The notes below the pieces were generated by a model, which did no database searches, was not told the DNA's origin, and saw only the letters and a program-made list of their open reading frames with translations. A DNA stretch of 64,000 nt from Deltaproteobacteria bacterium (GTDB lineage Bacteria; Desulfobacterota; Desulfuromonadia; Geobacterales; DSM-12255): positions 1 to 64,000 of the forward strand of contig JAJZTK010000004.1 in NCBI GenBank assembly GCA_021849045.1, given 5' to 3'. The translations under genes and the position numbers were made by a program. Below are positions 1-64,000 of this stretch, one piece after another. The first letter of the stretch is position 1. The number at the start of each line of letters is the position of its first letter.

Positions 1-104
1 GCCGCTTCGATCTGGCCAGGATGCTCTCCAGACTGGTCACAGCAACTGTCAGGACAGGCAAGCGTCCTGAGGCCTGGTTGCGGCTAGCGGGAGATCAGTT
101 CTAA
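1..104 (+). CDS. C-terminal end of a truncated CDS (...RFDLARMLSRLVTATVRTGKRPEAWLRLAGDQF*)
   Basis: Open frame (frame 3) from the window edge to TAA at 102-104; too short to identify. Confidence 0.4.
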   Translation, partial: RFDLARMLSRLVTATVRTGKRPEAWLRLAGDQF

Positions 105-136
105 TCAGGAAATGAGATGTTAGTCGCAGGCGTGAT

Positions 137-373
137 GTGTTTGAAAGCTTTTGTTGTTCTGAGTGCGGAGTGACCAACGAGGAGGAAGGGATGACCTGTC
201 CAAAATGCAAGGCACGCATCGGCATCTTCAAGCAGGAGTTGACGGTGGACACCGGTCCTGCCTTTGGCATCAACTGTTTCATCTGCGGATACTGGGTCCA
301 TCAAGGGGTTCATCTGAACCAACTGTCGATAAGGCCGGAAACGAAACCCCGGATACCACGACGAGCTGCCTAG
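137..373 (+). CDS. Small Cys-rich (zinc-ribbon-like) hypothetical protein
   Basis: 78 aa with CCSEC...CPKC and CFIC motifs. Confidence 0.5.
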   Translation: MFESFCCSECGVTNEEEGMTCPKCKARIGIFKQELTVDTGPAFGINCFICGYWVHQGVHLNQLSIRPETKPRIPRRAA

Positions 374-406
374 AGTTACCATCACAATAACGGTACCGAA
401 GATAGT

Positions 407-760
407 ATGATTCTTGATCAAATGTTGACCATTCTTGTGTCGGATTGGCGAAGAAGAGAACAGAGTGCCGGTGAAACGATTCCCCTGGCTGAAGTTGTCT
501 GGCTTCTGGGTAGCGGGGATTGGCAAGGGATAACCGATGAAACGGCAACGGTGGAGATTGTTGACCTGATACACAACTTCCTGGCCGATAACGGAAGACT
601 GCGTGAGGCGACAAAAACGGCACATCAGTTTGAAACCAGGGAAGAACTGCTGCTGGAGGCCACCCTGATGGGGGTGATACAGGATTGGAAAGCTGCGGTT
701 GTTCCCATTACGGGTGATGTCCCGGCGAATCCACAGCTGCTGTTGAAAACCTCTGGATAG
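407..760 (+). CDS. Hypothetical protein, 117 aa
   Basis: ORF with plausible composition, no recognised domain. Confidence 0.5.
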   Translation: MILDQMLTILVSDWRRREQSAGETIPLAEVVWLLGSGDWQGITDETATVEIVDLIHNFLADNGRLREATKTAHQFETREELLLEATLMGVIQDWKAAVVPITGDVPANPQLLLKTSG

Positions 761-846
761 ACGTGTTGAAAAGTGATGATTTGACCATCAATTCAAGGCG
801 TCCAGCATTTTGCACAATAATTGTACACACCCACTGGGTGACATTG

Positions 847-3048
847 TCAGGCAGTACCGATTTCCCCTCTTCGTAAACCAATTCCCATTAGCACGACGAA
901 ACCGGCAAGGATTCCCCATACGGACAAGGCCGGTACTGCCGGGCTGCCGGCAGCCAGGACGGTGACCGTTACGCTGGCGCTGTTGTTCGCGGGCACCGGG
1001 TCAGGCGTGTCGGCTGCCGCAGTTGCCGTAAAGGTGAGAGACCCGGCTGCTCCCGGGCTGATGGCAATCTGAACGCTACTGCTTGTGTTGGCGGCCAACG
1101 TTCCCATTGAGCACGAAACCTTGCCGGTGGTGACGGTGCAGCCGGGTGTGGCGGAAACGAAGCTGGACCCGGCCGGGATCGGGGCCGATATCAACAGGTT
1201 GACGGCTGCGGAAGGGCCGGCGTTGCTGACGGTGACATTGTAGGTCAGGGTGCTGCCGGCTACCGGTGCGCTCTTGTCGACGGTCATGGCAACGGCTAGA
1301 TCGGCCTGCAGCGCCAGGTTCCAGTTGAGCGTTATGCTTCCCGCTGCTCCGTTGAAACCGTCGACCGCAATGAGGTAGTCGTTGCCGGCCAGGGCCGTGA
1401 AGGTGACACCGCTGGTGTTGCCGGGGCTGCCGTCGTTGTCGTTGGCGGCAATCTGGGTCAGACCGGTGACGGTGGTACCGGTGTACACTGCGAGGAGCGT
1501 GTCGAAGCCGCTGCCATGGGTATTGAATGATCCCCTTCCGGAGGTTGACGGAGTCCAATGCCACCAGACCGACCTGCCGCCGGCATTGCCGGCGTGAAGC
1601 GGTTCACCCTGCTCTTTGGTGGCATTAAGGTTCGTGGCAACGACTTGACCGGCGTCGCCGGATAAGAGGGCGCGATTGGCAAACATGTCGTTGAACGGCG
1701 GACCGATGGCTGCCTGCAGGTTGAGACGTGGCTTGGTGATGCCGTTGCGGTTGTCCGTGACGGATACCCCGCTGGAAGTGAGTCGGCCGACGGTCTGGTC
1801 CAGCGTCTCTCCGGGGAAGGCCGCACGCAATACGGCAACCGCTCCGGCCACGTGTGGAGAGGCCTGGGAGGTACCGGCCATCTGGATGCCCGCTGCCGTG
1901 ATAAAGGCGCCTGGTGCAAGCATGGTCAGAAAAGATGCACTGTTGGAAAAGCAGGGGATCATGTCCGGGCCGGAGGAACTGTCGGTACAGGTCGTGCTCC
2001 AGCTGTACGGGCCTCCCCAGTTGGCATCGTAGACCGCCCCCACCGAGACCACGCCGGGGGTGCAGGCCGGGCTGCCCATGCCGGCAGTAAAGCCCGAATT
2101 CCCGGACGATGCCACCGGTATGATGCCGGCAGCCATGGCGTTGTTGATGGGAACGACGAATGGATTGGTGCCCTTGTTACCGCAGGCCGAACTGTTGTTC
2201 GAGCCGTCGCCAAGACTCATATTGATGGCGGCAATGCCGAAGGCTGCTTTGTTTTGTATGGCCCAGTCGATACCGGCAATGACCCAGCTGGTTGATGAAG
2301 CCCCGGCGGAAAAGGCGTTTATCGCCGCTATCCGTGTGCCCGTGGCAACGCCGGCAACGATGCCGGCCACGTTGGTACCGTGACCTTTCGGGTCGGTATT
2401 CAGGGTGACGCCGTTGCCGGTGACATCGACAGAGGCTGCCACGCGACAGCCGGCGGGGACACCCGGGGCGGTGCATGAGCCAAAGGCAGGCAGCGTGTAA
2501 TTGATGCCGGTGTCGATGACGGCCACGGCGGTATTGCTGCCGGTCATCCCGATACCGGCGACAGCCGGTTGATTGATGAACGGCAGGCTGTAGGTCAGGT
2601 GAGGGTAGATGGCCCTGTTTTCGTACACGGCCGTGACTTCCGGCCTGGCGACGAATGCTTCAAGGGCGGTCTTTGAGCGGAATCGCTTCACTGCCATTGG
2701 CAGGTGTCCGTACTCCGCGACAGTTTCACCGTCGCCGGGTACCATACCGGCCTCGGCCTGCTGTTTGATCTGCCGGTAGCGACCGGCCTTGAAGGCGAGA
2801 AGGGCCTCGTCGTCGTAGTGAATTCCGGTCTGACTGCGGCGTTGCTGCGCTTCCCGTTCGATATCGTCGTCATCGAAGAGGACAATGACGGTCTGGATAA
2901 CGCCTGCCGCCAATTGCTCTGCAATCTCTGCCGGTACCTTCCTGTACGCGGTTTCGGCATGACTTTTGGTTGGCCATGCCAGCGTGACGGCTATCAGCAA
3001 TGAGACCGTCAGCGCTTGTCTTTTCCCGCTGAATACCGACTGGATCAT
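847..3048 (-). CDS. Secreted S8 (subtilisin-like) serine peptidase with DUF11-like repeat and IPTL-CTERM-like C-terminus
   Basis: Triad motifs AVIDTGINYT, GHGTNVAGIVAG, GTSQASPHVAG; signal peptide from MIQSVFSGKRQ; DUF11-like AVAMTVDKSAPVAGSTLTYNVTVSNAGPSAA; C-term VPALSVWGILAGFVVLMGIGLRR. Confidence 0.9.
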   Translation of the reverse strand: MIQSVFSGKRQALTVSLLIAVTLAWPTKSHAETAYRKVPAEIAEQLAAGVIQTVIVLFDDDDIEREAQQRRSQTGIHYDDEALLAFKAGRYRQIKQQAEAGMVPGDGETVAEYGHLPMAVKRFRSKTALEAFVARPEVTAVYENRAIYPHLTYSLPFINQPAVAGIGMTGSNTAVAVIDTGINYTLPAFGSCTAPGVPAGCRVAASVDVTGNGVTLNTDPKGHGTNVAGIVAGVATGTRIAAINAFSAGASSTSWVIAGIDWAIQNKAAFGIAAINMSLGDGSNNSSACGNKGTNPFVVPINNAMAAGIIPVASSGNSGFTAGMGSPACTPGVVSVGAVYDANWGGPYSWSTTCTDSSSGPDMIPCFSNSASFLTMLAPGAFITAAGIQMAGTSQASPHVAGAVAVLRAAFPGETLDQTVGRLTSSGVSVTDNRNGITKPRLNLQAAIGPPFNDMFANRALLSGDAGQVVATNLNATKEQGEPLHAGNAGGRSVWWHWTPSTSGRGSFNTHGSGFDTLLAVYTGTTVTGLTQIAANDNDGSPGNTSGVTFTALAGNDYLIAVDGFNGAAGSITLNWNLALQADLAVAMTVDKSAPVAGSTLTYNVTVSNAGPSAAVNLLISAPIPAGSSFVSATPGCTVTTGKVSCSMGTLAANTSSSVQIAISPGAAGSLTFTATAAADTPDPVPANNSASVTVTVLAAGSPAVPALSVWGILAGFVVLMGIGLRRGEIGTA

Positions 3049-3281
3049 GATCCCTCCCGAAAAACCGCTGAACCCGCACGCAGATGAGCCTACGGCTGGT
3101 CTGCACGGGCTTTCCGGGTCCACGGTAAGGGGCGGCAAAGTACCCTCTGCTGTTGTATGCAGATGCGTCAAAAGTTGGGCAGAGTCTACATCATGACCGT
3201 TGCCGTCATGTTACGGTATGCTGAAGATTTTAAAAAACGTTAGCGGAATTGCCCGTGAGGTTGCCCCGGCCAAAGGCTGTG

Positions 3282-5159
3282 TCAACGCAACCTGCGCTGG
3301 TCGCGGCAGATTGAAGAGCCGGTCTGTTTTTTTGCGGCTTTCTTGACCTCGCAGGCAATGGAGGCGAGCTGGGGGTAGGAATCAATGTTGCAGACCTCGG
3401 TGCTGACTATGGCGATCGACAGGGAGAGGAGCGGGCACCACTCGATCTGCCCGCGCCGGTTCGGGGCGAGGTAGTGGCCTGCCGTATGGTCGTCGGGGCC
3501 GTGGAGAGCAGGAATGAGAGCGGAAAAATCGGCGATGATCTGTTCGGCGACCGTCAGTGAGTTTGCCGGCCTGGTGATAACGATGAAGTCGTCGCCCCCG
3601 ATATGGCCGGCGAAGTTGAACGGATTCTGGTGGAGTGCCAGTGCCCCGGAGATGATCCCTGCCAGGGCGCTGATGACATTGTCCCCCTTTTCGAAGCTGT
3701 AATGGTCGTTGAATGGTTTGAAGTGGTCGATGTCGATGTAGAGGACATCGAAGAGCATGTTCTGGGCGAGGCGCCGGTTGATCTCCCGCTGGATGGCGTT
3801 GTTACCCGGCAGTCCCGACAGGGGATTGGAATCCTTTGCCAGGAGCACGTTCTGTTCGGTCAGGGCATCAAGCAGCAGATTGATGGCGATTATTCCCCGA
3901 TAGCGGCCATTCTTAAGCACAACCAGGTTGGCGGTATTGGCGATGTCGGATTTGGTGTTGATCTTTTTGGATGCCTCCTCGATGGTGCAGTTTGCCTCGA
4001 ATAGCAGGATGTTTTGTTCCATCACCTCGCCGATCCGCTTCTTGGAGTTCATTGAGAAGCCGTAGCCGTAGGAACCGATGATATGATTTTCGAGAAATCT
4101 GCTCCGGTTGAGGATGCCCACAACCCGCTCCTCCTCCACAACCGGTAGTGACATGAGTCCCGGTTGGTCCAGAAATCTGCGGAAGGCGGTGACAACCTGG
4201 TCGCCGGCTCGTACCGGCTCGACATACGCGACAATATCGCCGATGAAGAGACGCTCGCCGTGGGATACGACAAGGTCTACCTCCGGTCCGGAAAGGCCGG
4301 CCAAAGCGGTTGCCGGCGAATCGTTCAGAGATGGGGCGGGCCTGCCGAGCAGGAATCCCTGGACGAGGTCGATCCCCATGTTGCTGACGACCGCAAGTTC
4401 TTCGTGGCGTTCGATCCCTTCGGCAACGATCTTGATTCCGATCCGATTGCAGGCGGTGGCGATGGCCTCCACCAGGTTGGCATGGATGAGCGACCGGTCG
4501 ATATTCGCGATGAAGTGCCGGTCGATCTTCACGAAATCGGGTTCGACCGTTGACAGCATCTTCAGTCCGGCATACCCGGCGCCGAAATCATCGACGGCAA
4601 TCTTGAACCCCTGCTGCCGGTAGTTGTCCAGCGAACTCCTGAAGAGGGCATAGTTGGAAATCACGCTCTCTTCGGTTATCTCCAGGATGACCCGTTCACT
4701 GGAGACCCCCATCCCTCTGATCAGTTCCGTGAAGATCCGGCAGGGGAAGGCCGGATTCATGAAGGTTTCAGGGCAGATATTGATGAACAGATGCCAGTTG
4801 TGATCGAGGAACCGGGTTTCGGCCAGGCAGCAAAGGGCGGTCTCCAGGCAGAGTTTGTCCAGAGCGTTAAGACAGCCGGTGGTGTTGGCCGTCCTGAACA
4901 GCTCGCCGATGTCCAAAAATGGTGAGGGACCTTTTTGTCTGGCCAGGGCTTCGTAGCCGAAGACCGACCCGTCTTTTGCGGCATAGATGGGTTGAAAGTG
5001 AGAGGTCAATCGCTTGTTCCGGATCAGCTCATCGAGTGCGCTCAGTACGGCCAGGTCGGGATTTGCACCGCTGTCGGTGTTCCATGCCTCCGGGCCTGTG
5101 GTGTTTGTTTCGAATCCCCATCTCGCGCGCAATTGATTGGCCATCTGTTCAGATTTCAT
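3282..5159 (-). CDS. EAL - CBS - GGDEF(GGDDF) c-di-GMP-type signalling protein
   Basis: FGYEALARQ EAL motif, KIDRHFIANID, CBS-like middle, HIGGDDFIVITR; start MKSEQM overlaps the upstream small ORF. Confidence 0.85.
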   Translation of the reverse strand: MKSEQMANQLRARWGFETNTTGPEAWNTDSGANPDLAVLSALDELIRNKRLTSHFQPIYAAKDGSVFGYEALARQKGPSPFLDIGELFRTANTTGCLNALDKLCLETALCCLAETRFLDHNWHLFINICPETFMNPAFPCRIFTELIRGMGVSSERVILEITEESVISNYALFRSSLDNYRQQGFKIAVDDFGAGYAGLKMLSTVEPDFVKIDRHFIANIDRSLIHANLVEAIATACNRIGIKIVAEGIERHEELAVVSNMGIDLVQGFLLGRPAPSLNDSPATALAGLSGPEVDLVVSHGERLFIGDIVAYVEPVRAGDQVVTAFRRFLDQPGLMSLPVVEEERVVGILNRSRFLENHIIGSYGYGFSMNSKKRIGEVMEQNILLFEANCTIEEASKKINTKSDIANTANLVVLKNGRYRGIIAINLLLDALTEQNVLLAKDSNPLSGLPGNNAIQREINRRLAQNMLFDVLYIDIDHFKPFNDHYSFEKGDNVISALAGIISGALALHQNPFNFAGHIGGDDFIVITRPANSLTVAEQIIADFSALIPALHGPDDHTAGHYLAPNRRGQIEWCPLLSLSIAIVSTEVCNIDSYPQLASIACEVKKAAKKQTGSSICRDQRRLR

Positions 5160-5304
5160 CCCCGTCAAGGAGCCTGGCCAACTGCTCACCGTAAATTTGA
5201 ACGTTGGCCGCCCGATAGGAGTCCCGTATCGCCCGGAATTTGCCGATCTGGTAGTCCAGTCGCGTGAAGTCCAGCAGGGATATTTCGTAGCCGAACAGTT
5301 TCAT
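5149..5304 (-). CDS. 51-aa small protein (MKLFGYEISLLDFTRLDYQIGKFRAIRDSYRAANVQIYGEQLARLLDGDEI)
   Basis: Read directly; below the ORF-track length cutoff. Start overlaps the STAS stop (ATGA); end overlaps the start of the EAL gene. Confidence 0.6.
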   Translation of the reverse strand: MKLFGYEISLLDFTRLDYQIGKFRAIRDSYRAANVQIYGEQLARLLDGDEI

Positions 5305-5624
5305 GCCGGGTCCTTTTCATTCTGGCTTGCCAGGAGAAACACCCCGGTCATTTTGAACAGCATGACATTGACAGGGGTGAGGGCCTTAATGCGGATCTCC
5401 GCCCCACGCTCGTCCCGAATCTGCTTGAAGCAACGGAGTAGTAGGGCAATCCCCATGGAGTTGATCCGTCCGACGTTTTGAAAATTGCATTTGACCAGTG
5501 ATGACGAGACCTTGCCCGGAAGCTCGCCGAGCAGCAGGTCGGCCTTTGCGTCAATGATGCCGGAAAAAGTGAAGTCATCGTGCCCGGGAAAACTTCTGTG
5601 AACGACGTTGAACATGTTGCTCAT
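5301..5624 (-). CDS. STAS-domain anti-sigma-factor-antagonist-like protein
   Basis: 107 aa, ...FQNVGRINSMGIALLLRCFKQ STAS core with conserved Ser. Confidence 0.7.
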   Translation of the reverse strand: MSNMFNVVHRSFPGHDDFTFSGIIDAKADLLLGELPGKVSSSLVKCNFQNVGRINSMGIALLLRCFKQIRDERGAEIRIKALTPVNVMLFKMTGVFLLASQNEKDPA

Positions 5625-5690
5625 GGCTGTACTCCTGTGAAGCGGTGTCTGTCGCTGCGGGAGGAGGATAAAGCGACTGTCGGAACCGCC

Positions 5691-6629
5691 TCAGGTGAGA
5701 GAAAGATTGAGACGGCAGGGTGGTTGGATGAAGAAGTGAAACCCCTTTGGCAGGTCGGTAACCAGGGATGCCGACCGTCTGAGCTGTCCGCCGATTACAG
5801 TTTCCAGTCCGGGCCTGATATTCACGTGGAAATGATCCAGAAACCGCCAGATGATGAACAGCCCCCTACCGTGCGGCTGGTCGAGCGGTACCGTGCCATC
5901 CTGATGTTGGGCCAGGAAAGCCAGGGCATCTTCCGGGAAGAAACTGCCCTGGCGGTCGACGACCTGCAGGGCCAGGGATTCGCCGTCGAAACCGGCCCTG
6001 AGGGTGATATCCGTCTCCTGCCGTTCACCTTTGGGTTCCGTATCAGAGACGAGGAAGGCATTCTCCAGCATCTCGTCAGCCAGCAGCACCGCCCGTTGGC
6101 GAAGCAGATCCAGGTCCTCGGCCTGACCGGCAAGCAGGGCCTCGATACGTTTCAGTGCCGCCTCTTTTTTGTAAGGGGAGACGTTGGCAACTTCAATGAC
6201 CCGGGTGGCCGGTTTCAGGTAGGATGCCAGTTCCCAGGGTTTCCTGCTGAGTAGTGTGCAAAGTGCTCTAAAAGCCTGGTCAGGTTCCCGTGCCGGGTCG
6301 GTGACGGCCAAGTGTCTGACCCTGTCATTCATGAGCGGTCGAACCGGGAGTTGGTGTTCATGCGCCGAGGCCATAACAACCACATCCAGATCCGGCATCA
6401 CAAGTCGCAGTTCCCTGACCAGATCGACGGCAGGTGATGGGTAGATCTTGCCGGAGACCAGGGCCAGAACCGGCTGGGGGGAGAGGGTTGCCAGAGAGCG
6501 CAGCCCGGTGTGAATCTCCTTGCCGATCATCAGATTTATCCGCGCAGGGAGAGCTTTCAGGAGCTGAGACCAGGTTGCATGGTCAGCCTGATCGTGAAAG
6601 AGTGCCAGAATTGCCGGTGTTGAGTTCAT
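5691..6629 (-). CDS. HATPase (anti-sigma/serine kinase-like) protein with N-terminal extension
   Basis: ADEMLENAFLVSDTEP N-box-like and HGRGLFIIWRFLDHFHV G-box-like; coupled by ATGA to the upstream PP2C gene. Confidence 0.6.
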   Translation of the reverse strand: MNSTPAILALFHDQADHATWSQLLKALPARINLMIGKEIHTGLRSLATLSPQPVLALVSGKIYPSPAVDLVRELRLVMPDLDVVVMASAHEHQLPVRPLMNDRVRHLAVTDPAREPDQAFRALCTLLSRKPWELASYLKPATRVIEVANVSPYKKEAALKRIEALLAGQAEDLDLLRQRAVLLADEMLENAFLVSDTEPKGERQETDITLRAGFDGESLALQVVDRQGSFFPEDALAFLAQHQDGTVPLDQPHGRGLFIIWRFLDHFHVNIRPGLETVIGGQLRRSASLVTDLPKGFHFFIQPPCRLNLSLT

Positions 6630-7855
6630 GGATTCCCTCCCGTGCTGGTTTTTTCTGTTTCGGCAGGAACACTCACACGGCGGGCAACCACCATGGTGAC
6701 GTCGTCCTCGAACCGTTCCCGGCCGGAGTAGTTGCGGATGCCTGCCAAGACGCCGTCAACCATCTCCCGTGGCGGGTGCTGCATCAGGCTGAGGATGCAT
6801 CCTTCCAGCCTGTCGTAACCGAATTCCTCTTCGCCATTGCCACACTCGCTGATCCCATCGCTGTAGCAGATGAAGGTATCACCCGGTTCAAAGCATACCG
6901 TGCATTCCTGGTAGATTCCGCCGGCATCGAACCCCAGCGGAAAACCGATTGCATCCTGGAGCATTTCCAGGGTGTTGCCACGTTGCCGATGCAGGTAGGG
7001 GAAATTGTGACCTGCATTGGCAAAACGGATATGTCCCCGGTCACAGTCGATGATTGCGACCAGACAGGTCATCAGGAGGCTTTGCCGGGCAGCGGCCAGG
7101 ATCGCTTCGTTCATGGCGGCAAGCAATTTCCCCGGCGTTGTCACACCCTGGCCGACCAGGGTATTCAGGCTCGCCTTTGCCGCCGTGGTGACCATTCCCG
7201 CCTGGACGCCATGGCCGCTCACATCGGCTATAACCAACCCGAGGCGGTGACTGTCGACGACAAAATAGTCGTAATAGTCGCCACCCACTTCCGTCGAATT
7301 GACCAGGTCCGCAGCCAGCTCGACACCGGGAAAACCGAAATCGGCCGGCGGGAGCAGCGCGTGCTGGATACAGGCCGCTTTTGCCACCTCCTCCCTGATG
7401 CGGGAACTCAATTCTTCCAGCCTGGTCAAGAGGCGCATCTGGTCATGGGAAATGCTCATCATCAGGTCTGATACCGTCACGATGCCGAGACACCCACTCT
7501 CTTCGATTACCGGGAAACAGTCCGTTTCAAGGGCCGGGTCAACCTCCAGCAGGAGTGTCAGGGCCTGGTGAATATCCACCTGCGCGCCCATACTGAACGG
7601 TTTTTCTTCCAACAGTTCGCGGATCGGGAGTCGGTTGAACAGCTCCAGTGCATAAGGGCGACTCAGGGAACGGAAAAAATGGGTCTTCCGGACGAGACCG
7701 ATCAGGTGACCGTTCTCCATTACCGGAAGCGCCATGAGCCCCTGGTTCCGGTTGAAAAGGAGGACCGCCTCCTGCACCAGAAGGTTCGGGCCGGTAACCG
7801 ATGCCGGTCGCATGATGTCAATGAGTCTCGGCGTTTCTTGGGTAGTCGGTCCCAT
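6626..7855 (-). CDS. CBS domain - SpoIIE-type PP2C phosphatase
   Basis: CBS pair N-term; VGGDYYDYFVVDSHRLGLVIADVSGHGVQAG, YSDGISECGN; start MGPTTQ chosen. Confidence 0.85.
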   Translation of the reverse strand: MGPTTQETPRLIDIMRPASVTGPNLLVQEAVLLFNRNQGLMALPVMENGHLIGLVRKTHFFRSLSRPYALELFNRLPIRELLEEKPFSMGAQVDIHQALTLLLEVDPALETDCFPVIEESGCLGIVTVSDLMMSISHDQMRLLTRLEELSSRIREEVAKAACIQHALLPPADFGFPGVELAADLVNSTEVGGDYYDYFVVDSHRLGLVIADVSGHGVQAGMVTTAAKASLNTLVGQGVTTPGKLLAAMNEAILAAARQSLLMTCLVAIIDCDRGHIRFANAGHNFPYLHRQRGNTLEMLQDAIGFPLGFDAGGIYQECTVCFEPGDTFICYSDGISECGNGEEEFGYDRLEGCILSLMQHPPREMVDGVLAGIRNYSGRERFEDDVTMVVARRVSVPAETEKTSTGGNP

Positions 7856-7879
7856 GGCGTAGCCTCTCACGTTCTTTAA

Positions 7880-8057
7880 CCTGATTAGCACTAATCTTCC
7901 GCCCGCTTGAAAAAAATCCCCTCCCCCCTGGCGGGGGAGGGTGATGGTGGGGGGGAAGTTGCCACGAAGTCCGCTGGTTGCAGCTTCACCCACCCCCCCG
8001 CCCCCCTCCCGTCAAGGGAGGGGGAGAGTGTGTTGCGGAAGATTGGTACTAATCAGG
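7880..8057. mobile_element. MITE-like 178-bp palindromic element
   Basis: Terminal inverted repeats CCTGATTAGCACTAATCTTCCGC (7880-7902) and GCGGAAGATTGGTACTAATCAGG (8035-8057), 21/23 matching; flanked by 8-bp direct repeat TTCTTTAA (7872-7879 and 8058-8065); internal CCCCTCCCCC/GGGGGAGGG hairpins. Confidence 0.8.
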
Positions 8058-8163
8058 TTCTTTAATGAGTATCGTTCGGCCAATGGGAACGTCGGTCGGG
8101 CAATTCTTTCCGACTGCGGCAATGCAGAATAAAGGAGATTGAAATGATGAATAGATTCATAAG

Positions 8164-10593
8164 TCACGCCGCACCGGCCAACGGCTGTCTGATTGCCGAG
8201 TCGCCGGCCGGATTGAGGATGGTGCTGTAGGTTTCGGTGCTGTCCGGCGCTTTCTGCACGGTGAACGCACGGGCGTTTTTACCCATTCGATCGAGTACCA
8301 GCCGGTCCGCCGCCACTCCGGCTATCGACCTTACCAGGCTTTCCCGGTCACCCGCCTGAAACACTACCCCGGTCTCTCCGTCCACCATCAACTCCCTGGG
8401 GCCGCCGGCATCGGAGACAATGACCGGCAGGCCGGAGGCTTGCGCTTCCAGGACCACGTTACCGAAGGTGTCGGTGGCGCTGGGGAAGACGAAGAGATCG
8501 GCCGAGGCATACGCCCGCTGCAGCTCTTCGCCCTGCATGAAGCCGGTGAAGTGGACGGGAAAACCGGCCAGGAGTCTCTCCATCTCCTCGCGGTACGGAC
8601 CGTCGCCAATGATTATGAGAGACAGGTCCGCGTTGCTGTTCATGAGTACCCGGAACGATTCGGCGAGCAGTTCGAGTGATTTCTCTTTTGAGACCCTTCC
8701 GACATACAGGAGCTTGGTGGCACCATTGACGCCGCGTCCCTCCCAGTAGCGAGGCGTTTTCCTTGTCGGCGTGAACAGGTCCGTATCCACCCAGCGGGGG
8801 AGGGGCTGCATCTTGTCCGCCGGCAGGCCGTGCGACAGCAGCTGTTCCCGGGTTCCCGACGAAGGGACCATGACCTCTTCCATCTGGTTGTAGAACCAGA
8901 TCATGTAGCTCCAGGCGGCCTGTTCCAGGAATTCGTCGTCGGTGAGGCTCCGGACGTACTGGGGGATATCGGTGTGGTAGGTGCCGGCCACCGGAATATC
9001 CATCAGCCGGCCGATCAAAAGGCCTAAGAGCCCCACCGTGCCCGGCGTGCTGACGTGAATACGGGTGATCTCCTCGCGCTCGATGAAATCCATGACATCG
9101 AGGATCGGCGGAAAACTGAGTTTCAGCTCCGGGTACTCGGGGAGCACGAAGTCACCCACGGCATTGAACTTCTTCACCCCTTCCATTCCGTTGTCCGGTT
9201 CTGTCCCGGAGGTAACAACCGTCAGTTGAACACCCCTGTCCTGAGCGGTCTTGATGAGCCGCCGGATGGTGATCGCCACACCGTTGATCTCGTCCAGGGT
9301 ATCGGTGAATAGGGCTATCTTCTCCGTCGCTTTCCGGGGGGCCGCATCGGGAAGGCGCTCTGCGATCTCCTGGATCAGCTCCTTGCTCTTGTGCTGGTGG
9401 TGGAAGGCGAGGTAGTAAGGGGAGATCAAGAGGTGTACCAGGCCGATCGTGCCGACGGTGTTGAGGTAGTCGAAGAAGCCGGCATTCAACGGCAGGGACA
9501 TGAATCGCTTGGCATAGACGTAGAGGATTCGGTTTGCCAGCCGGCTCGTCACGGCGAAGATCTTCCGGTTCTGGTCGGCATGCCTGATGCCGTCCAGAAA
9601 GGCCGCATCGTTCAGGAGCGCTCTCGCCTCGCTGTCGAGGATATCCTCGAAGCTCCGGTCGGACGCGCTGCGGGAGGCGGGGAGGTTCTTCCGGATGAAG
9701 AGCCTGACCTTGTCGGTAAGGGACATGGTATCGGTGCCGACGTTGAAGAATCGGTCGAGAAGCGCGCTGACGAACGGCGTCGAACTGCGGCGTCTATCGC
9801 CGAAACGCTCCTTGTAAAAGCTGTGGGCAATGCCGTACATGCTGTGGGCCATGGTCAGCGGCCCGCCATCATCCCCATCTGCCGTACTCTTCCCCTCCAG
9901 CACGGCACCAATGAAGTCGCTGGCCGATGCTCCCCGGCTGGCGACCGTATATGCCTTTGCTATGAACAGGCCGCCATGGTCGTCGGAGCCGCCGACCATT
10001 CCCTTGACCCAGGGGTGGAGACCATACGGCTGGAGGTCGTGCTTGTCGGCCAGCCGTTCGATCGTCTCCTGGTCAAGTGACGTAACCAGCTGCTTCGTGA
10101 AGTCGTTGAAACGGCGGGCACGGCAGCCGTTCTTCACCTCGATGGTGGTGAAGAGGAGCAGGCTTTTTTCAATGATCTCCACCGTCAGCTTGTCGTTCTG
10201 GGCGTAGAGCGGATGGGCCAGGAAGTGGGCGATCTCTTCGACCTGGAGAAAGGCGACCAGATCGTAAACATTCTTCCGAGCCCGCATGATCTCCCGAAAC
10301 TGGGTCTCGGAGATGTTCAGGACAACCACATGGGTCTTGCAGCCGTTTTCCGGGAAATGGGCCGTGATCTCCGCACTGATGAACGTCTGCGGCAGGTGGG
10401 CGATTTCCAGCGCCCCATTGATGGAGTTGTGATCGGTGATGGTGACGAAGTCCATTCCCCGTTCGCGGGCTATCCGGTAGAGATGCTGGGGCGAGGTGTA
10501 GCTTTCGGGGCAGTTGAACTTGCGCATGGCCCAGTAGGTGGGCTTGTTTGAGTGGCTGGAATGGACATGAAGGTCTGCTTTGTGTAATTTCAT
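8164..10593 (-). CDS. PHP-domain phosphoesterase fused to GT4-family glycosyltransferase
   Basis: N-term MKLHKADLHVHSSHS...DFVTITDHNSINGA (PHP); C-term ALFTDTLDEINGVAITIRRL, AGTYHTDIPQYV, FPSATDTFGNVVLEAQASGLPVIVSDAGGPRE (GT4, SqdX/MgtA-like). Confidence 0.85.
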   Translation of the reverse strand: MKLHKADLHVHSSHSNKPTYWAMRKFNCPESYTSPQHLYRIARERGMDFVTITDHNSINGALEIAHLPQTFISAEITAHFPENGCKTHVVVLNISETQFREIMRARKNVYDLVAFLQVEEIAHFLAHPLYAQNDKLTVEIIEKSLLLFTTIEVKNGCRARRFNDFTKQLVTSLDQETIERLADKHDLQPYGLHPWVKGMVGGSDDHGGLFIAKAYTVASRGASASDFIGAVLEGKSTADGDDGGPLTMAHSMYGIAHSFYKERFGDRRRSSTPFVSALLDRFFNVGTDTMSLTDKVRLFIRKNLPASRSASDRSFEDILDSEARALLNDAAFLDGIRHADQNRKIFAVTSRLANRILYVYAKRFMSLPLNAGFFDYLNTVGTIGLVHLLISPYYLAFHHQHKSKELIQEIAERLPDAAPRKATEKIALFTDTLDEINGVAITIRRLIKTAQDRGVQLTVVTSGTEPDNGMEGVKKFNAVGDFVLPEYPELKLSFPPILDVMDFIEREEITRIHVSTPGTVGLLGLLIGRLMDIPVAGTYHTDIPQYVRSLTDDEFLEQAAWSYMIWFYNQMEEVMVPSSGTREQLLSHGLPADKMQPLPRWVDTDLFTPTRKTPRYWEGRGVNGATKLLYVGRVSKEKSLELLAESFRVLMNSNADLSLIIIGDGPYREEMERLLAGFPVHFTGFMQGEELQRAYASADLFVFPSATDTFGNVVLEAQASGLPVIVSDAGGPRELMVDGETGVVFQAGDRESLVRSIAGVAADRLVLDRMGKNARAFTVQKAPDSTETYSTILNPAGDSAIRQPLAGAA

Positions 10594-10628
10594 GGAAGTA
10601 CATCATAGCAGCGGAGCATTACAGTCAG

Positions 10629-10656
10629 GTTAAGGAGTTGTGAATTTTGCGTTGAA
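10629..10656 (+). promoter_or_regulatory. Candidate Pho-box-like 11-bp direct repeat array upstream of the PHP-GT4 gene
   Basis: GTTAAG-N5-GTGAAT-N5-GTTGAA, 11-bp period. Confidence 0.35.
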
Positions 10657-10771
10657 GCTCAATTCGTTCAACAGCTACCCCGCAATGATTCCTACAGGAC
10701 TTCAGTAAAGCCGCTCCCCGTGAGGAGAGCGACCCAAACCAAAGCCGTGCAATTCTCAATTCGGTGAAACA

Positions 10772-11575
10772 TCAGGAGGATATCCGGCCGTCCTTCTTGG
10801 CGTAACGTATCTTGACTACGAGCATCGCAAAAAACATCAATGCCAGCCCGGCAACGATGACCGGTGCGGTTGGGATGTCCAGCCTGAAGGAGAGAAATAT
10901 TCCCACCACACTCACCAGAACCCCAACCAGCCAGCCGGTAAGAAGGACCTTCGCCGTTTCCCGGAAAAAGAGCCGACCGATCAGGGCCGGAATGACGAGG
11001 AACGAAAAAACCTGAAGAATCCCGGCCATGAGTACCGATTTGATGAGGACCAGGGCAAAGCTTGCAAAGAAGAGGAATTCCAGGAAGATGTTCCCCTTTC
11101 CCTCGAAGGTCAGGGCAAAGAACTGCCGGCGCAGCAGAAAGTGGAAGAGGCCGACCGCCGCGTAGAGCCCCAGGGTCGCGAGGAGCTGTTGCGGGGTGAC
11201 CCAGAGGATGTTGCCGTTCAGGATGGTCTTGAACTCCTCCAGCCCATGGGGACTCTTGTCCAGAATCAGGATGCTGGCCGAGAAGGAGAAGATGTAGAGA
11301 ACGCCGATGAACGCCTCGATATTCACGTACTGTGACGCGTGCTTGGAAAGGGAGAGAATGAACGCCCCCAGGAAAGCGAAGACAAGGGAGAGCATAAAGA
11401 CCTTCTCCTCTCCAAGGACGAACGACAGGGCGATGCCGATGCCTATGAACTGGGCCAGGGCCAGGTCGACGAAGATGATCCCCCGTTGCAGGATGTGGAT
11501 GCCGAAGTAGGCGTGGATCAGGATCAACAGCAGGCATGCCAGAAAGGGGTAGATCAGAAAAGAGAGCGCTTCCAT
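10772..11575 (-). CDS. znuB: Metal (Zn/Mn) ABC transporter permease, ZnuB-like
   Basis: Multi-TM, IDLALAQF/AGILQVFSFLVIPALIGRLF ABC-3 family features; 11 bp after the ZnuA-like gene. Confidence 0.8.
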   Translation of the reverse strand: MEALSFLIYPFLACLLLILIHAYFGIHILQRGIIFVDLALAQFIGIGIALSFVLGEEKVFMLSLVFAFLGAFILSLSKHASQYVNIEAFIGVLYIFSFSASILILDKSPHGLEEFKTILNGNILWVTPQQLLATLGLYAAVGLFHFLLRRQFFALTFEGKGNIFLEFLFFASFALVLIKSVLMAGILQVFSFLVIPALIGRLFFRETAKVLLTGWLVGVLVSVVGIFLSFRLDIPTAPVIVAGLALMFFAMLVVKIRYAKKDGRISS

Positions 11576-11586
11576 GGTTTCTCCCG

Positions 11587-12468
11587 TTATCGTAGTGACG
11601 ATACAACCTTATCCACAAAGGCGAACCAGTCGTCGGTCCCCTTCATGTCGCCCACATCCTGCGGCAGGACAATGACCTTGACCCCGGTCTTTGCCCCCAG
11701 CGACTCGGCCTCATGCAGACCATGCGCCTCGGTGACGAGGATGCCGTCCGGCTTGTGGTGCCTCATTTCTTCGATCAGCTTCTCGATATGCGCCGCTGAC
11801 GGTGGGATGCCCGGTTTCGGCTCCAGATAGCCGACGACCTGAAAGCCGTACTCATGCGCCAGGTAGCCGAACAGCTTATGGTAGGCTACGTAGCGCTTCC
11901 CCTTCAGGTTGAGGCTCAGCAACTGTTTCTGCTTTTCCTTGAATCTGGCGGCAAAACTCCTGAAGTTGGCCCGGTAGGCGTCGCCATTGGCCCGATCCAG
12001 TTCGGCCAGGGCATTGGCCATCCCTTCCGCGACCCGGATGATATTGTGCGGGGAGAACTGGTAATGGGGATTGCCCAAGGGATGCACGTCCCCCATGCTC
12101 CGCTCCACGTTGGCCTGCTTTTCAATGGCGGAGACGAACCTGGAGCAGTCGAAGTTCCTGGACCGCCCCGGCATGAGCTTGGAGTTTTTTGACGATTCGA
12201 TGATCAGGGGGAGATAACCGACCTCCAGGTCTAACCCGTTGTACATGATGATATCGGCCTTGCGGGCGGCCAGGATCATGCTCGGTTTCGCCTCCACATA
12301 ATGGGGGTCCTGACTCGGCTTCACCAGGGTGGTCACGGTGATTTTATCCTTGCCGATCTCCTTGGCGATGCTGCCGATCCAGGGGAGCGTGGCAACCACG
12401 TTGAGTCCGGCAAAAGCGGGGCTGGTCAGGGTCAGAGTCAGCACTATGGCAAGAAAAAGTTTTCGCAT
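11587..12468 (-). CDS. znuA: Metal ABC transporter substrate-binding protein, ZnuA-like
   Basis: Signal peptide, VVATLPWIGSIAKEIG, DPHYVEAKPSM, HPLGNPHYQFSPHN, EPKPGIPPSAAHIEKL, VTEAHG. Confidence 0.85.
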   Translation of the reverse strand: MRKLFLAIVLTLTLTSPAFAGLNVVATLPWIGSIAKEIGKDKITVTTLVKPSQDPHYVEAKPSMILAARKADIIMYNGLDLEVGYLPLIIESSKNSKLMPGRSRNFDCSRFVSAIEKQANVERSMGDVHPLGNPHYQFSPHNIIRVAEGMANALAELDRANGDAYRANFRSFAARFKEKQKQLLSLNLKGKRYVAYHKLFGYLAHEYGFQVVGYLEPKPGIPPSAAHIEKLIEEMRHHKPDGILVTEAHGLHEAESLGAKTGVKVIVLPQDVGDMKGTDDWFAFVDKVVSSLR

Positions 12469-12480
12469 GGCGTGTTTCTC

Positions 12481-13833
12481 CTAAAAGGTGTGGGCGGGGT
12501 GAGCGCCGATGGTGAAGATGAACTGGAGAATCCCCTCATTGTTCACCCGGGCGTCGCGGCCCGAGTGGTCGCTGGTGAACTGGGTACGAATGGTGGAAAA
12601 TTCGGTCGGATTGAACTCCAGGCTGCCGGTTGCCCGCCACGGCTTGCCGCTGAAATTCTCCTGAACGCCGCCCCGTTCAAAGGTGTCGGCAAATAGCTCC
12701 AGCCGGTCATAGCGAGCCCCGATCCGCCAGCGCCCATAGCGGTAAAGGGCCTGGATATAGGCGCCGTCCTGGTGCCGGTGCAGCGGGTGTACCGAAACAG
12801 CGGCGCCGGTGGCGGCACTCTCGGTCAGGTCACCGTTCTGCACCAGGTAGAGATACTCACCCTGCAGATTGACCCCATGCAGGCCGGACTTCCATTTCCA
12901 GACCGCCTCCATGCCGTAGAGGGCGCTGTTACCGCGCAGGCCGAAGGTGTTGCCGGTTCCGGCATCAGGAGGAAGTATCCCGGCACTCCGGGTGGAGCCG
13001 AAAATTACCGATGGTCCGGCATAGAGGGTGGAGTCATCGCCGGTGTCGACCGAGACCTTGGCAAAGGCGGTAAAGGCATGGGGTCCCCAGTTGTCGTCCT
13101 TGCCGAAGAGGAGCGGGTTATCCCCCTGGAGGACCTCGATCCCCAACAGGGTATAGACCGGGAGCGGGGGCAGCCAGGTGAGCTGAACGCCGTTTTCGCC
13201 GCCAACCCCTTCGGCGCCGAGAAACGCCTTGTAGGGAAGGGCAATGTCGGCGAAGTCCCAGGCATGGGGGTGCTGGGCATTGAGGCGGGTGGAGTTGCTT
13301 TTGAAGCGTCCCCCCTTTACCTGGAAACCTTCCGGCAGGTCAGTGGTCACGAAATACCCCTCTTCGAGGGTGGCGCCATCCGCGTTAACCGGAATGTTTG
13401 CGTAGAGGTTGAAGTAGGGATCGACCGGAGCGAAGATGAACAGCTCGGTGCCATCGGTGTTGAAGCCGTTTTTCAGGCCTCGTCCCTCGGTGGTAAAGCC
13501 CGGTACTCCCCGGTTGTTCAGTTGGCTGTTCTTCAGGTTGGAGGCGTACCCTTTGGCATCGAGCACCACCGAGATGTAGGGATTGGTCATGAGTGAGCCG
13601 CCGAACAGGCCGGTCAGTTTGGACGACAGTGAAGATGTCTCCTCAGGCTCTTTCGCCTTCAGCTGTTCCTTTAGTTCGTCTATGGTTTTTTGTTGATCTT
13701 CAATGGTTGCTGCCTGACCTTTCAGGGCGTCTTCTAGCCGGTCGAGCCGTTTTGTCGTATCCTCGCCGTACGCAGAAACCGAGAAAAATAGCGAGCCGAG
13801 GAAAAGGCACCATACTATTCGTAAAGAGTTCAT
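12481..13833 (-). CDS. Predicted outer-membrane/porin-like protein with coiled-coil N-terminus
   Basis: Signal peptide MNSLRIVWCLFLGSLFFSVSAYG, coiled coil, aromatic-ended strands; co-directional with znuA/znuB. Confidence 0.6.
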   Translation of the reverse strand: MNSLRIVWCLFLGSLFFSVSAYGEDTTKRLDRLEDALKGQAATIEDQQKTIDELKEQLKAKEPEETSSLSSKLTGLFGGSLMTNPYISVVLDAKGYASNLKNSQLNNRGVPGFTTEGRGLKNGFNTDGTELFIFAPVDPYFNLYANIPVNADGATLEEGYFVTTDLPEGFQVKGGRFKSNSTRLNAQHPHAWDFADIALPYKAFLGAEGVGGENGVQLTWLPPLPVYTLLGIEVLQGDNPLLFGKDDNWGPHAFTAFAKVSVDTGDDSTLYAGPSVIFGSTRSAGILPPDAGTGNTFGLRGNSALYGMEAVWKWKSGLHGVNLQGEYLYLVQNGDLTESAATGAAVSVHPLHRHQDGAYIQALYRYGRWRIGARYDRLELFADTFERGGVQENFSGKPWRATGSLEFNPTEFSTIRTQFTSDHSGRDARVNNEGILQFIFTIGAHPAHTF

Positions 13834-13961
13834 GGCTCCTCCAAATGGTAATAAGAATGGGCATAAAGCTGGCAATGACATGCCAGCAAGCATCATCCGG
13901 ACAAAAGGATGGCACCGGAATCATTGCATCAACGATTCTGTCAGAACGTTCCTGAAAGGAT

Positions 13962-14249
13962 TCAGGCCGGAGGAGCCCGGTTATTGGCGGGTGAGTAGGG
14001 CGCGGTGGGGATTGGGCAAGGAGTCTGCTGTGGATAGTGCGTTGCTACAACATAGGTCGTGATGTGGAAAGTGGGCTTCGCCAGGTTGAGATCAGATGAT
14101 CGCTGGTGGGCCGCTACGCAGATGGCGCATTCAGGATGATCTGCGCCATCGACATGGCAGTGAAACGATTCCGCCAGGGAAGAAAAGAATACGATGAATA
14201 GAATGAGTAAAGAAAGGCGTTTCACGACCCCCTGCCCCGTAATCGTCAT
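13962..14249 (-). CDS. Small secreted His/Cys-rich protein
   Basis: Signal-like N-term; FHCHVDGADHPECAICVAAHQ. Confidence 0.55.
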   Translation of the reverse strand: MTITGQGVVKRLSLLILFIVFFSSLAESFHCHVDGADHPECAICVAAHQRSSDLNLAKPTFHITTYVVATHYPQQTPCPIPTAPYSPANNRAPPA

Positions 14250-14378
14250 CTGAACAAAATATATACGGGGTGGAATTTGTCAAGTTGTTTAGGGACCTGT
14301 TAAACGACCCGGTCACCGTCGGATCGAAATTCCGGGCGGACCGATAACAAAGCGATAGGTCGGTTCGTCAGCCGGAAA

Positions 14379-16577
14379 TCACTTCCCGAAGAAGAGGCTC
14401 TCCAACCCCAGTATCCGGCGGAAGTTCCACAGGTTCATGAAGAGCGGGTCGAACCGGCCTCTTCTTACCTGCTCCTCCTCGCGTTCCCAGAAATAGAGCG
14501 ATGAGGCAGGATAGAGATAGCCGAAGGGGTAGGCGGTAAGACTTTCTTTGCGGCGTGCAATAAGTTCTATTGGATAACGGTAGCGCGCCTCCTGGCGGCG
14601 GACAAGCTGTAGTGCCTTGTAGCGCACCGCCCGGGACTGGGCCAGGATGCGTGACGACTCCTTTCGATCCCGTGAAAAAACGCCCCTTTCATCCCGCCCG
14701 GCCAGGAGTGCCCGTAGCGTCAGCGCCCGGTGACGGGCGCGCAGGGAGCTCACCTGCAGCCCGTCGGTCAGTTCGACGGCCAGCGAATTCAGTCCGGAGG
14801 TTAACGTTCCCTCCTTGTCCAGCACCCCGATCCTGTGGCTGAGCTGCGAGGTTATCCGCTCCATGCCGGACGCAAAGGCCTCCAGGTCGGCGACCGGACC
14901 GCGGAGAACGGCCATAGCCTGATCGGGAGTGGCCTTCTTCAGCAGCCAGGAGGAATGGAAGGTAGGATCGGGCTGGAACGGCTTGTCGAGCGGATGGGGG
15001 AGTTCGGAGAACGGGGTGAGGGCGGAGAGATACCGCTGCAACTCACGCTCCTTGAGATAACGTTTCTGCAGGTCAAGGGCCTCCTGCCAGAGAACGGTCA
15101 GGACCGGATCGGGAAAGAGTTCGCCGAGCCGGGAAAGGGGAGCGGTCTTCCTGAGTCGTCCGTTGTCGGCGAGGTGCCACGACCAGCGGGCAATGCTCCA
15201 GTCTGTCAGCCAGTACCCCCATTCCCAGCCGGAGGTGAAGGTCAGATGGCCGCTGACACCGATTTTAGTCATGGTTTCAATGTCGTCCCAGCGGGCACCC
15301 AGATAGGTCAGGAGCAGCAGGGGGACCGAGGTGTCGAAGCCAACCCAGTATGACGATTCGGGCCAGTACCAGGTTTCCCGCCTCAGGTTTTCGCTCTCGG
15401 CCGCTTCAAGCATGAAGCGCTGGTTGTCATTGCCGTAGACCGGCGCCTTTGGCTCGGAAACGGAATAGCTCATGACCGTGTGGATCAGGATGCCGCTCTC
15501 CGGACGCAAAGGGCGGCGTACCTTTTCCCCTCCATCCGCACAGATCACATGGGTGGCGTACATGAGTCCGGCCCTGTAGCGCTTTTGCACCTGTTCTTCC
15601 AGGTACCCCTGTACACCGGGAAGGAGGTTGCCGAGAATGGGGAGATGTTCCCCCATGGTCGCCTCCAGGGTGACAAAGTCCCACCCTGCCTGGAAAAGCC
15701 AGGACAGGGTGTCGTCTACCTGATGCCGGTAGGAGGGGTAGGGTCTGAGCAGGGTGATCGCCTGGAACGCCTGCTGCTGGAGCATGGCAAGGGATATCTC
15801 CACCCCGCAGCGGATCCCCCGGCTATGGGCGTAGTCGACGATCCGTCGGGCATGGGGAGGCCAGGCGTTTCGATCAACGCCGCGCAGCAGGAAGAACTGG
15901 AAGGTGTTCTGGCTGTTTCGCGCCAGCCAGTCCAGATATGCTGCGATATCCTCAAAAGCCAGCGGCCGGGTGGGGTCGTGCAGCTGCTCCGTAAGTTCCA
16001 CCGGGTGCAGGGTATGGATGTGGAATCCCCGCTTGCCGAAACGGGGGGTGCCGGAAAAGGTGAAGTTCCCGGGGAGCGGCCAGCTCCGGTGGGTGGGAAA
16101 GATCGTCCGGCGCGGGTGGATGAAACGGATGCCGAGCTTTTCCTGTAAAAGCCCGTAAAGGCCGCTGGCGATGCCTTCCGGCGAGGATGACGCGAGACGG
16201 ATGGTTGATCTGCCGGTCCTCCCGGTGGCAGTCCAACGGTAGGAGGCATCGGGGATCGGAAGCGTCGGATAGGGTTTCGCCGGCCCCGCCTGTACCTGCG
16301 AACGTTTTCCCGGGGGGAGATCCGGAAGGAGAATCCGGATGTCGGCGTCTCCCTTGTTCAGGGTGATCGATGCACCGGGGAACGCCTTTTTCAGCAGGCC
16401 GCAGCTGTCCTCGATCGCCAGCCTGCTTGGTGAAAGGGCGAGGAGCGTTCGCGGCGCCCGGATGTCGATCGTCAGCGGCCGGGTAGAGGCGGAGGCGGGG
16501 ATCGGCAGCAGCATTGCCGCCAGCCAGATCAGGCCCCACCACCCGTTGCGAACGGCGCTAGACAACGATCTGCGCAA
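14379..16577 (-). CDS. Secreted hypothetical protein with glycosidase-like N-terminal and TIM-barrel-like region
   Basis: Signal peptide; SPEGIASGLYGLLQEKLGIRFIHPRRTIFP resembles alpha-glucuronidase/GH20-type N-terminal domains. Confidence 0.5.
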   Translation of the reverse strand: MRRSLSSAVRNGWWGLIWLAAMLLPIPASASTRPLTIDIRAPRTLLALSPSRLAIEDSCGLLKKAFPGASITLNKGDADIRILLPDLPPGKRSQVQAGPAKPYPTLPIPDASYRWTATGRTGRSTIRLASSSPEGIASGLYGLLQEKLGIRFIHPRRTIFPTHRSWPLPGNFTFSGTPRFGKRGFHIHTLHPVELTEQLHDPTRPLAFEDIAAYLDWLARNSQNTFQFFLLRGVDRNAWPPHARRIVDYAHSRGIRCGVEISLAMLQQQAFQAITLLRPYPSYRHQVDDTLSWLFQAGWDFVTLEATMGEHLPILGNLLPGVQGYLEEQVQKRYRAGLMYATHVICADGGEKVRRPLRPESGILIHTVMSYSVSEPKAPVYGNDNQRFMLEAAESENLRRETWYWPESSYWVGFDTSVPLLLLTYLGARWDDIETMTKIGVSGHLTFTSGWEWGYWLTDWSIARWSWHLADNGRLRKTAPLSRLGELFPDPVLTVLWQEALDLQKRYLKERELQRYLSALTPFSELPHPLDKPFQPDPTFHSSWLLKKATPDQAMAVLRGPVADLEAFASGMERITSQLSHRIGVLDKEGTLTSGLNSLAVELTDGLQVSSLRARHRALTLRALLAGRDERGVFSRDRKESSRILAQSRAVRYKALQLVRRQEARYRYPIELIARRKESLTAYPFGYLYPASSLYFWEREEEQVRRGRFDPLFMNLWNFRRILGLESLFFGK

Positions 16578-17424
16578 AACCTGCCACCACTCTCAACCGT
16601 GCCGGGCCATAGCCCACGAAGTCGCCATCCACCTGGATCGGCTTTGCCCCGCGGATCTCGACCTCGGTCGCCGCCACCTGCTGTAGCTCCATGTTGGCAG
16701 AGGCCCTTCCCCTGGCCATGTCGAGGAGTATCCCCGCATACGTTCGTCGCCTTGACCCGGTCACGCAGGTAACCGTAAAACCGGGCGAAATGAGGTTGAC
16801 CGGCGGCGCGAGGATGAAGTCGCCGCCATAGCGAGAGGCATTGCTGACCACGACGGAGTGGCAGGTGATGAGGCCGGAAGCTGTTGCCACCTCGACCTGG
16901 CCGGTCTCCCAGGAGAGGCAGTTCCGAAAGGCGGCGAGGGCATAGGCCCCCTGTTTCAGGAGCTTCTTTTCCATTGGCCGCACATCCCTGACAACAGCGC
17001 CGTCGAAGCCGCAGCCGGCCATGAGGGCAAACCGGAGGGCGCTTTCGTTTCTTTCCATGATGCCGACCGACAGAGGGCTGGCAATGCCTCTGATGATGCG
17101 AGCCACGCCTTCCTGCACCGAACCGATGCCGATCTCGGCGGCCAGCACGTTGGAAGTGCCGAGTGGCAGCACGGCAAGGGTTGCCGTTGCCGGTTGCAGA
17201 GCGTTCAAGATGGAGTTGATCGTACCGTCCCCAGCGGCAATGATGATGAACGGCCGCTCGTGGATTCGGTAGATGGCATGGCAGCAGGTCTGCGCCTCTG
17301 CGGGGGATCTGACGCTGAAGACAGTCAGCGGAATGCCGGCCGCCTTCAGATGGTCCATAACCTTCATGACCCGTTGCCGGGCGTATCGTCCCGACAGGGG
17401 ATTGACGACGAGAAAAGTGTCCAT
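16558..17424 (-). CDS. Diacylglycerol kinase-like (DAGK catalytic domain) lipid kinase
   Basis: FLVVNPLSGR, IIAAGDGTINSILNAL, LAVLPLGTSNVLA, QVDGDFVG. Confidence 0.85.
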   Translation of the reverse strand: MDTFLVVNPLSGRYARQRVMKVMDHLKAAGIPLTVFSVRSPAEAQTCCHAIYRIHERPFIIIAAGDGTINSILNALQPATATLAVLPLGTSNVLAAEIGIGSVQEGVARIIRGIASPLSVGIMERNESALRFALMAGCGFDGAVVRDVRPMEKKLLKQGAYALAAFRNCLSWETGQVEVATASGLITCHSVVVSNASRYGGDFILAPPVNLISPGFTVTCVTGSRRRTYAGILLDMARGRASANMELQQVAATEVEIRGAKPIQVDGDFVGYGPARLRVVAGFAQIVV

Positions 17425-17506
17425 TGTCCTATTGGCAAACGGCTCGATACGCACTTCACCCTGCTGCAAATGAAGAAGAGAGTGTGTGTCTGTTGGCGAA
17501 CTCCGG

Positions 17507-18253
17507 TTATGAGGTCCGTTCATTAACGATATCGGTGTGATTGATCATCCGGAGCGAATAGGAGCCGTTCTTTCCCCGTCCGTCCTGACGGGTGATGATA
17601 ACCCCAGGCTCATCGGGTTTGATCCAGCGTCGGCACTTCTTGTTGGCATCCTCGAAATCGATGACCCGGCAATGGAAGATCTTCCCGCCCATGTTGACGT
17701 CCTCGCTCTTGACCCAACTGTATCTCCTCGTCACCACCGACAGGGTTTCAAAGTCCAGCAGGCGCAGTTCCAGGTGGTCCCCTTCCTTTTTCATGGCAAC
17801 TTCCGGGCACTCCATGGTGGTGGAGTCATACTGGTTTCGATCGATGACAACGGTCCGGTTGGCCCCGTTCTCCTGCACCTGCAGATGGAATTTGCCGTTG
17901 ACGAGCTTCCCCTCGACGCGTCGCTTCGATTCGTTCTCCCGTTCCGTTCTCAGGTACGAAAAGGTTCCCCCTTCGCCTACCAGCGCTTCTTCGCGGTTTT
18001 CCATGCTGTAGGAGTAGACAACGAAATTTGCCTTAATGGAGCAGGTCGACACATACTTCAGAACTTTTTCGCCGTTGCCCGGGTGGTGGGAGATTGACGA
18101 GACCAGTTCGCCGACCCGTATTCCGCGGGAATAGATCTTATATCTGCTTTCTTTTGTCCCTTGGGTGGTGAGGGCCGACGAGGCGCCGAACAGCACGATC
18201 GCCAGCGCTACCGTTATGCCTTGCAGCGATTTCACCAATGTCCTTCTACGCAT
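17507..18253 (-). CDS. Secreted hypothetical protein, DUF6134/DUF3108-like
   Basis: YKIYSRGIRVGELVSSISHHPGNGEKVLKYVSTCSIKANFVVYSYSMENREEALV. Confidence 0.5.
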   Translation of the reverse strand: MRRRTLVKSLQGITVALAIVLFGASSALTTQGTKESRYKIYSRGIRVGELVSSISHHPGNGEKVLKYVSTCSIKANFVVYSYSMENREEALVGEGGTFSYLRTERENESKRRVEGKLVNGKFHLQVQENGANRTVVIDRNQYDSTTMECPEVAMKKEGDHLELRLLDFETLSVVTRRYSWVKSEDVNMGGKIFHCRVIDFEDANKKCRRWIKPDEPGVIITRQDGRGKNGSYSLRMINHTDIVNERTS

Positions 18254-18375
18254 CAAGTCCCGTACTCCTTGTTGAGGCTGGTTTGCACATATTTCACCCC
18301 GTTGTCGCATGCCTGTAACGGCTGCAGGGTAGAGTGGCCGTACTCAAATGTCATCATCGACACACCGGATCCGTC

Positions 18376-18840
18376 ATGCGAATCTATGCAAAAATCCGCA
18401 ATGCCCTGCTGATGCTGTTGAGCAGCGGGCTTACCCCTCACAAGCTGGCGCTCACCGTTGCGTTTGGCGTTACTCTCGGCATTTTACCCGTTCTCTGGGG
18501 GACAACGCTCCTGTGTGTCTTTGTTGCCTTCATATTCCGGCTCAATCAGGCATGCATCCAGATCGTCAATTACCTGTCGTATCCCTTGCAGCTTCTGTTG
18601 CTCGTTCCATTCTACCGTCTGGGTGCACGGCTCTTTCCCCCGGCAACCGTCCACGCCGCGGCGGGAGGAGGGGGCGGGATGTCGCAGTACCTCTATCAGC
18701 TGGGGGGAGCGACGGTCAGGGCGGTGGCCGGCTGGTTGGTAATCGCACCGGGACTCGCGCTGCTGCTCTACGTTGTCCTGTTGCCGCTCCTCAGGTGGCG
18801 GCTGCGGCAGGAGCAGGCGCAAGAGGGCTGCACGGACTAA
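18376..18840 (+). CDS. DUF2062-type membrane protein
   Basis: LTPHKLALTVAFGVTLGILPVLWGTTLLCVFVAFIFRLNQACIQIVNYLSYPLQLLLLVPFYRLG. Confidence 0.7.
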   Translation: MRIYAKIRNALLMLLSSGLTPHKLALTVAFGVTLGILPVLWGTTLLCVFVAFIFRLNQACIQIVNYLSYPLQLLLLVPFYRLGARLFPPATVHAAAGGGGGMSQYLYQLGGATVRAVAGWLVIAPGLALLLYVVLLPLLRWRLRQEQAQEGCTD

Positions 18841-19130
18841 ACGACTGTGTGCCGGATATCCTTCCCCTTAACCATGAAAATGACCATCTCCGCGACATTG
18901 GTGGCGTGATCGGCGATCCGTTCCAGGCACTTTTCGTCTATTTCCATCTCCAGCCGGTTGATTTCGTGATCCAGGGCAATGACCCTCTCGGCCAGCGGCG
19001 AGTCCCGTTCCACCAGGGCTTTGAGGGCATCGTAGATCATGAGTTCGACCTTTCCACCCATTTCGAGGAGATTGGCACGAATCTCGTTCAATTCGGTGTC
19101 GAACTGTTTAATCAGGTGCTGCTTTTCCAT
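18837..19130 (-). CDS. phoU: PhoU-like protein with internal deletion (97 aa mini-PhoU)
   Basis: PhoU N-term (IKQFDTELNEIRANLLEMGGKVE...LEMEIDEKCLE) joined in frame to PhoU C-term (RIADHATNVAEMVIFMVKGKDIRH); family members are normally ~220 aa. Confidence 0.8.
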   Translation of the reverse strand: MEKQHLIKQFDTELNEIRANLLEMGGKVELMIYDALKALVERDSPLAERVIALDHEINRLEMEIDEKCLERIADHATNVAEMVIFMVKGKDIRHTVV

Positions 19131-19148
19131 GGCATCTCCTGGGATGTT

Positions 19149-19931
19149 CTAGCCGAACCGGCCGGTAATGTAGTCCTCGGTCTGGGCGTTGTCGGGATTG
19201 GTGAAGATCTTGCGCGTTTCATTGAACTCTATCAGCTCACCCATGTAGAGAAAGGCCGTACAGTCCGAGACCCTGGCGGCCTGCTGCATGTTGTGGGTGA
19301 CGATGACCACGGTGAAGAGCTTTTTCAGTTCATGGATCAACTCCTCGATCTTGGCCGTGGCGATGGGGTCCAGGGCCGAACAGGGCTCGTCCATCAGGAT
19401 AACTTCGGGGTTTACGGCAATGGCCCTGGCGATGCAGATCCGCTGGGCCTGGCCGCCGGACAGGCCCAGGGCGGATTCGTGCAGGCGATCCTTCACTTCA
19501 TCCCAGATGGCAGCACCCCGCAAGCTCCTCTCCACGGTCTCATCAAGGGTTCCCTTGTTATTGATGCCGGCTATGCGCAGTCCGAATATGACGTTTTCGT
19601 AGATCGACTTGGGAAAGGGGTTCGATTGCTGAAATACCATGCCGACCCTTCGCCGCAGGTTGATCACGTCCATGGCCGGGGAGTTGATCTCCTCGCCATC
19701 GAGGGTGATGCTGCCGGCCACGCGGACGATATCGATCAGGTCGTTCATCCGGTTGAGGCAGCGCAGCAGGGTCGACTTGCCGCAGCCCGACGGGCCGATG
19801 AACGCCGTTACCTTTTTGCGGGGGATGGCCAGGTTAATGCTGCTCAAGGCCTGGGCCTGGCCATAGAAAAGGTTGAGATCCCGGATGTTCAGGATGGTAC
19901 TGTCGAGCAGGGGTGACTCATTGGATGCCAT
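19149..19931 (-). CDS. pstB: Phosphate ABC transporter ATP-binding protein
   Basis: [54 protein letters not shown]. Confidence 0.95.
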
Positions 19932-19948
19932 GATGCCGGTTCTCCAGA

Positions 19949-21538
19949 CTAAAAGGTTCTCGTTGTGTAGCGTTTTTTCATGATGGTCCGCAGGTAGATG
20001 GCCGAACTGGAGGCCGCAATGACGATGGCCAGGAGGAGCAGCGTTGTCACGTAGACCATCGGTTTGGCCGCTTCCACGTTCGGGGACTGAAAGCCGACGT
20101 CATAGATGTGGAAGCCGAGGTGCATGAATTTGCGGTCCATGTGGAAGTAGGGAAAACGCATGTCGAGGGGTAGGCTGGGCGCCAGTTTGACCACGCCGAC
20201 CAGCATGAGCGGCGCCACCTCGCCGGCGGCACGGGCCATGGAGAGGATCATGCCGGTCATGATCCCGGGCGTGGCCATGGGAAGGAGCAGGCGGGTCAGG
20301 GTCTGGAACTTGGTGGCCCCCAGGGAGAGCGATCCCTCCCGGATACCCTTGGGTATGGCGGCAAGCGATTCCTCGGTGGCGACGATGATGACCGGAACGG
20401 TCAAGAGTGCGAGGGTAAGGCTCGACCAGAGGATGCCGCCGGTGCCAAAGGTCGGTGTGGGCAGGCGTTCCGGATAGAACAGGCGATCCATGCCGGAGCC
20501 TATGCCGTAGACGAAGAAACCGAGGCCAAAGACCCCGTAAACGATGGAGGGGACGCCGGCCAGATTGTTGACGGCGATACGGACCATTCGGACCAGGAAT
20601 CCCTCTTGGGCGTATTCCCTGAGATACACCGCAGCGATGACGCCAAAGGGGAGGGAAAAGAGGGTCATCAGGAGGACCATCATAACCGTACCGAAGATGG
20701 CGGGGAACAGCCCCCCCTCGGTATTGGACTCGCGCGGTTCGTCGAAAAGGAGTTCGCGCAGCCGTTCCAGGTAATACATGGTCTTGGCCCAGACCGTCAT
20801 ACTGTTGGGGCGGTATATTCGGACAATATCGGCAATAGGAATTTCTTTTCCCGTCCCGGAGGCGTCGGCAACTGTGACGGTGGCACGCCGCAGTTCGGTC
20901 GCTTCTCCGTTTTGCTGCTCCGCAAGCCCATCGATCCTGGCAAGTGTCCCGTCCAGTCGACCTTTCAATGCTGCTATCGTAGCTGTGTTGCCCTGCCTGT
21001 CGTCATGTGAGAGCCTGGTCATCTGTTGACGAATTCGTTCTGCCTGATAAGTAAGGTCAGACACCTGCTTATCGAGTGAACTGGCAGTTTTAGATTTTCC
21101 GGCAACCTGTTCCCAGGCTGCGTCGAGACGCTGTGCCGGATCGCCGCCGGCTGCGGCCTGTTCTCCATCAACGGAGACGGTTTTGGTAAAACCGTAGAAG
21201 TTGCCGTGCTCCTTTCGTTCAAGGACGATCAGGTCACTCGGGTAGCTGAGGCTGGTGATCTCGGCGCGGTCGACCCAGCGAAAATCCTGGCCGTACAGAT
21301 CGCGGTTTCCGACCTTGAACTGGAGTCGCGGCGGTTGTCCCATCTCCCTGGCTGTTATCTCCCCGGCAATAACCGTCCCGTCCTTCAGCACTGCCCTGGC
21401 CACGCCGGCCGGCCAGAAAAAGCCCATGCCGTTGACCAGCACCACTATCACCAGTGTCAGCGTGAGGAGCAGGGTTATGCCAAGGGCCGCTGCCGTGGCA
21501 ATAACCTGGGGCTCGCCTCTCAGCCAAAAGTGTTTCAT
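19949..21538 (-). CDS. pstA: Phosphate ABC transporter permease PstA, long form
   Basis: 529 aa; C-terminal permease core with long N-terminal periplasmic insert. Confidence 0.92.
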
Positions 21539-21548
21539 CGTGTATCCT

Positions 21549-23780
21549 TTAAAACCTTCCGTATTTCCTGCGGAAGTCCTGTCGGACCACTTCCGCTACC
21601 GTATTGACGATAAAGGTGAAGATGAAGAGGAGCACCGCCGACAGGAACAATACCCGATAGAGGGTTCCCGCGACCGGTGCTTCGGGAATCTCAACCGCTA
21701 TGTTGGCCGAAAGCGACCGGAATCCGTTGAAGATGCTCCAGTTCATGATCGGGGTGTTGCCGGTTGCCATGAGAATGATCATTGTTTCGCCAACGGCCCT
21801 GCCAAAGCCGATCATGATGGCTGAGAAGATACCCGGTACCGCCGATGGCAGGACCACCCGCCAGGCTGTCTGCCAGCGGCTCGCCCCCAGGGCGAGGGAG
21901 GCGGCGGAAAGACTTTTGGGCACGTTGGAGAGCGCATCTTCGGCAATGGTAAAGATAATCGGGATGATCGCAAAGCCAAGTGCCAGCGATATGATGATCG
22001 AGTTGCGTTGGTCGGCACGTATCCCCAGCTGATTGTACAGCCAGAGCTTGAAGTCGCCGTTGAAGAGCGCTGCCTCCAGCATGCCGCCCAGGTAATACGA
22101 GACCGCCCCGCCCAGCAGTATCGCCGGGATCAGGAAGAGAAATTCGTGGCCCCTGGTGGTCCGATCCACCGGCGAAGCGGGCCTGATCCGCTGCCAGAAG
22201 AGAATGACGATGAAGATGGCGGCCGGAATCAGCCCGATACTCAGGAAAAAGGCGACAATGGTCTTATCCAGCAAAGGCGCCAGCCAGAGTCCGGCAAGAA
22301 AGCCGATTACCACCGACGGAATGGCAGCCATGATCTCCACGGCCGGTTTGACGATGGCCTTGATCCGCTGGTTGAGGAACTGGCTCGTGTAGATCGCGCC
22401 CAACAGCGCCAGCGGTACCGCGAAGATCATGGCGTAAAAGGTTCCCTTGAGGGTACCGAAGATCAGCGGGGTCAGGGAAAGCTTGGGTTCAAAGTCGTCG
22501 TTGGCGGCGGAGGACTGCCAGACAAAGGCGGGCTCATTGTAGCTCTCGTACCAGACCTTGCCGAAAAGTGTACCGAAACTCACCTCGGGGTGGGGGATCT
22601 GAAGCTGCCAGACCGTCACCGCATTAGCGGCATCGATTCCCAGGAGCCCGGTTCCCTTGGCTGATAGCCCGACCTGCACCAAGGGGCTGGAGTGTTGCAG
22701 GGTGAGAAGATGCCGTTCCGAGGTCATATGATCGACGTACAGGGTTCCCCGTTCATCCAGGGAAAGGAGGGTCTTGTCACGCTGCGAAGGGATGATGTCG
22801 ATCACCTTCCCTTGGTGAGTGGACAACTGGTGGATCAGCTTCAGCCGCTTTTCGGAGAGTCCCTGTTCGGCCACCGGAAACCAGGTGGCAAAGCCACCTG
22901 CGGCATCCCCCACGGCAACGGAGATGTCGCCGAGGACCAGTCCCAGTGCCGTAATCGCCCGGCCGTCCGGAAATATCCGGATGCTGTCGGTCAGCTGCGG
23001 TGCCCCGGCAGCGCCGAGGTCCCAGCGGAGGAGCGAGCCCTGGTCGGTACCTGCGTAGAGGTACTGACCCTTCTGGTCGAGGGCGATGGCACTCACCCGA
23101 CCGGGGATCGGGTCGGTCAGTGGCGACGTGACTCTCTTGGCCGATTCAGTGCCGAAGATATCCTTGGTAATCTCCTGGCGGGTGATGGTGAAACGGCCGT
23201 CAGCCGAGAGATCGACACGGGTTGTCCCCTTTTCGTCATTCGAGCGCACCAGGGTTTTGACCGTCTGCGATGGCTGTTTCACCGGCTGCTCGACGAACGG
23301 TGCCGTAACCTCATGCCTGATGGTGCGTTTTCCCTCTCCGTCAAACCCCGGTGCGAACTTCACCTGGACTTTTGCCAGGGAACCGTCGCTCCAGAGCAGC
23401 GTGTAGCCGAGTTTGCCGGCCTTTTCAATGGAGGCGACCGTCCGCTTCCGCTCTGTGGCCGGCACTGCGGGCACACGGTCGAGGATTGTACCATGCCGCA
23501 AATCGATAAAGGTGAAGGTGCCGGTCCCATCGAGGAGGTAGCCGGTTTCCCGGTAGTCGTCCAGACCTGCGGCGATGATCCTGGTTGCACCCAGTTCACG
23601 GGGAACCGGGAATGAATTGACGACGTGTGCCGATGGCGGATAACAGAGCGGCAATGCCACCTTGACGATGAGGATCAATATGCCGATGACGCTGGCCACG
23701 ACCAGCAGCCCGCCGGTCTTGATGGCATGTCCGGCGATCCGGTCGCGTCGCTTGATCCGTTCGATGAGGTTTTGTTTCAT
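21549..23780 (-). CDS. pstC: Phosphate ABC transporter permease PstC, long form
   Basis: 743 aa; PstC permease core with ~400-aa beta-propeller-like periplasmic insert. Confidence 0.92.
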   Translation of the reverse strand: MKQNLIERIKRRDRIAGHAIKTGGLLVVASVIGILILIVKVALPLCYPPSAHVVNSFPVPRELGATRIIAAGLDDYRETGYLLDGTGTFTFIDLRHGTILDRVPAVPATERKRTVASIEKAGKLGYTLLWSDGSLAKVQVKFAPGFDGEGKRTIRHEVTAPFVEQPVKQPSQTVKTLVRSNDEKGTTRVDLSADGRFTITRQEITKDIFGTESAKRVTSPLTDPIPGRVSAIALDQKGQYLYAGTDQGSLLRWDLGAAGAPQLTDSIRIFPDGRAITALGLVLGDISVAVGDAAGGFATWFPVAEQGLSEKRLKLIHQLSTHQGKVIDIIPSQRDKTLLSLDERGTLYVDHMTSERHLLTLQHSSPLVQVGLSAKGTGLLGIDAANAVTVWQLQIPHPEVSFGTLFGKVWYESYNEPAFVWQSSAANDDFEPKLSLTPLIFGTLKGTFYAMIFAVPLALLGAIYTSQFLNQRIKAIVKPAVEIMAAIPSVVIGFLAGLWLAPLLDKTIVAFFLSIGLIPAAIFIVILFWQRIRPASPVDRTTRGHEFLFLIPAILLGGAVSYYLGGMLEAALFNGDFKLWLYNQLGIRADQRNSIIISLALGFAIIPIIFTIAEDALSNVPKSLSAASLALGASRWQTAWRVVLPSAVPGIFSAIMIGFGRAVGETMIILMATGNTPIMNWSIFNGFRSLSANIAVEIPEAPVAGTLYRVLFLSAVLLFIFTFIVNTVAEVVRQDFRRKYGRF

Positions 23781-23801
23781 TCGATAACCTGGTCAGACAA
23801 G

Positions 23802-23830
23802 AAAACGGCCGGAGCGGGTCCGGCCGTTTT
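23802..23830. terminator. Bidirectional hairpin between pstS and pstC
   Basis: AAAACGGCCGGA-GCGGG-TCCGGCCGTTTTTT. Confidence 0.8.
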
Positions 23831-23859
23831 TTGAGTACGTCGAGAATGCGTCCTTTTGC

Positions 23860-24828
23860 TTACAGTGCCTTGAGCTGTTGATCGACGACCTTCTTGGGAA
23901 GCGGCAGAAAGCCGTCCTTGACGACGATCTCCTGGCCTTCCTTGGAGAGAATGAACTTGAGAAACTCCGCCTGGACCGGGGGAAGCGGCTTGTTCGGCTC
24001 TTTTACCACGTAAATATAGAGCATCCGACCAAGGGGGTATTTGCCGCTCAGGACGTTTTCATAGTTCGGAGCATAGGCCTCTGCACCGTCCTTCTCGGCA
24101 AGGGCGATCGCCTTCACCCCGGAGGTCCGGTAACCGATCCCGGAGTATCCCATACCGTTCCTGTCCTTGGTCACCCCTTGCACGACCGAGGCGGAGCCGG
24201 GCTGCTCCTTGACGGTATCCTTGTAGTCACCCTTGGCAAGGGTGTGCTCCTTGAAGTAACCATAAGTGCCGGAGGCGGAGTTACGACCATAGAGGCTGAT
24301 CGGCTGCTTGGCGAGCTTGCCGGTAACTCCCAGTTGATCCCAGGTGGTGATGTCAGTCGAATGGCCACGCTTGCGGGTCTTGGAAAAGGCGGCGTCGACC
24401 TTGTCGAGGGAAAGACTTTTGACCGGGTTGTCCTTGTTCACGAACACGGCCAGTGAGTCAAGAGCCACGCCGACTTTGGTCGGCTTGAAGCCGTATTTTT
24501 TTTCGAACTGGTCGATTTCGCTGCTTTTCATCTCGCGGGACATGGGACCGAATTGGGCCGTGCCTGCGATAAGGGCCGGCGGCGCCGTGCTGGATCCCTT
24601 ACCTTCAATCTGGAGGTTCACGTTGGGGTATTTTTTGTGGAACCCCTCGGCCCACATGGTCATCAGGTTGTTGAGGGTGTCGGAACCGATGCTGTTCAGG
24701 TTGCCTGAGACACCGGCAGTCGATTTGTACTTGGGCAGCTTGGCATCAACCTTGAGCGCTTCCGCTGCAGCAAGGCTGACGGTAGCCAGTAGGCACGTCG
24801 CCACAATCGAGCTGATTTTCTTGATCAT
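23860..24828 (-). CDS. pstS: Phosphate ABC transporter substrate-binding protein
   Basis: SIGSDTLNNLMTMWAEGFHKKYPNVNLQIEGKGSSTAPPALIAGTAQFGPMSREMK. Confidence 0.95.
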   Translation of the reverse strand: MIKKISSIVATCLLATVSLAAAEALKVDAKLPKYKSTAGVSGNLNSIGSDTLNNLMTMWAEGFHKKYPNVNLQIEGKGSSTAPPALIAGTAQFGPMSREMKSSEIDQFEKKYGFKPTKVGVALDSLAVFVNKDNPVKSLSLDKVDAAFSKTRKRGHSTDITTWDQLGVTGKLAKQPISLYGRNSASGTYGYFKEHTLAKGDYKDTVKEQPGSASVVQGVTKDRNGMGYSGIGYRTSGVKAIALAEKDGAEAYAPNYENVLSGKYPLGRMLYIYVVKEPNKPLPPVQAEFLKFILSKEGQEIVVKDGFLPLPKKVVDQQLKAL

Positions 24829-24902
24829 TCCTTTGATCTCCCATTGGTTTAAGTTACCCGAGTTCACTCGGACGCACTATAGCGAATAAGTGCTACAAAT
24901 CC

Positions 24903-24930
24903 GTTACGACTGCGTAGTGGTTCTGTTAAA
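24903..24930 (+). promoter_or_regulatory. Candidate Pho-box-like 11-bp repeat array upstream of pstS
   Basis: GTTACG-N5-GTAGTG-N5-GTTAAA at exact 11-bp period in the phoR/pstS intergenic region. Confidence 0.35.
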
Positions 24931-24933
24931 GGT

Positions 24934-26715
24934 TCAGGAACTGACTGCCTTTTTGAGGGAAAAGGTAAAGGTAGTCCCCTGGATCGGGTTGTTGGCGACA
25001 CGGACGGTGCCACCGTGCAGTTGTACGATATGCTTGACAATGGACAGACCGAGGCCGGTCCCCCCCTCGTCCCTGCTTCTGCTGGCATCTACCCGGTAAA
25101 AACGTTCAAAGATCCGGGAGATACTCTCGGGAGGGATACCCGGGCCGGTGTCAGAAACCGACACGTTCAGTTGACCCTCCTCCTCGGCAACGGTTATGGA
25201 GACGCTGCCTTCGGCAGGGGTGTATTTAATGGCATTATCCAGGAGATTGACCAGTACCTGTTCCAACCGGCCCTGGTCTGCCAGAACCTGCGGGAGCTCA
25301 CCGGTCGGTGGGATGACGGTGATCTGTTTGGCCGCTGCCTTGGCTTCCAGCAGGGAGCAGGAGCGGCGGATGGTACCTTCAAGGGAAATCTTCTGCAGCT
25401 GCAGGGAAAAGGTTGCCGACTCCAGTTCGGAGAGGCTCAGCAGGTCACCGATCAGGCTGGCCAGTCGCTCGGCATGGTTCTGGATAATCTCGACGAACCG
25501 GATGGCACGCGTGGGGTCCTGGGAGATCACCCCATCCAGGAGCGTCTCGGCGTACCCCTTGATGACCGTAACCGGGGTGCGCAGTTCGTGGGAAACATTG
25601 GCGACAAAATCCTTGCGTACTTTTTCCAACCGCTTCATGTCGCTGATATCGTGGAAGACCGCCACCACCCCCCGTAACTCCTCACCGGTTTGAAGCGGTA
25701 CCCAATGCGTGCGGATCGTCGTCTCCACCGGCATCTGGATGGTTATTTCCTCCTGCAGTTCGTTTCTGGTCCGGGTTACCAGCTTGTAGGAGTCATTGAG
25801 TGTCGGGTGGCGGGAGATGTCGATCAGCGGTCTGCCGACAATGGTGTCGTGCACCCCGAACAGTCCGCAGAAGGCGGGGTTCACGAGGGAAATGGCACCC
25901 TTGCCATCCGTAACCATCAGTCCTTCCCCCATGCCGCGCAGGATGGCATCCAGACGGTCCTTTTCCGACGAGAGCCTGCTGAGCTCGTTTTCCAGTCGCC
26001 CGGCCATTTCGTTCATAACCCTGGCCAGGTCGCCAAGTTCATCGCGCCATTCCACGGGCAAGCGACGGTGAAAGTTGCCACGGCCGATCTCGGCGGCAAT
26101 GGCTGCCACCTGTCGCAATGGCCGGGAAGTGAGTTGAGAAAGGAGTGTGCTGAAGACAACGGCCAGGGCCAGCGCTACCAGCAGGCTGATCCCCATGGTC
26201 GTTTCCATGCCATCAGTAGCTTTTTTAACCACCACCGTCAGGGGGAGCGCCAGGCGCACAATAGCTCCCTGTGTCGCACCAACAGTCAGTGGGACTGCTG
26301 CGTAGAGCATGTCGGTCCTGAGGGTTGCCGAGTAGCGGGTGGCACTGCCGGTGCCCGATCGCCGGGCCTCCAGCACCTCCGGTCGGGTAGCGTGGTTATC
26401 CAGGGCTGTCAGACCCTGCTCGGGTACCTCCGAGTCGCCGACCACCCTGCCATCCGGAGCAATTATGGTCACCCGGGCATTCACTGTTCGACCAATCAGT
26501 GTTGCCACACGCGGCGCGTCGCGGTGCAGGTCGGCAATCTCTCGGCCGGCCACGACTGACGCCAGTCTGACTTGGTTGACCAGGTTGTCCCGCTGGGTGG
26601 CAATGATTGAGGTGGGAAGGGCGTGGTGGAGATACCCATAGAGTGTCCCGGCCATAACTGCCAGCAGCAGGAGGTAAGTGGCCAGCAGTTTGGCGCGGAT
26701 CGAGAATATCATCAT
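24934..26715 (-). CDS. phoR: Phosphate regulon sensor histidine kinase (HAMP-PAS-HisKA-HATPase)
   Basis: FVANVSHELRTPVTVIKGYAETL, DNAIKYTPAEG, DEGGTGLGLSIVKHIVQLHGG; adjacent to phoB and pst. Confidence 0.9.
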   Translation of the reverse strand: MMIFSIRAKLLATYLLLLAVMAGTLYGYLHHALPTSIIATQRDNLVNQVRLASVVAGREIADLHRDAPRVATLIGRTVNARVTIIAPDGRVVGDSEVPEQGLTALDNHATRPEVLEARRSGTGSATRYSATLRTDMLYAAVPLTVGATQGAIVRLALPLTVVVKKATDGMETTMGISLLVALALAVVFSTLLSQLTSRPLRQVAAIAAEIGRGNFHRRLPVEWRDELGDLARVMNEMAGRLENELSRLSSEKDRLDAILRGMGEGLMVTDGKGAISLVNPAFCGLFGVHDTIVGRPLIDISRHPTLNDSYKLVTRTRNELQEEITIQMPVETTIRTHWVPLQTGEELRGVVAVFHDISDMKRLEKVRKDFVANVSHELRTPVTVIKGYAETLLDGVISQDPTRAIRFVEIIQNHAERLASLIGDLLSLSELESATFSLQLQKISLEGTIRRSCSLLEAKAAAKQITVIPPTGELPQVLADQGRLEQVLVNLLDNAIKYTPAEGSVSITVAEEEGQLNVSVSDTGPGIPPESISRIFERFYRVDASRSRDEGGTGLGLSIVKHIVQLHGGTVRVANNPIQGTTFTFSLKKAVSS

Positions 26716-27386
26716 GCCTCCATTTTGTAGCCGAAACCGCGCACGGTCTTGATCAGGTCGCCGGCCATTCCCAGCTTGTTCCGCAGGCGAGTGATGTGTG
26801 TGTCCACGGTCCGGGAATCGGCCGTATGGCTGTACCCCCACACATCCCTCAGGAGGGAATCACGGCTCTGCATCCTTCCGAGACGTTCGGCCAGGGTGAG
26901 CAGGAGCTTGAATTCCGTAGTGGTCAGGCTCACCTCTTCGCCGGTCACCGCCACCAAGTGCCGGGAGGTATCGATGACCAGATTCCCTATACTGATGATC
27001 TTGGCGTCCGATTGCTCCGGCGAGGTCCGACGAAGAATCGCCCTGATCCTGAGCAACAGCTCCCGGGTGGAGAACGGCTTTACCAGGTAATCGTCGGCCC
27101 CCACCTCAAAGCCGACTACCCGGTCGATCTCCTCACCTTTGGCCGTCAGCATGATGATCGGGATGCCGACCGTGGCGGACTGCTTGCGCAGGAGCTTGCA
27201 GACCTCGGTACCGTTCATCTCGGGCAGCATCAGATCAAGGATCACCAGGTCCGGCAGATCGCTGGTCACCCGCTCCAGGCCGGCCTTGCCGTCCAGTGCG
27301 ATGCTGGTCTGGAACCCTTCCTTCTCCAGGTTGAAGGCCAAAAGCTCGGCCCGATCCCGCTCGTCTTCGATGATTACGATTTTCAT
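26712..27386 (-). CDS. phoB: Phosphate regulon response regulator (OmpR family)
   Basis: VIIEDERDRAELL...LVILDLMLPEMNG...KPFSTRELLLRIRAILRR; winged-helix C-term SRTVDTHITRLRNKLG. Confidence 0.92.
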   Translation of the reverse strand: MKIVIIEDERDRAELLAFNLEKEGFQTSIALDGKAGLERVTSDLPDLVILDLMLPEMNGTEVCKLLRKQSATVGIPIIMLTAKGEEIDRVVGFEVGADDYLVKPFSTRELLLRIRAILRRTSPEQSDAKIISIGNLVIDTSRHLVAVTGEEVSLTTTEFKLLLTLAERLGRMQSRDSLLRDVWGYSHTADSRTVDTHITRLRNKLGMAGDLIKTVRGFGYKMEA

Positions 27387-27427
27387 GGGTCACCTATGGT
27401 GTTTTAGGGTAACCGTAGCAAACCAAT

Positions 27428-27466
27428 GTTACAAACAGGTGACCGTTAAGGTGAGACTTTGTGAAT
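27428..27466 (+). promoter_or_regulatory. Candidate Pho-box-like repeat array upstream of phoB
   Basis: GTTACA (27428), GTGACC (27439), GTGAGA (27451), GTGAAT (27461); overall 3 x 11 bp, one unit shifted by 1. Confidence 0.35.
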
Positions 27467-27617
27467 TATAACGATTATTCCCGGCAATACCCCATGATCA
27501 CGATGTTTTCAGTTCCAAGGCAGGCTTTGCAGTTTCAACATACCTTTTTCCCGACTGCAACACAGGTGTAACGACCCTGTGGGAGAATGCCGTGCAAACA
27601 GATGGAAGGAGGAACCG

Positions 27618-28697
27618 ATGAGAGCTGCTTTGATGCCACTGGTTGAACGGACCATCCGGAGGAACCAGGTCGTGCTGAAAGTTACCGGCAAGGCCACCGC
27701 AATGCTGCGCAACCTGTCCCTGAAGCCGTATACGCCGAAGAGACGTACCCGCGAGTTCACTGCCGCTAATGGCCTGCCGAGCCTGCATGCGGTCAGAACC
27801 ACCATTTTCCGGGAGAAGGGGGAGGGGACCATACCGACCATCGTTATCGCCGGTTTTGTCCCCGACGCCACCGAGGTGATCGAGTTTCAGCGCCCGCTCC
27901 TCAAGGAATTCGGCTCCATCTACTATCTGAACTATCCCCGCACCGGCTTTTCCCTCCCCCTGTTCTTTGCCCAACTGGCCGATCTGGTGGAGGAGATCAA
28001 CCGTCAGGGTGAGCGTCCGGTACTCTTCGGCGTCAGCTTCGGTGCCGGCCTCATCGTCAAGTTCATGCACGAGGCCTTCCCCCATGAAAAGCTGCAGATC
28101 AGGGGGATAAGTCTGGTAAGTCCGGTACTCTGCAAAGACGACCTGGTCCGGCCAGGGGGGGAGAAAGGCGGTGGCGTCAGGATGCTGGAGAGCAACCTGC
28201 GTCGCATCCTGCAGGCTCGGTCCGACGACAAAAGCGGCATCGAGCGGCAGATCGAGCGGGCTCGGCGCGGCTTCGTCGGCCTGTTCGAGGCCGGCGCCGG
28301 TAACCGGCGGCTGACCGGCCGGCACCTGGCCATCCGTAAAAAGATCTTCGACGTCCTGGAAAAGACCCCGGCCATTGGGGGGTACGAACGGGTCCTGGCC
28401 CTGCAATCGTTTCAGGAACCGGGTGACGGGCCTCTGTTCGGCGGGCCGGTTCTGACTCTGCTGGCAGAGGCAGAGGAGAACCTGCTGGTGCCGACCTCTC
28501 CGACTCTGGCCCTTTGCCGCGACCGTGCATGGTTCAATCGTTTCTTTCCCCATGGGATCTGCCGCCGTGTCTCATCCGGTACTGACGACGACCCGGTTGC
28601 CCACGCCTCGCTGATCTTTCACCATCAGCATTACAATCCACTGCTTGCGTCATGGTACAACAGGCTGACCGCTCCCAAGCTGTTTGCTGCCATCTGA
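27618..28697 (+). CDS. Alpha/beta hydrolase-fold protein
   Basis: TIVIAGFVPDATEVIEFQRPLL, VLFGVSFGAGLIVKFMHE nucleophile elbow (GVSFG). Confidence 0.65.
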   Translation: MRAALMPLVERTIRRNQVVLKVTGKATAMLRNLSLKPYTPKRRTREFTAANGLPSLHAVRTTIFREKGEGTIPTIVIAGFVPDATEVIEFQRPLLKEFGSIYYLNYPRTGFSLPLFFAQLADLVEEINRQGERPVLFGVSFGAGLIVKFMHEAFPHEKLQIRGISLVSPVLCKDDLVRPGGEKGGGVRMLESNLRRILQARSDDKSGIERQIERARRGFVGLFEAGAGNRRLTGRHLAIRKKIFDVLEKTPAIGGYERVLALQSFQEPGDGPLFGGPVLTLLAEAEENLLVPTSPTLALCRDRAWFNRFFPHGICRRVSSGTDDDPVAHASLIFHHQHYNPLLASWYNRLTAPKLFAAI

Positions 28698-28715
28698 ATT
28701 ACAAGGATCGCTTTC

Positions 28716-30371
28716 ATGCACCATCTTCTGAGACACGTGGCATCCCCCCTGGTCAAGCAGGGGGCCGGGCTCTTTGCCAAACGGTTTGAACGTCGGGACC
28801 CGCTTGCTGCCCAGCAGGCACTCTTTGCCATGCTGGTCCGCCAAGCCGCTTCGACCCGTTTCGGCAGCGACCATGGCTTCGCCGAACTGGTAAAGCTTCC
28901 CTATCCCCTGGCCTACGAACGGTTCAGGCGCCAGGTGCCGATCAGAACCTACGCCGACTTCTGGCAAGAGTACTTCGGCCCGTGCTTCACCGACGACGGG
29001 CGAGGGAAAAGGCTGCTCCTGGACGACGTGACCTGGCCGGGACGGATTCCGCTCTTTTGCGAGACCTCGGGCACCACGGCCCCCACCAAGTTCATCCCCT
29101 TTTCCCGGGAGATGTTCGCCGCCAACAAGCAGGCTGCATTCGATCTGACGACCAACTACCTGGCCCGCACCCCCGACAGCCGGCTGCTGAACGGTCGTCT
29201 GCTCTACATGTCCGGCAGTACCCTGCTCAGCTCACTGGGAGACGATATCCGGAGCGGCGACATGAGCGCCATCACCCTGCGCTTCGCCCCATCGTTCCTC
29301 CGTCCATTCGTGGCCCCGTCCCTGGAGGTATCGGCCCTGCCGTGGGAAGAGAAGCTTGACGCCATGGCTGCGCTTCTCCTCGCCAACCGCGACATTACCG
29401 GCATTTCCGGGGTACCGCCATGGATACTGCTGCTGCTGAACCGTTGTCGGGCACTGGGAAAAGGGGAGGTGCCGGAACTGTTGCCCGGCCTGGAATTGAT
29501 CATTCATGGCGGCACCAGCATGAAACCGTACCAGCGGGAGTTCGCGGAACTGTTCGGGAGTAAACAGCCGAACTTCCTGGAACTGATGCCCTCATCGGAA
29601 GGTTTCATGGGGTTTCAGGTGCCAGGCGAGCGGGAGATGCGGTTTACCCCCTACTATGGCGTTTTCTTCGAGTTCGTACCCTTTGCCCAACTGGACGACC
29701 GCGGCCGGCCCGCCGCCGGTGCCATGGCAGTACCTCTGGAAGAGGTTCAGGTAGGAGAGCGGTATGCCGTGCTGATGTCCACCTGTGCCGGTCTGTGGCG
29801 CTACCATATCGGCGATACCCTCCGCTTTACCGGGACTGAACCCCTGACGTTCGAATTCACCGGTCGCGACCGCTTTCTCGACCGCTTTGAGGAGAAGGTG
29901 ACGCAAGGGGAGGTGGAACAGGCCGTGGCAGAACTCAACACCATTGCCGGTGTCGAGGTGGCTGAATTCATTGTCGGGCCGGATATCGATGCCAGGCGCC
30001 ACCTTTGGGTCCTGGCAATGAAGGGGGTCGTTCCACAGGCTGAGAAGCTGGCACTTCTCCTCGACAACTACCTGATGATCCAGAACGCCGACTATGCGAC
30101 GTTCCGCAGTCAGGGCCGGGTCAACGCGCCGCTGGTACTGACCGTCGGCCAGGATCTGATCTACCGCTGGTCAAAGGAGGTGCGGGGTAAGCTTGGGGGG
30201 CAGAGCAAGATTCCCCACGTGGACCCGACGCTGGATGGCGAACTGGTGGGCAGTCTCGCCAGCTATGCAGGCTTCGGCGTATCTTCTGAATCGCAGGGTC
30301 GCCTTAGGATTGTCAGGGGGGCGAACCCTCAGGACAAGAACGAATTCGAATCGTTGGAGCGTGTGTCGTAA
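28716..30371 (+). CDS. GH3 auxin-responsive-promoter family (acyl-adenylate amido-synthetase-like) protein
   Basis: PLFCETSGTTAPTKFIPFSREMF, LELMPSSEGFMGFQ, LMSTCAGLWRYHIGDTLRFTG. Confidence 0.85.
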   Translation: MHHLLRHVASPLVKQGAGLFAKRFERRDPLAAQQALFAMLVRQAASTRFGSDHGFAELVKLPYPLAYERFRRQVPIRTYADFWQEYFGPCFTDDGRGKRLLLDDVTWPGRIPLFCETSGTTAPTKFIPFSREMFAANKQAAFDLTTNYLARTPDSRLLNGRLLYMSGSTLLSSLGDDIRSGDMSAITLRFAPSFLRPFVAPSLEVSALPWEEKLDAMAALLLANRDITGISGVPPWILLLLNRCRALGKGEVPELLPGLELIIHGGTSMKPYQREFAELFGSKQPNFLELMPSSEGFMGFQVPGEREMRFTPYYGVFFEFVPFAQLDDRGRPAAGAMAVPLEEVQVGERYAVLMSTCAGLWRYHIGDTLRFTGTEPLTFEFTGRDRFLDRFEEKVTQGEVEQAVAELNTIAGVEVAEFIVGPDIDARRHLWVLAMKGVVPQAEKLALLLDNYLMIQNADYATFRSQGRVNAPLVLTVGQDLIYRWSKEVRGKLGGQSKIPHVDPTLDGELVGSLASYAGFGVSSESQGRLRIVRGANPQDKNEFESLERVS

Positions 30372-30466
30372 ACAGACTGGCAGCCATGCCGGCATCGGCC
30401 AGAACGAGTGCCTCTGGCGCGAAGAGTGCGTTTAGTCCCTCTATTTATTGGGGAGCGGAGTTGCTT

Positions 30467-30502
30467 GAAAAATCGGGGGATTTCCTCATCCCCCGATTTT
30501 TC
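30467..30502. terminator. Bidirectional terminator between convergent genes
   Basis: GAAAAATCGGGGGA-N8-TCCCCCGATTTTTC. Confidence 0.85.
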
Positions 30503-30516
30503 TATGTTGTGCTGTT

Positions 30517-30891
30517 TTATGAACTGGCGAGATATTCGTTCACTTTTGCACGAAGTGCGGTGATGTCACCTTTGCATATATATCCTTGAGCACCACGGGC
30601 CGCGACGAGCTCTCGCAATGCCTCTTCATCATTGGATGAATAGAAGAGAATCGGCGTATGCATTTCACCGCAGATCGGTTTGAGGATGTCGGCAAGATTC
30701 GCACCGGAAAGCGCCGGCATGTTCACGTCGAGCAGGAGCAGATCCGGCCTGACATCCTTCAGTCGGTTTGTTGCGCCGAATGAGCCTTGATGGGTAATCA
30801 CCTCGACCCTGTCGCTGCAGAGCAACTCCCTTGTCGTGTACAGGTGGATGTCGTCGTCATCTATAACCATTATGGTCTGTTTATGCTGCAT
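30517..30891 (-). CDS. Single-domain response regulator
   Basis: MVIDDDDIHLYTTRELL...LLLLDVNMPALSG...GYICKGD. Confidence 0.85.
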   Translation of the reverse strand: MQHKQTIMVIDDDDIHLYTTRELLCSDRVEVITHQGSFGATNRLKDVRPDLLLLDVNMPALSGANLADILKPICGEMHTPILFYSSNDEEALRELVAARGAQGYICKGDITALRAKVNEYLASS

Positions 30892-32083
30892 GGCTGTGAA
30901 CTCCTTTATTTTCGTTATCTCCCCGTGGGATTGAAAGGCTGAATGTCGAACCGTTACCATAGCTGCTGGTGACGGAGATGGATCCTCCCAGGAGCTTCGC
31001 AAGGTTCTTGCTGATTGTCAGGCCGAGACCGGTGCCTTCATGGGTCTTGGTTGTTGCATCCTCGACCTGACCGAACGCGCTGAAGATCAGTTTAAGGTCT
31101 TCTTCCCTTATACCGATTCCGGTGTCACGGATCTGGATCACGACTCTCTCTTCGAGGATGTCAAGGCACATTTCAATGGAGCCGCGTCCGGTGAATTTTG
31201 CCGCATTACTCGTCAGATTCGTCACTATCTGCCGCAGTTTGATCGCGTCCGTCGATACGATGACCGGTTCAGCGGGCGCCAGGACACGGACGGTCACCGG
31301 TTTCTCCCCAATGAGAACACGGGTCGTCTCTGCAATTTCATGGAGTAACGAACCAGCTTCGACCGTCTGATGCGCCACTTCCATCTTTCCCGCTTCAATC
31401 TTCGACAGATCAAGGATATTGGTGATAACGGCCCTGAGATTCGTAGCCGTTGAGATCATGAACGACAGGCGCTCCTGTACCTGCTCCATCGATCCCTTGT
31501 CAGCCGCCAACCGCAGCAGTTCGGCCAGACCTATGATGGCATTCACGGGCGAGCGGAGTTCGTGGGTGACATTGGCCAGGAACTGTGCCTTTACCTGATT
31601 GATCCTTTCCAGTTCCTTCGCCCGGGTTGTTGCCATCTCTTCCTGCAGGATGCTGCGGGACAGCGCATTGCTCTGCTCTAACACGAGCCTCTTTACGGAC
31701 AGAAGACCGAGGTAGGTTCCGTCTGCTTTCGCTACGATGATCTCGTCGTAGATGTTCTGAGGCGACCGTGCGAATGCCTTTTCGATGACCTCGTCGAGCA
31801 ATTCGTTGTCGCTGACGATCAGGGGGGACGTGTCGGCTATGGTAATGATCGGCTGCCGTGCAAAGAGTTCGTGGCCGTATCTACGGGACAGGGTAAAGAA
31901 CAGTTTCGTCCGCGTAATGAGACCCTGGGGCATCACCCCGTCGACCACGGCCAATGCCTCCAGGTTAGGGGAACTGAACAGACGGTCGGAGACCTCGCTC
32001 ACAATGGTCTGAGGTGTCACCTGGTCGCTCGATGCGATCAGTTCTCCGACCTGAATCACGCTGTTCTGGGTGGCTGTCAGCAT
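30881..32083 (-). CDS. CBS-domain sensor histidine kinase
   Basis: FLANVTHELRSPVNAIIGLAELL, GTGLGLTISKNLAKLLGGSISV; CBS-like N-term. Confidence 0.85.
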   Translation of the reverse strand: MLTATQNSVIQVGELIASSDQVTPQTIVSEVSDRLFSSPNLEALAVVDGVMPQGLITRTKLFFTLSRRYGHELFARQPIITIADTSPLIVSDNELLDEVIEKAFARSPQNIYDEIIVAKADGTYLGLLSVKRLVLEQSNALSRSILQEEMATTRAKELERINQVKAQFLANVTHELRSPVNAIIGLAELLRLAADKGSMEQVQERLSFMISTATNLRAVITNILDLSKIEAGKMEVAHQTVEAGSLLHEIAETTRVLIGEKPVTVRVLAPAEPVIVSTDAIKLRQIVTNLTSNAAKFTGRGSIEMCLDILEERVVIQIRDTGIGIREEDLKLIFSAFGQVEDATTKTHEGTGLGLTISKNLAKLLGGSISVTSSYGNGSTFSLSIPRGDNENKGVHSHAA

Positions 32084-32183
32084 TGTGCATCTCCTAAACT
32101 TCTGTCTGACTGCTTTCCTGTTGCGTAGCTTCATCTGTTTGCTTGTGCAGTGAGACTATTCGGATCGGTTTGCCGGTGCTTGA

Positions 32184-32200
32184 GTTACGACTTTGTGAAT
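32184..32200 (+). promoter_or_regulatory. Candidate 11-bp repeat pair
   Basis: GTTACG-N5-GTGAAT. Confidence 0.25.
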
Positions 32201-32284
32201 TGTTATGGGAAGTACATTGAAGTTGCAATGTTGAGAGGTGTCTTTTGTTTGGGTATACCAAAGATCCTGATGATTATCTTCCGG

Positions 32285-32306
32285 ATTGTTACAGTTGTGT
32301 AACAAT
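32285..32306. promoter_or_regulatory. Perfect 9-bp-arm palindrome in divergent intergenic region
   Basis: ATTGTTACA-GTTG-TGTAACAAT; also contains GTTACA-N5-GTAACA at 11 bp. Confidence 0.5.
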
Positions 32307-32422
32307 TGATGGGGCTGAGGTATTCCTGTTATGCATTTAGTTGAAAAGGACAAATCCTGTGGTTGACTATACTGAAATGTCCCCATTCTGCCCGTCTCAT
32401 CCGCTTTCTACTGACGAATCGG

Positions 32423-32439
32423 GTTCACATAGTGTAACA
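32423..32439 (+). promoter_or_regulatory. Candidate 11-bp repeat pair upstream of M28 peptidase
   Basis: GTTCAC-N5-GTAACA. Confidence 0.25.
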
Positions 32440-32469
32440 ACGTACGTCCTGAGCATCAGAGGGTAGGGT

Positions 32470-33366
32470 ATGGCATTCTCCGAGCTGGTTTCCATCGACC
32501 GTATCCGCCACCATATCCGGGCGCTGGAAGGGGGGCGCCATCCCGTTGCCGCGCCTGAGGCTCTGGAGCGTGCGGCCGACTATATAACCTCATATCTCAT
32601 CTCTCTGGGATATAGGATGGCGGATCACCTATTCCCGGACAATGGCCACCAGTTCAGGAACGTTATCGCCACACGCCTTGGCCATGGGCGCCACCAGGAG
32701 CGGGTCGTTCTGCTGGCCCATTACGATACGGTTGCGACGACTCCGGGCGCCGACGACAACGCCAGCGGGGTAGCGGTAATGCTGGAGGTGGCGGCCTTGT
32801 TCTCGCAACTCAGGTTTGAGCGGACAATCCAGTTCATCGGGGTGAGTCTCGAAGAAAACGAACGGGAGAACGATCCGGAATCCGGCACCCGGGGAAGCCG
32901 GGCACTGGCGTCCCACGCCCTCGCGAACGGCTGGAACATTGAGGGGGTCGTGGTGCTCGAATCGGTGGCCTTTGCCGGGGATCGGGTCGTGCAGACCGTT
33001 CCGCCCGGAGTTCCTGTCCCGGTTCCTGAGTCCGGGAACTTCATTGCCGTGGTCGGGAACGAGCGGTCAACGGACCTGGTGGACGGTTTCTCGCGGGCGG
33101 TCGAGCGTCAGGGTGACGGTCTTCCCTGCGTCACCCTGACGGTCCCCGGCAACGGGGAACTGCTCCCGGACAGCAGGCGTTCGGACCACGCCCCTTTCTG
33201 GGACGAGGGGTACAGGGCGATCATGGTGACCGACACCACGAACTTCCGCAATCCCCACTACCACCGGCCGACCGACACACTGGAGACCCTTAATCTCGAG
33301 TTTGTCGCCAGGGTCTGCAGCGCCACTGCCGGGTTCATTGCGGAGATGGCACAGCCCAGGTCATGA
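32470..33366 (+). CDS. M28-family metallopeptidase-like protein
   Basis: VVLLAHYDTVATTPGADDNASGVAVMLEVA, SLEENERE, DHAPFWDEGYRAIMVTDT, HYHRPTDTLETLN. Confidence 0.85.
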   Translation: MAFSELVSIDRIRHHIRALEGGRHPVAAPEALERAADYITSYLISLGYRMADHLFPDNGHQFRNVIATRLGHGRHQERVVLLAHYDTVATTPGADDNASGVAVMLEVAALFSQLRFERTIQFIGVSLEENERENDPESGTRGSRALASHALANGWNIEGVVVLESVAFAGDRVVQTVPPGVPVPVPESGNFIAVVGNERSTDLVDGFSRAVERQGDGLPCVTLTVPGNGELLPDSRRSDHAPFWDEGYRAIMVTDTTNFRNPHYHRPTDTLETLNLEFVARVCSATAGFIAEMAQPRS

Positions 33367-33402
33367 CTGATCCGCCAGTCAGCACGTTCCGGGAGGTTGC
33401 AA

Positions 33403-34449
33403 ATGAAGATGACCGCCCCGTATCCGTTGCCGCATGATGGGACCAATCCCGCCTACGAGTTCCGCGGAGAACACCGCTTTTCGCCCGGCGTACAGCGGGT
33501 CTCCCGGCTCTTTACCTCCATCATCCCCTGTGTTACCGGCGTCGGCTGGTTGTATCAGGCGGTTGCCGCGGCCCGGGACCGGCGCGCCTATCCTCCGCCA
33601 GGCCAACTGGTCGATATCGACGGTTGCCGGATGCATCTGCAGGCGGAAGGGACCGGAGCCCCCACGGTCGTCCTGGAGACCGGGCTCGGGGGGATGTCCT
33701 CCGCATGGGGATGGATCCAGCCGGAAACGGCAAAGTTCAGCCGGGTCGTTTCCTATGATCGGACCGGCCTGGGCTGGAGCGAGGCGGAGACCGCTCCAAG
33801 AACGGCCCTGCTTGCCGTACGCCGGTTGCGCGACATCCTGCGTCGCTCCCGCCTCTTGCCACCCTATATCCTGGTTGGTCACTCCATGGGGGGGCTGTTC
33901 ATGCGGGTCTTCGCCGACCGGCACCCGGAAGAGGTGGCCGGAATGGTGCTGGTGGACGCCGCTCACCCGGACCAGCACCTGCGAAGCCCCGCCATCGACT
34001 TGCATATGCGTTCCGGCTTTCGCATCCTGAGAGCAGTCCCCTTGCTGGCGCGACTGGGATATGTCCGCCTCACCGGGCTCTTCAACGCCTGGGCCGAAGG
34101 GCTCCCCCCACGGCAGGCCGCAGAGGCCGAGGCATTCCTCTCTTCGTACCGTCATCTCCGGACGACGCGGGATGAGTCGCTGGCCTGGGATGCTCTCTGC
34201 ACGGAAGTACGCGCTACTGGAGGGTTGGGGGGGATCCCCCTGGCGGTGGTGACGGCCGGGAAGGACGTATTGCCCGGCCAACCCGAACTGCAGGCAGAAC
34301 TTGCCGCACTCTCCGGCGACAGCATCCATCTGACCGTCAGGGGAGCCGACCATGTCTCGCTGGTTACCCGACTCGAGCACGCCCAGTCGGTGGTGGAGGC
34401 GATCCGCCACGTGGTCGGGAGAGTGATGTCACGTAGACAAAAATACTGA
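33403..34449 (+). CDS. Alpha/beta hydrolase
   Basis: TVVLETGLGGMSSAWGWIQPE, YILVGHSMGGLFMRVFADRHPEEVAGMVLVDAAHPDQ. Confidence 0.85.
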   Translation: MKMTAPYPLPHDGTNPAYEFRGEHRFSPGVQRVSRLFTSIIPCVTGVGWLYQAVAAARDRRAYPPPGQLVDIDGCRMHLQAEGTGAPTVVLETGLGGMSSAWGWIQPETAKFSRVVSYDRTGLGWSEAETAPRTALLAVRRLRDILRRSRLLPPYILVGHSMGGLFMRVFADRHPEEVAGMVLVDAAHPDQHLRSPAIDLHMRSGFRILRAVPLLARLGYVRLTGLFNAWAEGLPPRQAAEAEAFLSSYRHLRTTRDESLAWDALCTEVRATGGLGGIPLAVVTAGKDVLPGQPELQAELAALSGDSIHLTVRGADHVSLVTRLEHAQSVVEAIRHVVGRVMSRRQKY

Positions 34450-34566
34450 AATCCCCGGTGCCGTACGACGCTGATCTCCCGGTTGTATGAATGGCGTCTT
34501 GACAAATGTGCAGCATGCCGGGACAATATCCCCTCATCCCTACTTCTATCCGCAGTACCGGAGACA

Positions 34567-35232
34567 ATGGGCATGGCAAAGATCATCGGCGTTGTTCAGG
34601 CCAAGGGAGGGGTAGGCCGGTCGACAATCGCCACCAATCTGGCCGCGGTTCTCTCTCAGGACCGACGAACCGTGCTGGTCGACTGCGATATGCCGCAGGG
34701 GACCAGTGCATCCTGGTTTACCCTCCGGCAGTCGGAGGTTCCGTCGGACAAGCTGCTGCTCACCACTGCCCGGAATCACCGGGAGCTGATAACTCGCCTG
34801 AAAAGTCTTGCCGACGACACCTCCTACGTCATCATCGACGGCCCTCCACGTCTTGCGGAAATGACCCGGGCCATCATGATGCTCAGCACCCTCTGCCTGA
34901 TCCCGCTTGGGCCAAGCGCCGCAGAGATCTGGTCAACGGTTGATCTGCTGAAAACCATTGACGAAGCCGGCCATCTCAGGTCGGACCTGGACGTTCGCCT
35001 GGTCTGGAACCGCTTCCGCGGCCATACCCGCGAAGCCCAGGATATCTGCGCATCCGTTTGCACGGAAATCCCTCTGAAAACATTGAATGCACGGCTCGGT
35101 TACCGCGTTGCCTATAGCGAGGCGCTTGCCAGGGGGCTTGCAGCGGATGAGTGGCTGGATCGCCACGCCCATGGCGAGGTACGCGAACTGGTTGCAGAGA
35201 TACGACGGATTCTCGGAGAAAAAGGGCCATGA
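34567..35232 (+). CDS. ParA/MinD-like ATPase with Arg-substituted Walker A
   Basis: IIGVVQAKGGVGRSTIATNLAAVL, VLVDCDMPQGTSASW, VIIDGPPRLAEMTRAIMML. Confidence 0.85.
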   Translation: MGMAKIIGVVQAKGGVGRSTIATNLAAVLSQDRRTVLVDCDMPQGTSASWFTLRQSEVPSDKLLLTTARNHRELITRLKSLADDTSYVIIDGPPRLAEMTRAIMMLSTLCLIPLGPSAAEIWSTVDLLKTIDEAGHLRSDLDVRLVWNRFRGHTREAQDICASVCTEIPLKTLNARLGYRVAYSEALARGLAADEWLDRHAHGEVRELVAEIRRILGEKGP

Positions 35233-35478
35233 CGAAGGAACGGAAGAAGCCGACCGTGACCAAGCCGGTAATTGATGAAGAGGCTGTGCTCCGCTTTGCC
35301 GATGGGGGGGGCTGCCGGTCAGGGAAATGGGGATGCCCGGCAGGATAAGGGAGAGTTGATCCCCATTACGGTGCCGGTAAAGAGGGAGCTCTATGCCGCC
35401 CTGGAACGGGAGGCTGCCCGTAAGAAACGGACGGTCGAGGAGTTTGTCCGCCGTCTTCTGGCAAAGCACTGCGGCTGA
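35229..35478 (+). pseudogene. Small basic (RHH-like C-terminus) partner ORF, frameshifted at a G8 tract
   Basis: ATGA-coupled to ParA; frame breaks at G8 (35304-35311). With G7 it reads MTKERKKPTVTKPVIDEEAVLRFADGGAAGQGNGDARQDKGELIPITVPVKRELYAALEREAARKKRTVEEFVRRLLAKHCG. Confidence 0.6.
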
Positions 35479-35499
35479 AAGATGAAGAAGCTCAGCCGG

Positions 35500-36552
35500 C
35501 TATATCCGGTGCTCCTCCACATGAAAGTGCATGGTGGCCCCGGTTACCGTGCTTCTGCCCGTGTACAGGAATATGACCACCCACAGGAGTTCCAGGAGCA
35601 GTAAAGGTGTCGGTCCCCACAGGGCCGCAGCACCCTTCGCCAGCTCGGGCAAAGCCGCAGCCGGACCCTCCAGCAGCGGCAGGAGCAGCCAGCCATAGGC
35701 GATGCTGATCACCGCCATGAACTGGTACGCCGAGACGTTTCCCCCACCGCGATAGTCGTCACGCAGGAACTCGGAGAACACCCGCCACCCCTGGGTCACG
35801 GTCAGTGCCAGCAGAAAACTGGCCGAAAACATCCCCCTACCGAAGAGGGCTATCCCCACCAGGCCGCAGACGGTATAAATGACCGCGGTCATCCCTTGCA
35901 CCGGCAGGACCTTCACCCCTTCCAGGCTGCCGGCATAGGCGGCCTTCTTCGTGGCCCCGTAAAAGACCGTGCTGTACCTACCGAAGATCCTTGCCAGGAA
36001 AGGAGGGGCAGCGGTGAGCGGTTTGCCATAACAACAGCCGAAACTGAGGCAGGCCAGTCTGCCCAGCCCTTCGCCGAAGCCGTAGCCGATGGTGATGGCG
36101 GCGATGATTGCCGCTGCCGGCACCTCCACCCCCAACGACTTTCGGAGAAAGCTGCTGCCGGCCATGGCGACCCAGGGGGCGACCAGCGTGCCGACAAAAA
36201 CGGCACCGCCGACGGTGAAGGTGTTCGCCTTTCGTTCCACCAGGCGGGCCACCAGGCGGGAAGCGGGGACGCAGACCGCCAGCATCGCGAAGAGCATGGC
36301 AAAGCTGGCCCGGGCCGGCAGGCCGACTGCGGCGAAGAGGCCGAAGGCGATGCCGGTCGCCACGACGTAGGCATTGGCCGACAGGATGCCATACCAGGTC
36401 AGGTTCACACCGCGCCACGAACCGGCGTTGTCCTTGGTCAGGGGGACCGCTGCCGCGATCTGCCAGCGCTCGGCCGGCAGGACGCGGACACCCCACCAGA
36501 GATAGCCCGTGCAGCAGAGAGCCAGCAGGGCAACCAGAAACATATCGTTCAT
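35500..36552 (-). CDS. Prolipoprotein diacylglyceryl transferase (Lgt)-like membrane protein
   Basis: Multi-TM; GLGRLACLSFGCCYGKP, LPVQGMTAVIYT, FSEFLRDDYRGGG. Confidence 0.65.
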   Translation of the reverse strand: MNDMFLVALLALCCTGYLWWGVRVLPAERWQIAAAVPLTKDNAGSWRGVNLTWYGILSANAYVVATGIAFGLFAAVGLPARASFAMLFAMLAVCVPASRLVARLVERKANTFTVGGAVFVGTLVAPWVAMAGSSFLRKSLGVEVPAAAIIAAITIGYGFGEGLGRLACLSFGCCYGKPLTAAPPFLARIFGRYSTVFYGATKKAAYAGSLEGVKVLPVQGMTAVIYTVCGLVGIALFGRGMFSASFLLALTVTQGWRVFSEFLRDDYRGGGNVSAYQFMAVISIAYGWLLLPLLEGPAAALPELAKGAAALWGPTPLLLLELLWVVIFLYTGRSTVTGATMHFHVEEHRI

Positions 36553-37559
36553 ACGGCACCTCCCCGGGCGATCAGCGAGCGAACCTGCAGATCCGTTTCC
36601 ACCAGCGGGATGTTGAACCCCTGTGAGAACCGGCTTTTCACATCAACACGCCTCATATTTTGCAGCAGGTCGTCGGCAAATTCGATCCTCCCGGGCTGGA
36701 AGATGAGAATGTCGGTGCTGCTTCCCGGTCGATAGAGACTCTTTGGCTGTCCCTTGCGCAGAAACTGGCCGGTGGAGACCGGAACCGGGTCGGCGTACTC
36801 TTCGGTTGAGTAGCATTGGACGATCTCGCCGATCATCAGCGCCACCACCTCGATCATCGCCACCAGTCCGACCCGGGTTCCTCCCGGGACATCGGTGTCG
36901 ATGATCGTCACCACCCGGCGGTTTTTGGAGAAGGGAGTCGCCATCGCGACGACCGCGGCCGGATTGCAGGAATGGTAGGCGCCGTCCAGTTCATAGATAT
37001 CGCTGACAACACCGGCAACAGGGGTGTGGTTGTAATGGTACTTGTCCGGGGTCAGCCGGAAAACGGCGAAGTCCCCGCCGCTAAACCGGTCATGCCAGTT
37101 GGTTTTTTCACCGAGCAGTTCCTCGAAGGAAAAGAACTTCCCCTTGACTAAGACGCTGGAAGAGTCACGGAACGATCCAACCAGGACCCGCGCATCGGCA
37201 GGCGAGACCACGGCCCCGGTCTCTTCAGGCATGGGCCGGTGTTCCCAGTAACGGATCCTGCGCTCAAAGACCTTGCGCGGCGTATCCAGGCTCTCCGGCG
37301 GATCAAGGCACTCCGCAAGGTCGATGCCGCACTGCGACATGAATTCCTTCTGCCGCGAAACCTTGCCGATGAACGGCGCATCGTAGTTGACGAATGCCAG
37401 CAGATCGCTCATGCGGGCGCTGGTGAGGAGCCGGAACAGGATAGGTGCATTCTCCCTGGCGCCATGATACAGCAGCTTTACCAGGCGGTCAGCGATAAGC
37501 TTCTCGGTATGCACAGTGCCGGTTCGGCGTTCCACATACTGGTGCAACGACTGAATCAT
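36549..37559 (-). CDS. Phosphatidylserine decarboxylase family protein
   Basis: FAVFRLTPDKYHYNHTPVAGVV, FSKNRRVVTII, VGLVAMIEVVALMIG, LYRPGSSTDILIFQPG (pyruvoyl-site-like GSST). Confidence 0.75.
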   Translation of the reverse strand: MIQSLHQYVERRTGTVHTEKLIADRLVKLLYHGARENAPILFRLLTSARMSDLLAFVNYDAPFIGKVSRQKEFMSQCGIDLAECLDPPESLDTPRKVFERRIRYWEHRPMPEETGAVVSPADARVLVGSFRDSSSVLVKGKFFSFEELLGEKTNWHDRFSGGDFAVFRLTPDKYHYNHTPVAGVVSDIYELDGAYHSCNPAAVVAMATPFSKNRRVVTIIDTDVPGGTRVGLVAMIEVVALMIGEIVQCYSTEEYADPVPVSTGQFLRKGQPKSLYRPGSSTDILIFQPGRIEFADDLLQNMRRVDVKSRFSQGFNIPLVETDLQVRSLIARGGAV

Positions 37560-39997
37560 GAGATCATGTTCTCCATGGTACGTTTGGCGGCACGGCTGTC
37601 GTGATGGACGGAGAGCAGGAGCAGGTTGACGAGGTGAGTAAGGGTGCCGCTGTCGAGCCGCTCCCGGAGGAGGTCATCGCGGCATGCGGCCAGAAAGGAG
37701 CAGGCCCCGCCGGTGGGGAGGTGGTACAGAAACTGCCGTGTTTCCTCATCCCCCGCATCTGCCGATTGCTCCAGGCTGAGCAGGTCGTCTGCCAGGTAGC
37801 CGAGTGCTTCGACCAGATGTTCGTGACGCAGCCGTTCCCGGTAGTAACGTTCGGCACCACTGTTGAATTCCCCGGCGGTGACGGCCATCGGATTTTTTGC
37901 GCCGATCTCGTCCAGGATGCCGGCAGTCAGCCTGCCTGCCGCAGAATGCTCGTCCGGGTGCTCCAACCGACCTTCCAGGTCTGCCAGAGTCCCTTCGAGC
38001 CCAAGGATCTCCACCAGGTCCGCCCCTTCGTTCCGGATAAAGGCCACCAGGGCACGACGGTAGTCGGCCACCGTGACCCGCAGATAGCCGGGATAGCGAC
38101 GACTGGCACGCGTTTCCCTGGTCAGGGATAGAATCCGCCGCAGCAGGGTGTTGCCGGTCTGCTTGCGAACGAAAAAGGTGGGGATGCCGATGGCGGCAGC
38201 GAAAAAAATCTGCCGCCGCTCGCTCTCGATGGAAGGGTCGTCGGGGATATCACCATGATGCAACTCCCCCTTAGCCATCAGTTTGTAGGCCAGGGCCGTC
38301 ACCAGCAGTTGCAGATCTACCGCCCGCGCCATATCGGCTTCAAAGCGGGCAAAGAGACTGTAGTGGCGTCCCTCGAAGCCGGAGAAGCCCATGGCCCCGA
38401 ATTCCCGCAATTTGTAGAGCAGATAGACCGACATCTGACTGTCGAACACCCCGAGTTCGTTCAGGTCTTTGCGCAGCTTGTCACCGTTGCCCAGCCGGCC
38501 GTCCAGCGCCGGGCTGCGGGGAGTGCTGAGCAGGCAGACCAGGTAATCGATCAGTCTGAAATCCGGGACAAAGTCGCCCTTGAGTCCGAACATGCCGCTG
38601 ATCATCCGGTCGAGCCAGGGTGGGCCAAAGGGGGTTACCGGCTGGCCGAACACCGACAGGCTGGCTTTTTTCTTCCAACGCCGCCAGATCATGCGCAGGT
38701 GGGTATAGTCCAGTTCATGGGGGAGAAAGCCGAGGGCACGCTCGGGGTGGAAGTCGGTATAACCGAGCCGGTACGGGGCAGCGCTGTAACTGCCGACGAA
38801 CAGGGGAAGAAAATGCTCCACCTGCTTGATGGCCAGATCCCCCAGCTGCTTCTCGTTGCCTGTCGAAAAGCCGGAATCCCCGTTCGCCAGCAGTTTGCCA
38901 AGACGCTGGCTCCCCAGGCTGACGTGCGTGCCGTTATTGGCCAGGCTGACATTGGAGAGCGAAGGGAGTACCACCAGGTTGTTGACGATGATCCCCGCCT
39001 CGCGCAGCTTGGCGACGGCATTCAGTTGGCTGCGGGAAAGCACTTGGTGGCAGAGGTGCATGTACCGGTATTTGTCCTCCCCGCGGTCCCAGCCGGACAG
39101 GCAAGGGCTCATGAAGAGCTCCCGGTAGAAGGAGTCGGAGATCAGGCCGTTGAGCTCTTTCTGGCGGACCGGTGGATGGGGGGCAAAGTAGATGAGGGCG
39201 CGCTGGCCGTTCTCCCGCAGACAGAAATGTTCGTTGGCATACATCAGCAGCAGATGGGTGAAGAGAAACCTCTTGGCAGCTTCCCGGGCCAGGGCGGAAC
39301 CTGATCCCGTCTTTTTTCGCAGGGGGACCACGTGAAAAGAGAAGGTCTCGGGTGAGGTGTTGTCATTGAGGTAGTGCGCCATGAGACGCCGGCCGGTTTC
39401 GGCGACTTCGCGGGAAAGATCCGGCTGGCTCCCGAGGATGTCGGCCAGGGCCAGCTTGAGCAGATAACTGACCGGCAGGCGGAGCAGTTCCTCGCCATCG
39501 GGACCGACCGTCGTGAAGCGATTGGCGTCGCTGCGCCGTCCGGCAGCGACATTACGCTTATCAGCCAGCAGATCACGCTCGAACACCTGGGCGGCAAAGG
39601 TGGAGAGCACGCGGCGGGGGAACCGGACCCAACTGTTTTCCCATACCTGCTCATCGTTATCGGCGAGGAAACGCTCCAGGTCGGTGATCAGCCTCTTCGG
39701 CGCCTCGCCGGCTGCCGCACGCTTGGCAATATTGACAAAATAGTCCGAGTGCTCGATAAGCAGGGGCAGGTCAACGCTTTCCCGCCGACCGGCCACGGCC
39801 ACCTGCATTTCAGTCTCTGATCCTGCCGTAGCATCGTCAGAAGCAAACGGCAGCTGTTCGTAATCGGGCCTGCCGCTTCTATCTGACCAGCCGAGCCTGA
39901 TCATCAACTCCCGCATGGAGAGAAAGGGAGAGCCGGTGGCAGGGGGGCGCCCTTCTTGTTCTGGTGTGATCAATGTCAATGCTGTATTGTGATGCAC
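37556..39997 (-). CDS. Uncharacterised 813-aa protein
   Basis: Long ORF coupled by ATGA to the Psd-like gene; no domain recognised by eye. Confidence 0.7.
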   Translation of the reverse strand: MHHNTALTLITPEQEGRPPATGSPFLSMRELMIRLGWSDRSGRPDYEQLPFASDDATAGSETEMQVAVAGRRESVDLPLLIEHSDYFVNIAKRAAAGEAPKRLITDLERFLADNDEQVWENSWVRFPRRVLSTFAAQVFERDLLADKRNVAAGRRSDANRFTTVGPDGEELLRLPVSYLLKLALADILGSQPDLSREVAETGRRLMAHYLNDNTSPETFSFHVVPLRKKTGSGSALAREAAKRFLFTHLLLMYANEHFCLRENGQRALIYFAPHPPVRQKELNGLISDSFYRELFMSPCLSGWDRGEDKYRYMHLCHQVLSRSQLNAVAKLREAGIIVNNLVVLPSLSNVSLANNGTHVSLGSQRLGKLLANGDSGFSTGNEKQLGDLAIKQVEHFLPLFVGSYSAAPYRLGYTDFHPERALGFLPHELDYTHLRMIWRRWKKKASLSVFGQPVTPFGPPWLDRMISGMFGLKGDFVPDFRLIDYLVCLLSTPRSPALDGRLGNGDKLRKDLNELGVFDSQMSVYLLYKLREFGAMGFSGFEGRHYSLFARFEADMARAVDLQLLVTALAYKLMAKGELHHGDIPDDPSIESERRQIFFAAAIGIPTFFVRKQTGNTLLRRILSLTRETRASRRYPGYLRVTVADYRRALVAFIRNEGADLVEILGLEGTLADLEGRLEHPDEHSAAGRLTAGILDEIGAKNPMAVTAGEFNSGAERYYRERLRHEHLVEALGYLADDLLSLEQSADAGDEETRQFLYHLPTGGACSFLAACRDDLLRERLDSGTLTHLVNLLLLSVHHDSRAAKRTMENMIS

Positions 39998-40043
39998 GTC
40001 ATTCCTCGGAATTCGTCTTTAATGAACACGATACACTGTCTCT

Positions 40044-40082
40044 GTTAACGTACGGTTACAGAGAGGTGAAACGTTAGCAACA
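40044..40082 (+). promoter_or_regulatory. Candidate four-unit 11-bp repeat array
   Basis: GTTAAC-N5-GTTACA-N5-GTGAAA-N5-GCAACA at exact 11-bp period, between divergent operons. Confidence 0.4.
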
Positions 40083-40148
40083 ATCGGCATTTGTGTGGGC
40101 TGTTGCACGAAAACAATCTGGAAGTGAATACTGTTGGGCGGGTCGATT

Positions 40149-40165
40149 GTTACAATTGTGTGAAA
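40149..40165 (+). promoter_or_regulatory. Candidate 11-bp repeat pair; similar to the 32285 site
   Basis: ATTGTTACAATTGTGTGAAAT versus ATTGTTACAGTTGTGTAACAAT. Confidence 0.35.
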
Positions 40166-40292
40166 TGTTAATGTTTGGAATGAATTGCGAAGAGTTCCGG
40201 TTGCATCATCACCAAACGTCAGTTAAATTATAAATTTATAAGTAGAAGGGATCTCACATCACACGGCACATTCATTAAGGAGAGTGAGCACT

Positions 40293-40817
40293 ATGAAGGC
40301 ACCTGACAGGGAGTTGCTGCAGTTGAAAGGGGTCGGCGAGATCCTGGGCAAGCGTTTCATCGAGGCAGGGCTTGATTCCTGTGCGAAGATCGTCGAGGCG
40401 GGTGTGGATGGTCTCAAACGCATCAAGGGGCTCAACCCCCGCATTCTTGATTCCCTGCTTGAGCAGGCTGCTCAGATTGCGGCTGTTGCAACGGTCAACA
40501 GGGAAAGTCGCGTGAATGAACTTAAGCAGTCCGTCGTAGGATTACGGGAGACGGTGCAGGGGCTTGTGACAGCATCCCGCGAGCGTTTCCCCAAAGATTT
40601 GTCCGGCAGGAAGGGACGTGCATTGACCAAGGATCTGGTGAAGATCATGGACGCCCTTGACGGAATCGAAAAGAAACTTCCCAAAAGGCTCACGCGGGCC
40701 GGTAAGGGGTTGCTCAAGGCAGAGAAAAGGGTGAGCTGTCTTACCGACGCAACCTTGCCCAAAATATCAAAGGGGTTGAAAAAGGCCCGAAAGTCATTGC
40801 GGCGGGTGTTGGCATGA
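40293..40817 (+). CDS. Helix-hairpin-helix-like N-terminus, Lys-rich C-terminus hypothetical protein
   Basis: LLQLKGVGEILGKRFIEAGLDSCAKIVEAGVDGLKRIKGLNPRILDSLLEQA; basic tail KISKGLKKARKSLRRVLA. Confidence 0.6.
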   Translation: MKAPDRELLQLKGVGEILGKRFIEAGLDSCAKIVEAGVDGLKRIKGLNPRILDSLLEQAAQIAAVATVNRESRVNELKQSVVGLRETVQGLVTASRERFPKDLSGRKGRALTKDLVKIMDALDGIEKKLPKRLTRAGKGLLKAEKRVSCLTDATLPKISKGLKKARKSLRRVLA

Positions 40818-41215
40818 TGGTGGGCCGCGACAAGGGCTCGAAGACGGGTCACGATGAAACCAGGGACGACCTGGTCAAGGAGTTGAAATACTTGCGCAGC
40901 GTCATACGTGACGTCGGCGAGGGATACATTATCCGCAAGGAAGGCGAGATAGAAGCCCTTCTCGGGTATCTGGGCGCTCTGCCGCCACGAGCGGTGAGAC
41001 AGATGTCGCGAGGCTGGCTCAAAGAGATGCGCAACCTGCCCGTCAAGCCGTCCAAGGGACGTCTCAAGGACCTGAAGCGGATCGACATGCTTCTGGAAGA
41101 TCTGCTTGATACGGTTATCGAACTGCAGGACAATACCAAGCCCAAACGGCCCAAGGCAAAAATCGGACAGTGTGCTGCGATTGAGAGCGGTTTGGGGCAG
41201 GGGGAAACGGCATAA
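40814..41215 (+). CDS. Hypothetical protein, 133 aa
   Basis: ATGA-coupled to upstream HhH gene. Confidence 0.6.
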   Translation: MMVGRDKGSKTGHDETRDDLVKELKYLRSVIRDVGEGYIIRKEGEIEALLGYLGALPPRAVRQMSRGWLKEMRNLPVKPSKGRLKDLKRIDMLLEDLLDTVIELQDNTKPKRPKAKIGQCAAIESGLGQGETA

Positions 41216-41328
41216 CGAAGGATTGCTCATCGAATTTTCATATTTTTCGATCTGTTGCAACATAACTGCAACATGCGTCTGCTATGGTGAACTAAATTAA
41301 AAAGTCATCTGATGCGGAGGAGAGTTAT

Positions 41329-41514
41329 ATGAAAATTGTTCCCAGGGGAGATTACTACGTTTGGCACTGTGAATGGTGCGACAGCCGCAATTCGACGATC
41401 TGGACCAGGATCGACTCGCAGATTGTCACCTGTTCGGCATGCAAGCAATCGTTTGGCATTGGCGAGGAAGGTCATTTGTTCGCTCTGGACCAGGAATTGC
41501 GGGAAGCAATATAG
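41329..41514 (+). CDS. 61-aa zinc-ribbon protein
   Basis: WHCEWCDSRNS...TCSACKQSF; good SD GGAGGAGAG upstream. Confidence 0.6.
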   Translation: MKIVPRGDYYVWHCEWCDSRNSTIWTRIDSQIVTCSACKQSFGIGEEGHLFALDQELREAI

Positions 41515-41554
41515 GTTTTGAACCATTTAATCCATGAAAGTGCATCACTAGGCA

Positions 41555-42112
41555 ATGGCGACGATCATCATTCATCTGATCAGGCATGCTGAAGCAGTAC
41601 AAAGGGTACCCGGTGGGGTCGACGAGTTTCGCTACCTGACCTGTCGGGGCCGTTCGCGTTTCCGACGCGTGACGGCTACTCTCAAGAAACTCGGTATTGA
41701 TCCGGATTTCATCGTTACCAGTCCCAAAGTCAGAGCTATCCAGACGGCGGAGATTCTTGCCGAGGGGATCAGGTTCCGCGGCGAGGTTGTTGTCGCACAG
41801 CAGCTCGCAGACGACTTCCGGCTTGCCGGCCTGCGTGACGTGCTGATGAATTTCCCATCGGTACAGGAGATTGTTTTCGTCGGCCATGAACCGGACTTGG
41901 GGCACCTGACCACCGAATTGCTGTGTCTGTCGGGTGCAGCTACCATCAAGAAGGGTGGTGTTGTCTCGCTTCTCGTTACCTTGACGCACGGGTCACATTC
42001 CTCGGAATTCGTCAGACTCATTACTGGTGGTGGCAAGGTGGTGGAAAAGCGCGACAAGGGGATAGAGCGATTGCTGGGTATGCGCGAAAAAGCCGAAGAG
42101 GAGGGGGCATGA
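41555..42112 (+). CDS. SixA-like histidine phosphatase (phosphoglycerate mutase fold)
   Basis: IHLIRHAEAVQRVPGGVDEFRYLTCRGRSRFRR, FIVTSPKVRAIQTAEIL, VGHEPDLGHL. Confidence 0.8.
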   Translation: MATIIIHLIRHAEAVQRVPGGVDEFRYLTCRGRSRFRRVTATLKKLGIDPDFIVTSPKVRAIQTAEILAEGIRFRGEVVVAQQLADDFRLAGLRDVLMNFPSVQEIVFVGHEPDLGHLTTELLCLSGAATIKKGGVVSLLVTLTHGSHSSEFVRLITGGGKVVEKRDKGIERLLGMREKAEEEGA

Positions 42113-42159
42113 AGTCATTGCTCAAGGAGTTGCGGATGCAGCAGGGATTATTAGCATGA
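42109..42159 (+). CDS. 16-codon micro-ORF MKSLLKELRMQQGLLA coupling SixA to kinase 1
   Basis: ATG overlaps the SixA stop, TGA overlaps the next ATG; GAGGAGGGGG SD-like sequence upstream. Confidence 0.35.
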   Translation: MKSLLKELRMQQGLLA

Positions 42160-42845
42160 TAGTCAACCACGAGCGGGAATGCCTGCCCGGGAGGCTCATC
42201 GCTGTCGAGGGGCTGGATGGGTCCGGCAAGTCCACCCAGATCTACCTGCTGAAGCGCTGGCTGGAGATGAAGGGCTTGAAGGTGTTTTTCACCGAATGGA
42301 ATTCCTCGTTCATCGTGAAAAAGGCCACCAGTAAAGGGAAAAAACGACAGCTGCTGACCCCCACCACCTTCAGCCTCATCCACTGCACCGACTTTGCCGA
42401 TCGCTATGAGCGGCAGATTCTGCCGCTACTGAAAGCCGGCTTTTTGGTCCTGTGCGATCGCTATATGTACACCGCCTTTGCCCGTGATGCGGTTCGGGGC
42501 TGTTCCAAGCCTTGGCTGCACAAACTTTACAGCTTTGCCTGTCATCCGGACATCACCCTCTTTTTCAACACCCCGCTGCCGGTCGCCCTCAACCGCATCC
42601 TTGGAGGCAGGCCACAGCTGAAATACCACGAAGCCGGGCTGGATATGGGACTTTCCCACGACCCTTACGAAAGTTTCCGACTCTTCCAGGGGCGGATCTA
42701 TGAAGAATATCTGGCGATGAAGGACCGTTTCGACTTTGTCGAGGTCGATGGCAGTGCATCCATCGAAGAGCAGCAACAGCGAGTCAGGGAAATAATCACC
42801 GCCAGTATTGACCTGCCGCGCTACCGCTGCAGAACCCATAGCTGA
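42156..42845 (+). CDS. Thymidylate-kinase-like P-loop kinase (copy 1)
   Basis: LIAVEGLDGSGKSTQIYLLKRWLE, LVLCDRYMYTAFARDAVRG, AGLDMGLSHDPYESF. Confidence 0.75.
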   Translation: MIVNHERECLPGRLIAVEGLDGSGKSTQIYLLKRWLEMKGLKVFFTEWNSSFIVKKATSKGKKRQLLTPTTFSLIHCTDFADRYERQILPLLKAGFLVLCDRYMYTAFARDAVRGCSKPWLHKLYSFACHPDITLFFNTPLPVALNRILGGRPQLKYHEAGLDMGLSHDPYESFRLFQGRIYEEYLAMKDRFDFVEVDGSASIEEQQQRVREIITASIDLPRYRCRTHS

Positions 42846-42855
42846 GAGATATATC

Positions 42856-43536
42856 ATGCCTTTTTACGGAGAAGGAATCCCCGGTGTGGAGCTCTCGGAA
42901 CTGACCGGTCGCCTCATCGTCATCGAAGGAGCCGATGGTTCGGGCCGCTCCACCCAGATCGAAATCCTGCGGGATTACCTGGAAAACAAGGGGCACGCCA
43001 CGGTAAACGTCGGTCTGCGCCGTTCCACCCTGGTCTCGGAAGAGCTGAAAGAGGCCAAGGAAGGCAACATCCTCGGTGAAATAACCCGGAGCCTTTTTTA
43101 TGCCACCGACTTTGCCGATCAGTTGGAAAACCGGATCATTCCGGCGCTTCGGGCCGGCTTCATCGTCCTTGCCGACCGCTACATCTATACCCTCATGACC
43201 CGCGATATCGTCCGGGGCGCCGACCGGGAATGGGTCCGCTCCCTGTACGGCATTGCCCTGGTTCCGGACCTGGTCATCTACCTCAAGGTAAGCCCTCCTC
43301 AACTGGTGGAGAGAAACCTGCGCAAGAACTCCACCCTCGACTACTGGGAATCGGGTATGGACCTGGGACTTTCCCGTGACAGCTTTGACAGTTTTATCCG
43401 CTATCAGCGGATGATCCAGAAGGAGTTCGCCCTCCTGGAGGGGCAATACGGTTTCATCACCATCAACGGCAATCTTTCGGTGCGCGCCGTGGCCCGCGAG
43501 ATCAGCGCCCGCATGGTCAACATATTCGGCGAATGA
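42856..43536 (+). CDS. Thymidylate-kinase-like P-loop protein (copy 2, Walker A Lys to Arg)
   Basis: LIVIEGADGSGRSTQIEILRDYLE, IVLADRYIYTLMTRDIVRG, SGMDLGLSRDSFDSF. Confidence 0.75.
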   Translation: MPFYGEGIPGVELSELTGRLIVIEGADGSGRSTQIEILRDYLENKGHATVNVGLRRSTLVSEELKEAKEGNILGEITRSLFYATDFADQLENRIIPALRAGFIVLADRYIYTLMTRDIVRGADREWVRSLYGIALVPDLVIYLKVSPPQLVERNLRKNSTLDYWESGMDLGLSRDSFDSFIRYQRMIQKEFALLEGQYGFITINGNLSVRAVAREISARMVNIFGE

Positions 43537-43643
43537 TCGTTTGAAGCGAAAATGAAGTTGCGGGACGATCACCCCCTGATAAAGTGGGCCGATGCGTTGC
43601 CTGACCGTGAGCAGATTCCAGCAGTATCCGGAGATGATATTTG

Positions 43644-44528
43644 ATGATGCAGTTGAGCTCAAAAACGCACCTCTGGCTCGCTGCAAGGGCCATGCTGCAG
43701 GAGCGGGGCGATGATCTTTTCCGTCGCTGGGACCGTGCCCGCAGGAGCTTTGAGCTGGATGATATCCACGATCTGAGGGTTTCCTCCCGTCGTTTGAGAG
43801 AAGCCCTGGCCCTTTTCGGACCATGTTTCCCGGCGAAGAGCCTTTCCCGTGTTAGATCGCGAGTCAAACGGCTGACGAATATACTCGGCATCCTGCGCAA
43901 TACCGATGAAGCCATTCTGTATTTCACCGAGCTTGCTCCGTCACTCCCGACCGACAACATCGACAGTTTGAGAGGATTGCTGGACGAACTTGGAAATGAG
44001 CGGGACCGGGAACGCAAGAGTTTGAAGTCCGGGTTGAAGGAACTTGATCCCGTTTCGCTCAGGACACTTTTCTCCGAGGCCTGCAATCGTCCGCTCATTT
44101 TCGTTGAAACCAAAGTCGATCCTTTTGTGCCGATCCATCTCTTTCTGCGTGAAGCCATGACCGGGCACGAGGCGTCTGTGTGCGACCTGTTGCCTCAAGC
44201 GGTCATTGAGGCGAACGTGAATGCCCAGCATAAGTTGCGGATCGTTATCAAACATTTCCGTTACCGGTTCGAGTTGGCTGCACCACTGATTTCAAACGGT
44301 TTCAATGAGTTGCATGCCGTCTTCAGGGAATATCAGGAGGTTCTGGGCCGACTGCACGACCTGGATGTCTTTGCCGACCTGGTACGGGACCGGTTTGACG
44401 TTACGGCGGCCGGACCACTGCTTGCACGGATCGCCGAACAGCGCCATGATCAGTTCACAGCTTTTGAGCGGATGCTTGTCATAGACCCACTGGCTGACCT
44501 TGGCGAGCGGGTGCGGGGGCTTCTGTGA
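43644..44528 (+). CDS. CHAD-domain protein
   Basis: ELDDIHDLRVSSRRLREALALFG, KRLTNILGILRNTDEAI, HKLRIVIKHFRYRFE. Confidence 0.8.
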   Translation: MMQLSSKTHLWLAARAMLQERGDDLFRRWDRARRSFELDDIHDLRVSSRRLREALALFGPCFPAKSLSRVRSRVKRLTNILGILRNTDEAILYFTELAPSLPTDNIDSLRGLLDELGNERDRERKSLKSGLKELDPVSLRTLFSEACNRPLIFVETKVDPFVPIHLFLREAMTGHEASVCDLLPQAVIEANVNAQHKLRIVIKHFRYRFELAAPLISNGFNELHAVFREYQEVLGRLHDLDVFADLVRDRFDVTAAGPLLARIAEQRHDQFTAFERMLVIDPLADLGERVRGLL

Positions 44529-46066
44529 AAGGAAAGCGCCTGGCAGCCATCGACATCGGCACCAACTCGATCCGCTGTATTGTGGTCGAAGCTGATCAAA
44601 GGGGCAAGTTCCGCATTCTTGATGACGAGAAGGCGACGGTGCGTCTCGGTGAAGGTTTGAACGAGACCGGCATAATCGCTCCGGCTGCCTGGCAGAGGGC
44701 CATGGATGACCTCTCGCGTCTGAAGAAGATCATCGATGGGTACGGGGTGGGCGTTATCGAGGCGGTTGCCACCAGCGCCGTACGTAAGGCTGCCAATGGC
44801 AAGGCCTTCATTGCCGCGGTCAGGGACGGGGTGGGGCTGGAGATCAGGGCCATCAGCGGAGAAGAGGAGGCCGAGTTGGCCGCCCTCAGCGCCTTCAACA
44901 ATTTCGAGCTGGGGGGGGGGCGACATCTGCTGGTGGACATCGGTGGTGGCAGCCTTGAGCTGGTGACGACCGTTGGTCAGCACATTGAGGAGATCTTCTC
45001 GTTGGAGTTGGGGGCTGTCTACCTCACCGAAACCTTCCTTAAGGCCGATCCACTTCCTGCTGCCGATCTGCTGCGGCTGCGCCGGCATGTACGTAAGACC
45101 CTGAAACAGGCCTTCGCCGATGAACGGCCGATCATTCCCACATTTGTTGGTTCAGGCGGGACCATTACCTCCATTGCGGTCATGACCGCAATCAGCCGGA
45201 AGGAAGCCTATGGCTCGGTCCATGGGTACGAGCTGCTCCGGTCCGACGTGGTCCATATTCTGGCCATGCTCCTGCGCAAGAGTGTCAAGGAGCGGCGGGC
45301 CGTTCCCGGGCTTAACCCGGACCGGGCCGATATCATCGTGGCCGGCGTTGTGGTGATCGATGAATTGATGGAGTTCTGCCAGGCGAATATGCTCAAGGTC
45401 AACGAGCGGGGGATCAGGGAAGGGCTGATCCTTCGCGGGCTGCGAACGCACGGACTGATTCCCGGCGAGCGGAAGCCGCGCTCCTGGCGCGAGTCGGTGC
45501 TGGAATTCGCTGCTTCCTGCCACTATGATGAGAAGCATTCCCTGCAGGTTGCCCGGTTGGCGCTGGACATTTTCAAGGCCGTTGCCAAGCCGTTCAAGCT
45601 CGGCGATCGGGATCGCCATATCCTGGAAGCCGCGGCCATTCTCCACGATATCGGCTATTTCATCAACTACTCCAGCCACCACAAGCATTCATACCACCTG
45701 ATCCGCCACGGTGACCTGTTCGGGTTCACCCCGCGGGAGCGCGAGCTCATCGCCAACGTGGCCCGCTATCACCGCAAATCCTTGCCCAAGAAAAAGCACG
45801 AGACGTTCATGCGGCTCTCCAGCAGGGATCGGGAACTGGTCGCCAAACTCGGCGGAATACTGCGCCTTGCCGATGGTCTTGATCGGCGCCGCGTCAGTTC
45901 GGTCGTCACCATTGAGCCGCTCTTTTCCCCCTCCCGTCTCGTTTTGCGACTGCATAGTGACAGCGACATCTCGGTCGAAATCTTCGGTGGCAGCGCCAAG
46001 TGCGATCTGTTTCAGGAGTCATTCGGCCTCAAGCTTGTCCTGGAGCCAGCTTCAGCAAGACAGTAG
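44525..46066 (+). CDS. Ppx/GppA phosphatase with HD-type C-terminal region
   Basis: AAIDIGTNSIRCIVVEA, LLVDIGGGSLELV, AAAILHDIGYFINYSSHHKHSYHLI; GTG start overlaps the CHAD stop. Confidence 0.85.
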   Translation: MKGKRLAAIDIGTNSIRCIVVEADQRGKFRILDDEKATVRLGEGLNETGIIAPAAWQRAMDDLSRLKKIIDGYGVGVIEAVATSAVRKAANGKAFIAAVRDGVGLEIRAISGEEEAELAALSAFNNFELGGGRHLLVDIGGGSLELVTTVGQHIEEIFSLELGAVYLTETFLKADPLPAADLLRLRRHVRKTLKQAFADERPIIPTFVGSGGTITSIAVMTAISRKEAYGSVHGYELLRSDVVHILAMLLRKSVKERRAVPGLNPDRADIIVAGVVVIDELMEFCQANMLKVNERGIREGLILRGLRTHGLIPGERKPRSWRESVLEFAASCHYDEKHSLQVARLALDIFKAVAKPFKLGDRDRHILEAAAILHDIGYFINYSSHHKHSYHLIRHGDLFGFTPRERELIANVARYHRKSLPKKKHETFMRLSSRDRELVAKLGGILRLADGLDRRRVSSVVTIEPLFSPSRLVLRLHSDSDISVEIFGGSAKCDLFQESFGLKLVLEPASARQ

Positions 46067-46084
46067 CCCCATTCTCCCCGGCAT

Positions 46085-46702
46085 CTACTCAACGCTTTTC
46101 AACGCATGTGCAATTCCGTCCGCTGTTATCTCGTTTCCACCGACCAGTGTCCTGGTCTTTTTAGTTTTCGTATTGAAAAACACCAGGGTAGGGGTGGCGG
46201 CAACCTTGAACTGGCCGGCAATGGCCTGGAATTTCCCCATCTGCTGGGTGACATCCATGAAACTCAGTTGCCTGTAGTTGACCTTCAAAGGGGCGATAGC
46301 CGCCGAGATGTCAGCCACGGTCGGGTTTTTCGTTTTTTTTGCCACGCCGAAGAGTGCCTTGCGAAGTTGCAGGTACTTCTCCTTTTCGTAGGCCGCAAAG
46401 GAGAGATGATAGGGGGTGAAATTCATCGATTCGGGATAAATCGGTTTATCAACGAAGGTGACTTTCGCCTTCTGGGTAAGGGTGGGAATAGCCGCCTCGA
46501 CTATCGGCTCTACCTTCATGCAGATCGGACAGAACCAATCTGAAAAGATATAGATCTCCACGTTGTTTTTCGTCTTGCCGAAGGAGAAATCGTGCTGGAT
46601 GGCAGCAGCTTCCCTCTCCGGGAACCCGGCGAAGGAGACGAGAAGGGTGGCAACGACGGTCAGGGACAGCAGCAGAGTTTTGAAGGCATGGTGTCTGTTC
46701 AT
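46085..46702 (-). CDS. DsbA-like thioredoxin-fold protein (CPIC)
   Basis: Signal peptide; IYIFSDWFCPICMKVEPIV, AATPTLVFFN. Confidence 0.75.
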   Translation of the reverse strand: MNRHHAFKTLLLSLTVVATLLVSFAGFPEREAAAIQHDFSFGKTKNNVEIYIFSDWFCPICMKVEPIVEAAIPTLTQKAKVTFVDKPIYPESMNFTPYHLSFAAYEKEKYLQLRKALFGVAKKTKNPTVADISAAIAPLKVNYRQLSFMDVTQQMGKFQAIAGQFKVAATPTLVFFNTKTKKTRTLVGGNEITADGIAHALKSVE

Positions 46703-46716
46703 GTTTCAGAAATCCT

Positions 46717-47205
46717 TTAGTTCGATTCTGTCAGATGCATTGCCGAACCGAGCGGGGCATGATATTGGGTTGTGTCGAAATGACCGCAGTGTTCATCCCG
46801 GTTGCCGAACGCCTCTTTCATGACATGTGCGAAGGCTATGTGGTCAAGAGGTTTGTTGAGGTAAGCGGTGATGCCGAGTTCGAGACACTCATTCCTGTCG
46901 CGTTCGCGGGATGAGGATGTGAGGACCACGACCGGAAGGTTGGCAAGGTGTTCCGTCCTGCGAAGGATGCGAATGAAGTCAATACCGTTGAGCCTGGGCA
47001 GATTGATGTCGACCAGGAGCACTCTGGGGAGGTGCGAGCCGGTCCTGTCGCCTTCCAATGCCTGCCGGAGATGATTGAAGGCCGAGACCCCGTTCTTTTT
47101 GACCATTACGTTACTGATGTCGAGTTTACTGAGCGCATGGAGAGTGAGAAAAGCATCGTCAGGATGGTCTTCGACAAGGAGGATCGGGAACTCGTTCATA
47201 TTCAT
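46717..47205 (-). CDS. Response regulator (Rcp1-like)
   Basis: PILLVEDHPDDAFLTLHAL...VLLVDINLPRLNG...AYLNKPLD. Confidence 0.85.
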   Translation of the reverse strand: MNMNEFPILLVEDHPDDAFLTLHALSKLDISNVMVKKNGVSAFNHLRQALEGDRTGSHLPRVLLVDINLPRLNGIDFIRILRRTEHLANLPVVVLTSSSRERDRNECLELGITAYLNKPLDHIAFAHVMKEAFGNRDEHCGHFDTTQYHAPLGSAMHLTESN

Positions 47206-47253
47206 ACAATATGCCTTTAATGTTGCTGCTGCCAGCCGCCAGCAGATGGTTTG

Positions 47254-47457
47254 TCATACGGCACAGCAGTATTCCTCCGGGTCGAGATCGGCGGTGGCGA
47301 TGCAGACACCGGGCAGCTGGTCGTGCAGCCGCTTGACCGTCACCATGGCGGAGAGGATCAGGCCTTCCATCTTGAGACGTTCTCCCTGCTGGAATGCCTG
47401 ATGCAATTCGTTGAGAACCGCATGGGTGAGAATATGCAGATTGTCCGGGGTGTTCAT
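47254..47457 (-). CDS. Small hypothetical protein (67 aa)
   Basis: MNTPDNLHILTHAVLNELHQAFQQGERLKMEGLILSAMV..., C-terminal part of a longer frame. Confidence 0.4.
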   Translation of the reverse strand: MNTPDNLHILTHAVLNELHQAFQQGERLKMEGLILSAMVTVKRLHDQLPGVCIATADLDPEEYCCAV

Positions 47458-47706
47458 ATAAATCTCTCCATTGAGCCTCTTGCATCTACTTTTACAAAAG
47501 GCTCCTCGTATATGGTTGCTGTTGTCTGGATTATAGAAGGTAAATATTTCAGATGCATTGAGGCCTTGTGACAAAGTGGAAAAAAGTTGCAACAGGTATA
47601 CATCGCACGCAAATCTCTCTTGGTAATACGATCCAATATTGGGTACAATCACGCGGCAACAGAGCTTTCTGCCGGCAATTTCCAGTCGTACGCGCATTGC
47701 CGACCA

Positions 47707-48897
47707 ATGGGATTCATGTACCTGCTCACCAGAATTCGAAATACGTTTACAGCCGCTGGCAGGCAGGGCGCCTTTCTGGCCAACCTCCTCATCGGTGGGG
47801 CCATAGCCTTTTTCGTGTATTTCATCCAACAGACCGGTCTGATCGAGCTTCTGCTGAACCGCATTTTGTACCTGTTGCTCCTTGCCATAGGCACGGTCAT
47901 CCGTTACAAGCAGTTTCACGCCCTGTCTTTGTCAGGCCTGCTCGTTGACGCTGTAATCATCTTCCTGGCTGCAGGGTGTTGGACATACCTGAAAACAGTG
48001 CCGGCCAGAATTCTGTACAATGGCCTGCTGTTACTGGCACTGATACCACTGACGTTTGTCTTGTCCAATCGGTATGGCATCTTCAGCAGCGGACTTCCCA
48101 TCGTTATTGGCATACTAGTCGCAATCCTCCTGGATGCCACCAACGACCTGGCGAAGAACAGGTTCCGGCAGCGGATTGCCGAAGAAAAGCAGGAGGCGGA
48201 ATACAGCATCGTCCGCCATCTGGCCCACAACGTCAAACCGAGCCTGCAGATTGTCCGATCACCTCTGGTTGCTCTGCAGGGTTTGATGGCTGAACGTGGG
48301 CTCATGGATGTCGAGCTCTCGCGTCGTCTGGACGGTTCCCGGGAGACCGTGGGCGAAGCTCTGGTCAATGCTATTGCCAGTCTTGGCCAAATCAACGGCA
48401 TCATCGATAATACACGCAAGCTGGTGACACGGGAGATCAACCGGGAGGAGTTCCGGGAGGTGGAACTGAAGGGGCTGCTGGAAAAGGATGTTTTCCCTCT
48501 CCATTCCGGCGGAAAGTTCCGTCTCGTTGTTGAGGGTTCAGCGGTAACGTTGCGTCTACATCGCGACTCATTTGTCGAGGCAGTCAATAATCTCCTGCGA
48601 AACGCCGACGTTCACGGGTTTCCCGCGTATCGTCCCAATGCCGAAGTCCGATTTCTGCTCCGCCAGACCAGAAAAAATGTCGTAATCGATTACGTTAACA
48701 ACGGCCGGCCGTTTCCGGCCAACCTTTCCACTGAGGAATTTCTCTCCTTTGGCAGAAAAAGCGTTGAGAGTCCCGGTGAGGGATTGGGCGGTGCCTGGGT
48801 CGGCAAGGTGATCGAGGCCCATGGCGGGATGTTCGAGGTCGTCCGGGACGGGGAGCCGGTCCACTTTCGCATTACACTCCCCAAGAGAGGAAACTGA
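47707..48897 (+). CDS. Membrane sensor kinase-like protein with atypical H-box and HATPase
   Basis: Several TM helices; IVRHLAHNVKPSLQIVRSPL; VNNLLRNADVHGF, GEGLGGAWVGKVIEAHGG. Start uncertain (ORF opens at 47587). Confidence 0.65.
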   Translation: MGFMYLLTRIRNTFTAAGRQGAFLANLLIGGAIAFFVYFIQQTGLIELLLNRILYLLLLAIGTVIRYKQFHALSLSGLLVDAVIIFLAAGCWTYLKTVPARILYNGLLLLALIPLTFVLSNRYGIFSSGLPIVIGILVAILLDATNDLAKNRFRQRIAEEKQEAEYSIVRHLAHNVKPSLQIVRSPLVALQGLMAERGLMDVELSRRLDGSRETVGEALVNAIASLGQINGIIDNTRKLVTREINREEFREVELKGLLEKDVFPLHSGGKFRLVVEGSAVTLRLHRDSFVEAVNNLLRNADVHGFPAYRPNAEVRFLLRQTRKNVVIDYVNNGRPFPANLSTEEFLSFGRKSVESPGEGLGGAWVGKVIEAHGGMFEVVRDGEPVHFRITLPKRGN

Positions 48898-49796
48898 TGG
48901 CCTACTCTGGACAGCCGGATATCCGGATGCTGGTGATAGACGATAACCGACCGTACGTTGAGGCTCTGCACCGTGATGCCCAGCGTTTTGGCATTGTGCT
49001 GACGCATGGAGGCAGCCTGGAGGAGGGGCGGGAATTATTCGAGCAACAGGACGCCTGGTCACTGGCCGGGGTCATCCTGGACGTGAAATGCCTCAAGGAG
49101 CGACATCAGCAGGTGCCGGATAACAGTTTCATCACCGCAGCGGTGCGTTATTTCAGCGAAAGGGCGCCCCATCTGCCGATGGTGGTCCTGACCGGTGAGC
49201 CAGACCAGTACCGTAACCTCAAGGAGCTCTATGCCGGCACCATGCGGGTTTTTTCCAAGGGGCGGGACGAGGAGGAGATGCTTATCTTCCTCCGCCAGGA
49301 AGCGGGGCGGTTGGACTATGTGCGGATCAGCGGCAGTCATCCGGAGGTCTTTGCAACCGTGCGTATCTACCTGGGGAGCGAGGCCGAACAGGAACTGCTG
49401 AGTTGCCTGCGGGATATGGCCAGCACCGATATGACGACTATCAAGAATACCCTTGGGTGCCTCAGGCGTCTCCAGGAGCGGCTCTATATCACCCTGAGCC
49501 GTAGCGACGAAAACCTGGTGCCGGTGCAGTTCGTCAGCGGCGAGGTAAATGTGGTGTCAAGCTATAAACATCTTTCAGAAAAAGGGGTTGTTGAACGCTA
49601 CAAGATCATCGACCGTTTCGCCGAGTTGGTATATAAGATAGCAAGCGATAACGGTTCCCATACCCCCTATGCCAATCCCAAATACCCTCCGACCCCTTAC
49701 ACCGTACAGGCGGTAACGTTCGCCTTTCTTGATCTGATGCTCTGGTTCGGGGATCTGATGTCGCGAAAAAGTAACCAACCTGTCACCCGAACGTGA
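48897..49796 (+). CDS. Receiver-like protein with uncharacterised C-terminal domain
   Basis: IRMLVIDDNRPYVEALHRDAQ...GVILDVKCL...VFSKGRDEEEML; TGATG overlap with the kinase gene. Confidence 0.65.
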   Translation: MAYSGQPDIRMLVIDDNRPYVEALHRDAQRFGIVLTHGGSLEEGRELFEQQDAWSLAGVILDVKCLKERHQQVPDNSFITAAVRYFSERAPHLPMVVLTGEPDQYRNLKELYAGTMRVFSKGRDEEEMLIFLRQEAGRLDYVRISGSHPEVFATVRIYLGSEAEQELLSCLRDMASTDMTTIKNTLGCLRRLQERLYITLSRSDENLVPVQFVSGEVNVVSSYKHLSEKGVVERYKIIDRFAELVYKIASDNGSHTPYANPKYPPTPYTVQAVTFAFLDLMLWFGDLMSRKSNQPVTRT

Positions 49797-49873
49797 CATC
49801 AAGTGCGATATAGTTAGAAATCTGCCATTGTCATGGCGTGGCTAACTATACAGGTTTGGGGGGTAAGTTGCGT

Positions 49874-50509
49874 ATGAGGGTTATTGGGGGCTTGTTGTTC
49901 GCTCTGGTACTGATGACGGGAGCAACCCCGGCTGAAGCGAATTACACCATTGCCGGAGAGTTTACCGGGACTGCTGACTATTTCTCCGGCGCAAGGGATT
50001 TCTTTCTGAACCCAAGCCCCCTGGACGTTGACAAGGTGGTCGGCTCCATAACACTCAATGCAATGACTGCCCAATTTGCCGGTAGCGACGTTGTCGGGTA
50101 TTCGGGGACCGCCGATTACAGCCTGTCGCTTATCGGTTTGGGTGGTCAGTTGCTCTACAAGTATAGTGGGACGGGGAGCGACGCGTATTACAGTGTCGAC
50201 AATGGAACAGGCAGCACAACAGCCACATCCGGGTTTGGCATATCCTCCGCAAACATCGGGACTTCCTTTGGCAAGAATTTTCAACCTTTTTGGTTTTCTG
50301 TTTCAGATTTCACCACTGTTCCGAACAGGTTCGAGCTGGCATTCAAATCCCTCGACGGCAAAACCGGCTCCATTCAAGGTAGCTTCCTCACCACGTCAGT
50401 AACCGTCACACCTGCGCTGCCCACACCCGTTCCCGCCGCACTGCCGCTTTTCGCTTCCGGTCTGGCCGGCCTTGGATTTCTGCGGAGAAGGTCCGGATTT
50501 ACCTGGTAA
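49874..50509 (+). CDS. PEP-CTERM sorting-domain exported protein
   Basis: Signal peptide MRVIGGLLFALVLMTGATPAEA; C-term PTPVPAALPLFASGLAGLGFLRRR. Confidence 0.85.
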   Translation: MRVIGGLLFALVLMTGATPAEANYTIAGEFTGTADYFSGARDFFLNPSPLDVDKVVGSITLNAMTAQFAGSDVVGYSGTADYSLSLIGLGGQLLYKYSGTGSDAYYSVDNGTGSTTATSGFGISSANIGTSFGKNFQPFWFSVSDFTTVPNRFELAFKSLDGKTGSIQGSFLTTSVTVTPALPTPVPAALPLFASGLAGLGFLRRRSGFTW

Positions 50510-50580
50510 AATCAGTTCCACGAAGTTTGCCCGAGGACGGACGGTAAAGCTTCGCACAATTACAGATTGGAATTGGCCAA

Positions 50581-50607
50581 AGGCATGCTTACCAGCGTGC
50601 CTTTTTA
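50581..50607 (+). terminator. Rho-independent terminator after PEP-CTERM gene
   Basis: AGGCATGC-TTACCA-GCGTGCCTTTTTATT. Confidence 0.65.
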
Positions 50608-50743
50608 TTTGGTGCGCCCGATAATTGACGTCCTCTTGTTTCTAAGATAGCTTTAAATCTGAATCCGTCACGAATCCACGTTAAAGATATGCCGTGATCG
50701 ACTGCAAATGCACTATCAGCCACGTGTCGTGTGAGGTTTCCGA

Positions 50744-52516
50744 TTGCCTGCCCATGAAACCGCCACAACCTTGATCAGACACACCCGCACACGCGGAGTG
50801 CGCCGCTGGTTGCCCGGCCTGGCGATGCTTAACCGCTATAGTCGCAACCGCTTTTCTCAGGACCTCGTAGCAGGTCTGGTGCTTACATCACTCCTTGCTC
50901 CAGTGGGTATGGGGTATGCCGAAGCAGCCGGCCTGTCCGCCATCTACGGGCTGTATGCCACTATTATCCCATTGCTTGTGTACGCCGTATTCGGGCCAAG
51001 CCGAATTCTGGTGCTGGGCCCGGATTCGGCGCTCACCGCCCTTATAGCCGCAACCGTATTGCCACTGGCCAGCGGGGATGCCATACGCGCGGCGGAACTC
51101 GCTGCACTTCTTGCCATCATTTCGGGTCTGTTGTGCGTGGTCGCAGGTCTCGCCAGGTTCGGTTTCATAACCGATCTGCTTTCCAAACCGATTCGCTACG
51201 GGTACATGAACGGCATTGCGCTCACCTTGTTGATTGGTCAACTCCCCAAGGTTTTGGGTTTTTCCGTAAATGGCGGCAATCTTTGCCACTCAACAAACGA
51301 ACTTTTCAAAGGCGTTGTCATCGGTCGGATCAACTGGACAGCGTGTGCCATTGGAGTATCCAGCCTGGCCGTTATTTTCGCTCTGAAGCGTTGGGCGCCG
51401 CGCATCCCGGGCGTACTGGTCGCGGTGGTCGGATCTACCATGGCTGTCGCTCTGTTGGACCTGAACACAAAGGCCCATATTGCGGTAGTCGGAGCGCTGC
51501 CACAGGGATTGCCGGGTTTCAGCCTTCCGCATGTCACGGTTGTCGAATTCACCACCCTGTGCACCGGAGCTGTGGCAATCGCCCTGGTCTCAATTACCGA
51601 CATGAGCGTGCTGTCGCGAATCTATGCGTTGCGTGGAGGTTATTATGTCGATGACAATCAGGAATTGATCGCCCTCGGTATCGCCAACATAACTACCGGA
51701 CTCTTTCAAAGTTTTTCGGTGAGCAGCAGTGCCTCGCGCACACCGGTGGCCGAAGCAGCGGGAGCAAAGTCACAGATTACCGGTGTGATAGGTGCATTGT
51801 GCATTGCCGTACTGTTGATCTATGCGCCAACGTTGATGATGTATGTCCCCACTGCGGTCCTTGGTGCAATCGTCATTTCCGCCTGCAGTTCGATAGTTGA
51901 GGTGTACGATGTCAAACGCCTCTATTACCTGCGGCGCGGTGAGTTTTACCTGTCGATGGTCTGTTTTCTGGGAGTTGCCTCGCTCGGGGTCATACAGGGT
52001 ATTTTCATTGCTGTGGGGTTGGCGCTGCTGGTTTTTGTCTGGCGTGCCTGGCGACCATACTGTGCGGTTCTGGGTCGTGTCGACGGTATGAAGGGGTATC
52101 ACGACATCACGCGCCATCCTGAAGGACGACAGATCCCCGGACTGGTTCTGTTCCGCTGGGATGCTCCGCTGTTCTTCGCAAACGCTGAGTTTTTCCGCGA
52201 GCAGGCACTCAGGGCAGTATCCGGAGCACCGACCCCAACCAGATGTATTGTTGTCGCCGCCGAACCCGTAACAGACGTTGATATAACGGCTGCCGACGTG
52301 CTGGCCGAACTGGAAGATGAGCTGCAGCGGGCCGGGATCGAGCTATGGTTTGCACAGATGAAAGGCCCGGTCAAGGATCATCTCAAGCGCTATGGCCTCT
52401 TCACCAAACTCGGCACGGAGAACTTTTTCCCGACAATCGGGCAGGCGGTGGATAACTACATTATCCGGTATCGAGTCATCTGGCGTGATTGGGAAGATGA
52501 ACAAACGAGGAGATAG
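50744..52516 (+). CDS. SulP-family anion permease with STAS domain
   Basis: DLVAGLVLTSLLAPVGMGYAEAAGL, YGLYATIIPLLVYAVFGPSR, SVSSSASRTPVAEAAGAKSQ; STAS-like C-term. Confidence 0.9.
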   Translation: MPAHETATTLIRHTRTRGVRRWLPGLAMLNRYSRNRFSQDLVAGLVLTSLLAPVGMGYAEAAGLSAIYGLYATIIPLLVYAVFGPSRILVLGPDSALTALIAATVLPLASGDAIRAAELAALLAIISGLLCVVAGLARFGFITDLLSKPIRYGYMNGIALTLLIGQLPKVLGFSVNGGNLCHSTNELFKGVVIGRINWTACAIGVSSLAVIFALKRWAPRIPGVLVAVVGSTMAVALLDLNTKAHIAVVGALPQGLPGFSLPHVTVVEFTTLCTGAVAIALVSITDMSVLSRIYALRGGYYVDDNQELIALGIANITTGLFQSFSVSSSASRTPVAEAAGAKSQITGVIGALCIAVLLIYAPTLMMYVPTAVLGAIVISACSSIVEVYDVKRLYYLRRGEFYLSMVCFLGVASLGVIQGIFIAVGLALLVFVWRAWRPYCAVLGRVDGMKGYHDITRHPEGRQIPGLVLFRWDAPLFFANAEFFREQALRAVSGAPTPTRCIVVAAEPVTDVDITAADVLAELEDELQRAGIELWFAQMKGPVKDHLKRYGLFTKLGTENFFPTIGQAVDNYIIRYRVIWRDWEDEQTRR

Positions 52517-52518
52517 CG

Positions 52519-54012
52519 ATGTTTGAATCTGCGGAACTTGGTCACAGGATCGACAAGGCTACCTATAAAAGGGAGGTGCCGGCTGTGCGCGAGGCCCTTC
52601 TGGACGCCCAGATAGACCTTCTGCAGTCGAAAAGGTTTCCGGTAATTATCCTGATCGCCGGCGTCGATTGCGCCGGCAAGGGTGAAACTGTCAACATTCT
52701 CAATGAATGGATGGACCCACGCCACATCGAAACCCACGCCATTCGCGACCTGACCGACGAAGAGCTGGAACGCCCCCCCATGTGGCGATACTGGCGCGAT
52801 CTCCCGCCAAAAGGGAAGATCGGTATATTCATCGGTACCTGGTACTCAAGCCCGTTGATTGAAAACGTCTATGGTGACATCAAGAACGCCGAGCTCGACC
52901 AGCGTCTGGAGCGGATCATTCGCTTCGAAAAAGTGCTCTGTGATGAGGGTGCGCTAATACTTAAATTCTGGCTTCACCTCTCTGAAAAACAGCAGAAAAA
53001 GCGCCTGAACTCCCTTGAAAAGGACCCCGGCACACGGTGGCGGGTTACCGATACCGACTGGAAAAACTTCAAGCTGTACGACCGGTTTCATCAGGTGTCC
53101 GAGCGGATGCTGCGGGTCACCAGCAGTGCAGAAGCCCCCTGGCATATTGTCGAAGGGAGCGACCCGCGCTATCGTTACCTCACCATCGGCACGGTCATTC
53201 TTCAGGCCCTGCAACAACGATTGGGCTCCACGAACGGTTCGAAGAAAGAAGAACCGTTTCCGCCGACCACGTTGGCCATCGACGGGCTGCGCATCATTCA
53301 GACGCTTGACCTTGGGAAAAAACTGGGAAATGGAACGTATGACAAGGAGCTTGAAAAGTGGCAGGGGAAACTCAATCTTCTCTCCAGGCATTCCCGTTTC
53401 AGGAAACTGTCGGCTGTCGTGGTCTTTGAAGGAAACGATGCAGCCGGCAAAGGGGGGGCGATCCGGCGCATCACGCAGGCACTGGATGCCCGTCACTACA
53501 GGGTAACTCCCATTGCGGCACCAACCGAAGAAGAAGCGAGTCAACCATATCTCTGGCGCTTTTGGCGCCATCTTCCGCACCGGGGGAGATTTGCCATATT
53601 CGATCGCTCCTGGTACGGCCGGGTACTGGTGGAAAGGGTCGAAGGGTACTGTTCCCATGCCGACTGGATGCGGGCTTATGGCGAGATCAACGATTTTGAG
53701 GAACAGCTGGTCCGGCACAATACGGTTATTGTCAAATTCTGGCTCGCCATCGACAAGGAAGAGCAGTTCAAACGCTTCAATGAGCGGGAGAAGATCGGCT
53801 TCAAGCGTTTCAAGATCACTGGGGACGACTGGCGAAACCGTGAAAAATGGGATGAATACGAGCTGGCGGTCTGTGACATGATTGACCGTACCAGCACGGA
53901 AATTGCCCCGTGGACCCTTGTCGAGGCAAACGATAAAAACTATGCGCGTATCAAGGTGTTAAAAACCCTCTGTCAGTCTATAGAGGCGTGCCTGGAGAAA
54001 TCCAGGCACTGA
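52519..54012 (+). CDS. pap: Polyphosphate:AMP phosphotransferase (two PPK2 domains)
   Basis: IILIAGVDCAGKGETVNILNEWMDPRHIE and VVFEGNDAAGKGGAIRRITQALDARHYRV: duplicated PPK2 modules. Confidence 0.9.
   Translation: MFESAELGHRIDKATYKREVPAVREALLDAQIDLLQSKRFPVIILIAGVDCAGKGETVNILNEWMDPRHIETHAIRDLTDEELERPPMWRYWRDLPPKGKIGIFIGTWYSSPLIENVYGDIKNAELDQRLERIIRFEKVLCDEGALILKFWLHLSEKQQKKRLNSLEKDPGTRWRVTDTDWKNFKLYDRFHQVSERMLRVTSSAEAPWHIVEGSDPRYRYLTIGTVILQALQQRLGSTNGSKKEEPFPPTTLAIDGLRIIQTLDLGKKLGNGTYDKELEKWQGKLNLLSRHSRFRKLSAVVVFEGNDAAGKGGAIRRITQALDARHYRVTPIAAPTEEEASQPYLWRFWRHLPHRGRFAIFDRSWYGRVLVERVEGYCSHADWMRAYGEINDFEEQLVRHNTVIVKFWLAIDKEEQFKRFNEREKIGFKRFKITGDDWRNREKWDEYELAVCDMIDRTSTEIAPWTLVEANDKNYARIKVLKTLCQSIEACLEKSRH
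53988..54009. terminator. Possible hairpin at the 3' end of pap
   Basis: GTGCCTGG-AGAAAT-CCAGGCAC, no T tract. Confidence 0.35.
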
Positions 54013-54023
54013 GTGCGTATCGC

Positions 54024-55355
54024 CTATTTGGAGTAACCGCTTAGAAACGCCTGTAGATCCTCAATCTGCTGGGTGGTGAGGTATATTCCCCGGTGTCCGG
54101 AGGCGAATTTGTCCCGGACGAGCGCCGCCTTGTTCAGCAGTGACGGCCTGCCGACCGTGTCGTTGCTGCTGAGCGTGTGGCAGCCGCCGCATCGACCTTC
54201 GTACACCTTCTTCCCCTCCATGTCCGGAAAAACAAGCATTGACGTCAATACAGTCCCGGTGGAGATCTTCTGCTGCTTGTAGATATCGTCGTACAGTTCC
54301 GTTTTCACGATCTTGAACGCGTCAGCGGTGACGGTCGACAGGTTGGCATAGGAGACGATGCAGCGCAGGGTGAGAAATTCGCCGTCGACGAAGCCGTTCA
54401 GGGACGAGAGTTCCAGGGTCAGCTCGTTGTTGGTTGTCGACAGGGAGGGGAGGGGGTAGACAGTTGCCCCTGAGGCGCTGCCCGAGGGTATTGCCGTGTT
54501 GACCGCTGCCGTCCCCTGGTCGACGGTCACCCCGAGGGGGAGCCTGATGGTGGTCTTGAGCCGCTTGACCGGGATGCCGGACGGCAGGCCGGTCAACTGC
54601 AGGGTGAGACGGGCATTGCCCGGTTTGGTGTAGGTGACCGGAGTCGGGAGTCCGGCGCTGTTCAGGGTACCGCTGGCGAGGTTTTCGAGCACTGCAGAGA
54701 AGACAACGGCGCCGCTGCTCCGGTTGATGATGGTTACGCTGCCGTTGGCGATGTTTATTGCAGCGTCGTCGAATAGTCCGTCCAGCCCCTGGTGGTTAAC
54801 CTGGTACGCGGCGGTGAAAGGATTGAGTGTATCGGCGCCGTACAGGGCAAGGAGCGGTTGAAGGGCCTTCTGCAGATCGGCGGTCAATCGTGGCAGTTGG
54901 TTGGCGATGATCTGCAGGCTGGCCCGGTTATGGCTGGAATAGAGCGAGAAGAGGTCGGCCCTGTTTTGGGTGCCTGACGCGCCGGCGACCAGCAGGTCGG
55001 TCAGGGGATTCACCTGCACGCTCCCAGGGGATGTGGCAAATGAGTAAAGGGTAACGGCGCTGCCGGATGCGGTCCCGACCGCCTTGACGAGCAAGGGAGG
55101 GGTCAGACCGTCGACGGCTACGAAGAACGTGCCGTCCTGGTTGATAGGGGCACTGGTTTTCCTGGTTGGATAGGACGAGTCCGTGATGTAGACGGTGCCG
55201 GTCAGGGGGGCGCCGGCGGCGGCAATCCCTTCGAGCAGCGCCCCGGTTGTCTGGGCCGTCGGGGATGTGCTACCCGAACCGCCGCTGCAGGCGGCCAGCA
55301 GTAGGGACAGGACCAGTCCCAGGGCATAACGGCCCGGATGCTGAAAGAACTTCAT
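54024..55355 (-). CDS. Lipoprotein with C-terminal monohaem c-type cytochrome motif
   Basis: LSLLLAACSGGSG lipobox; YEGRCGGCHTLSSNDTVGRPSLLNKAALV. Confidence 0.75.
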   Translation of the reverse strand: MKFFQHPGRYALGLVLSLLLAACSGGSGSTSPTAQTTGALLEGIAAAGAPLTGTVYITDSSYPTRKTSAPINQDGTFFVAVDGLTPPLLVKAVGTASGSAVTLYSFATSPGSVQVNPLTDLLVAGASGTQNRADLFSLYSSHNRASLQIIANQLPRLTADLQKALQPLLALYGADTLNPFTAAYQVNHQGLDGLFDDAAINIANGSVTIINRSSGAVVFSAVLENLASGTLNSAGLPTPVTYTKPGNARLTLQLTGLPSGIPVKRLKTTIRLPLGVTVDQGTAAVNTAIPSGSASGATVYPLPSLSTTNNELTLELSSLNGFVDGEFLTLRCIVSYANLSTVTADAFKIVKTELYDDIYKQQKISTGTVLTSMLVFPDMEGKKVYEGRCGGCHTLSSNDTVGRPSLLNKAALVRDKFASGHRGIYLTTQQIEDLQAFLSGYSK

Positions 55356-55443
55356 AACGACTCCTTGCTCCGATGAAAAGGGGGAAGCAGGCAATACCCG
55401 TTTCCCCCCTTGCGGTGACGCTATTCGTCTGATGTCGGGCGTA

Positions 55444-56928
55444 CTAAGGGGTGGCGGTTACCAGAGAACTCGGAGCGCTCTCCCCCTCGGCTACGGAGGT
55501 GACCGTGTAGTAATAGGTCGTCCCGGTGGTAAGCCCGGAATGGACGAACGAGTTGCTGGTAGTGCTGGTAAGGCGGTACTTGCCGGGATTGTTCACCATA
55601 GTTGCCACGTCGATTCCCGCTGTACTGGAGGCATACACGTTGTAATAAACGTTGGCATAGCCCGATTTGTCTTTGTTCCAGCTCAGGGCAACCTGTTGAC
55701 CGCCGGTCGCCGCGGTCAGGCCGGCGGGAACCGCTGGAGTCTTTGCCGTAGGTGTGACGCAGGTCTTTGTCAGCACCGTCGTGCTCTCGAACGCCGGCAG
55801 GAACGTGTTGGAGTCAGATGGCGTGGCAACGGCTGAGACGGTGTAGCAGTACTGTGTGCCGTTGTTCAGGGCTTGATGGACAAATGCCGTTGAGGACACG
55901 CCAATGATCTTGCCGCTGGTTCCCAGAAGGGCATTGGTCCAGGAAATGTTGTATCGAATTTTGGTACTGCTAGCGTCACTGCTGTAAGTCCATGGGTCAG
56001 TGAGGATAGTTGCGCTTTTAGTCTTGAAATAACCGGCACCTGTAGGACCAGCGCTGGCAGCCCAGGACAGGGTAGCCTGCTGGTTGCCGGCATAGGCGGT
56101 GAGGTTGGCCGGGATGCTTGGCTGCCCACTGGTACTGGTGGAAGCGTTCGTGAACACGGCGTTCTTGGCGGCAAAGCTGGTTGCGGGCCAAAGTGTTACC
56201 GAAACGGGCGAGCTGAGATCGCTCTCGCCATCGACGGTCTGTGCGGTGACAGCGTAATAATAGGTGGAGGGATTGCTCGTCTGTATGCTGTTGGTCAGGC
56301 CGGTGTGGATAAACCCGGTAGTTGAAAATGTGACGTTGACGATTTTATTGCTCGCCAGGGTCGGGTTCCCCGTCTGGCTCCAGTACACATTGTACGTCGT
56401 CCCGGTGGGCGGGGTAATGGCAACCCCTGTCGTCGGCTCGACCAGCTTCAGCGTGGTCTGGCCGTCACCTGTCTGGACCTGGAGCCCGATCGGTGCTGCC
56501 GGCTTGTTCGCCTGGGGAGCGGCGGAAACCTCGTTGCTTTCGGCCCCCTCCACGCCGGCCGGAGAGACTGCCGTCACCACATAGTAATAAGGTGTGCCGT
56601 TTGTCAGCCCTGTGTGATTGTAGGGGCTCGTCACGTTGCTTATTTTCGTAACTCCGGTGCCGTTTTTCTTAACCCCGGGAGCGGTTGCGTAGTAGATGTT
56701 GTAGGTGGGAGCCGGTGCCGTCGAGCCAGCGGCAATGGTGGTGTCGGTCCAGCTCAGGGTGACCTGCTTGTTGCCCGAGGCAATTGTCACATTGGCCCAT
56801 GAAGCCGCCTTACTGGCGGATGTTGCGGTCGTCGGTGAAGATAAACCCGAACCGCCGCAGGCCGAGAGGCCGAGAACAAGCGCGCCGCAGAGCAGGGCGG
56901 CTTTGATGGTCGAGAAAACGTGCTTCAT
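55444..56928 (-). CDS. Fibronectin type III repeat lipoprotein
   Basis: LGLSACGGSG lipobox; several FnIII-like repeats (YNIYYA...HTGLTNGTPYYYVVTAVS...). Confidence 0.8.
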   Translation of the reverse strand: MKHVFSTIKAALLCGALVLGLSACGGSGLSSPTTATSASKAASWANVTIASGNKQVTLSWTDTTIAAGSTAPAPTYNIYYATAPGVKKNGTGVTKISNVTSPYNHTGLTNGTPYYYVVTAVSPAGVEGAESNEVSAAPQANKPAAPIGLQVQTGDGQTTLKLVEPTTGVAITPPTGTTYNVYWSQTGNPTLASNKIVNVTFSTTGFIHTGLTNSIQTSNPSTYYYAVTAQTVDGESDLSSPVSVTLWPATSFAAKNAVFTNASTSTSGQPSIPANLTAYAGNQQATLSWAASAGPTGAGYFKTKSATILTDPWTYSSDASSTKIRYNISWTNALLGTSGKIIGVSSTAFVHQALNNGTQYCYTVSAVATPSDSNTFLPAFESTTVLTKTCVTPTAKTPAVPAGLTAATGGQQVALSWNKDKSGYANVYYNVYASSTAGIDVATMVNNPGKYRLTSTTSNSFVHSGLTTGTTYYYTVTSVAEGESAPSSLVTATP

Positions 56929-57036
56929 GCTGATACTCCTTATGGGTGGATGGTGTTTCGGTATCGTGGTCAGAAAGGTCTCAGTTCCGTGACCCCTCAG
57001 TTTTCCTGCCGGAGGAGTTGATTGTTGTTCTTATCG

Positions 57037-57798
57037 TCAACGCGCCGGCAGCAGCAGGCGTAGACCGATCCCGTCGGCATGCACGTCCGGTGCGATATAG
57101 TCTCGGTACGAAGTACGGAGTTGACCGCTTTCGCTTGTACAACTGCCACCCCGTAGAACCCTGTTGACGCCGAAGGGATCGCCATGGGGATTGTCTTTGG
57201 GGCTCTGACGGTAATAGTAGGAGTCGTAACGGTCCTGCACCCATTCCCAGGCATTGCCGCTCAAATCGTAAATGCCGAGCTCATTGGGGAGCTTTTTCCC
57301 CACCGGCTGGAGCGAGCCGCCGCTGTTGGCTCCATACCAGGCGTAATCCTTCAGGCTGCTCTGGTTGCTGGTGCCGGCATATTTCTGGCGCAGGCCGCCG
57401 CCGCGGGCTGCAAACTCCCATTCGGCCTCGGTCGGCAGGCGATAGTCCATGCCGGTGCGTGCGTTCAGTTTCTTGATGAATTCACGCGCCTCATTCCAGC
57501 TGACACCGGTAATGGGATAGTCGGTACCATGGGCCGGACCGGGCAATGAGCCCATCACGCTCCGCCATTGGCCTTCCGTGATCTCGTAGGTACCGAGATA
57601 AAAATCGCGCACACAGACGTCATGCGCAGGCTTTTCATCTGCGCCCCCCTCGCCCGAGAAGTCCCCCATTGAGAAGCACCCCCCTTTGACAAAGGTGAGT
57701 GGTATCTCCGAATCCTTGGGGGGAGTTGCGGCAAGCAGTCTGGTGCCGAAAAAGACCAACAAGAATGCCGACAGCAGCCAGCGTTCGCGAAATCTCAT
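57037..57798 (-). CDS. Formylglycine-generating-enzyme/SUMF1-like exported protein
   Basis: VKGGCFSMGDFSGEGGADEKPAHDVCVRDFYLGTYEITEGQWRSVMG, RLPTEAEWEFAARGGG, VLRGGSC. Confidence 0.85.
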   Translation of the reverse strand: MRFRERWLLSAFLLVFFGTRLLAATPPKDSEIPLTFVKGGCFSMGDFSGEGGADEKPAHDVCVRDFYLGTYEITEGQWRSVMGSLPGPAHGTDYPITGVSWNEAREFIKKLNARTGMDYRLPTEAEWEFAARGGGLRQKYAGTSNQSSLKDYAWYGANSGGSLQPVGKKLPNELGIYDLSGNAWEWVQDRYDSYYYRQSPKDNPHGDPFGVNRVLRGGSCTSESGQLRTSYRDYIAPDVHADGIGLRLLLPAR

Positions 57799-57816
57799 CA
57801 TACGCCCCACAGTCCG

Positions 57817-58440
57817 TTACTGGCCGAACATGCCAAGGCGACGGGTCACCGGGAGTCCGAACAGAGCTGATGCGAACAGGATGGCTGCCGGCGGCAATGG
57901 TACATTTTGTTGTCCGGGAGCAGGGAGGGGGCCGGAAGCAGGGAGGGGGCCGGAAGCAGGGAGGGGGCCGGAAGCAGGGAGGGAGTTTGCTAACACGGGA
58001 GAGCCGCTGCTGGCAGCGACTATCGGGGCACTTGCGCCACTGACTTCGCCACTGCCGACAAAGTGGGTACCACCAGCTGCCGCAGCCAGGCTTGTAGGCT
58101 CCTGATCGGCTACGCGGCGTGCCGGATAACGGGCATTGTAACCCGTACTATCATGATCACCGATGATGAGCGCCATTTCGGCGCCTTCGTGGCCATAATT
58201 GCCGGCCATTGGTGTCTTGGCTGGCAATGCTGAACGCGCATGCTGCCTAAGGACCGATTCGTTCAGCCCGGACTGAGTGGATTCATCCAGGGCTTGCATG
58301 AATTGCAGGTTCGATGGGGAATCGCTCTCAGAAAATTCAATGCTCACCCCTTCTGCAGCAGCAGACAATGCCGCTCCGGCTGTGCCGGTGGTTGCAGCCG
58401 TCAATAGTAGCGCCGTCAGGACAAGGTTGGTAATTCGCAT
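57817..58440 (-). CDS. Exported protein with PEP-CTERM-like C-terminus
   Basis: Signal peptide; C-term NVPLPPAAILFASALFGLPVTRR. Confidence 0.65.
   Translation of the reverse strand: MRITNLVLTALLLTAATTGTAGAALSAAAEGVSIEFSESDSPSNLQFMQALDESTQSGLNESVLRQHARSALPAKTPMAGNYGHEGAEMALIIGDHDSTGYNARYPARRVADQEPTSLAAAAGGTHFVGSGEVSGASAPIVAASSGSPVLANSLPASGPLPASGPLPASGPLPAPGQQNVPLPPAAILFASALFGLPVTRRLGMFGQ
57923..57984. repeat. 18-bp tandem repeat, about 3.5 copies
   Basis: GGGAGGGGGCCGGAAGCA x3 plus partial, encoding (LPASGP)n. Confidence 0.9.
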
Positions 58441-58620
58441 GGCTCTAATCTCCGGGGGTACCGTTTTGCGATTGTAGATTTTGGGGAGGATTTGAAAGCG
58501 ACAGGATATTATCAGGGGTTCGTTACATCTGGAGGGCGTTTCTGCAACAAAATTGACAATATTTGCTTGTGATTACTCTTTGGTCAAATGGGTTACAATT
58601 TGGGATAGAAAACGCGAATA

Positions 58621-58645
58621 GGGACTTGCACGTTGTGCAAGTCCC
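58621..58645. terminator. Perfect hairpin downstream of tRNA-fMet
   Basis: GGGACTTGCAC-GTT-GTGCAAGTCCC. Confidence 0.7.
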
Positions 58646-58654
58646 TGATTTTAT

Positions 58655-58731
<77 letters not shown>

Positions 58732-59015
58732 TCATTGAGATAACGTAAGTACCATAGGACTGTTTCGCCTGTCAACAAATTAAATCACTAGTGTCTATTT
58801 TCCAACCAGAGTCCTGCTGCCTGTAGTTCGACCAGCTCATGAAAAGTTGAACAAATAGCGACTTTCGCACACCCGTCAGAATTTTCTGTATTTTGATAGC
58901 ATGTGTAACTGCCATAAATCATTTACTAAATAATTGTATCTCATGTTGGTATGCTCTGTGCTCATCGAGAAGTGAACACGCAGTTCAATCTGGATGTTGC
59001 AACCGGGCAATTACC

Positions 59016-60269
59016 ATGAGCGGTACAGAAATCAGACATACCTACACGGTTCTCTATCTTGAGAATGATCCTTTTGTCTTCGCCCGGGTGGCGAAGCTTC
59101 TCAGCGGTTGGGGATTTATCCTGCATGTGGCTGAAAACGGTCGTGAAGGACTGCGGCTCTTCGAAGAAGTGAAGCCTGATATAGTAATAACCGAGATAAA
59201 ACTTCCACACCTGAACGGCCTTCAGGTCGCCCGTCACGTAAAAGAGCGCACTCCAAGGACGCAGGTGGTGATTACTTCGGTCCTTATGGAGCCAGAGTAT
59301 CTGCTGGAGGCAATAAATATCGGTGTTACGGCCTATCTTCCCAAACAGGTTGATCCGGCTGCACTGGCTGAGGCCTTGGAAAAGTGTGCCAGGATGATTG
59401 CCGTCCATGATGCGTCCGCCATCAGTGTGCCGGTAGTTAGTGGCGAGACGCCGGAACAGTTATCGTTCCTTCCGGATGAGTCTCTTCATATTGATGGTTC
59501 TACATCATCTGAAAATCCTGATTCGCCCAAAATGAAAGATCTAGTCAGCCTGAATGCCGATCTTGAATTTCGTCTGATCAGGCGAAGCGCCTTGCTGGAC
59601 GCGGCTAGAAAAGAACTGGACGATCTCTGTGATGCCATCTCACACGACATCAATGGTCCGCTTTCCCGTTTGCAGGGATTCAGTCAGCTTCTCATTGACG
59701 AACATGGCAAAGCACTTGGCACCGAAGGGGAACTTTGTCTGGAACGGATTGTTGGTGCCGGAAGGGAGCTCAAAAAAATACTCGACGGTCTCATGGATCT
59801 TGCCCAGCTTTCCAGCAAGGGGGTGGTTTCCCGTCAGGTGGATCTGAGCAGTATTGCCATGGCGATAGTCAATGAGCTACGTGCACAAGCTCCCGAGCGT
59901 CGAGTCAACATCTTCATAACGCCCGGGCTTTCGGTAATCGGTGACGAGGAACTTCTCCGCAAAGCCCTTGGCAACCTTCTCGACAATGCGTGGAAATTTA
60001 CGGCTGGAAACGAAGATGTCAGGATTGAGTTCGGTTGTGCTGCCGGCAACGGGAAAACGGTCTATTTTGTCCGTGACAATGGCGTCGGTTTCGATATGCA
60101 TTATGCCAGCAAACTCTTCAGGCCTTTCCAGCGGGTTCATGACAGGGATATGTACCCTGGTAACGGCCTAGGACTGGCTGCGGTGGAGCGGATTATCAGG
60201 CGCCATGGCGGGAGAATCTGGTTTGATGCCGAACAGGGGAGGGGGGCCACATTTTATTTTACCCTGTAA
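59016..60269 (+). CDS. Receiver-histidine kinase hybrid
   Basis: VLYLENDPFVFARVAKLL receiver; LCDAISHDINGPLSRLQGFSQLL, LDNAWKFTAGNE, GNGLGLAAVERIIRRHGG. Confidence 0.85.
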   Translation: MSGTEIRHTYTVLYLENDPFVFARVAKLLSGWGFILHVAENGREGLRLFEEVKPDIVITEIKLPHLNGLQVARHVKERTPRTQVVITSVLMEPEYLLEAINIGVTAYLPKQVDPAALAEALEKCARMIAVHDASAISVPVVSGETPEQLSFLPDESLHIDGSTSSENPDSPKMKDLVSLNADLEFRLIRRSALLDAARKELDDLCDAISHDINGPLSRLQGFSQLLIDEHGKALGTEGELCLERIVGAGRELKKILDGLMDLAQLSSKGVVSRQVDLSSIAMAIVNELRAQAPERRVNIFITPGLSVIGDEELLRKALGNLLDNAWKFTAGNEDVRIEFGCAAGNGKTVYFVRDNGVGFDMHYASKLFRPFQRVHDRDMYPGNGLGLAAVERIIRRHGGRIWFDAEQGRGATFYFTL

Positions 60270-60388
60270 TGTTTAGTGTTTTTGGGTAGATATAATTTTA
60301 TCGACCTGTGTTTTTTTGTGGAATGTTTTTCAGTGTGTTGCTATAAATCAAAAAACGATACAAGTAGCGGCCTGAGAGGTAAAGGTCG

Positions 60389-60796
60389 ATGAAGCAACAT
60401 CACATCCTTCTGGTTGAAGACCATCCCGACGACGAATTCCTGACGTTACATGCATTTCGCAAACATGACATCACCAATGTGTCGGTAATGCGGGAGGTGA
60501 AGCAGGCGTTCGATTTACTCTTGGGCGAAGGGGATGGCCAGGGGGCGCGATTCCCCGATCTGATCATCCTTGATCTGCGGTTACCAAAGATAGACGGTTT
60601 CGAGTTTCTGGAGACCATACGGTCCGACCAGCGGACCCAGCAGATTCCGGTTGTCATTCTCAGTTCATCCCGTCAGGAAAAAGACCTTGAGCGCTGCCAG
60701 CAGCTTGGGGTTGAAGCCTTTATCACCAAACCCCTCGACCCGGACAAGATCCAGATCATCAAGCAGATCCTTAAACAGCAACACTCACCTTCCTAG
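60389..60796 (+). CDS. Response regulator (Rcp1-like), paralogue of 46717-47205
   Basis: HILLVEDHPDDEFLTLHAFRKHDITNV...LIILDLRLPKIDG...AFITKPLD. Confidence 0.9.
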   Translation: MKQHHILLVEDHPDDEFLTLHAFRKHDITNVSVMREVKQAFDLLLGEGDGQGARFPDLIILDLRLPKIDGFEFLETIRSDQRTQQIPVVILSSSRQEKDLERCQQLGVEAFITKPLDPDKIQIIKQILKQQHSPS

Positions 60797-60886
60797 CCAT
60801 CTGATGCCTCCGTATGGGAGCGCTTCCAGAATCCTGATCAGATTCAACAGCTACAGCTATAATTCCTGTTGATGGGGGTTAGCCGA

Positions 60887-62131
60887 TCATCGCTTTCCTC
60901 CCGCCATGGCACTACTCTCCGGCCTGTTTCTCAGCATGGTCATGCAGAGAGGTCCAAAGAACGCGCCGATGCCGAGCGTGACGAAAGCGACGCCCCATGC
61001 ACCGGGGATACCTGGCAGTGGCGACCAGTCGCGGCAGAGATCCAGCGCCCAGCCAAAGATTGTCGGCGATATCATGCCAAGGGAGTAACCGATCAGGGAT
61101 TGAACCCCCATGGCCGCTCCCAGGTAACCGGGCGGAACCAGTTCGGTCAGGCCGGTGGAAAATACCGGTGATTCGGCAACTATGAGATAGCCGTAAAGAC
61201 AGCCGACGGCCAGGGTCAGGTACGGGTTGGCATGTGCCAGCCAGCCAAAGGTGCAGGAGAGCAGAGCGCTTCCCATCATTACCAGAAAGATGGTTCTGGT
61301 TCTCCCCAGCCGATCCGACAGTGTGCCGGTGATGGCGGTTGAGAAGGTCCCGATCCCGATGATCAGCGCCGATGCCGTTGCTCCCCAGCCGGTGGCTGTC
61401 CCCCTGGCGATCCCCCAGTTTATCAGGTTGGCGGTAAAGAACGGTGCCAGCCAGCTTCGCATGCCGTACATCTCCCACATGTGGCTCCCGTACCCCAGGA
61501 TCATCAGCATGGCCGGCCGGTTTTTGAGGACTTCCGGGATCAGCGGTCCTGTCTGGCTGGTTTGTCGAACGAACCGGTACTTCTTGAACACGATCAGGGA
61601 TATGAGCGTACCCAGATAGACACCGGCTGAGCAGGCAATGAAGGCGGTTCGCCAGTTGAAGAGTGTGGTCAGCCCACCGGTGAGAGCCAGGGACAGGGAG
61701 GCACCGAGAACCAGCGCGCCTACATAGAGGCCGACGGCACGACCGCGCTGCGCGCTGGGAAAGCGTTCGGCAACCAGCTTGAGGCCGGGCATGTAAGTGC
61801 CCCCCATGCCGATGCCGGTCAAAGCCCGCAGCAACATGGCGGACAGGTAATCATGGGCGAAGAAGGCAAAAAGAAGATTGGCGGCAGCCGACCAGAGGGC
61901 TGAGATGACGAAGATGTATTTGGTGTTGATGCGATCGGTCAACGTGCTCAGGATGACGCCTGATGCGATGTAGCCGAGCTGATAGACGGAGAAGATGGAA
62001 CCGGCCATGGTGTTGTTCATCCCCCACTCCTGTTTCAGCATCGGCAGAACGGCGGAGTAGTTGATGAACACCAACATGATGAATATCTGGGCCAGGCAGA
62101 GCAAAAGGAGCCAGCGGGTGTTGGCGGACAT
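60887..62131 (-). CDS. MFS transporter
   Basis: 12-TM pattern; AVGLYVGALVLGASLSLALTGGL, TGTLSDRLGRTRTIFLVMMGSALL. Confidence 0.85.
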   Translation of the reverse strand: MSANTRWLLLLCLAQIFIMLVFINYSAVLPMLKQEWGMNNTMAGSIFSVYQLGYIASGVILSTLTDRINTKYIFVISALWSAAANLLFAFFAHDYLSAMLLRALTGIGMGGTYMPGLKLVAERFPSAQRGRAVGLYVGALVLGASLSLALTGGLTTLFNWRTAFIACSAGVYLGTLISLIVFKKYRFVRQTSQTGPLIPEVLKNRPAMLMILGYGSHMWEMYGMRSWLAPFFTANLINWGIARGTATGWGATASALIIGIGTFSTAITGTLSDRLGRTRTIFLVMMGSALLSCTFGWLAHANPYLTLAVGCLYGYLIVAESPVFSTGLTELVPPGYLGAAMGVQSLIGYSLGMISPTIFGWALDLCRDWSPLPGIPGAWGVAFVTLGIGAFFGPLCMTMLRNRPESSAMAGGKR

Positions 62132-62222
62132 GGGAAACCTTTCGGTGCGTGGCGGTTCTTAGAGTGCTAGGAAGTATAGTCTGTTTCCGTGAGGCGAGCA
62201 ACGGTTGCCTATAATGAAAAAA

Positions 62223-62244
62223 GGGCTATGCATGCGCATAGCCC
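62223..62244 (-). terminator. Rho-independent terminator of OFA-type MFS gene
   Basis: On minus strand GGGCTATGC-GCAT-GCATAGCCCTTTTTT. Confidence 0.85.
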
Positions 62245-62269
62245 TCTGAGGTGGTGCGAGGAAGCTGAT

Positions 62270-63625
62270 TTAGCGCAAGGTACGGAGCGGTGCTTGTTCG
62301 AAGCCGGTGAACACGCGGGCGCCCAGCATGAATTCTGCCCAGAATTCTTTCCATTGGGACGGTGCCTGATCGCCTTCCGTGGCCGGCTTGAGTTCGGCCA
62401 GGAAGATGGTCAGCGCCGAGCCGGCAACCAGCAGGGTTCCGGCCAGCATGAACGACTTGTTCAGGCCGCCTGGCTGGGCATTGAGCATTTCAGAAACCTT
62501 GCCCATCACAAAGCCGCCTACGCCCCAGGCAGTGAAGAGTACGCCATAGTTCAGGCCGTAGTTCTTGACCCCCCAGTAGTCCTTGGAGAACGAGGGGAAG
62601 AGGGCCAGGTTGGAACCGTAGTTGAAGCCGATGAAGGTGGCCAGGAGAACCAGCAGCACGGCGCTGCCCGAGCCGATCACCGGAATGGCGGCAAACATCA
62701 GGGCTGCCTGGAAGGCGAGCATGATGAAGAGGGTGGCCCGACGACCGATCTTATCGGACAGGACGCCGGCAACGACCCGGCCGCCGGCGTTGCCCAGGGC
62801 CATGATGGCAACGGCCAGGAAGGCCATCTCCCCCATGCTCTTTTTCGCCAGGCCAGCCACGCTGCCGATCACCATCAGGCCGGCGCCGGCGCCGATGAAG
62901 TAGGCCAGCCAGAGTACATAAAACTTGTAGTTGCGGAGCATTTCGCTGGCGCTGGCGTTGATGGCCGGTTTAGAGGCGTTGAGTTTGGCAACCGGCCCCG
63001 GATCGGCAGGTTCTGCCGGGACATAGCCCTGGGGAGGGTTGACCACAAAAAAGGAGAGGCCGCAGACGATCACCGTGAAGGCGACAGCCAGCACCAGCAT
63101 GGCCTTCTGGATGCCGAAGGCGCCCAGAAGCCAGCTGGCGAGAGGGGCGATATAGACCGGTGCCAGGCCGAAGCCGGCAACCACGATCCCGGCGATCAGG
63201 CCCGTTTTGGCAGGAGAGAACCACTTGAGGGCCGGCGGGGTTGCTGCGGAGTAACCGAAGCCGAAGCCGGCGCCGGCAAGGACCCCAAAGCCGACGACCC
63301 AGGCGAGGTAGCTGGATGATAACGCGGTCAGGGTAAAACCGCACCCCACCAGGAGACCGCCAATGAGGGCCGTCTTGGCTGGGCCGATCTTGTCCTGGCA
63401 TTTGCCGGCCAGGATCATGGCAAAGGCAAAGGTGAGACAACAGACCGCATAGGGATCGTTGATAGAGGCAAGGTCCCACTGGAATGCGCCAGGGCCTCCC
63501 TTTTCGATGGAGGCCTTGATTGCCCCCTTGAAGATACTCCAGGCATAGAGCACGCCGAGCGCCAGGTTGATGCCGGTGCCGGCCCGGACTACGCGCCATC
63601 CTTTATTGGAGTCTGCTTGTGTCAT
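62270..63625 (-). CDS. OFA-family (oxalate/formate antiporter-like) MFS transporter
   Basis: INLALGVLYAWSIFKGAI, FAMILAGKCQDKIGPAKTALIGGLLVGCGF, GFGFGYSAATPPALKWF. Confidence 0.85.
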   Translation of the reverse strand: MTQADSNKGWRVVRAGTGINLALGVLYAWSIFKGAIKASIEKGGPGAFQWDLASINDPYAVCCLTFAFAMILAGKCQDKIGPAKTALIGGLLVGCGFTLTALSSSYLAWVVGFGVLAGAGFGFGYSAATPPALKWFSPAKTGLIAGIVVAGFGLAPVYIAPLASWLLGAFGIQKAMLVLAVAFTVIVCGLSFFVVNPPQGYVPAEPADPGPVAKLNASKPAINASASEMLRNYKFYVLWLAYFIGAGAGLMVIGSVAGLAKKSMGEMAFLAVAIMALGNAGGRVVAGVLSDKIGRRATLFIMLAFQAALMFAAIPVIGSGSAVLLVLLATFIGFNYGSNLALFPSFSKDYWGVKNYGLNYGVLFTAWGVGGFVMGKVSEMLNAQPGGLNKSFMLAGTLLVAGSALTIFLAELKPATEGDQAPSQWKEFWAEFMLGARVFTGFEQAPLRTLR

Positions 63626-64000
63626 TGGGTAATCCCCCTTTGTCGGTTGATGTTCAGATGACAAAGCAACTTGGATACCAATGTTCTATTAATTTGTATA
63701 ACAAATAAAGTGTAATAATTAAAGCTACTTGAGTTGTTGGGTTGGTTGGTTGTTCTTTTGGTGTGCGGAACGGTTTTTGGAATATATGCAAAAAGGTTTG
63801 GTGAGAGTTGGCCGTATCAGGTGAGTTGTGAGTGGTAAGTGAAGTAAAGTTCCATAAAAACAACTAATTATCTTGTGGTGGTTTTGTTGGTATTGTTTTG
63901 CAGAAATGCGAATTGCTTCCTGGCTGATTTGCAAAACAAAAGATGTCTCGTTCTCTGTATCCTCCGTGGTACAACCAGCCCAATTGTCCCGTCAGCCGAC

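Follow-up and report, generated by a model that had tools for sequence, protein, structure and literature searches.

The lipid routes that bacteria use under phosphate starvation comprise the PlcP/Agt glycolipids, the BtaAB betaine lipids and the ornithine lipids made by OlsBA, OlsF or OlsHI, and to our knowledge none of these pathways employs a Psd-, Lgt- or GCS-like enzyme. The OlsHI route to ornithine lipids has been described (PMC12493201), and Agt is known from a sulfate reducer (PMC5193443). In this study we analyzed an operon in a 64,000-nucleotide stretch of a Geobacterales genome (hereafter the window) that resembles these remodelling systems in its Pho-linked neighbourhood and its lipid enzymes; an OlsI-like hydrolase, an OlsH-like protein (361 bits, under the 620-bit cut-off) and a GT4 glycosyltransferase lie in the same window. 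The operon combines relatives of phosphatidylserine decarboxylase and prolipoprotein diacylglyceryl transferase with a large protein of an unnamed family, and in the openly available literature that we searched, no paper joining Psd, Lgt and a ligase of the latter type was found. The three genes are:

37556..39997, (-) strand: U813, 813 aa, unnamed protein family with a predicted glutamate-cysteine-ligase-like (carboxylate-amine ligase) fold (family searches and AlphaFold model)
36549..37559, (-) strand: Psd2, 336 aa, paralogue of the phosphatidylserine decarboxylase family, predicted pyruvoyl enzyme (PF02666, E 3.3e-40)
35500..36552, (-) strand: Lgt2, 350 aa, Lgt-family membrane protein (PF01790, E 2.1e-9)

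A check of the sequence confirmed the three reading frames and their 4-nt ATGA overlaps at 37556-37559 and 36549-36552, and the GSST, GCCYG and EFLRDDYRG motifs pointed out in the initial annotation are all present and kept among relatives. Housekeeping psd and lgt genes, which that annotation had advised looking for, were both found elsewhere in the genome (G000:C27 and G000:C260), ruling out that the operon holds the only copies. Among 58 genomes of close relatives in the Geobacterales, U813 occurs in 25, and all 25 carry operon-type Psd2 and Lgt2, nearly always adjoining U813; operon-type Lgt2 was found in none of the 33 Geobacterales genomes without U813. Gene order is kept as well: at the 91 loci with enough room, Psd2 comes after U813 in 88 and Lgt2 in 85, with histidine kinases, a GT4 protein or a 732-aa protein sometimes interposed, and this arrangement extends as far as MAGs labelled Acidobacteria, Nitrospira, Brocadia and Nitrospinae. 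The synteny survey thus finds the three genes kept as a unit, and the U813-Psd2-Lgt2 module is both real and discrete. In one genome (G044) the run is interrupted by the end of a contig. Given the separate housekeeping psd and lgt genes and its conservation, the module supports the initial suggestion of an uncharacterised lipid modification pathway, and we put the probability that it represents a Pho-linked lipid headgroup pathway at roughly 75%.

The phosphate link, hinted at in the initial annotation, is strengthened by PhoB/Pst neighbourhoods and by Pho-box-like sites. The relevant features are:

40055..40071, (-) strand: Pho-box-like 11-bp repeat site TTTCACCTCTCTGTAAC, with a third unit at about 40045 (pattern search)
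40149..40165, (-) strand: second Pho-box-like site TTTCACACAATTGTAAC (pattern search)
26712..27386, (-) strand: PhoB-like response regulator, as context (PF00072 and PF00486)

Read in gene direction, the repeats upstream of the operon are TTTCACCTCTC-TGTAACCGTAC-GTTAACAGAG around 40041-40071 and TTTCACACAAT-TGTAAC at 40149-40165. The array that had been noted there is real, though short, and is not among the repeats listed by Tandem Repeats Finder. Its sites resemble PhoB boxes, and the pattern TTTCACN5TGTAAC, derived from these very sites, has two perfect matches in the 4.3-Mb genome, both upstream of the operon. Near-matches elsewhere in the genome do not obviously precede phosphate genes, so that the case for a Pho box rests on the orthologous upstream regions: a score of at least 11 of 12 for the generalised pattern TKTMAYN5TKTMAY was reached in 30 of 80 of these, where shuffles gave 4.3 and the upstream regions of other genes 8.9. 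The PhoB-like gene has a related Pho-box-like site of its own a short way upstream, at 27428-27444, with 2 mismatches. The window also holds PhoR/PhoB-like and PstS/C/A-like proteins and a PPK2. At the distant loci the same association recurs: a PhoB-like gene is present in 16 of 48 (17 matches in 0.77 Mb), where about 0.4 would be expected from a base of 69 matches in 39 genomes (1.8 per genome), an enrichment of about 40-fold, and Pst components are present in 18 of the 48.

Psd2 matches PF02666 with 138 bits (cut-off 22) and shares with phosphatidylserine decarboxylase the Asp-His-Ser triad and the cleavage site:

36714..36725, (-) strand: GSST self-cleavage/pyruvoyl site of Psd2, residues 279-282, conserved among homologues

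The motifs that carry the triad, SPAD, YHYNH and GSST, are found in nearly all of 98 homologous Psd2 segments, and Psd2 should hence be an active pyruvoyl decarboxylase whose substrate bears a free alpha-amino acid. It differs from Psd, however, in being a second copy that adjoins U813, in scoring below the NCBIfam equivalog cut-offs and in forming, with the other operon proteins, a clade separate from housekeeping Psd. The housekeeping gene is the better Psd match and is followed by what reads as a CDP-alcohol phosphatidyltransferase-like gene. Additional psd copies in three genomes (G020, G037 and G040) are of other types.

The match of Lgt2 to PF01790 is weak (37.5 bits, cut-off 24.9), and its NCBIfam Lgt score is far under the cut-off; the housekeeping gene encodes a proper Lgt (272 bits). 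A third weak Lgt match in the same genome, G000:C84, was set aside as a stop-containing fragment. Two stretches of Lgt2 are informative:

36025..36063, (-) strand: Lgt2 signature GRLACLSFGCCYG, with Arg143 kept, Asn146 replaced by Cys and Glu151 replaced by Cys (residues numbered as in E. coli Lgt), in all 84 sequences
35761..35784, (-) strand: Lgt2 R257/E261/R264, corresponding to E. coli Lgt Arg239/Glu243/Arg246 (numbering via the 5azb alignment), in 84 of 84 sequences

In E. coli Lgt, Arg143, Arg239, Glu243 and Arg246 have been called essential for diacylglyceryl transfer, all tested mutants of His103 fail, E151A and E151Q fail too, and the HGGL motif that contains His103 is the proposed binding element for the lipobox peptide (PMC4728403). 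Equivalents of the whole Arg143/Arg239/Glu243/Arg246 network are present in all 84 Lgt2 sequences, whereas His103 is replaced in essentially all of them, mainly by Val, Ile, Ala or Thr. With a donor side that looks kept and an acceptor side that looks altered, Lgt2 may well transfer diacylglyceryl to another kind of acceptor, likely one without a lipobox. The loss of His103 and Glu151 could also mean that Lgt2 is no longer a transferase.

For U813 itself, the alignment with many orthologues begins only at residue 26-31, so its start may be Met28 (near 39916), which would give about 786 aa instead of 813. Neither U813 alone nor a 46-sequence alignment found a relative in Pfam, NCBIfam or PDB sequence searches; DUF6164 and NifB appeared as isolated matches, single-member or marginal, and were discarded. 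No sequence or profile similarity was detected to PF04262, PF04107 or solved glutamate-cysteine ligases, and profile-profile alignment with 30 GCS2 loci and E. coli GshA gave no signal. Typical GshA was not found in 148 sampled genomes of the phylum, nor GCS2 in 38 close relatives. An AlphaFold model built from the 46-sequence alignment (pLDDT 83.9, pTM 0.89) nevertheless has glutamate-cysteine ligases as all of its ten best PDB folds, a marginal match with low TM-scores and a best E of 0.004; that best match, GshAB 3ln6, has a probability of 1.00, E. coli GshA reaches up to 0.96, and PafA/Dop (Pup ligase/depupylase), of the same superfamily, rank lower. No match was found in a viral structure library. 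Four motifs stand out in the model:

39809..39823, (-) strand: motif 1, G59-S-E61-T-E63, invariant, on model strand 56-63; putative counterpart of GLERE (Glu27/Glu29) of E. coli GshA
39347..39364, (-) strand: motif 2, D212-N-T-S-P-E217, D212 and E217 invariant, strand 217-219; putative counterpart of TTDFAEALLE of GshA
38918..38932, (-) strand: motif 3, G356-T-H358-V-S360, G, H and S invariant, strand 357-363; putative counterpart of GVHYN of GshA
38366..38377, (-) strand: motif 4, F541-E542-G-R544, F541, E542 and R544 invariant, strand 539-546; putative counterpart of YIEVR of GshA

These invariant acidic, His and Arg motifs fall on predicted strands and follow one another as their putative counterparts do in GshA (GxExE, DxxxxE, GxHx(N/S), ExR), a correspondence drawn from the order along the sequence, after the fold match. 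U813 differs from the known enzymes (GshA, GshAB and GCS2) in its undetectable sequence similarity, in its length of about 800 aa against about 500 and in being tied to a lipid operon. The initial annotation had proposed the 813-aa protein as a possible ligase, and the resemblance of the model to glutamate-cysteine ligase speaks in favour of this: the fold assignment is supported, not secure, and we regard a ligase of the glutamate-cysteine-ligase type as probable.

How the three proteins might work together can be sketched, as a tentative scheme whose substrates, step order and product are inferred and to which we would give somewhat less than even odds at best. U813, as an ATP-dependent carboxylate-amine ligase, would couple an amino acid, for instance Glu at the gamma-carboxylate, with an amine (Cys, Ser or an aminolipid, for example). 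Lgt2 would then transfer diacylglyceryl from phosphatidylglycerol to this small acceptor instead of a lipoprotein cysteine, and Psd2 would take the alpha-carboxylate off the lipid-linked amino acid, much as Psd does on phosphatidylserine. This would yield a diacylglyceryl lipid that has an amino acid or dipeptide as its headgroup and lacks phosphate, and that is probably phosphorus-free; the glycerol-phosphate released would be recovered. In its most far-reaching form this would amount to phosphorus-free membrane lipids of a new class, in which a decarboxylated amino acid or dipeptide forms a diacylglyceryl (thio)ether. A new ATP-dependent ligase family together with repurposed Lgt and Psd would make them, and they would serve anaerobic bacteria as a phosphate-free stand-in for phosphatidylethanolamine, a proposal that we consider speculative and rather unlikely as it stands.

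Other explanations concern either a single protein or the pathway as a whole. U813 might have a fold yet unsolved, whether as an enzyme or as a scaffold, and not be a glutamate-cysteine-ligase-fold ligase, as the fruitless sequence searches would allow; moreover, a second and poorer model, built on a truncated Nitrospira-MAG orthologue (pLDDT 75), failed to reproduce the fold match, giving only one weak GshAB match at rank 2 (E 1.2). Against this stand the uniform top ten of the better model and the four invariant, ordered motifs of catalytic type, and we consider a different fold unlikely. Lgt2, in turn, might be a second diacylglyceryl transferase of the lipoprotein type, dedicated to a special group of lipoproteins whose N-terminus U813 and Psd2 modify. 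It has the Lgt fold (PF01790) and the conserved transfer arginines, but His103 and Glu151, both needed by the E. coli enzyme (PMC4728403), have given way to other residues in practically all of the 84 sequences, and no conserved lipoprotein gene accompanies the module. We thus find this very improbable, and the lipid anchoring put forward in the initial annotation is, in the lipoprotein sense, disfavoured because Lgt2 has lost His103.

At the level of the pathway, U813 might aminoacylate phosphatidylethanolamine or phosphatidylserine at the amine, with Psd2 decarboxylating the adduct and Lgt2 handling the lipid, so that the product keeps its phosphate and surface charge is altered. Psd2 is by family nearest to a decarboxylase whose substrate is a phospholipid, and in a gamma-glutamyl amide the alpha-amino acid would stay free for it to decarboxylate; however, such a route has no need for a diacylglyceryl transferase, and the PhoB/Pst linkage and Pho-box-like sites favour phosphate sparing, which makes a phosphate-containing product improbable in our view. 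It might also be that the module serves phospholipid turnover during phosphate starvation, with Lgt2 freeing diacylglycerol from phosphatidylglycerol for a GT4 glycolipid enzyme, Psd2 feeding phosphatidylethanolamine and U813 making a soluble thiol or peptide acceptor. The candidate enzyme is encoded in the window:

8164..10593, (-) strand: 809-aa protein with a C-terminal GT4 glycosyltransferase (by Pfam) and a PHP-like N-terminus, as context

The N-terminus looks PHP-like by eye, from an HxH/TDH motif. Relatives of this protein lie within the operon at five loci (L044, L046, L075, L079 and L080), its 732-aa neighbour is also inside the operon in several genomes, and in other genomes a homologue of Zn-dependent phospholipase C follows the operon, all of which would suit turnover. 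Yet the GT4 protein occurs in the vicinity of U813 for just 5 of 24 Geobacterales copies and 3 of 48 distant ones, whereas U813, Psd2 and Lgt2 are inseparable, and we rate turnover as a still more doubtful explanation than a phosphate-containing headgroup.

If the Pho-linked headgroup pathway is correct, it would bring together, in one lipid pathway, enzymes that are not known as partners, in bacteria common where phosphate is scarce, such as sediments, aquifers and wetlands. It would redirect Lgt chemistry from proteins to small molecules and would provide a gene marker for the lipidomics of amino lipids of unknown origin. It would also give a first testable role to the unnamed U813 family, of which 269 homologous stretches came up in a single scan across 84,980 species genomes. 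Eighty of these were kept, all at 53-69% identity; among their sources are MAGs that carry the labels Syntrophaceae, Desulfatibacillum, Desulfomonile, Acidobacteria, Nitrospira, Nitrospinae and Brocadia. When the phylum was sampled evenly, U813 was present in 32 of 297 genomes, each time as a single copy and with no tail of weak relatives, which points to a discrete family with patchy spread. With Trichlorobacter thiogenes, Citrifermentans bremense, Geomonas silvestris and Desulfatibacillum alkenivorans as carriers in culture, the question of the pathway is directly testable. The hosts of the module are many, mostly anaerobic, and come from soil and sediment.

In the window we found an 809-aa protein (8164-10593, minus strand) with a GT4 glycosyltransferase at its C-terminus and PHP-like HxH and TDH motifs at its N-terminus, which is possibly a phospholipase-glycosyltransferase fusion and as such an analogue of PlcP-Agt. 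In several genomes it lies within the operon of U813, the 813-aa protein. A 732-aa protein with a signal-like N-terminus, encoded at window positions 14379-16577, gave no Pfam match; its gene adjoins the GT4 gene inside the operon in Trichlorobacter and relatives.

Downstream of the Lgt-like paralogue Lgt2, many Geobacterales encode two proteins that are absent from the window (for example L041:4634-6154): a DUF2062 membrane protein and, from family PF00882, a protein resembling Zn-dependent phospholipase C. At L055:4707-7227, in a relative's genome (G011:C52), U813 is found in two pieces in different frames, a split that is a frameshift or an assembly error. Another divergent Psd-family protein, of about 450-480 aa, occurs at L238 and L239 in two Geobacterales genomes; here GGSD replaces GSST, and the N-terminus resembles a signal peptide.

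The phosphate island of the window (18348-30371) contains PstA/PstC/PstS-like, PhoR-like and PhoB-like genes; next come those for an OlsI-like hydrolase and for a GH3 protein that resembles OlsH and scores 361 bits, below the NCBIfam cut-off of 620 bits. It was in planctomycetes that the OlsH/OlsI pathway to ornithine lipids was described (PMC12493201). A polyphosphate-type cluster (41555-46066) encodes a SixA-like phosphatase, two thymidylate-kinase-family proteins in tandem that are unlike each other, a CHAD protein and a PPX/GppA-like protein. Elsewhere the window holds:

52519-54012, PPK2
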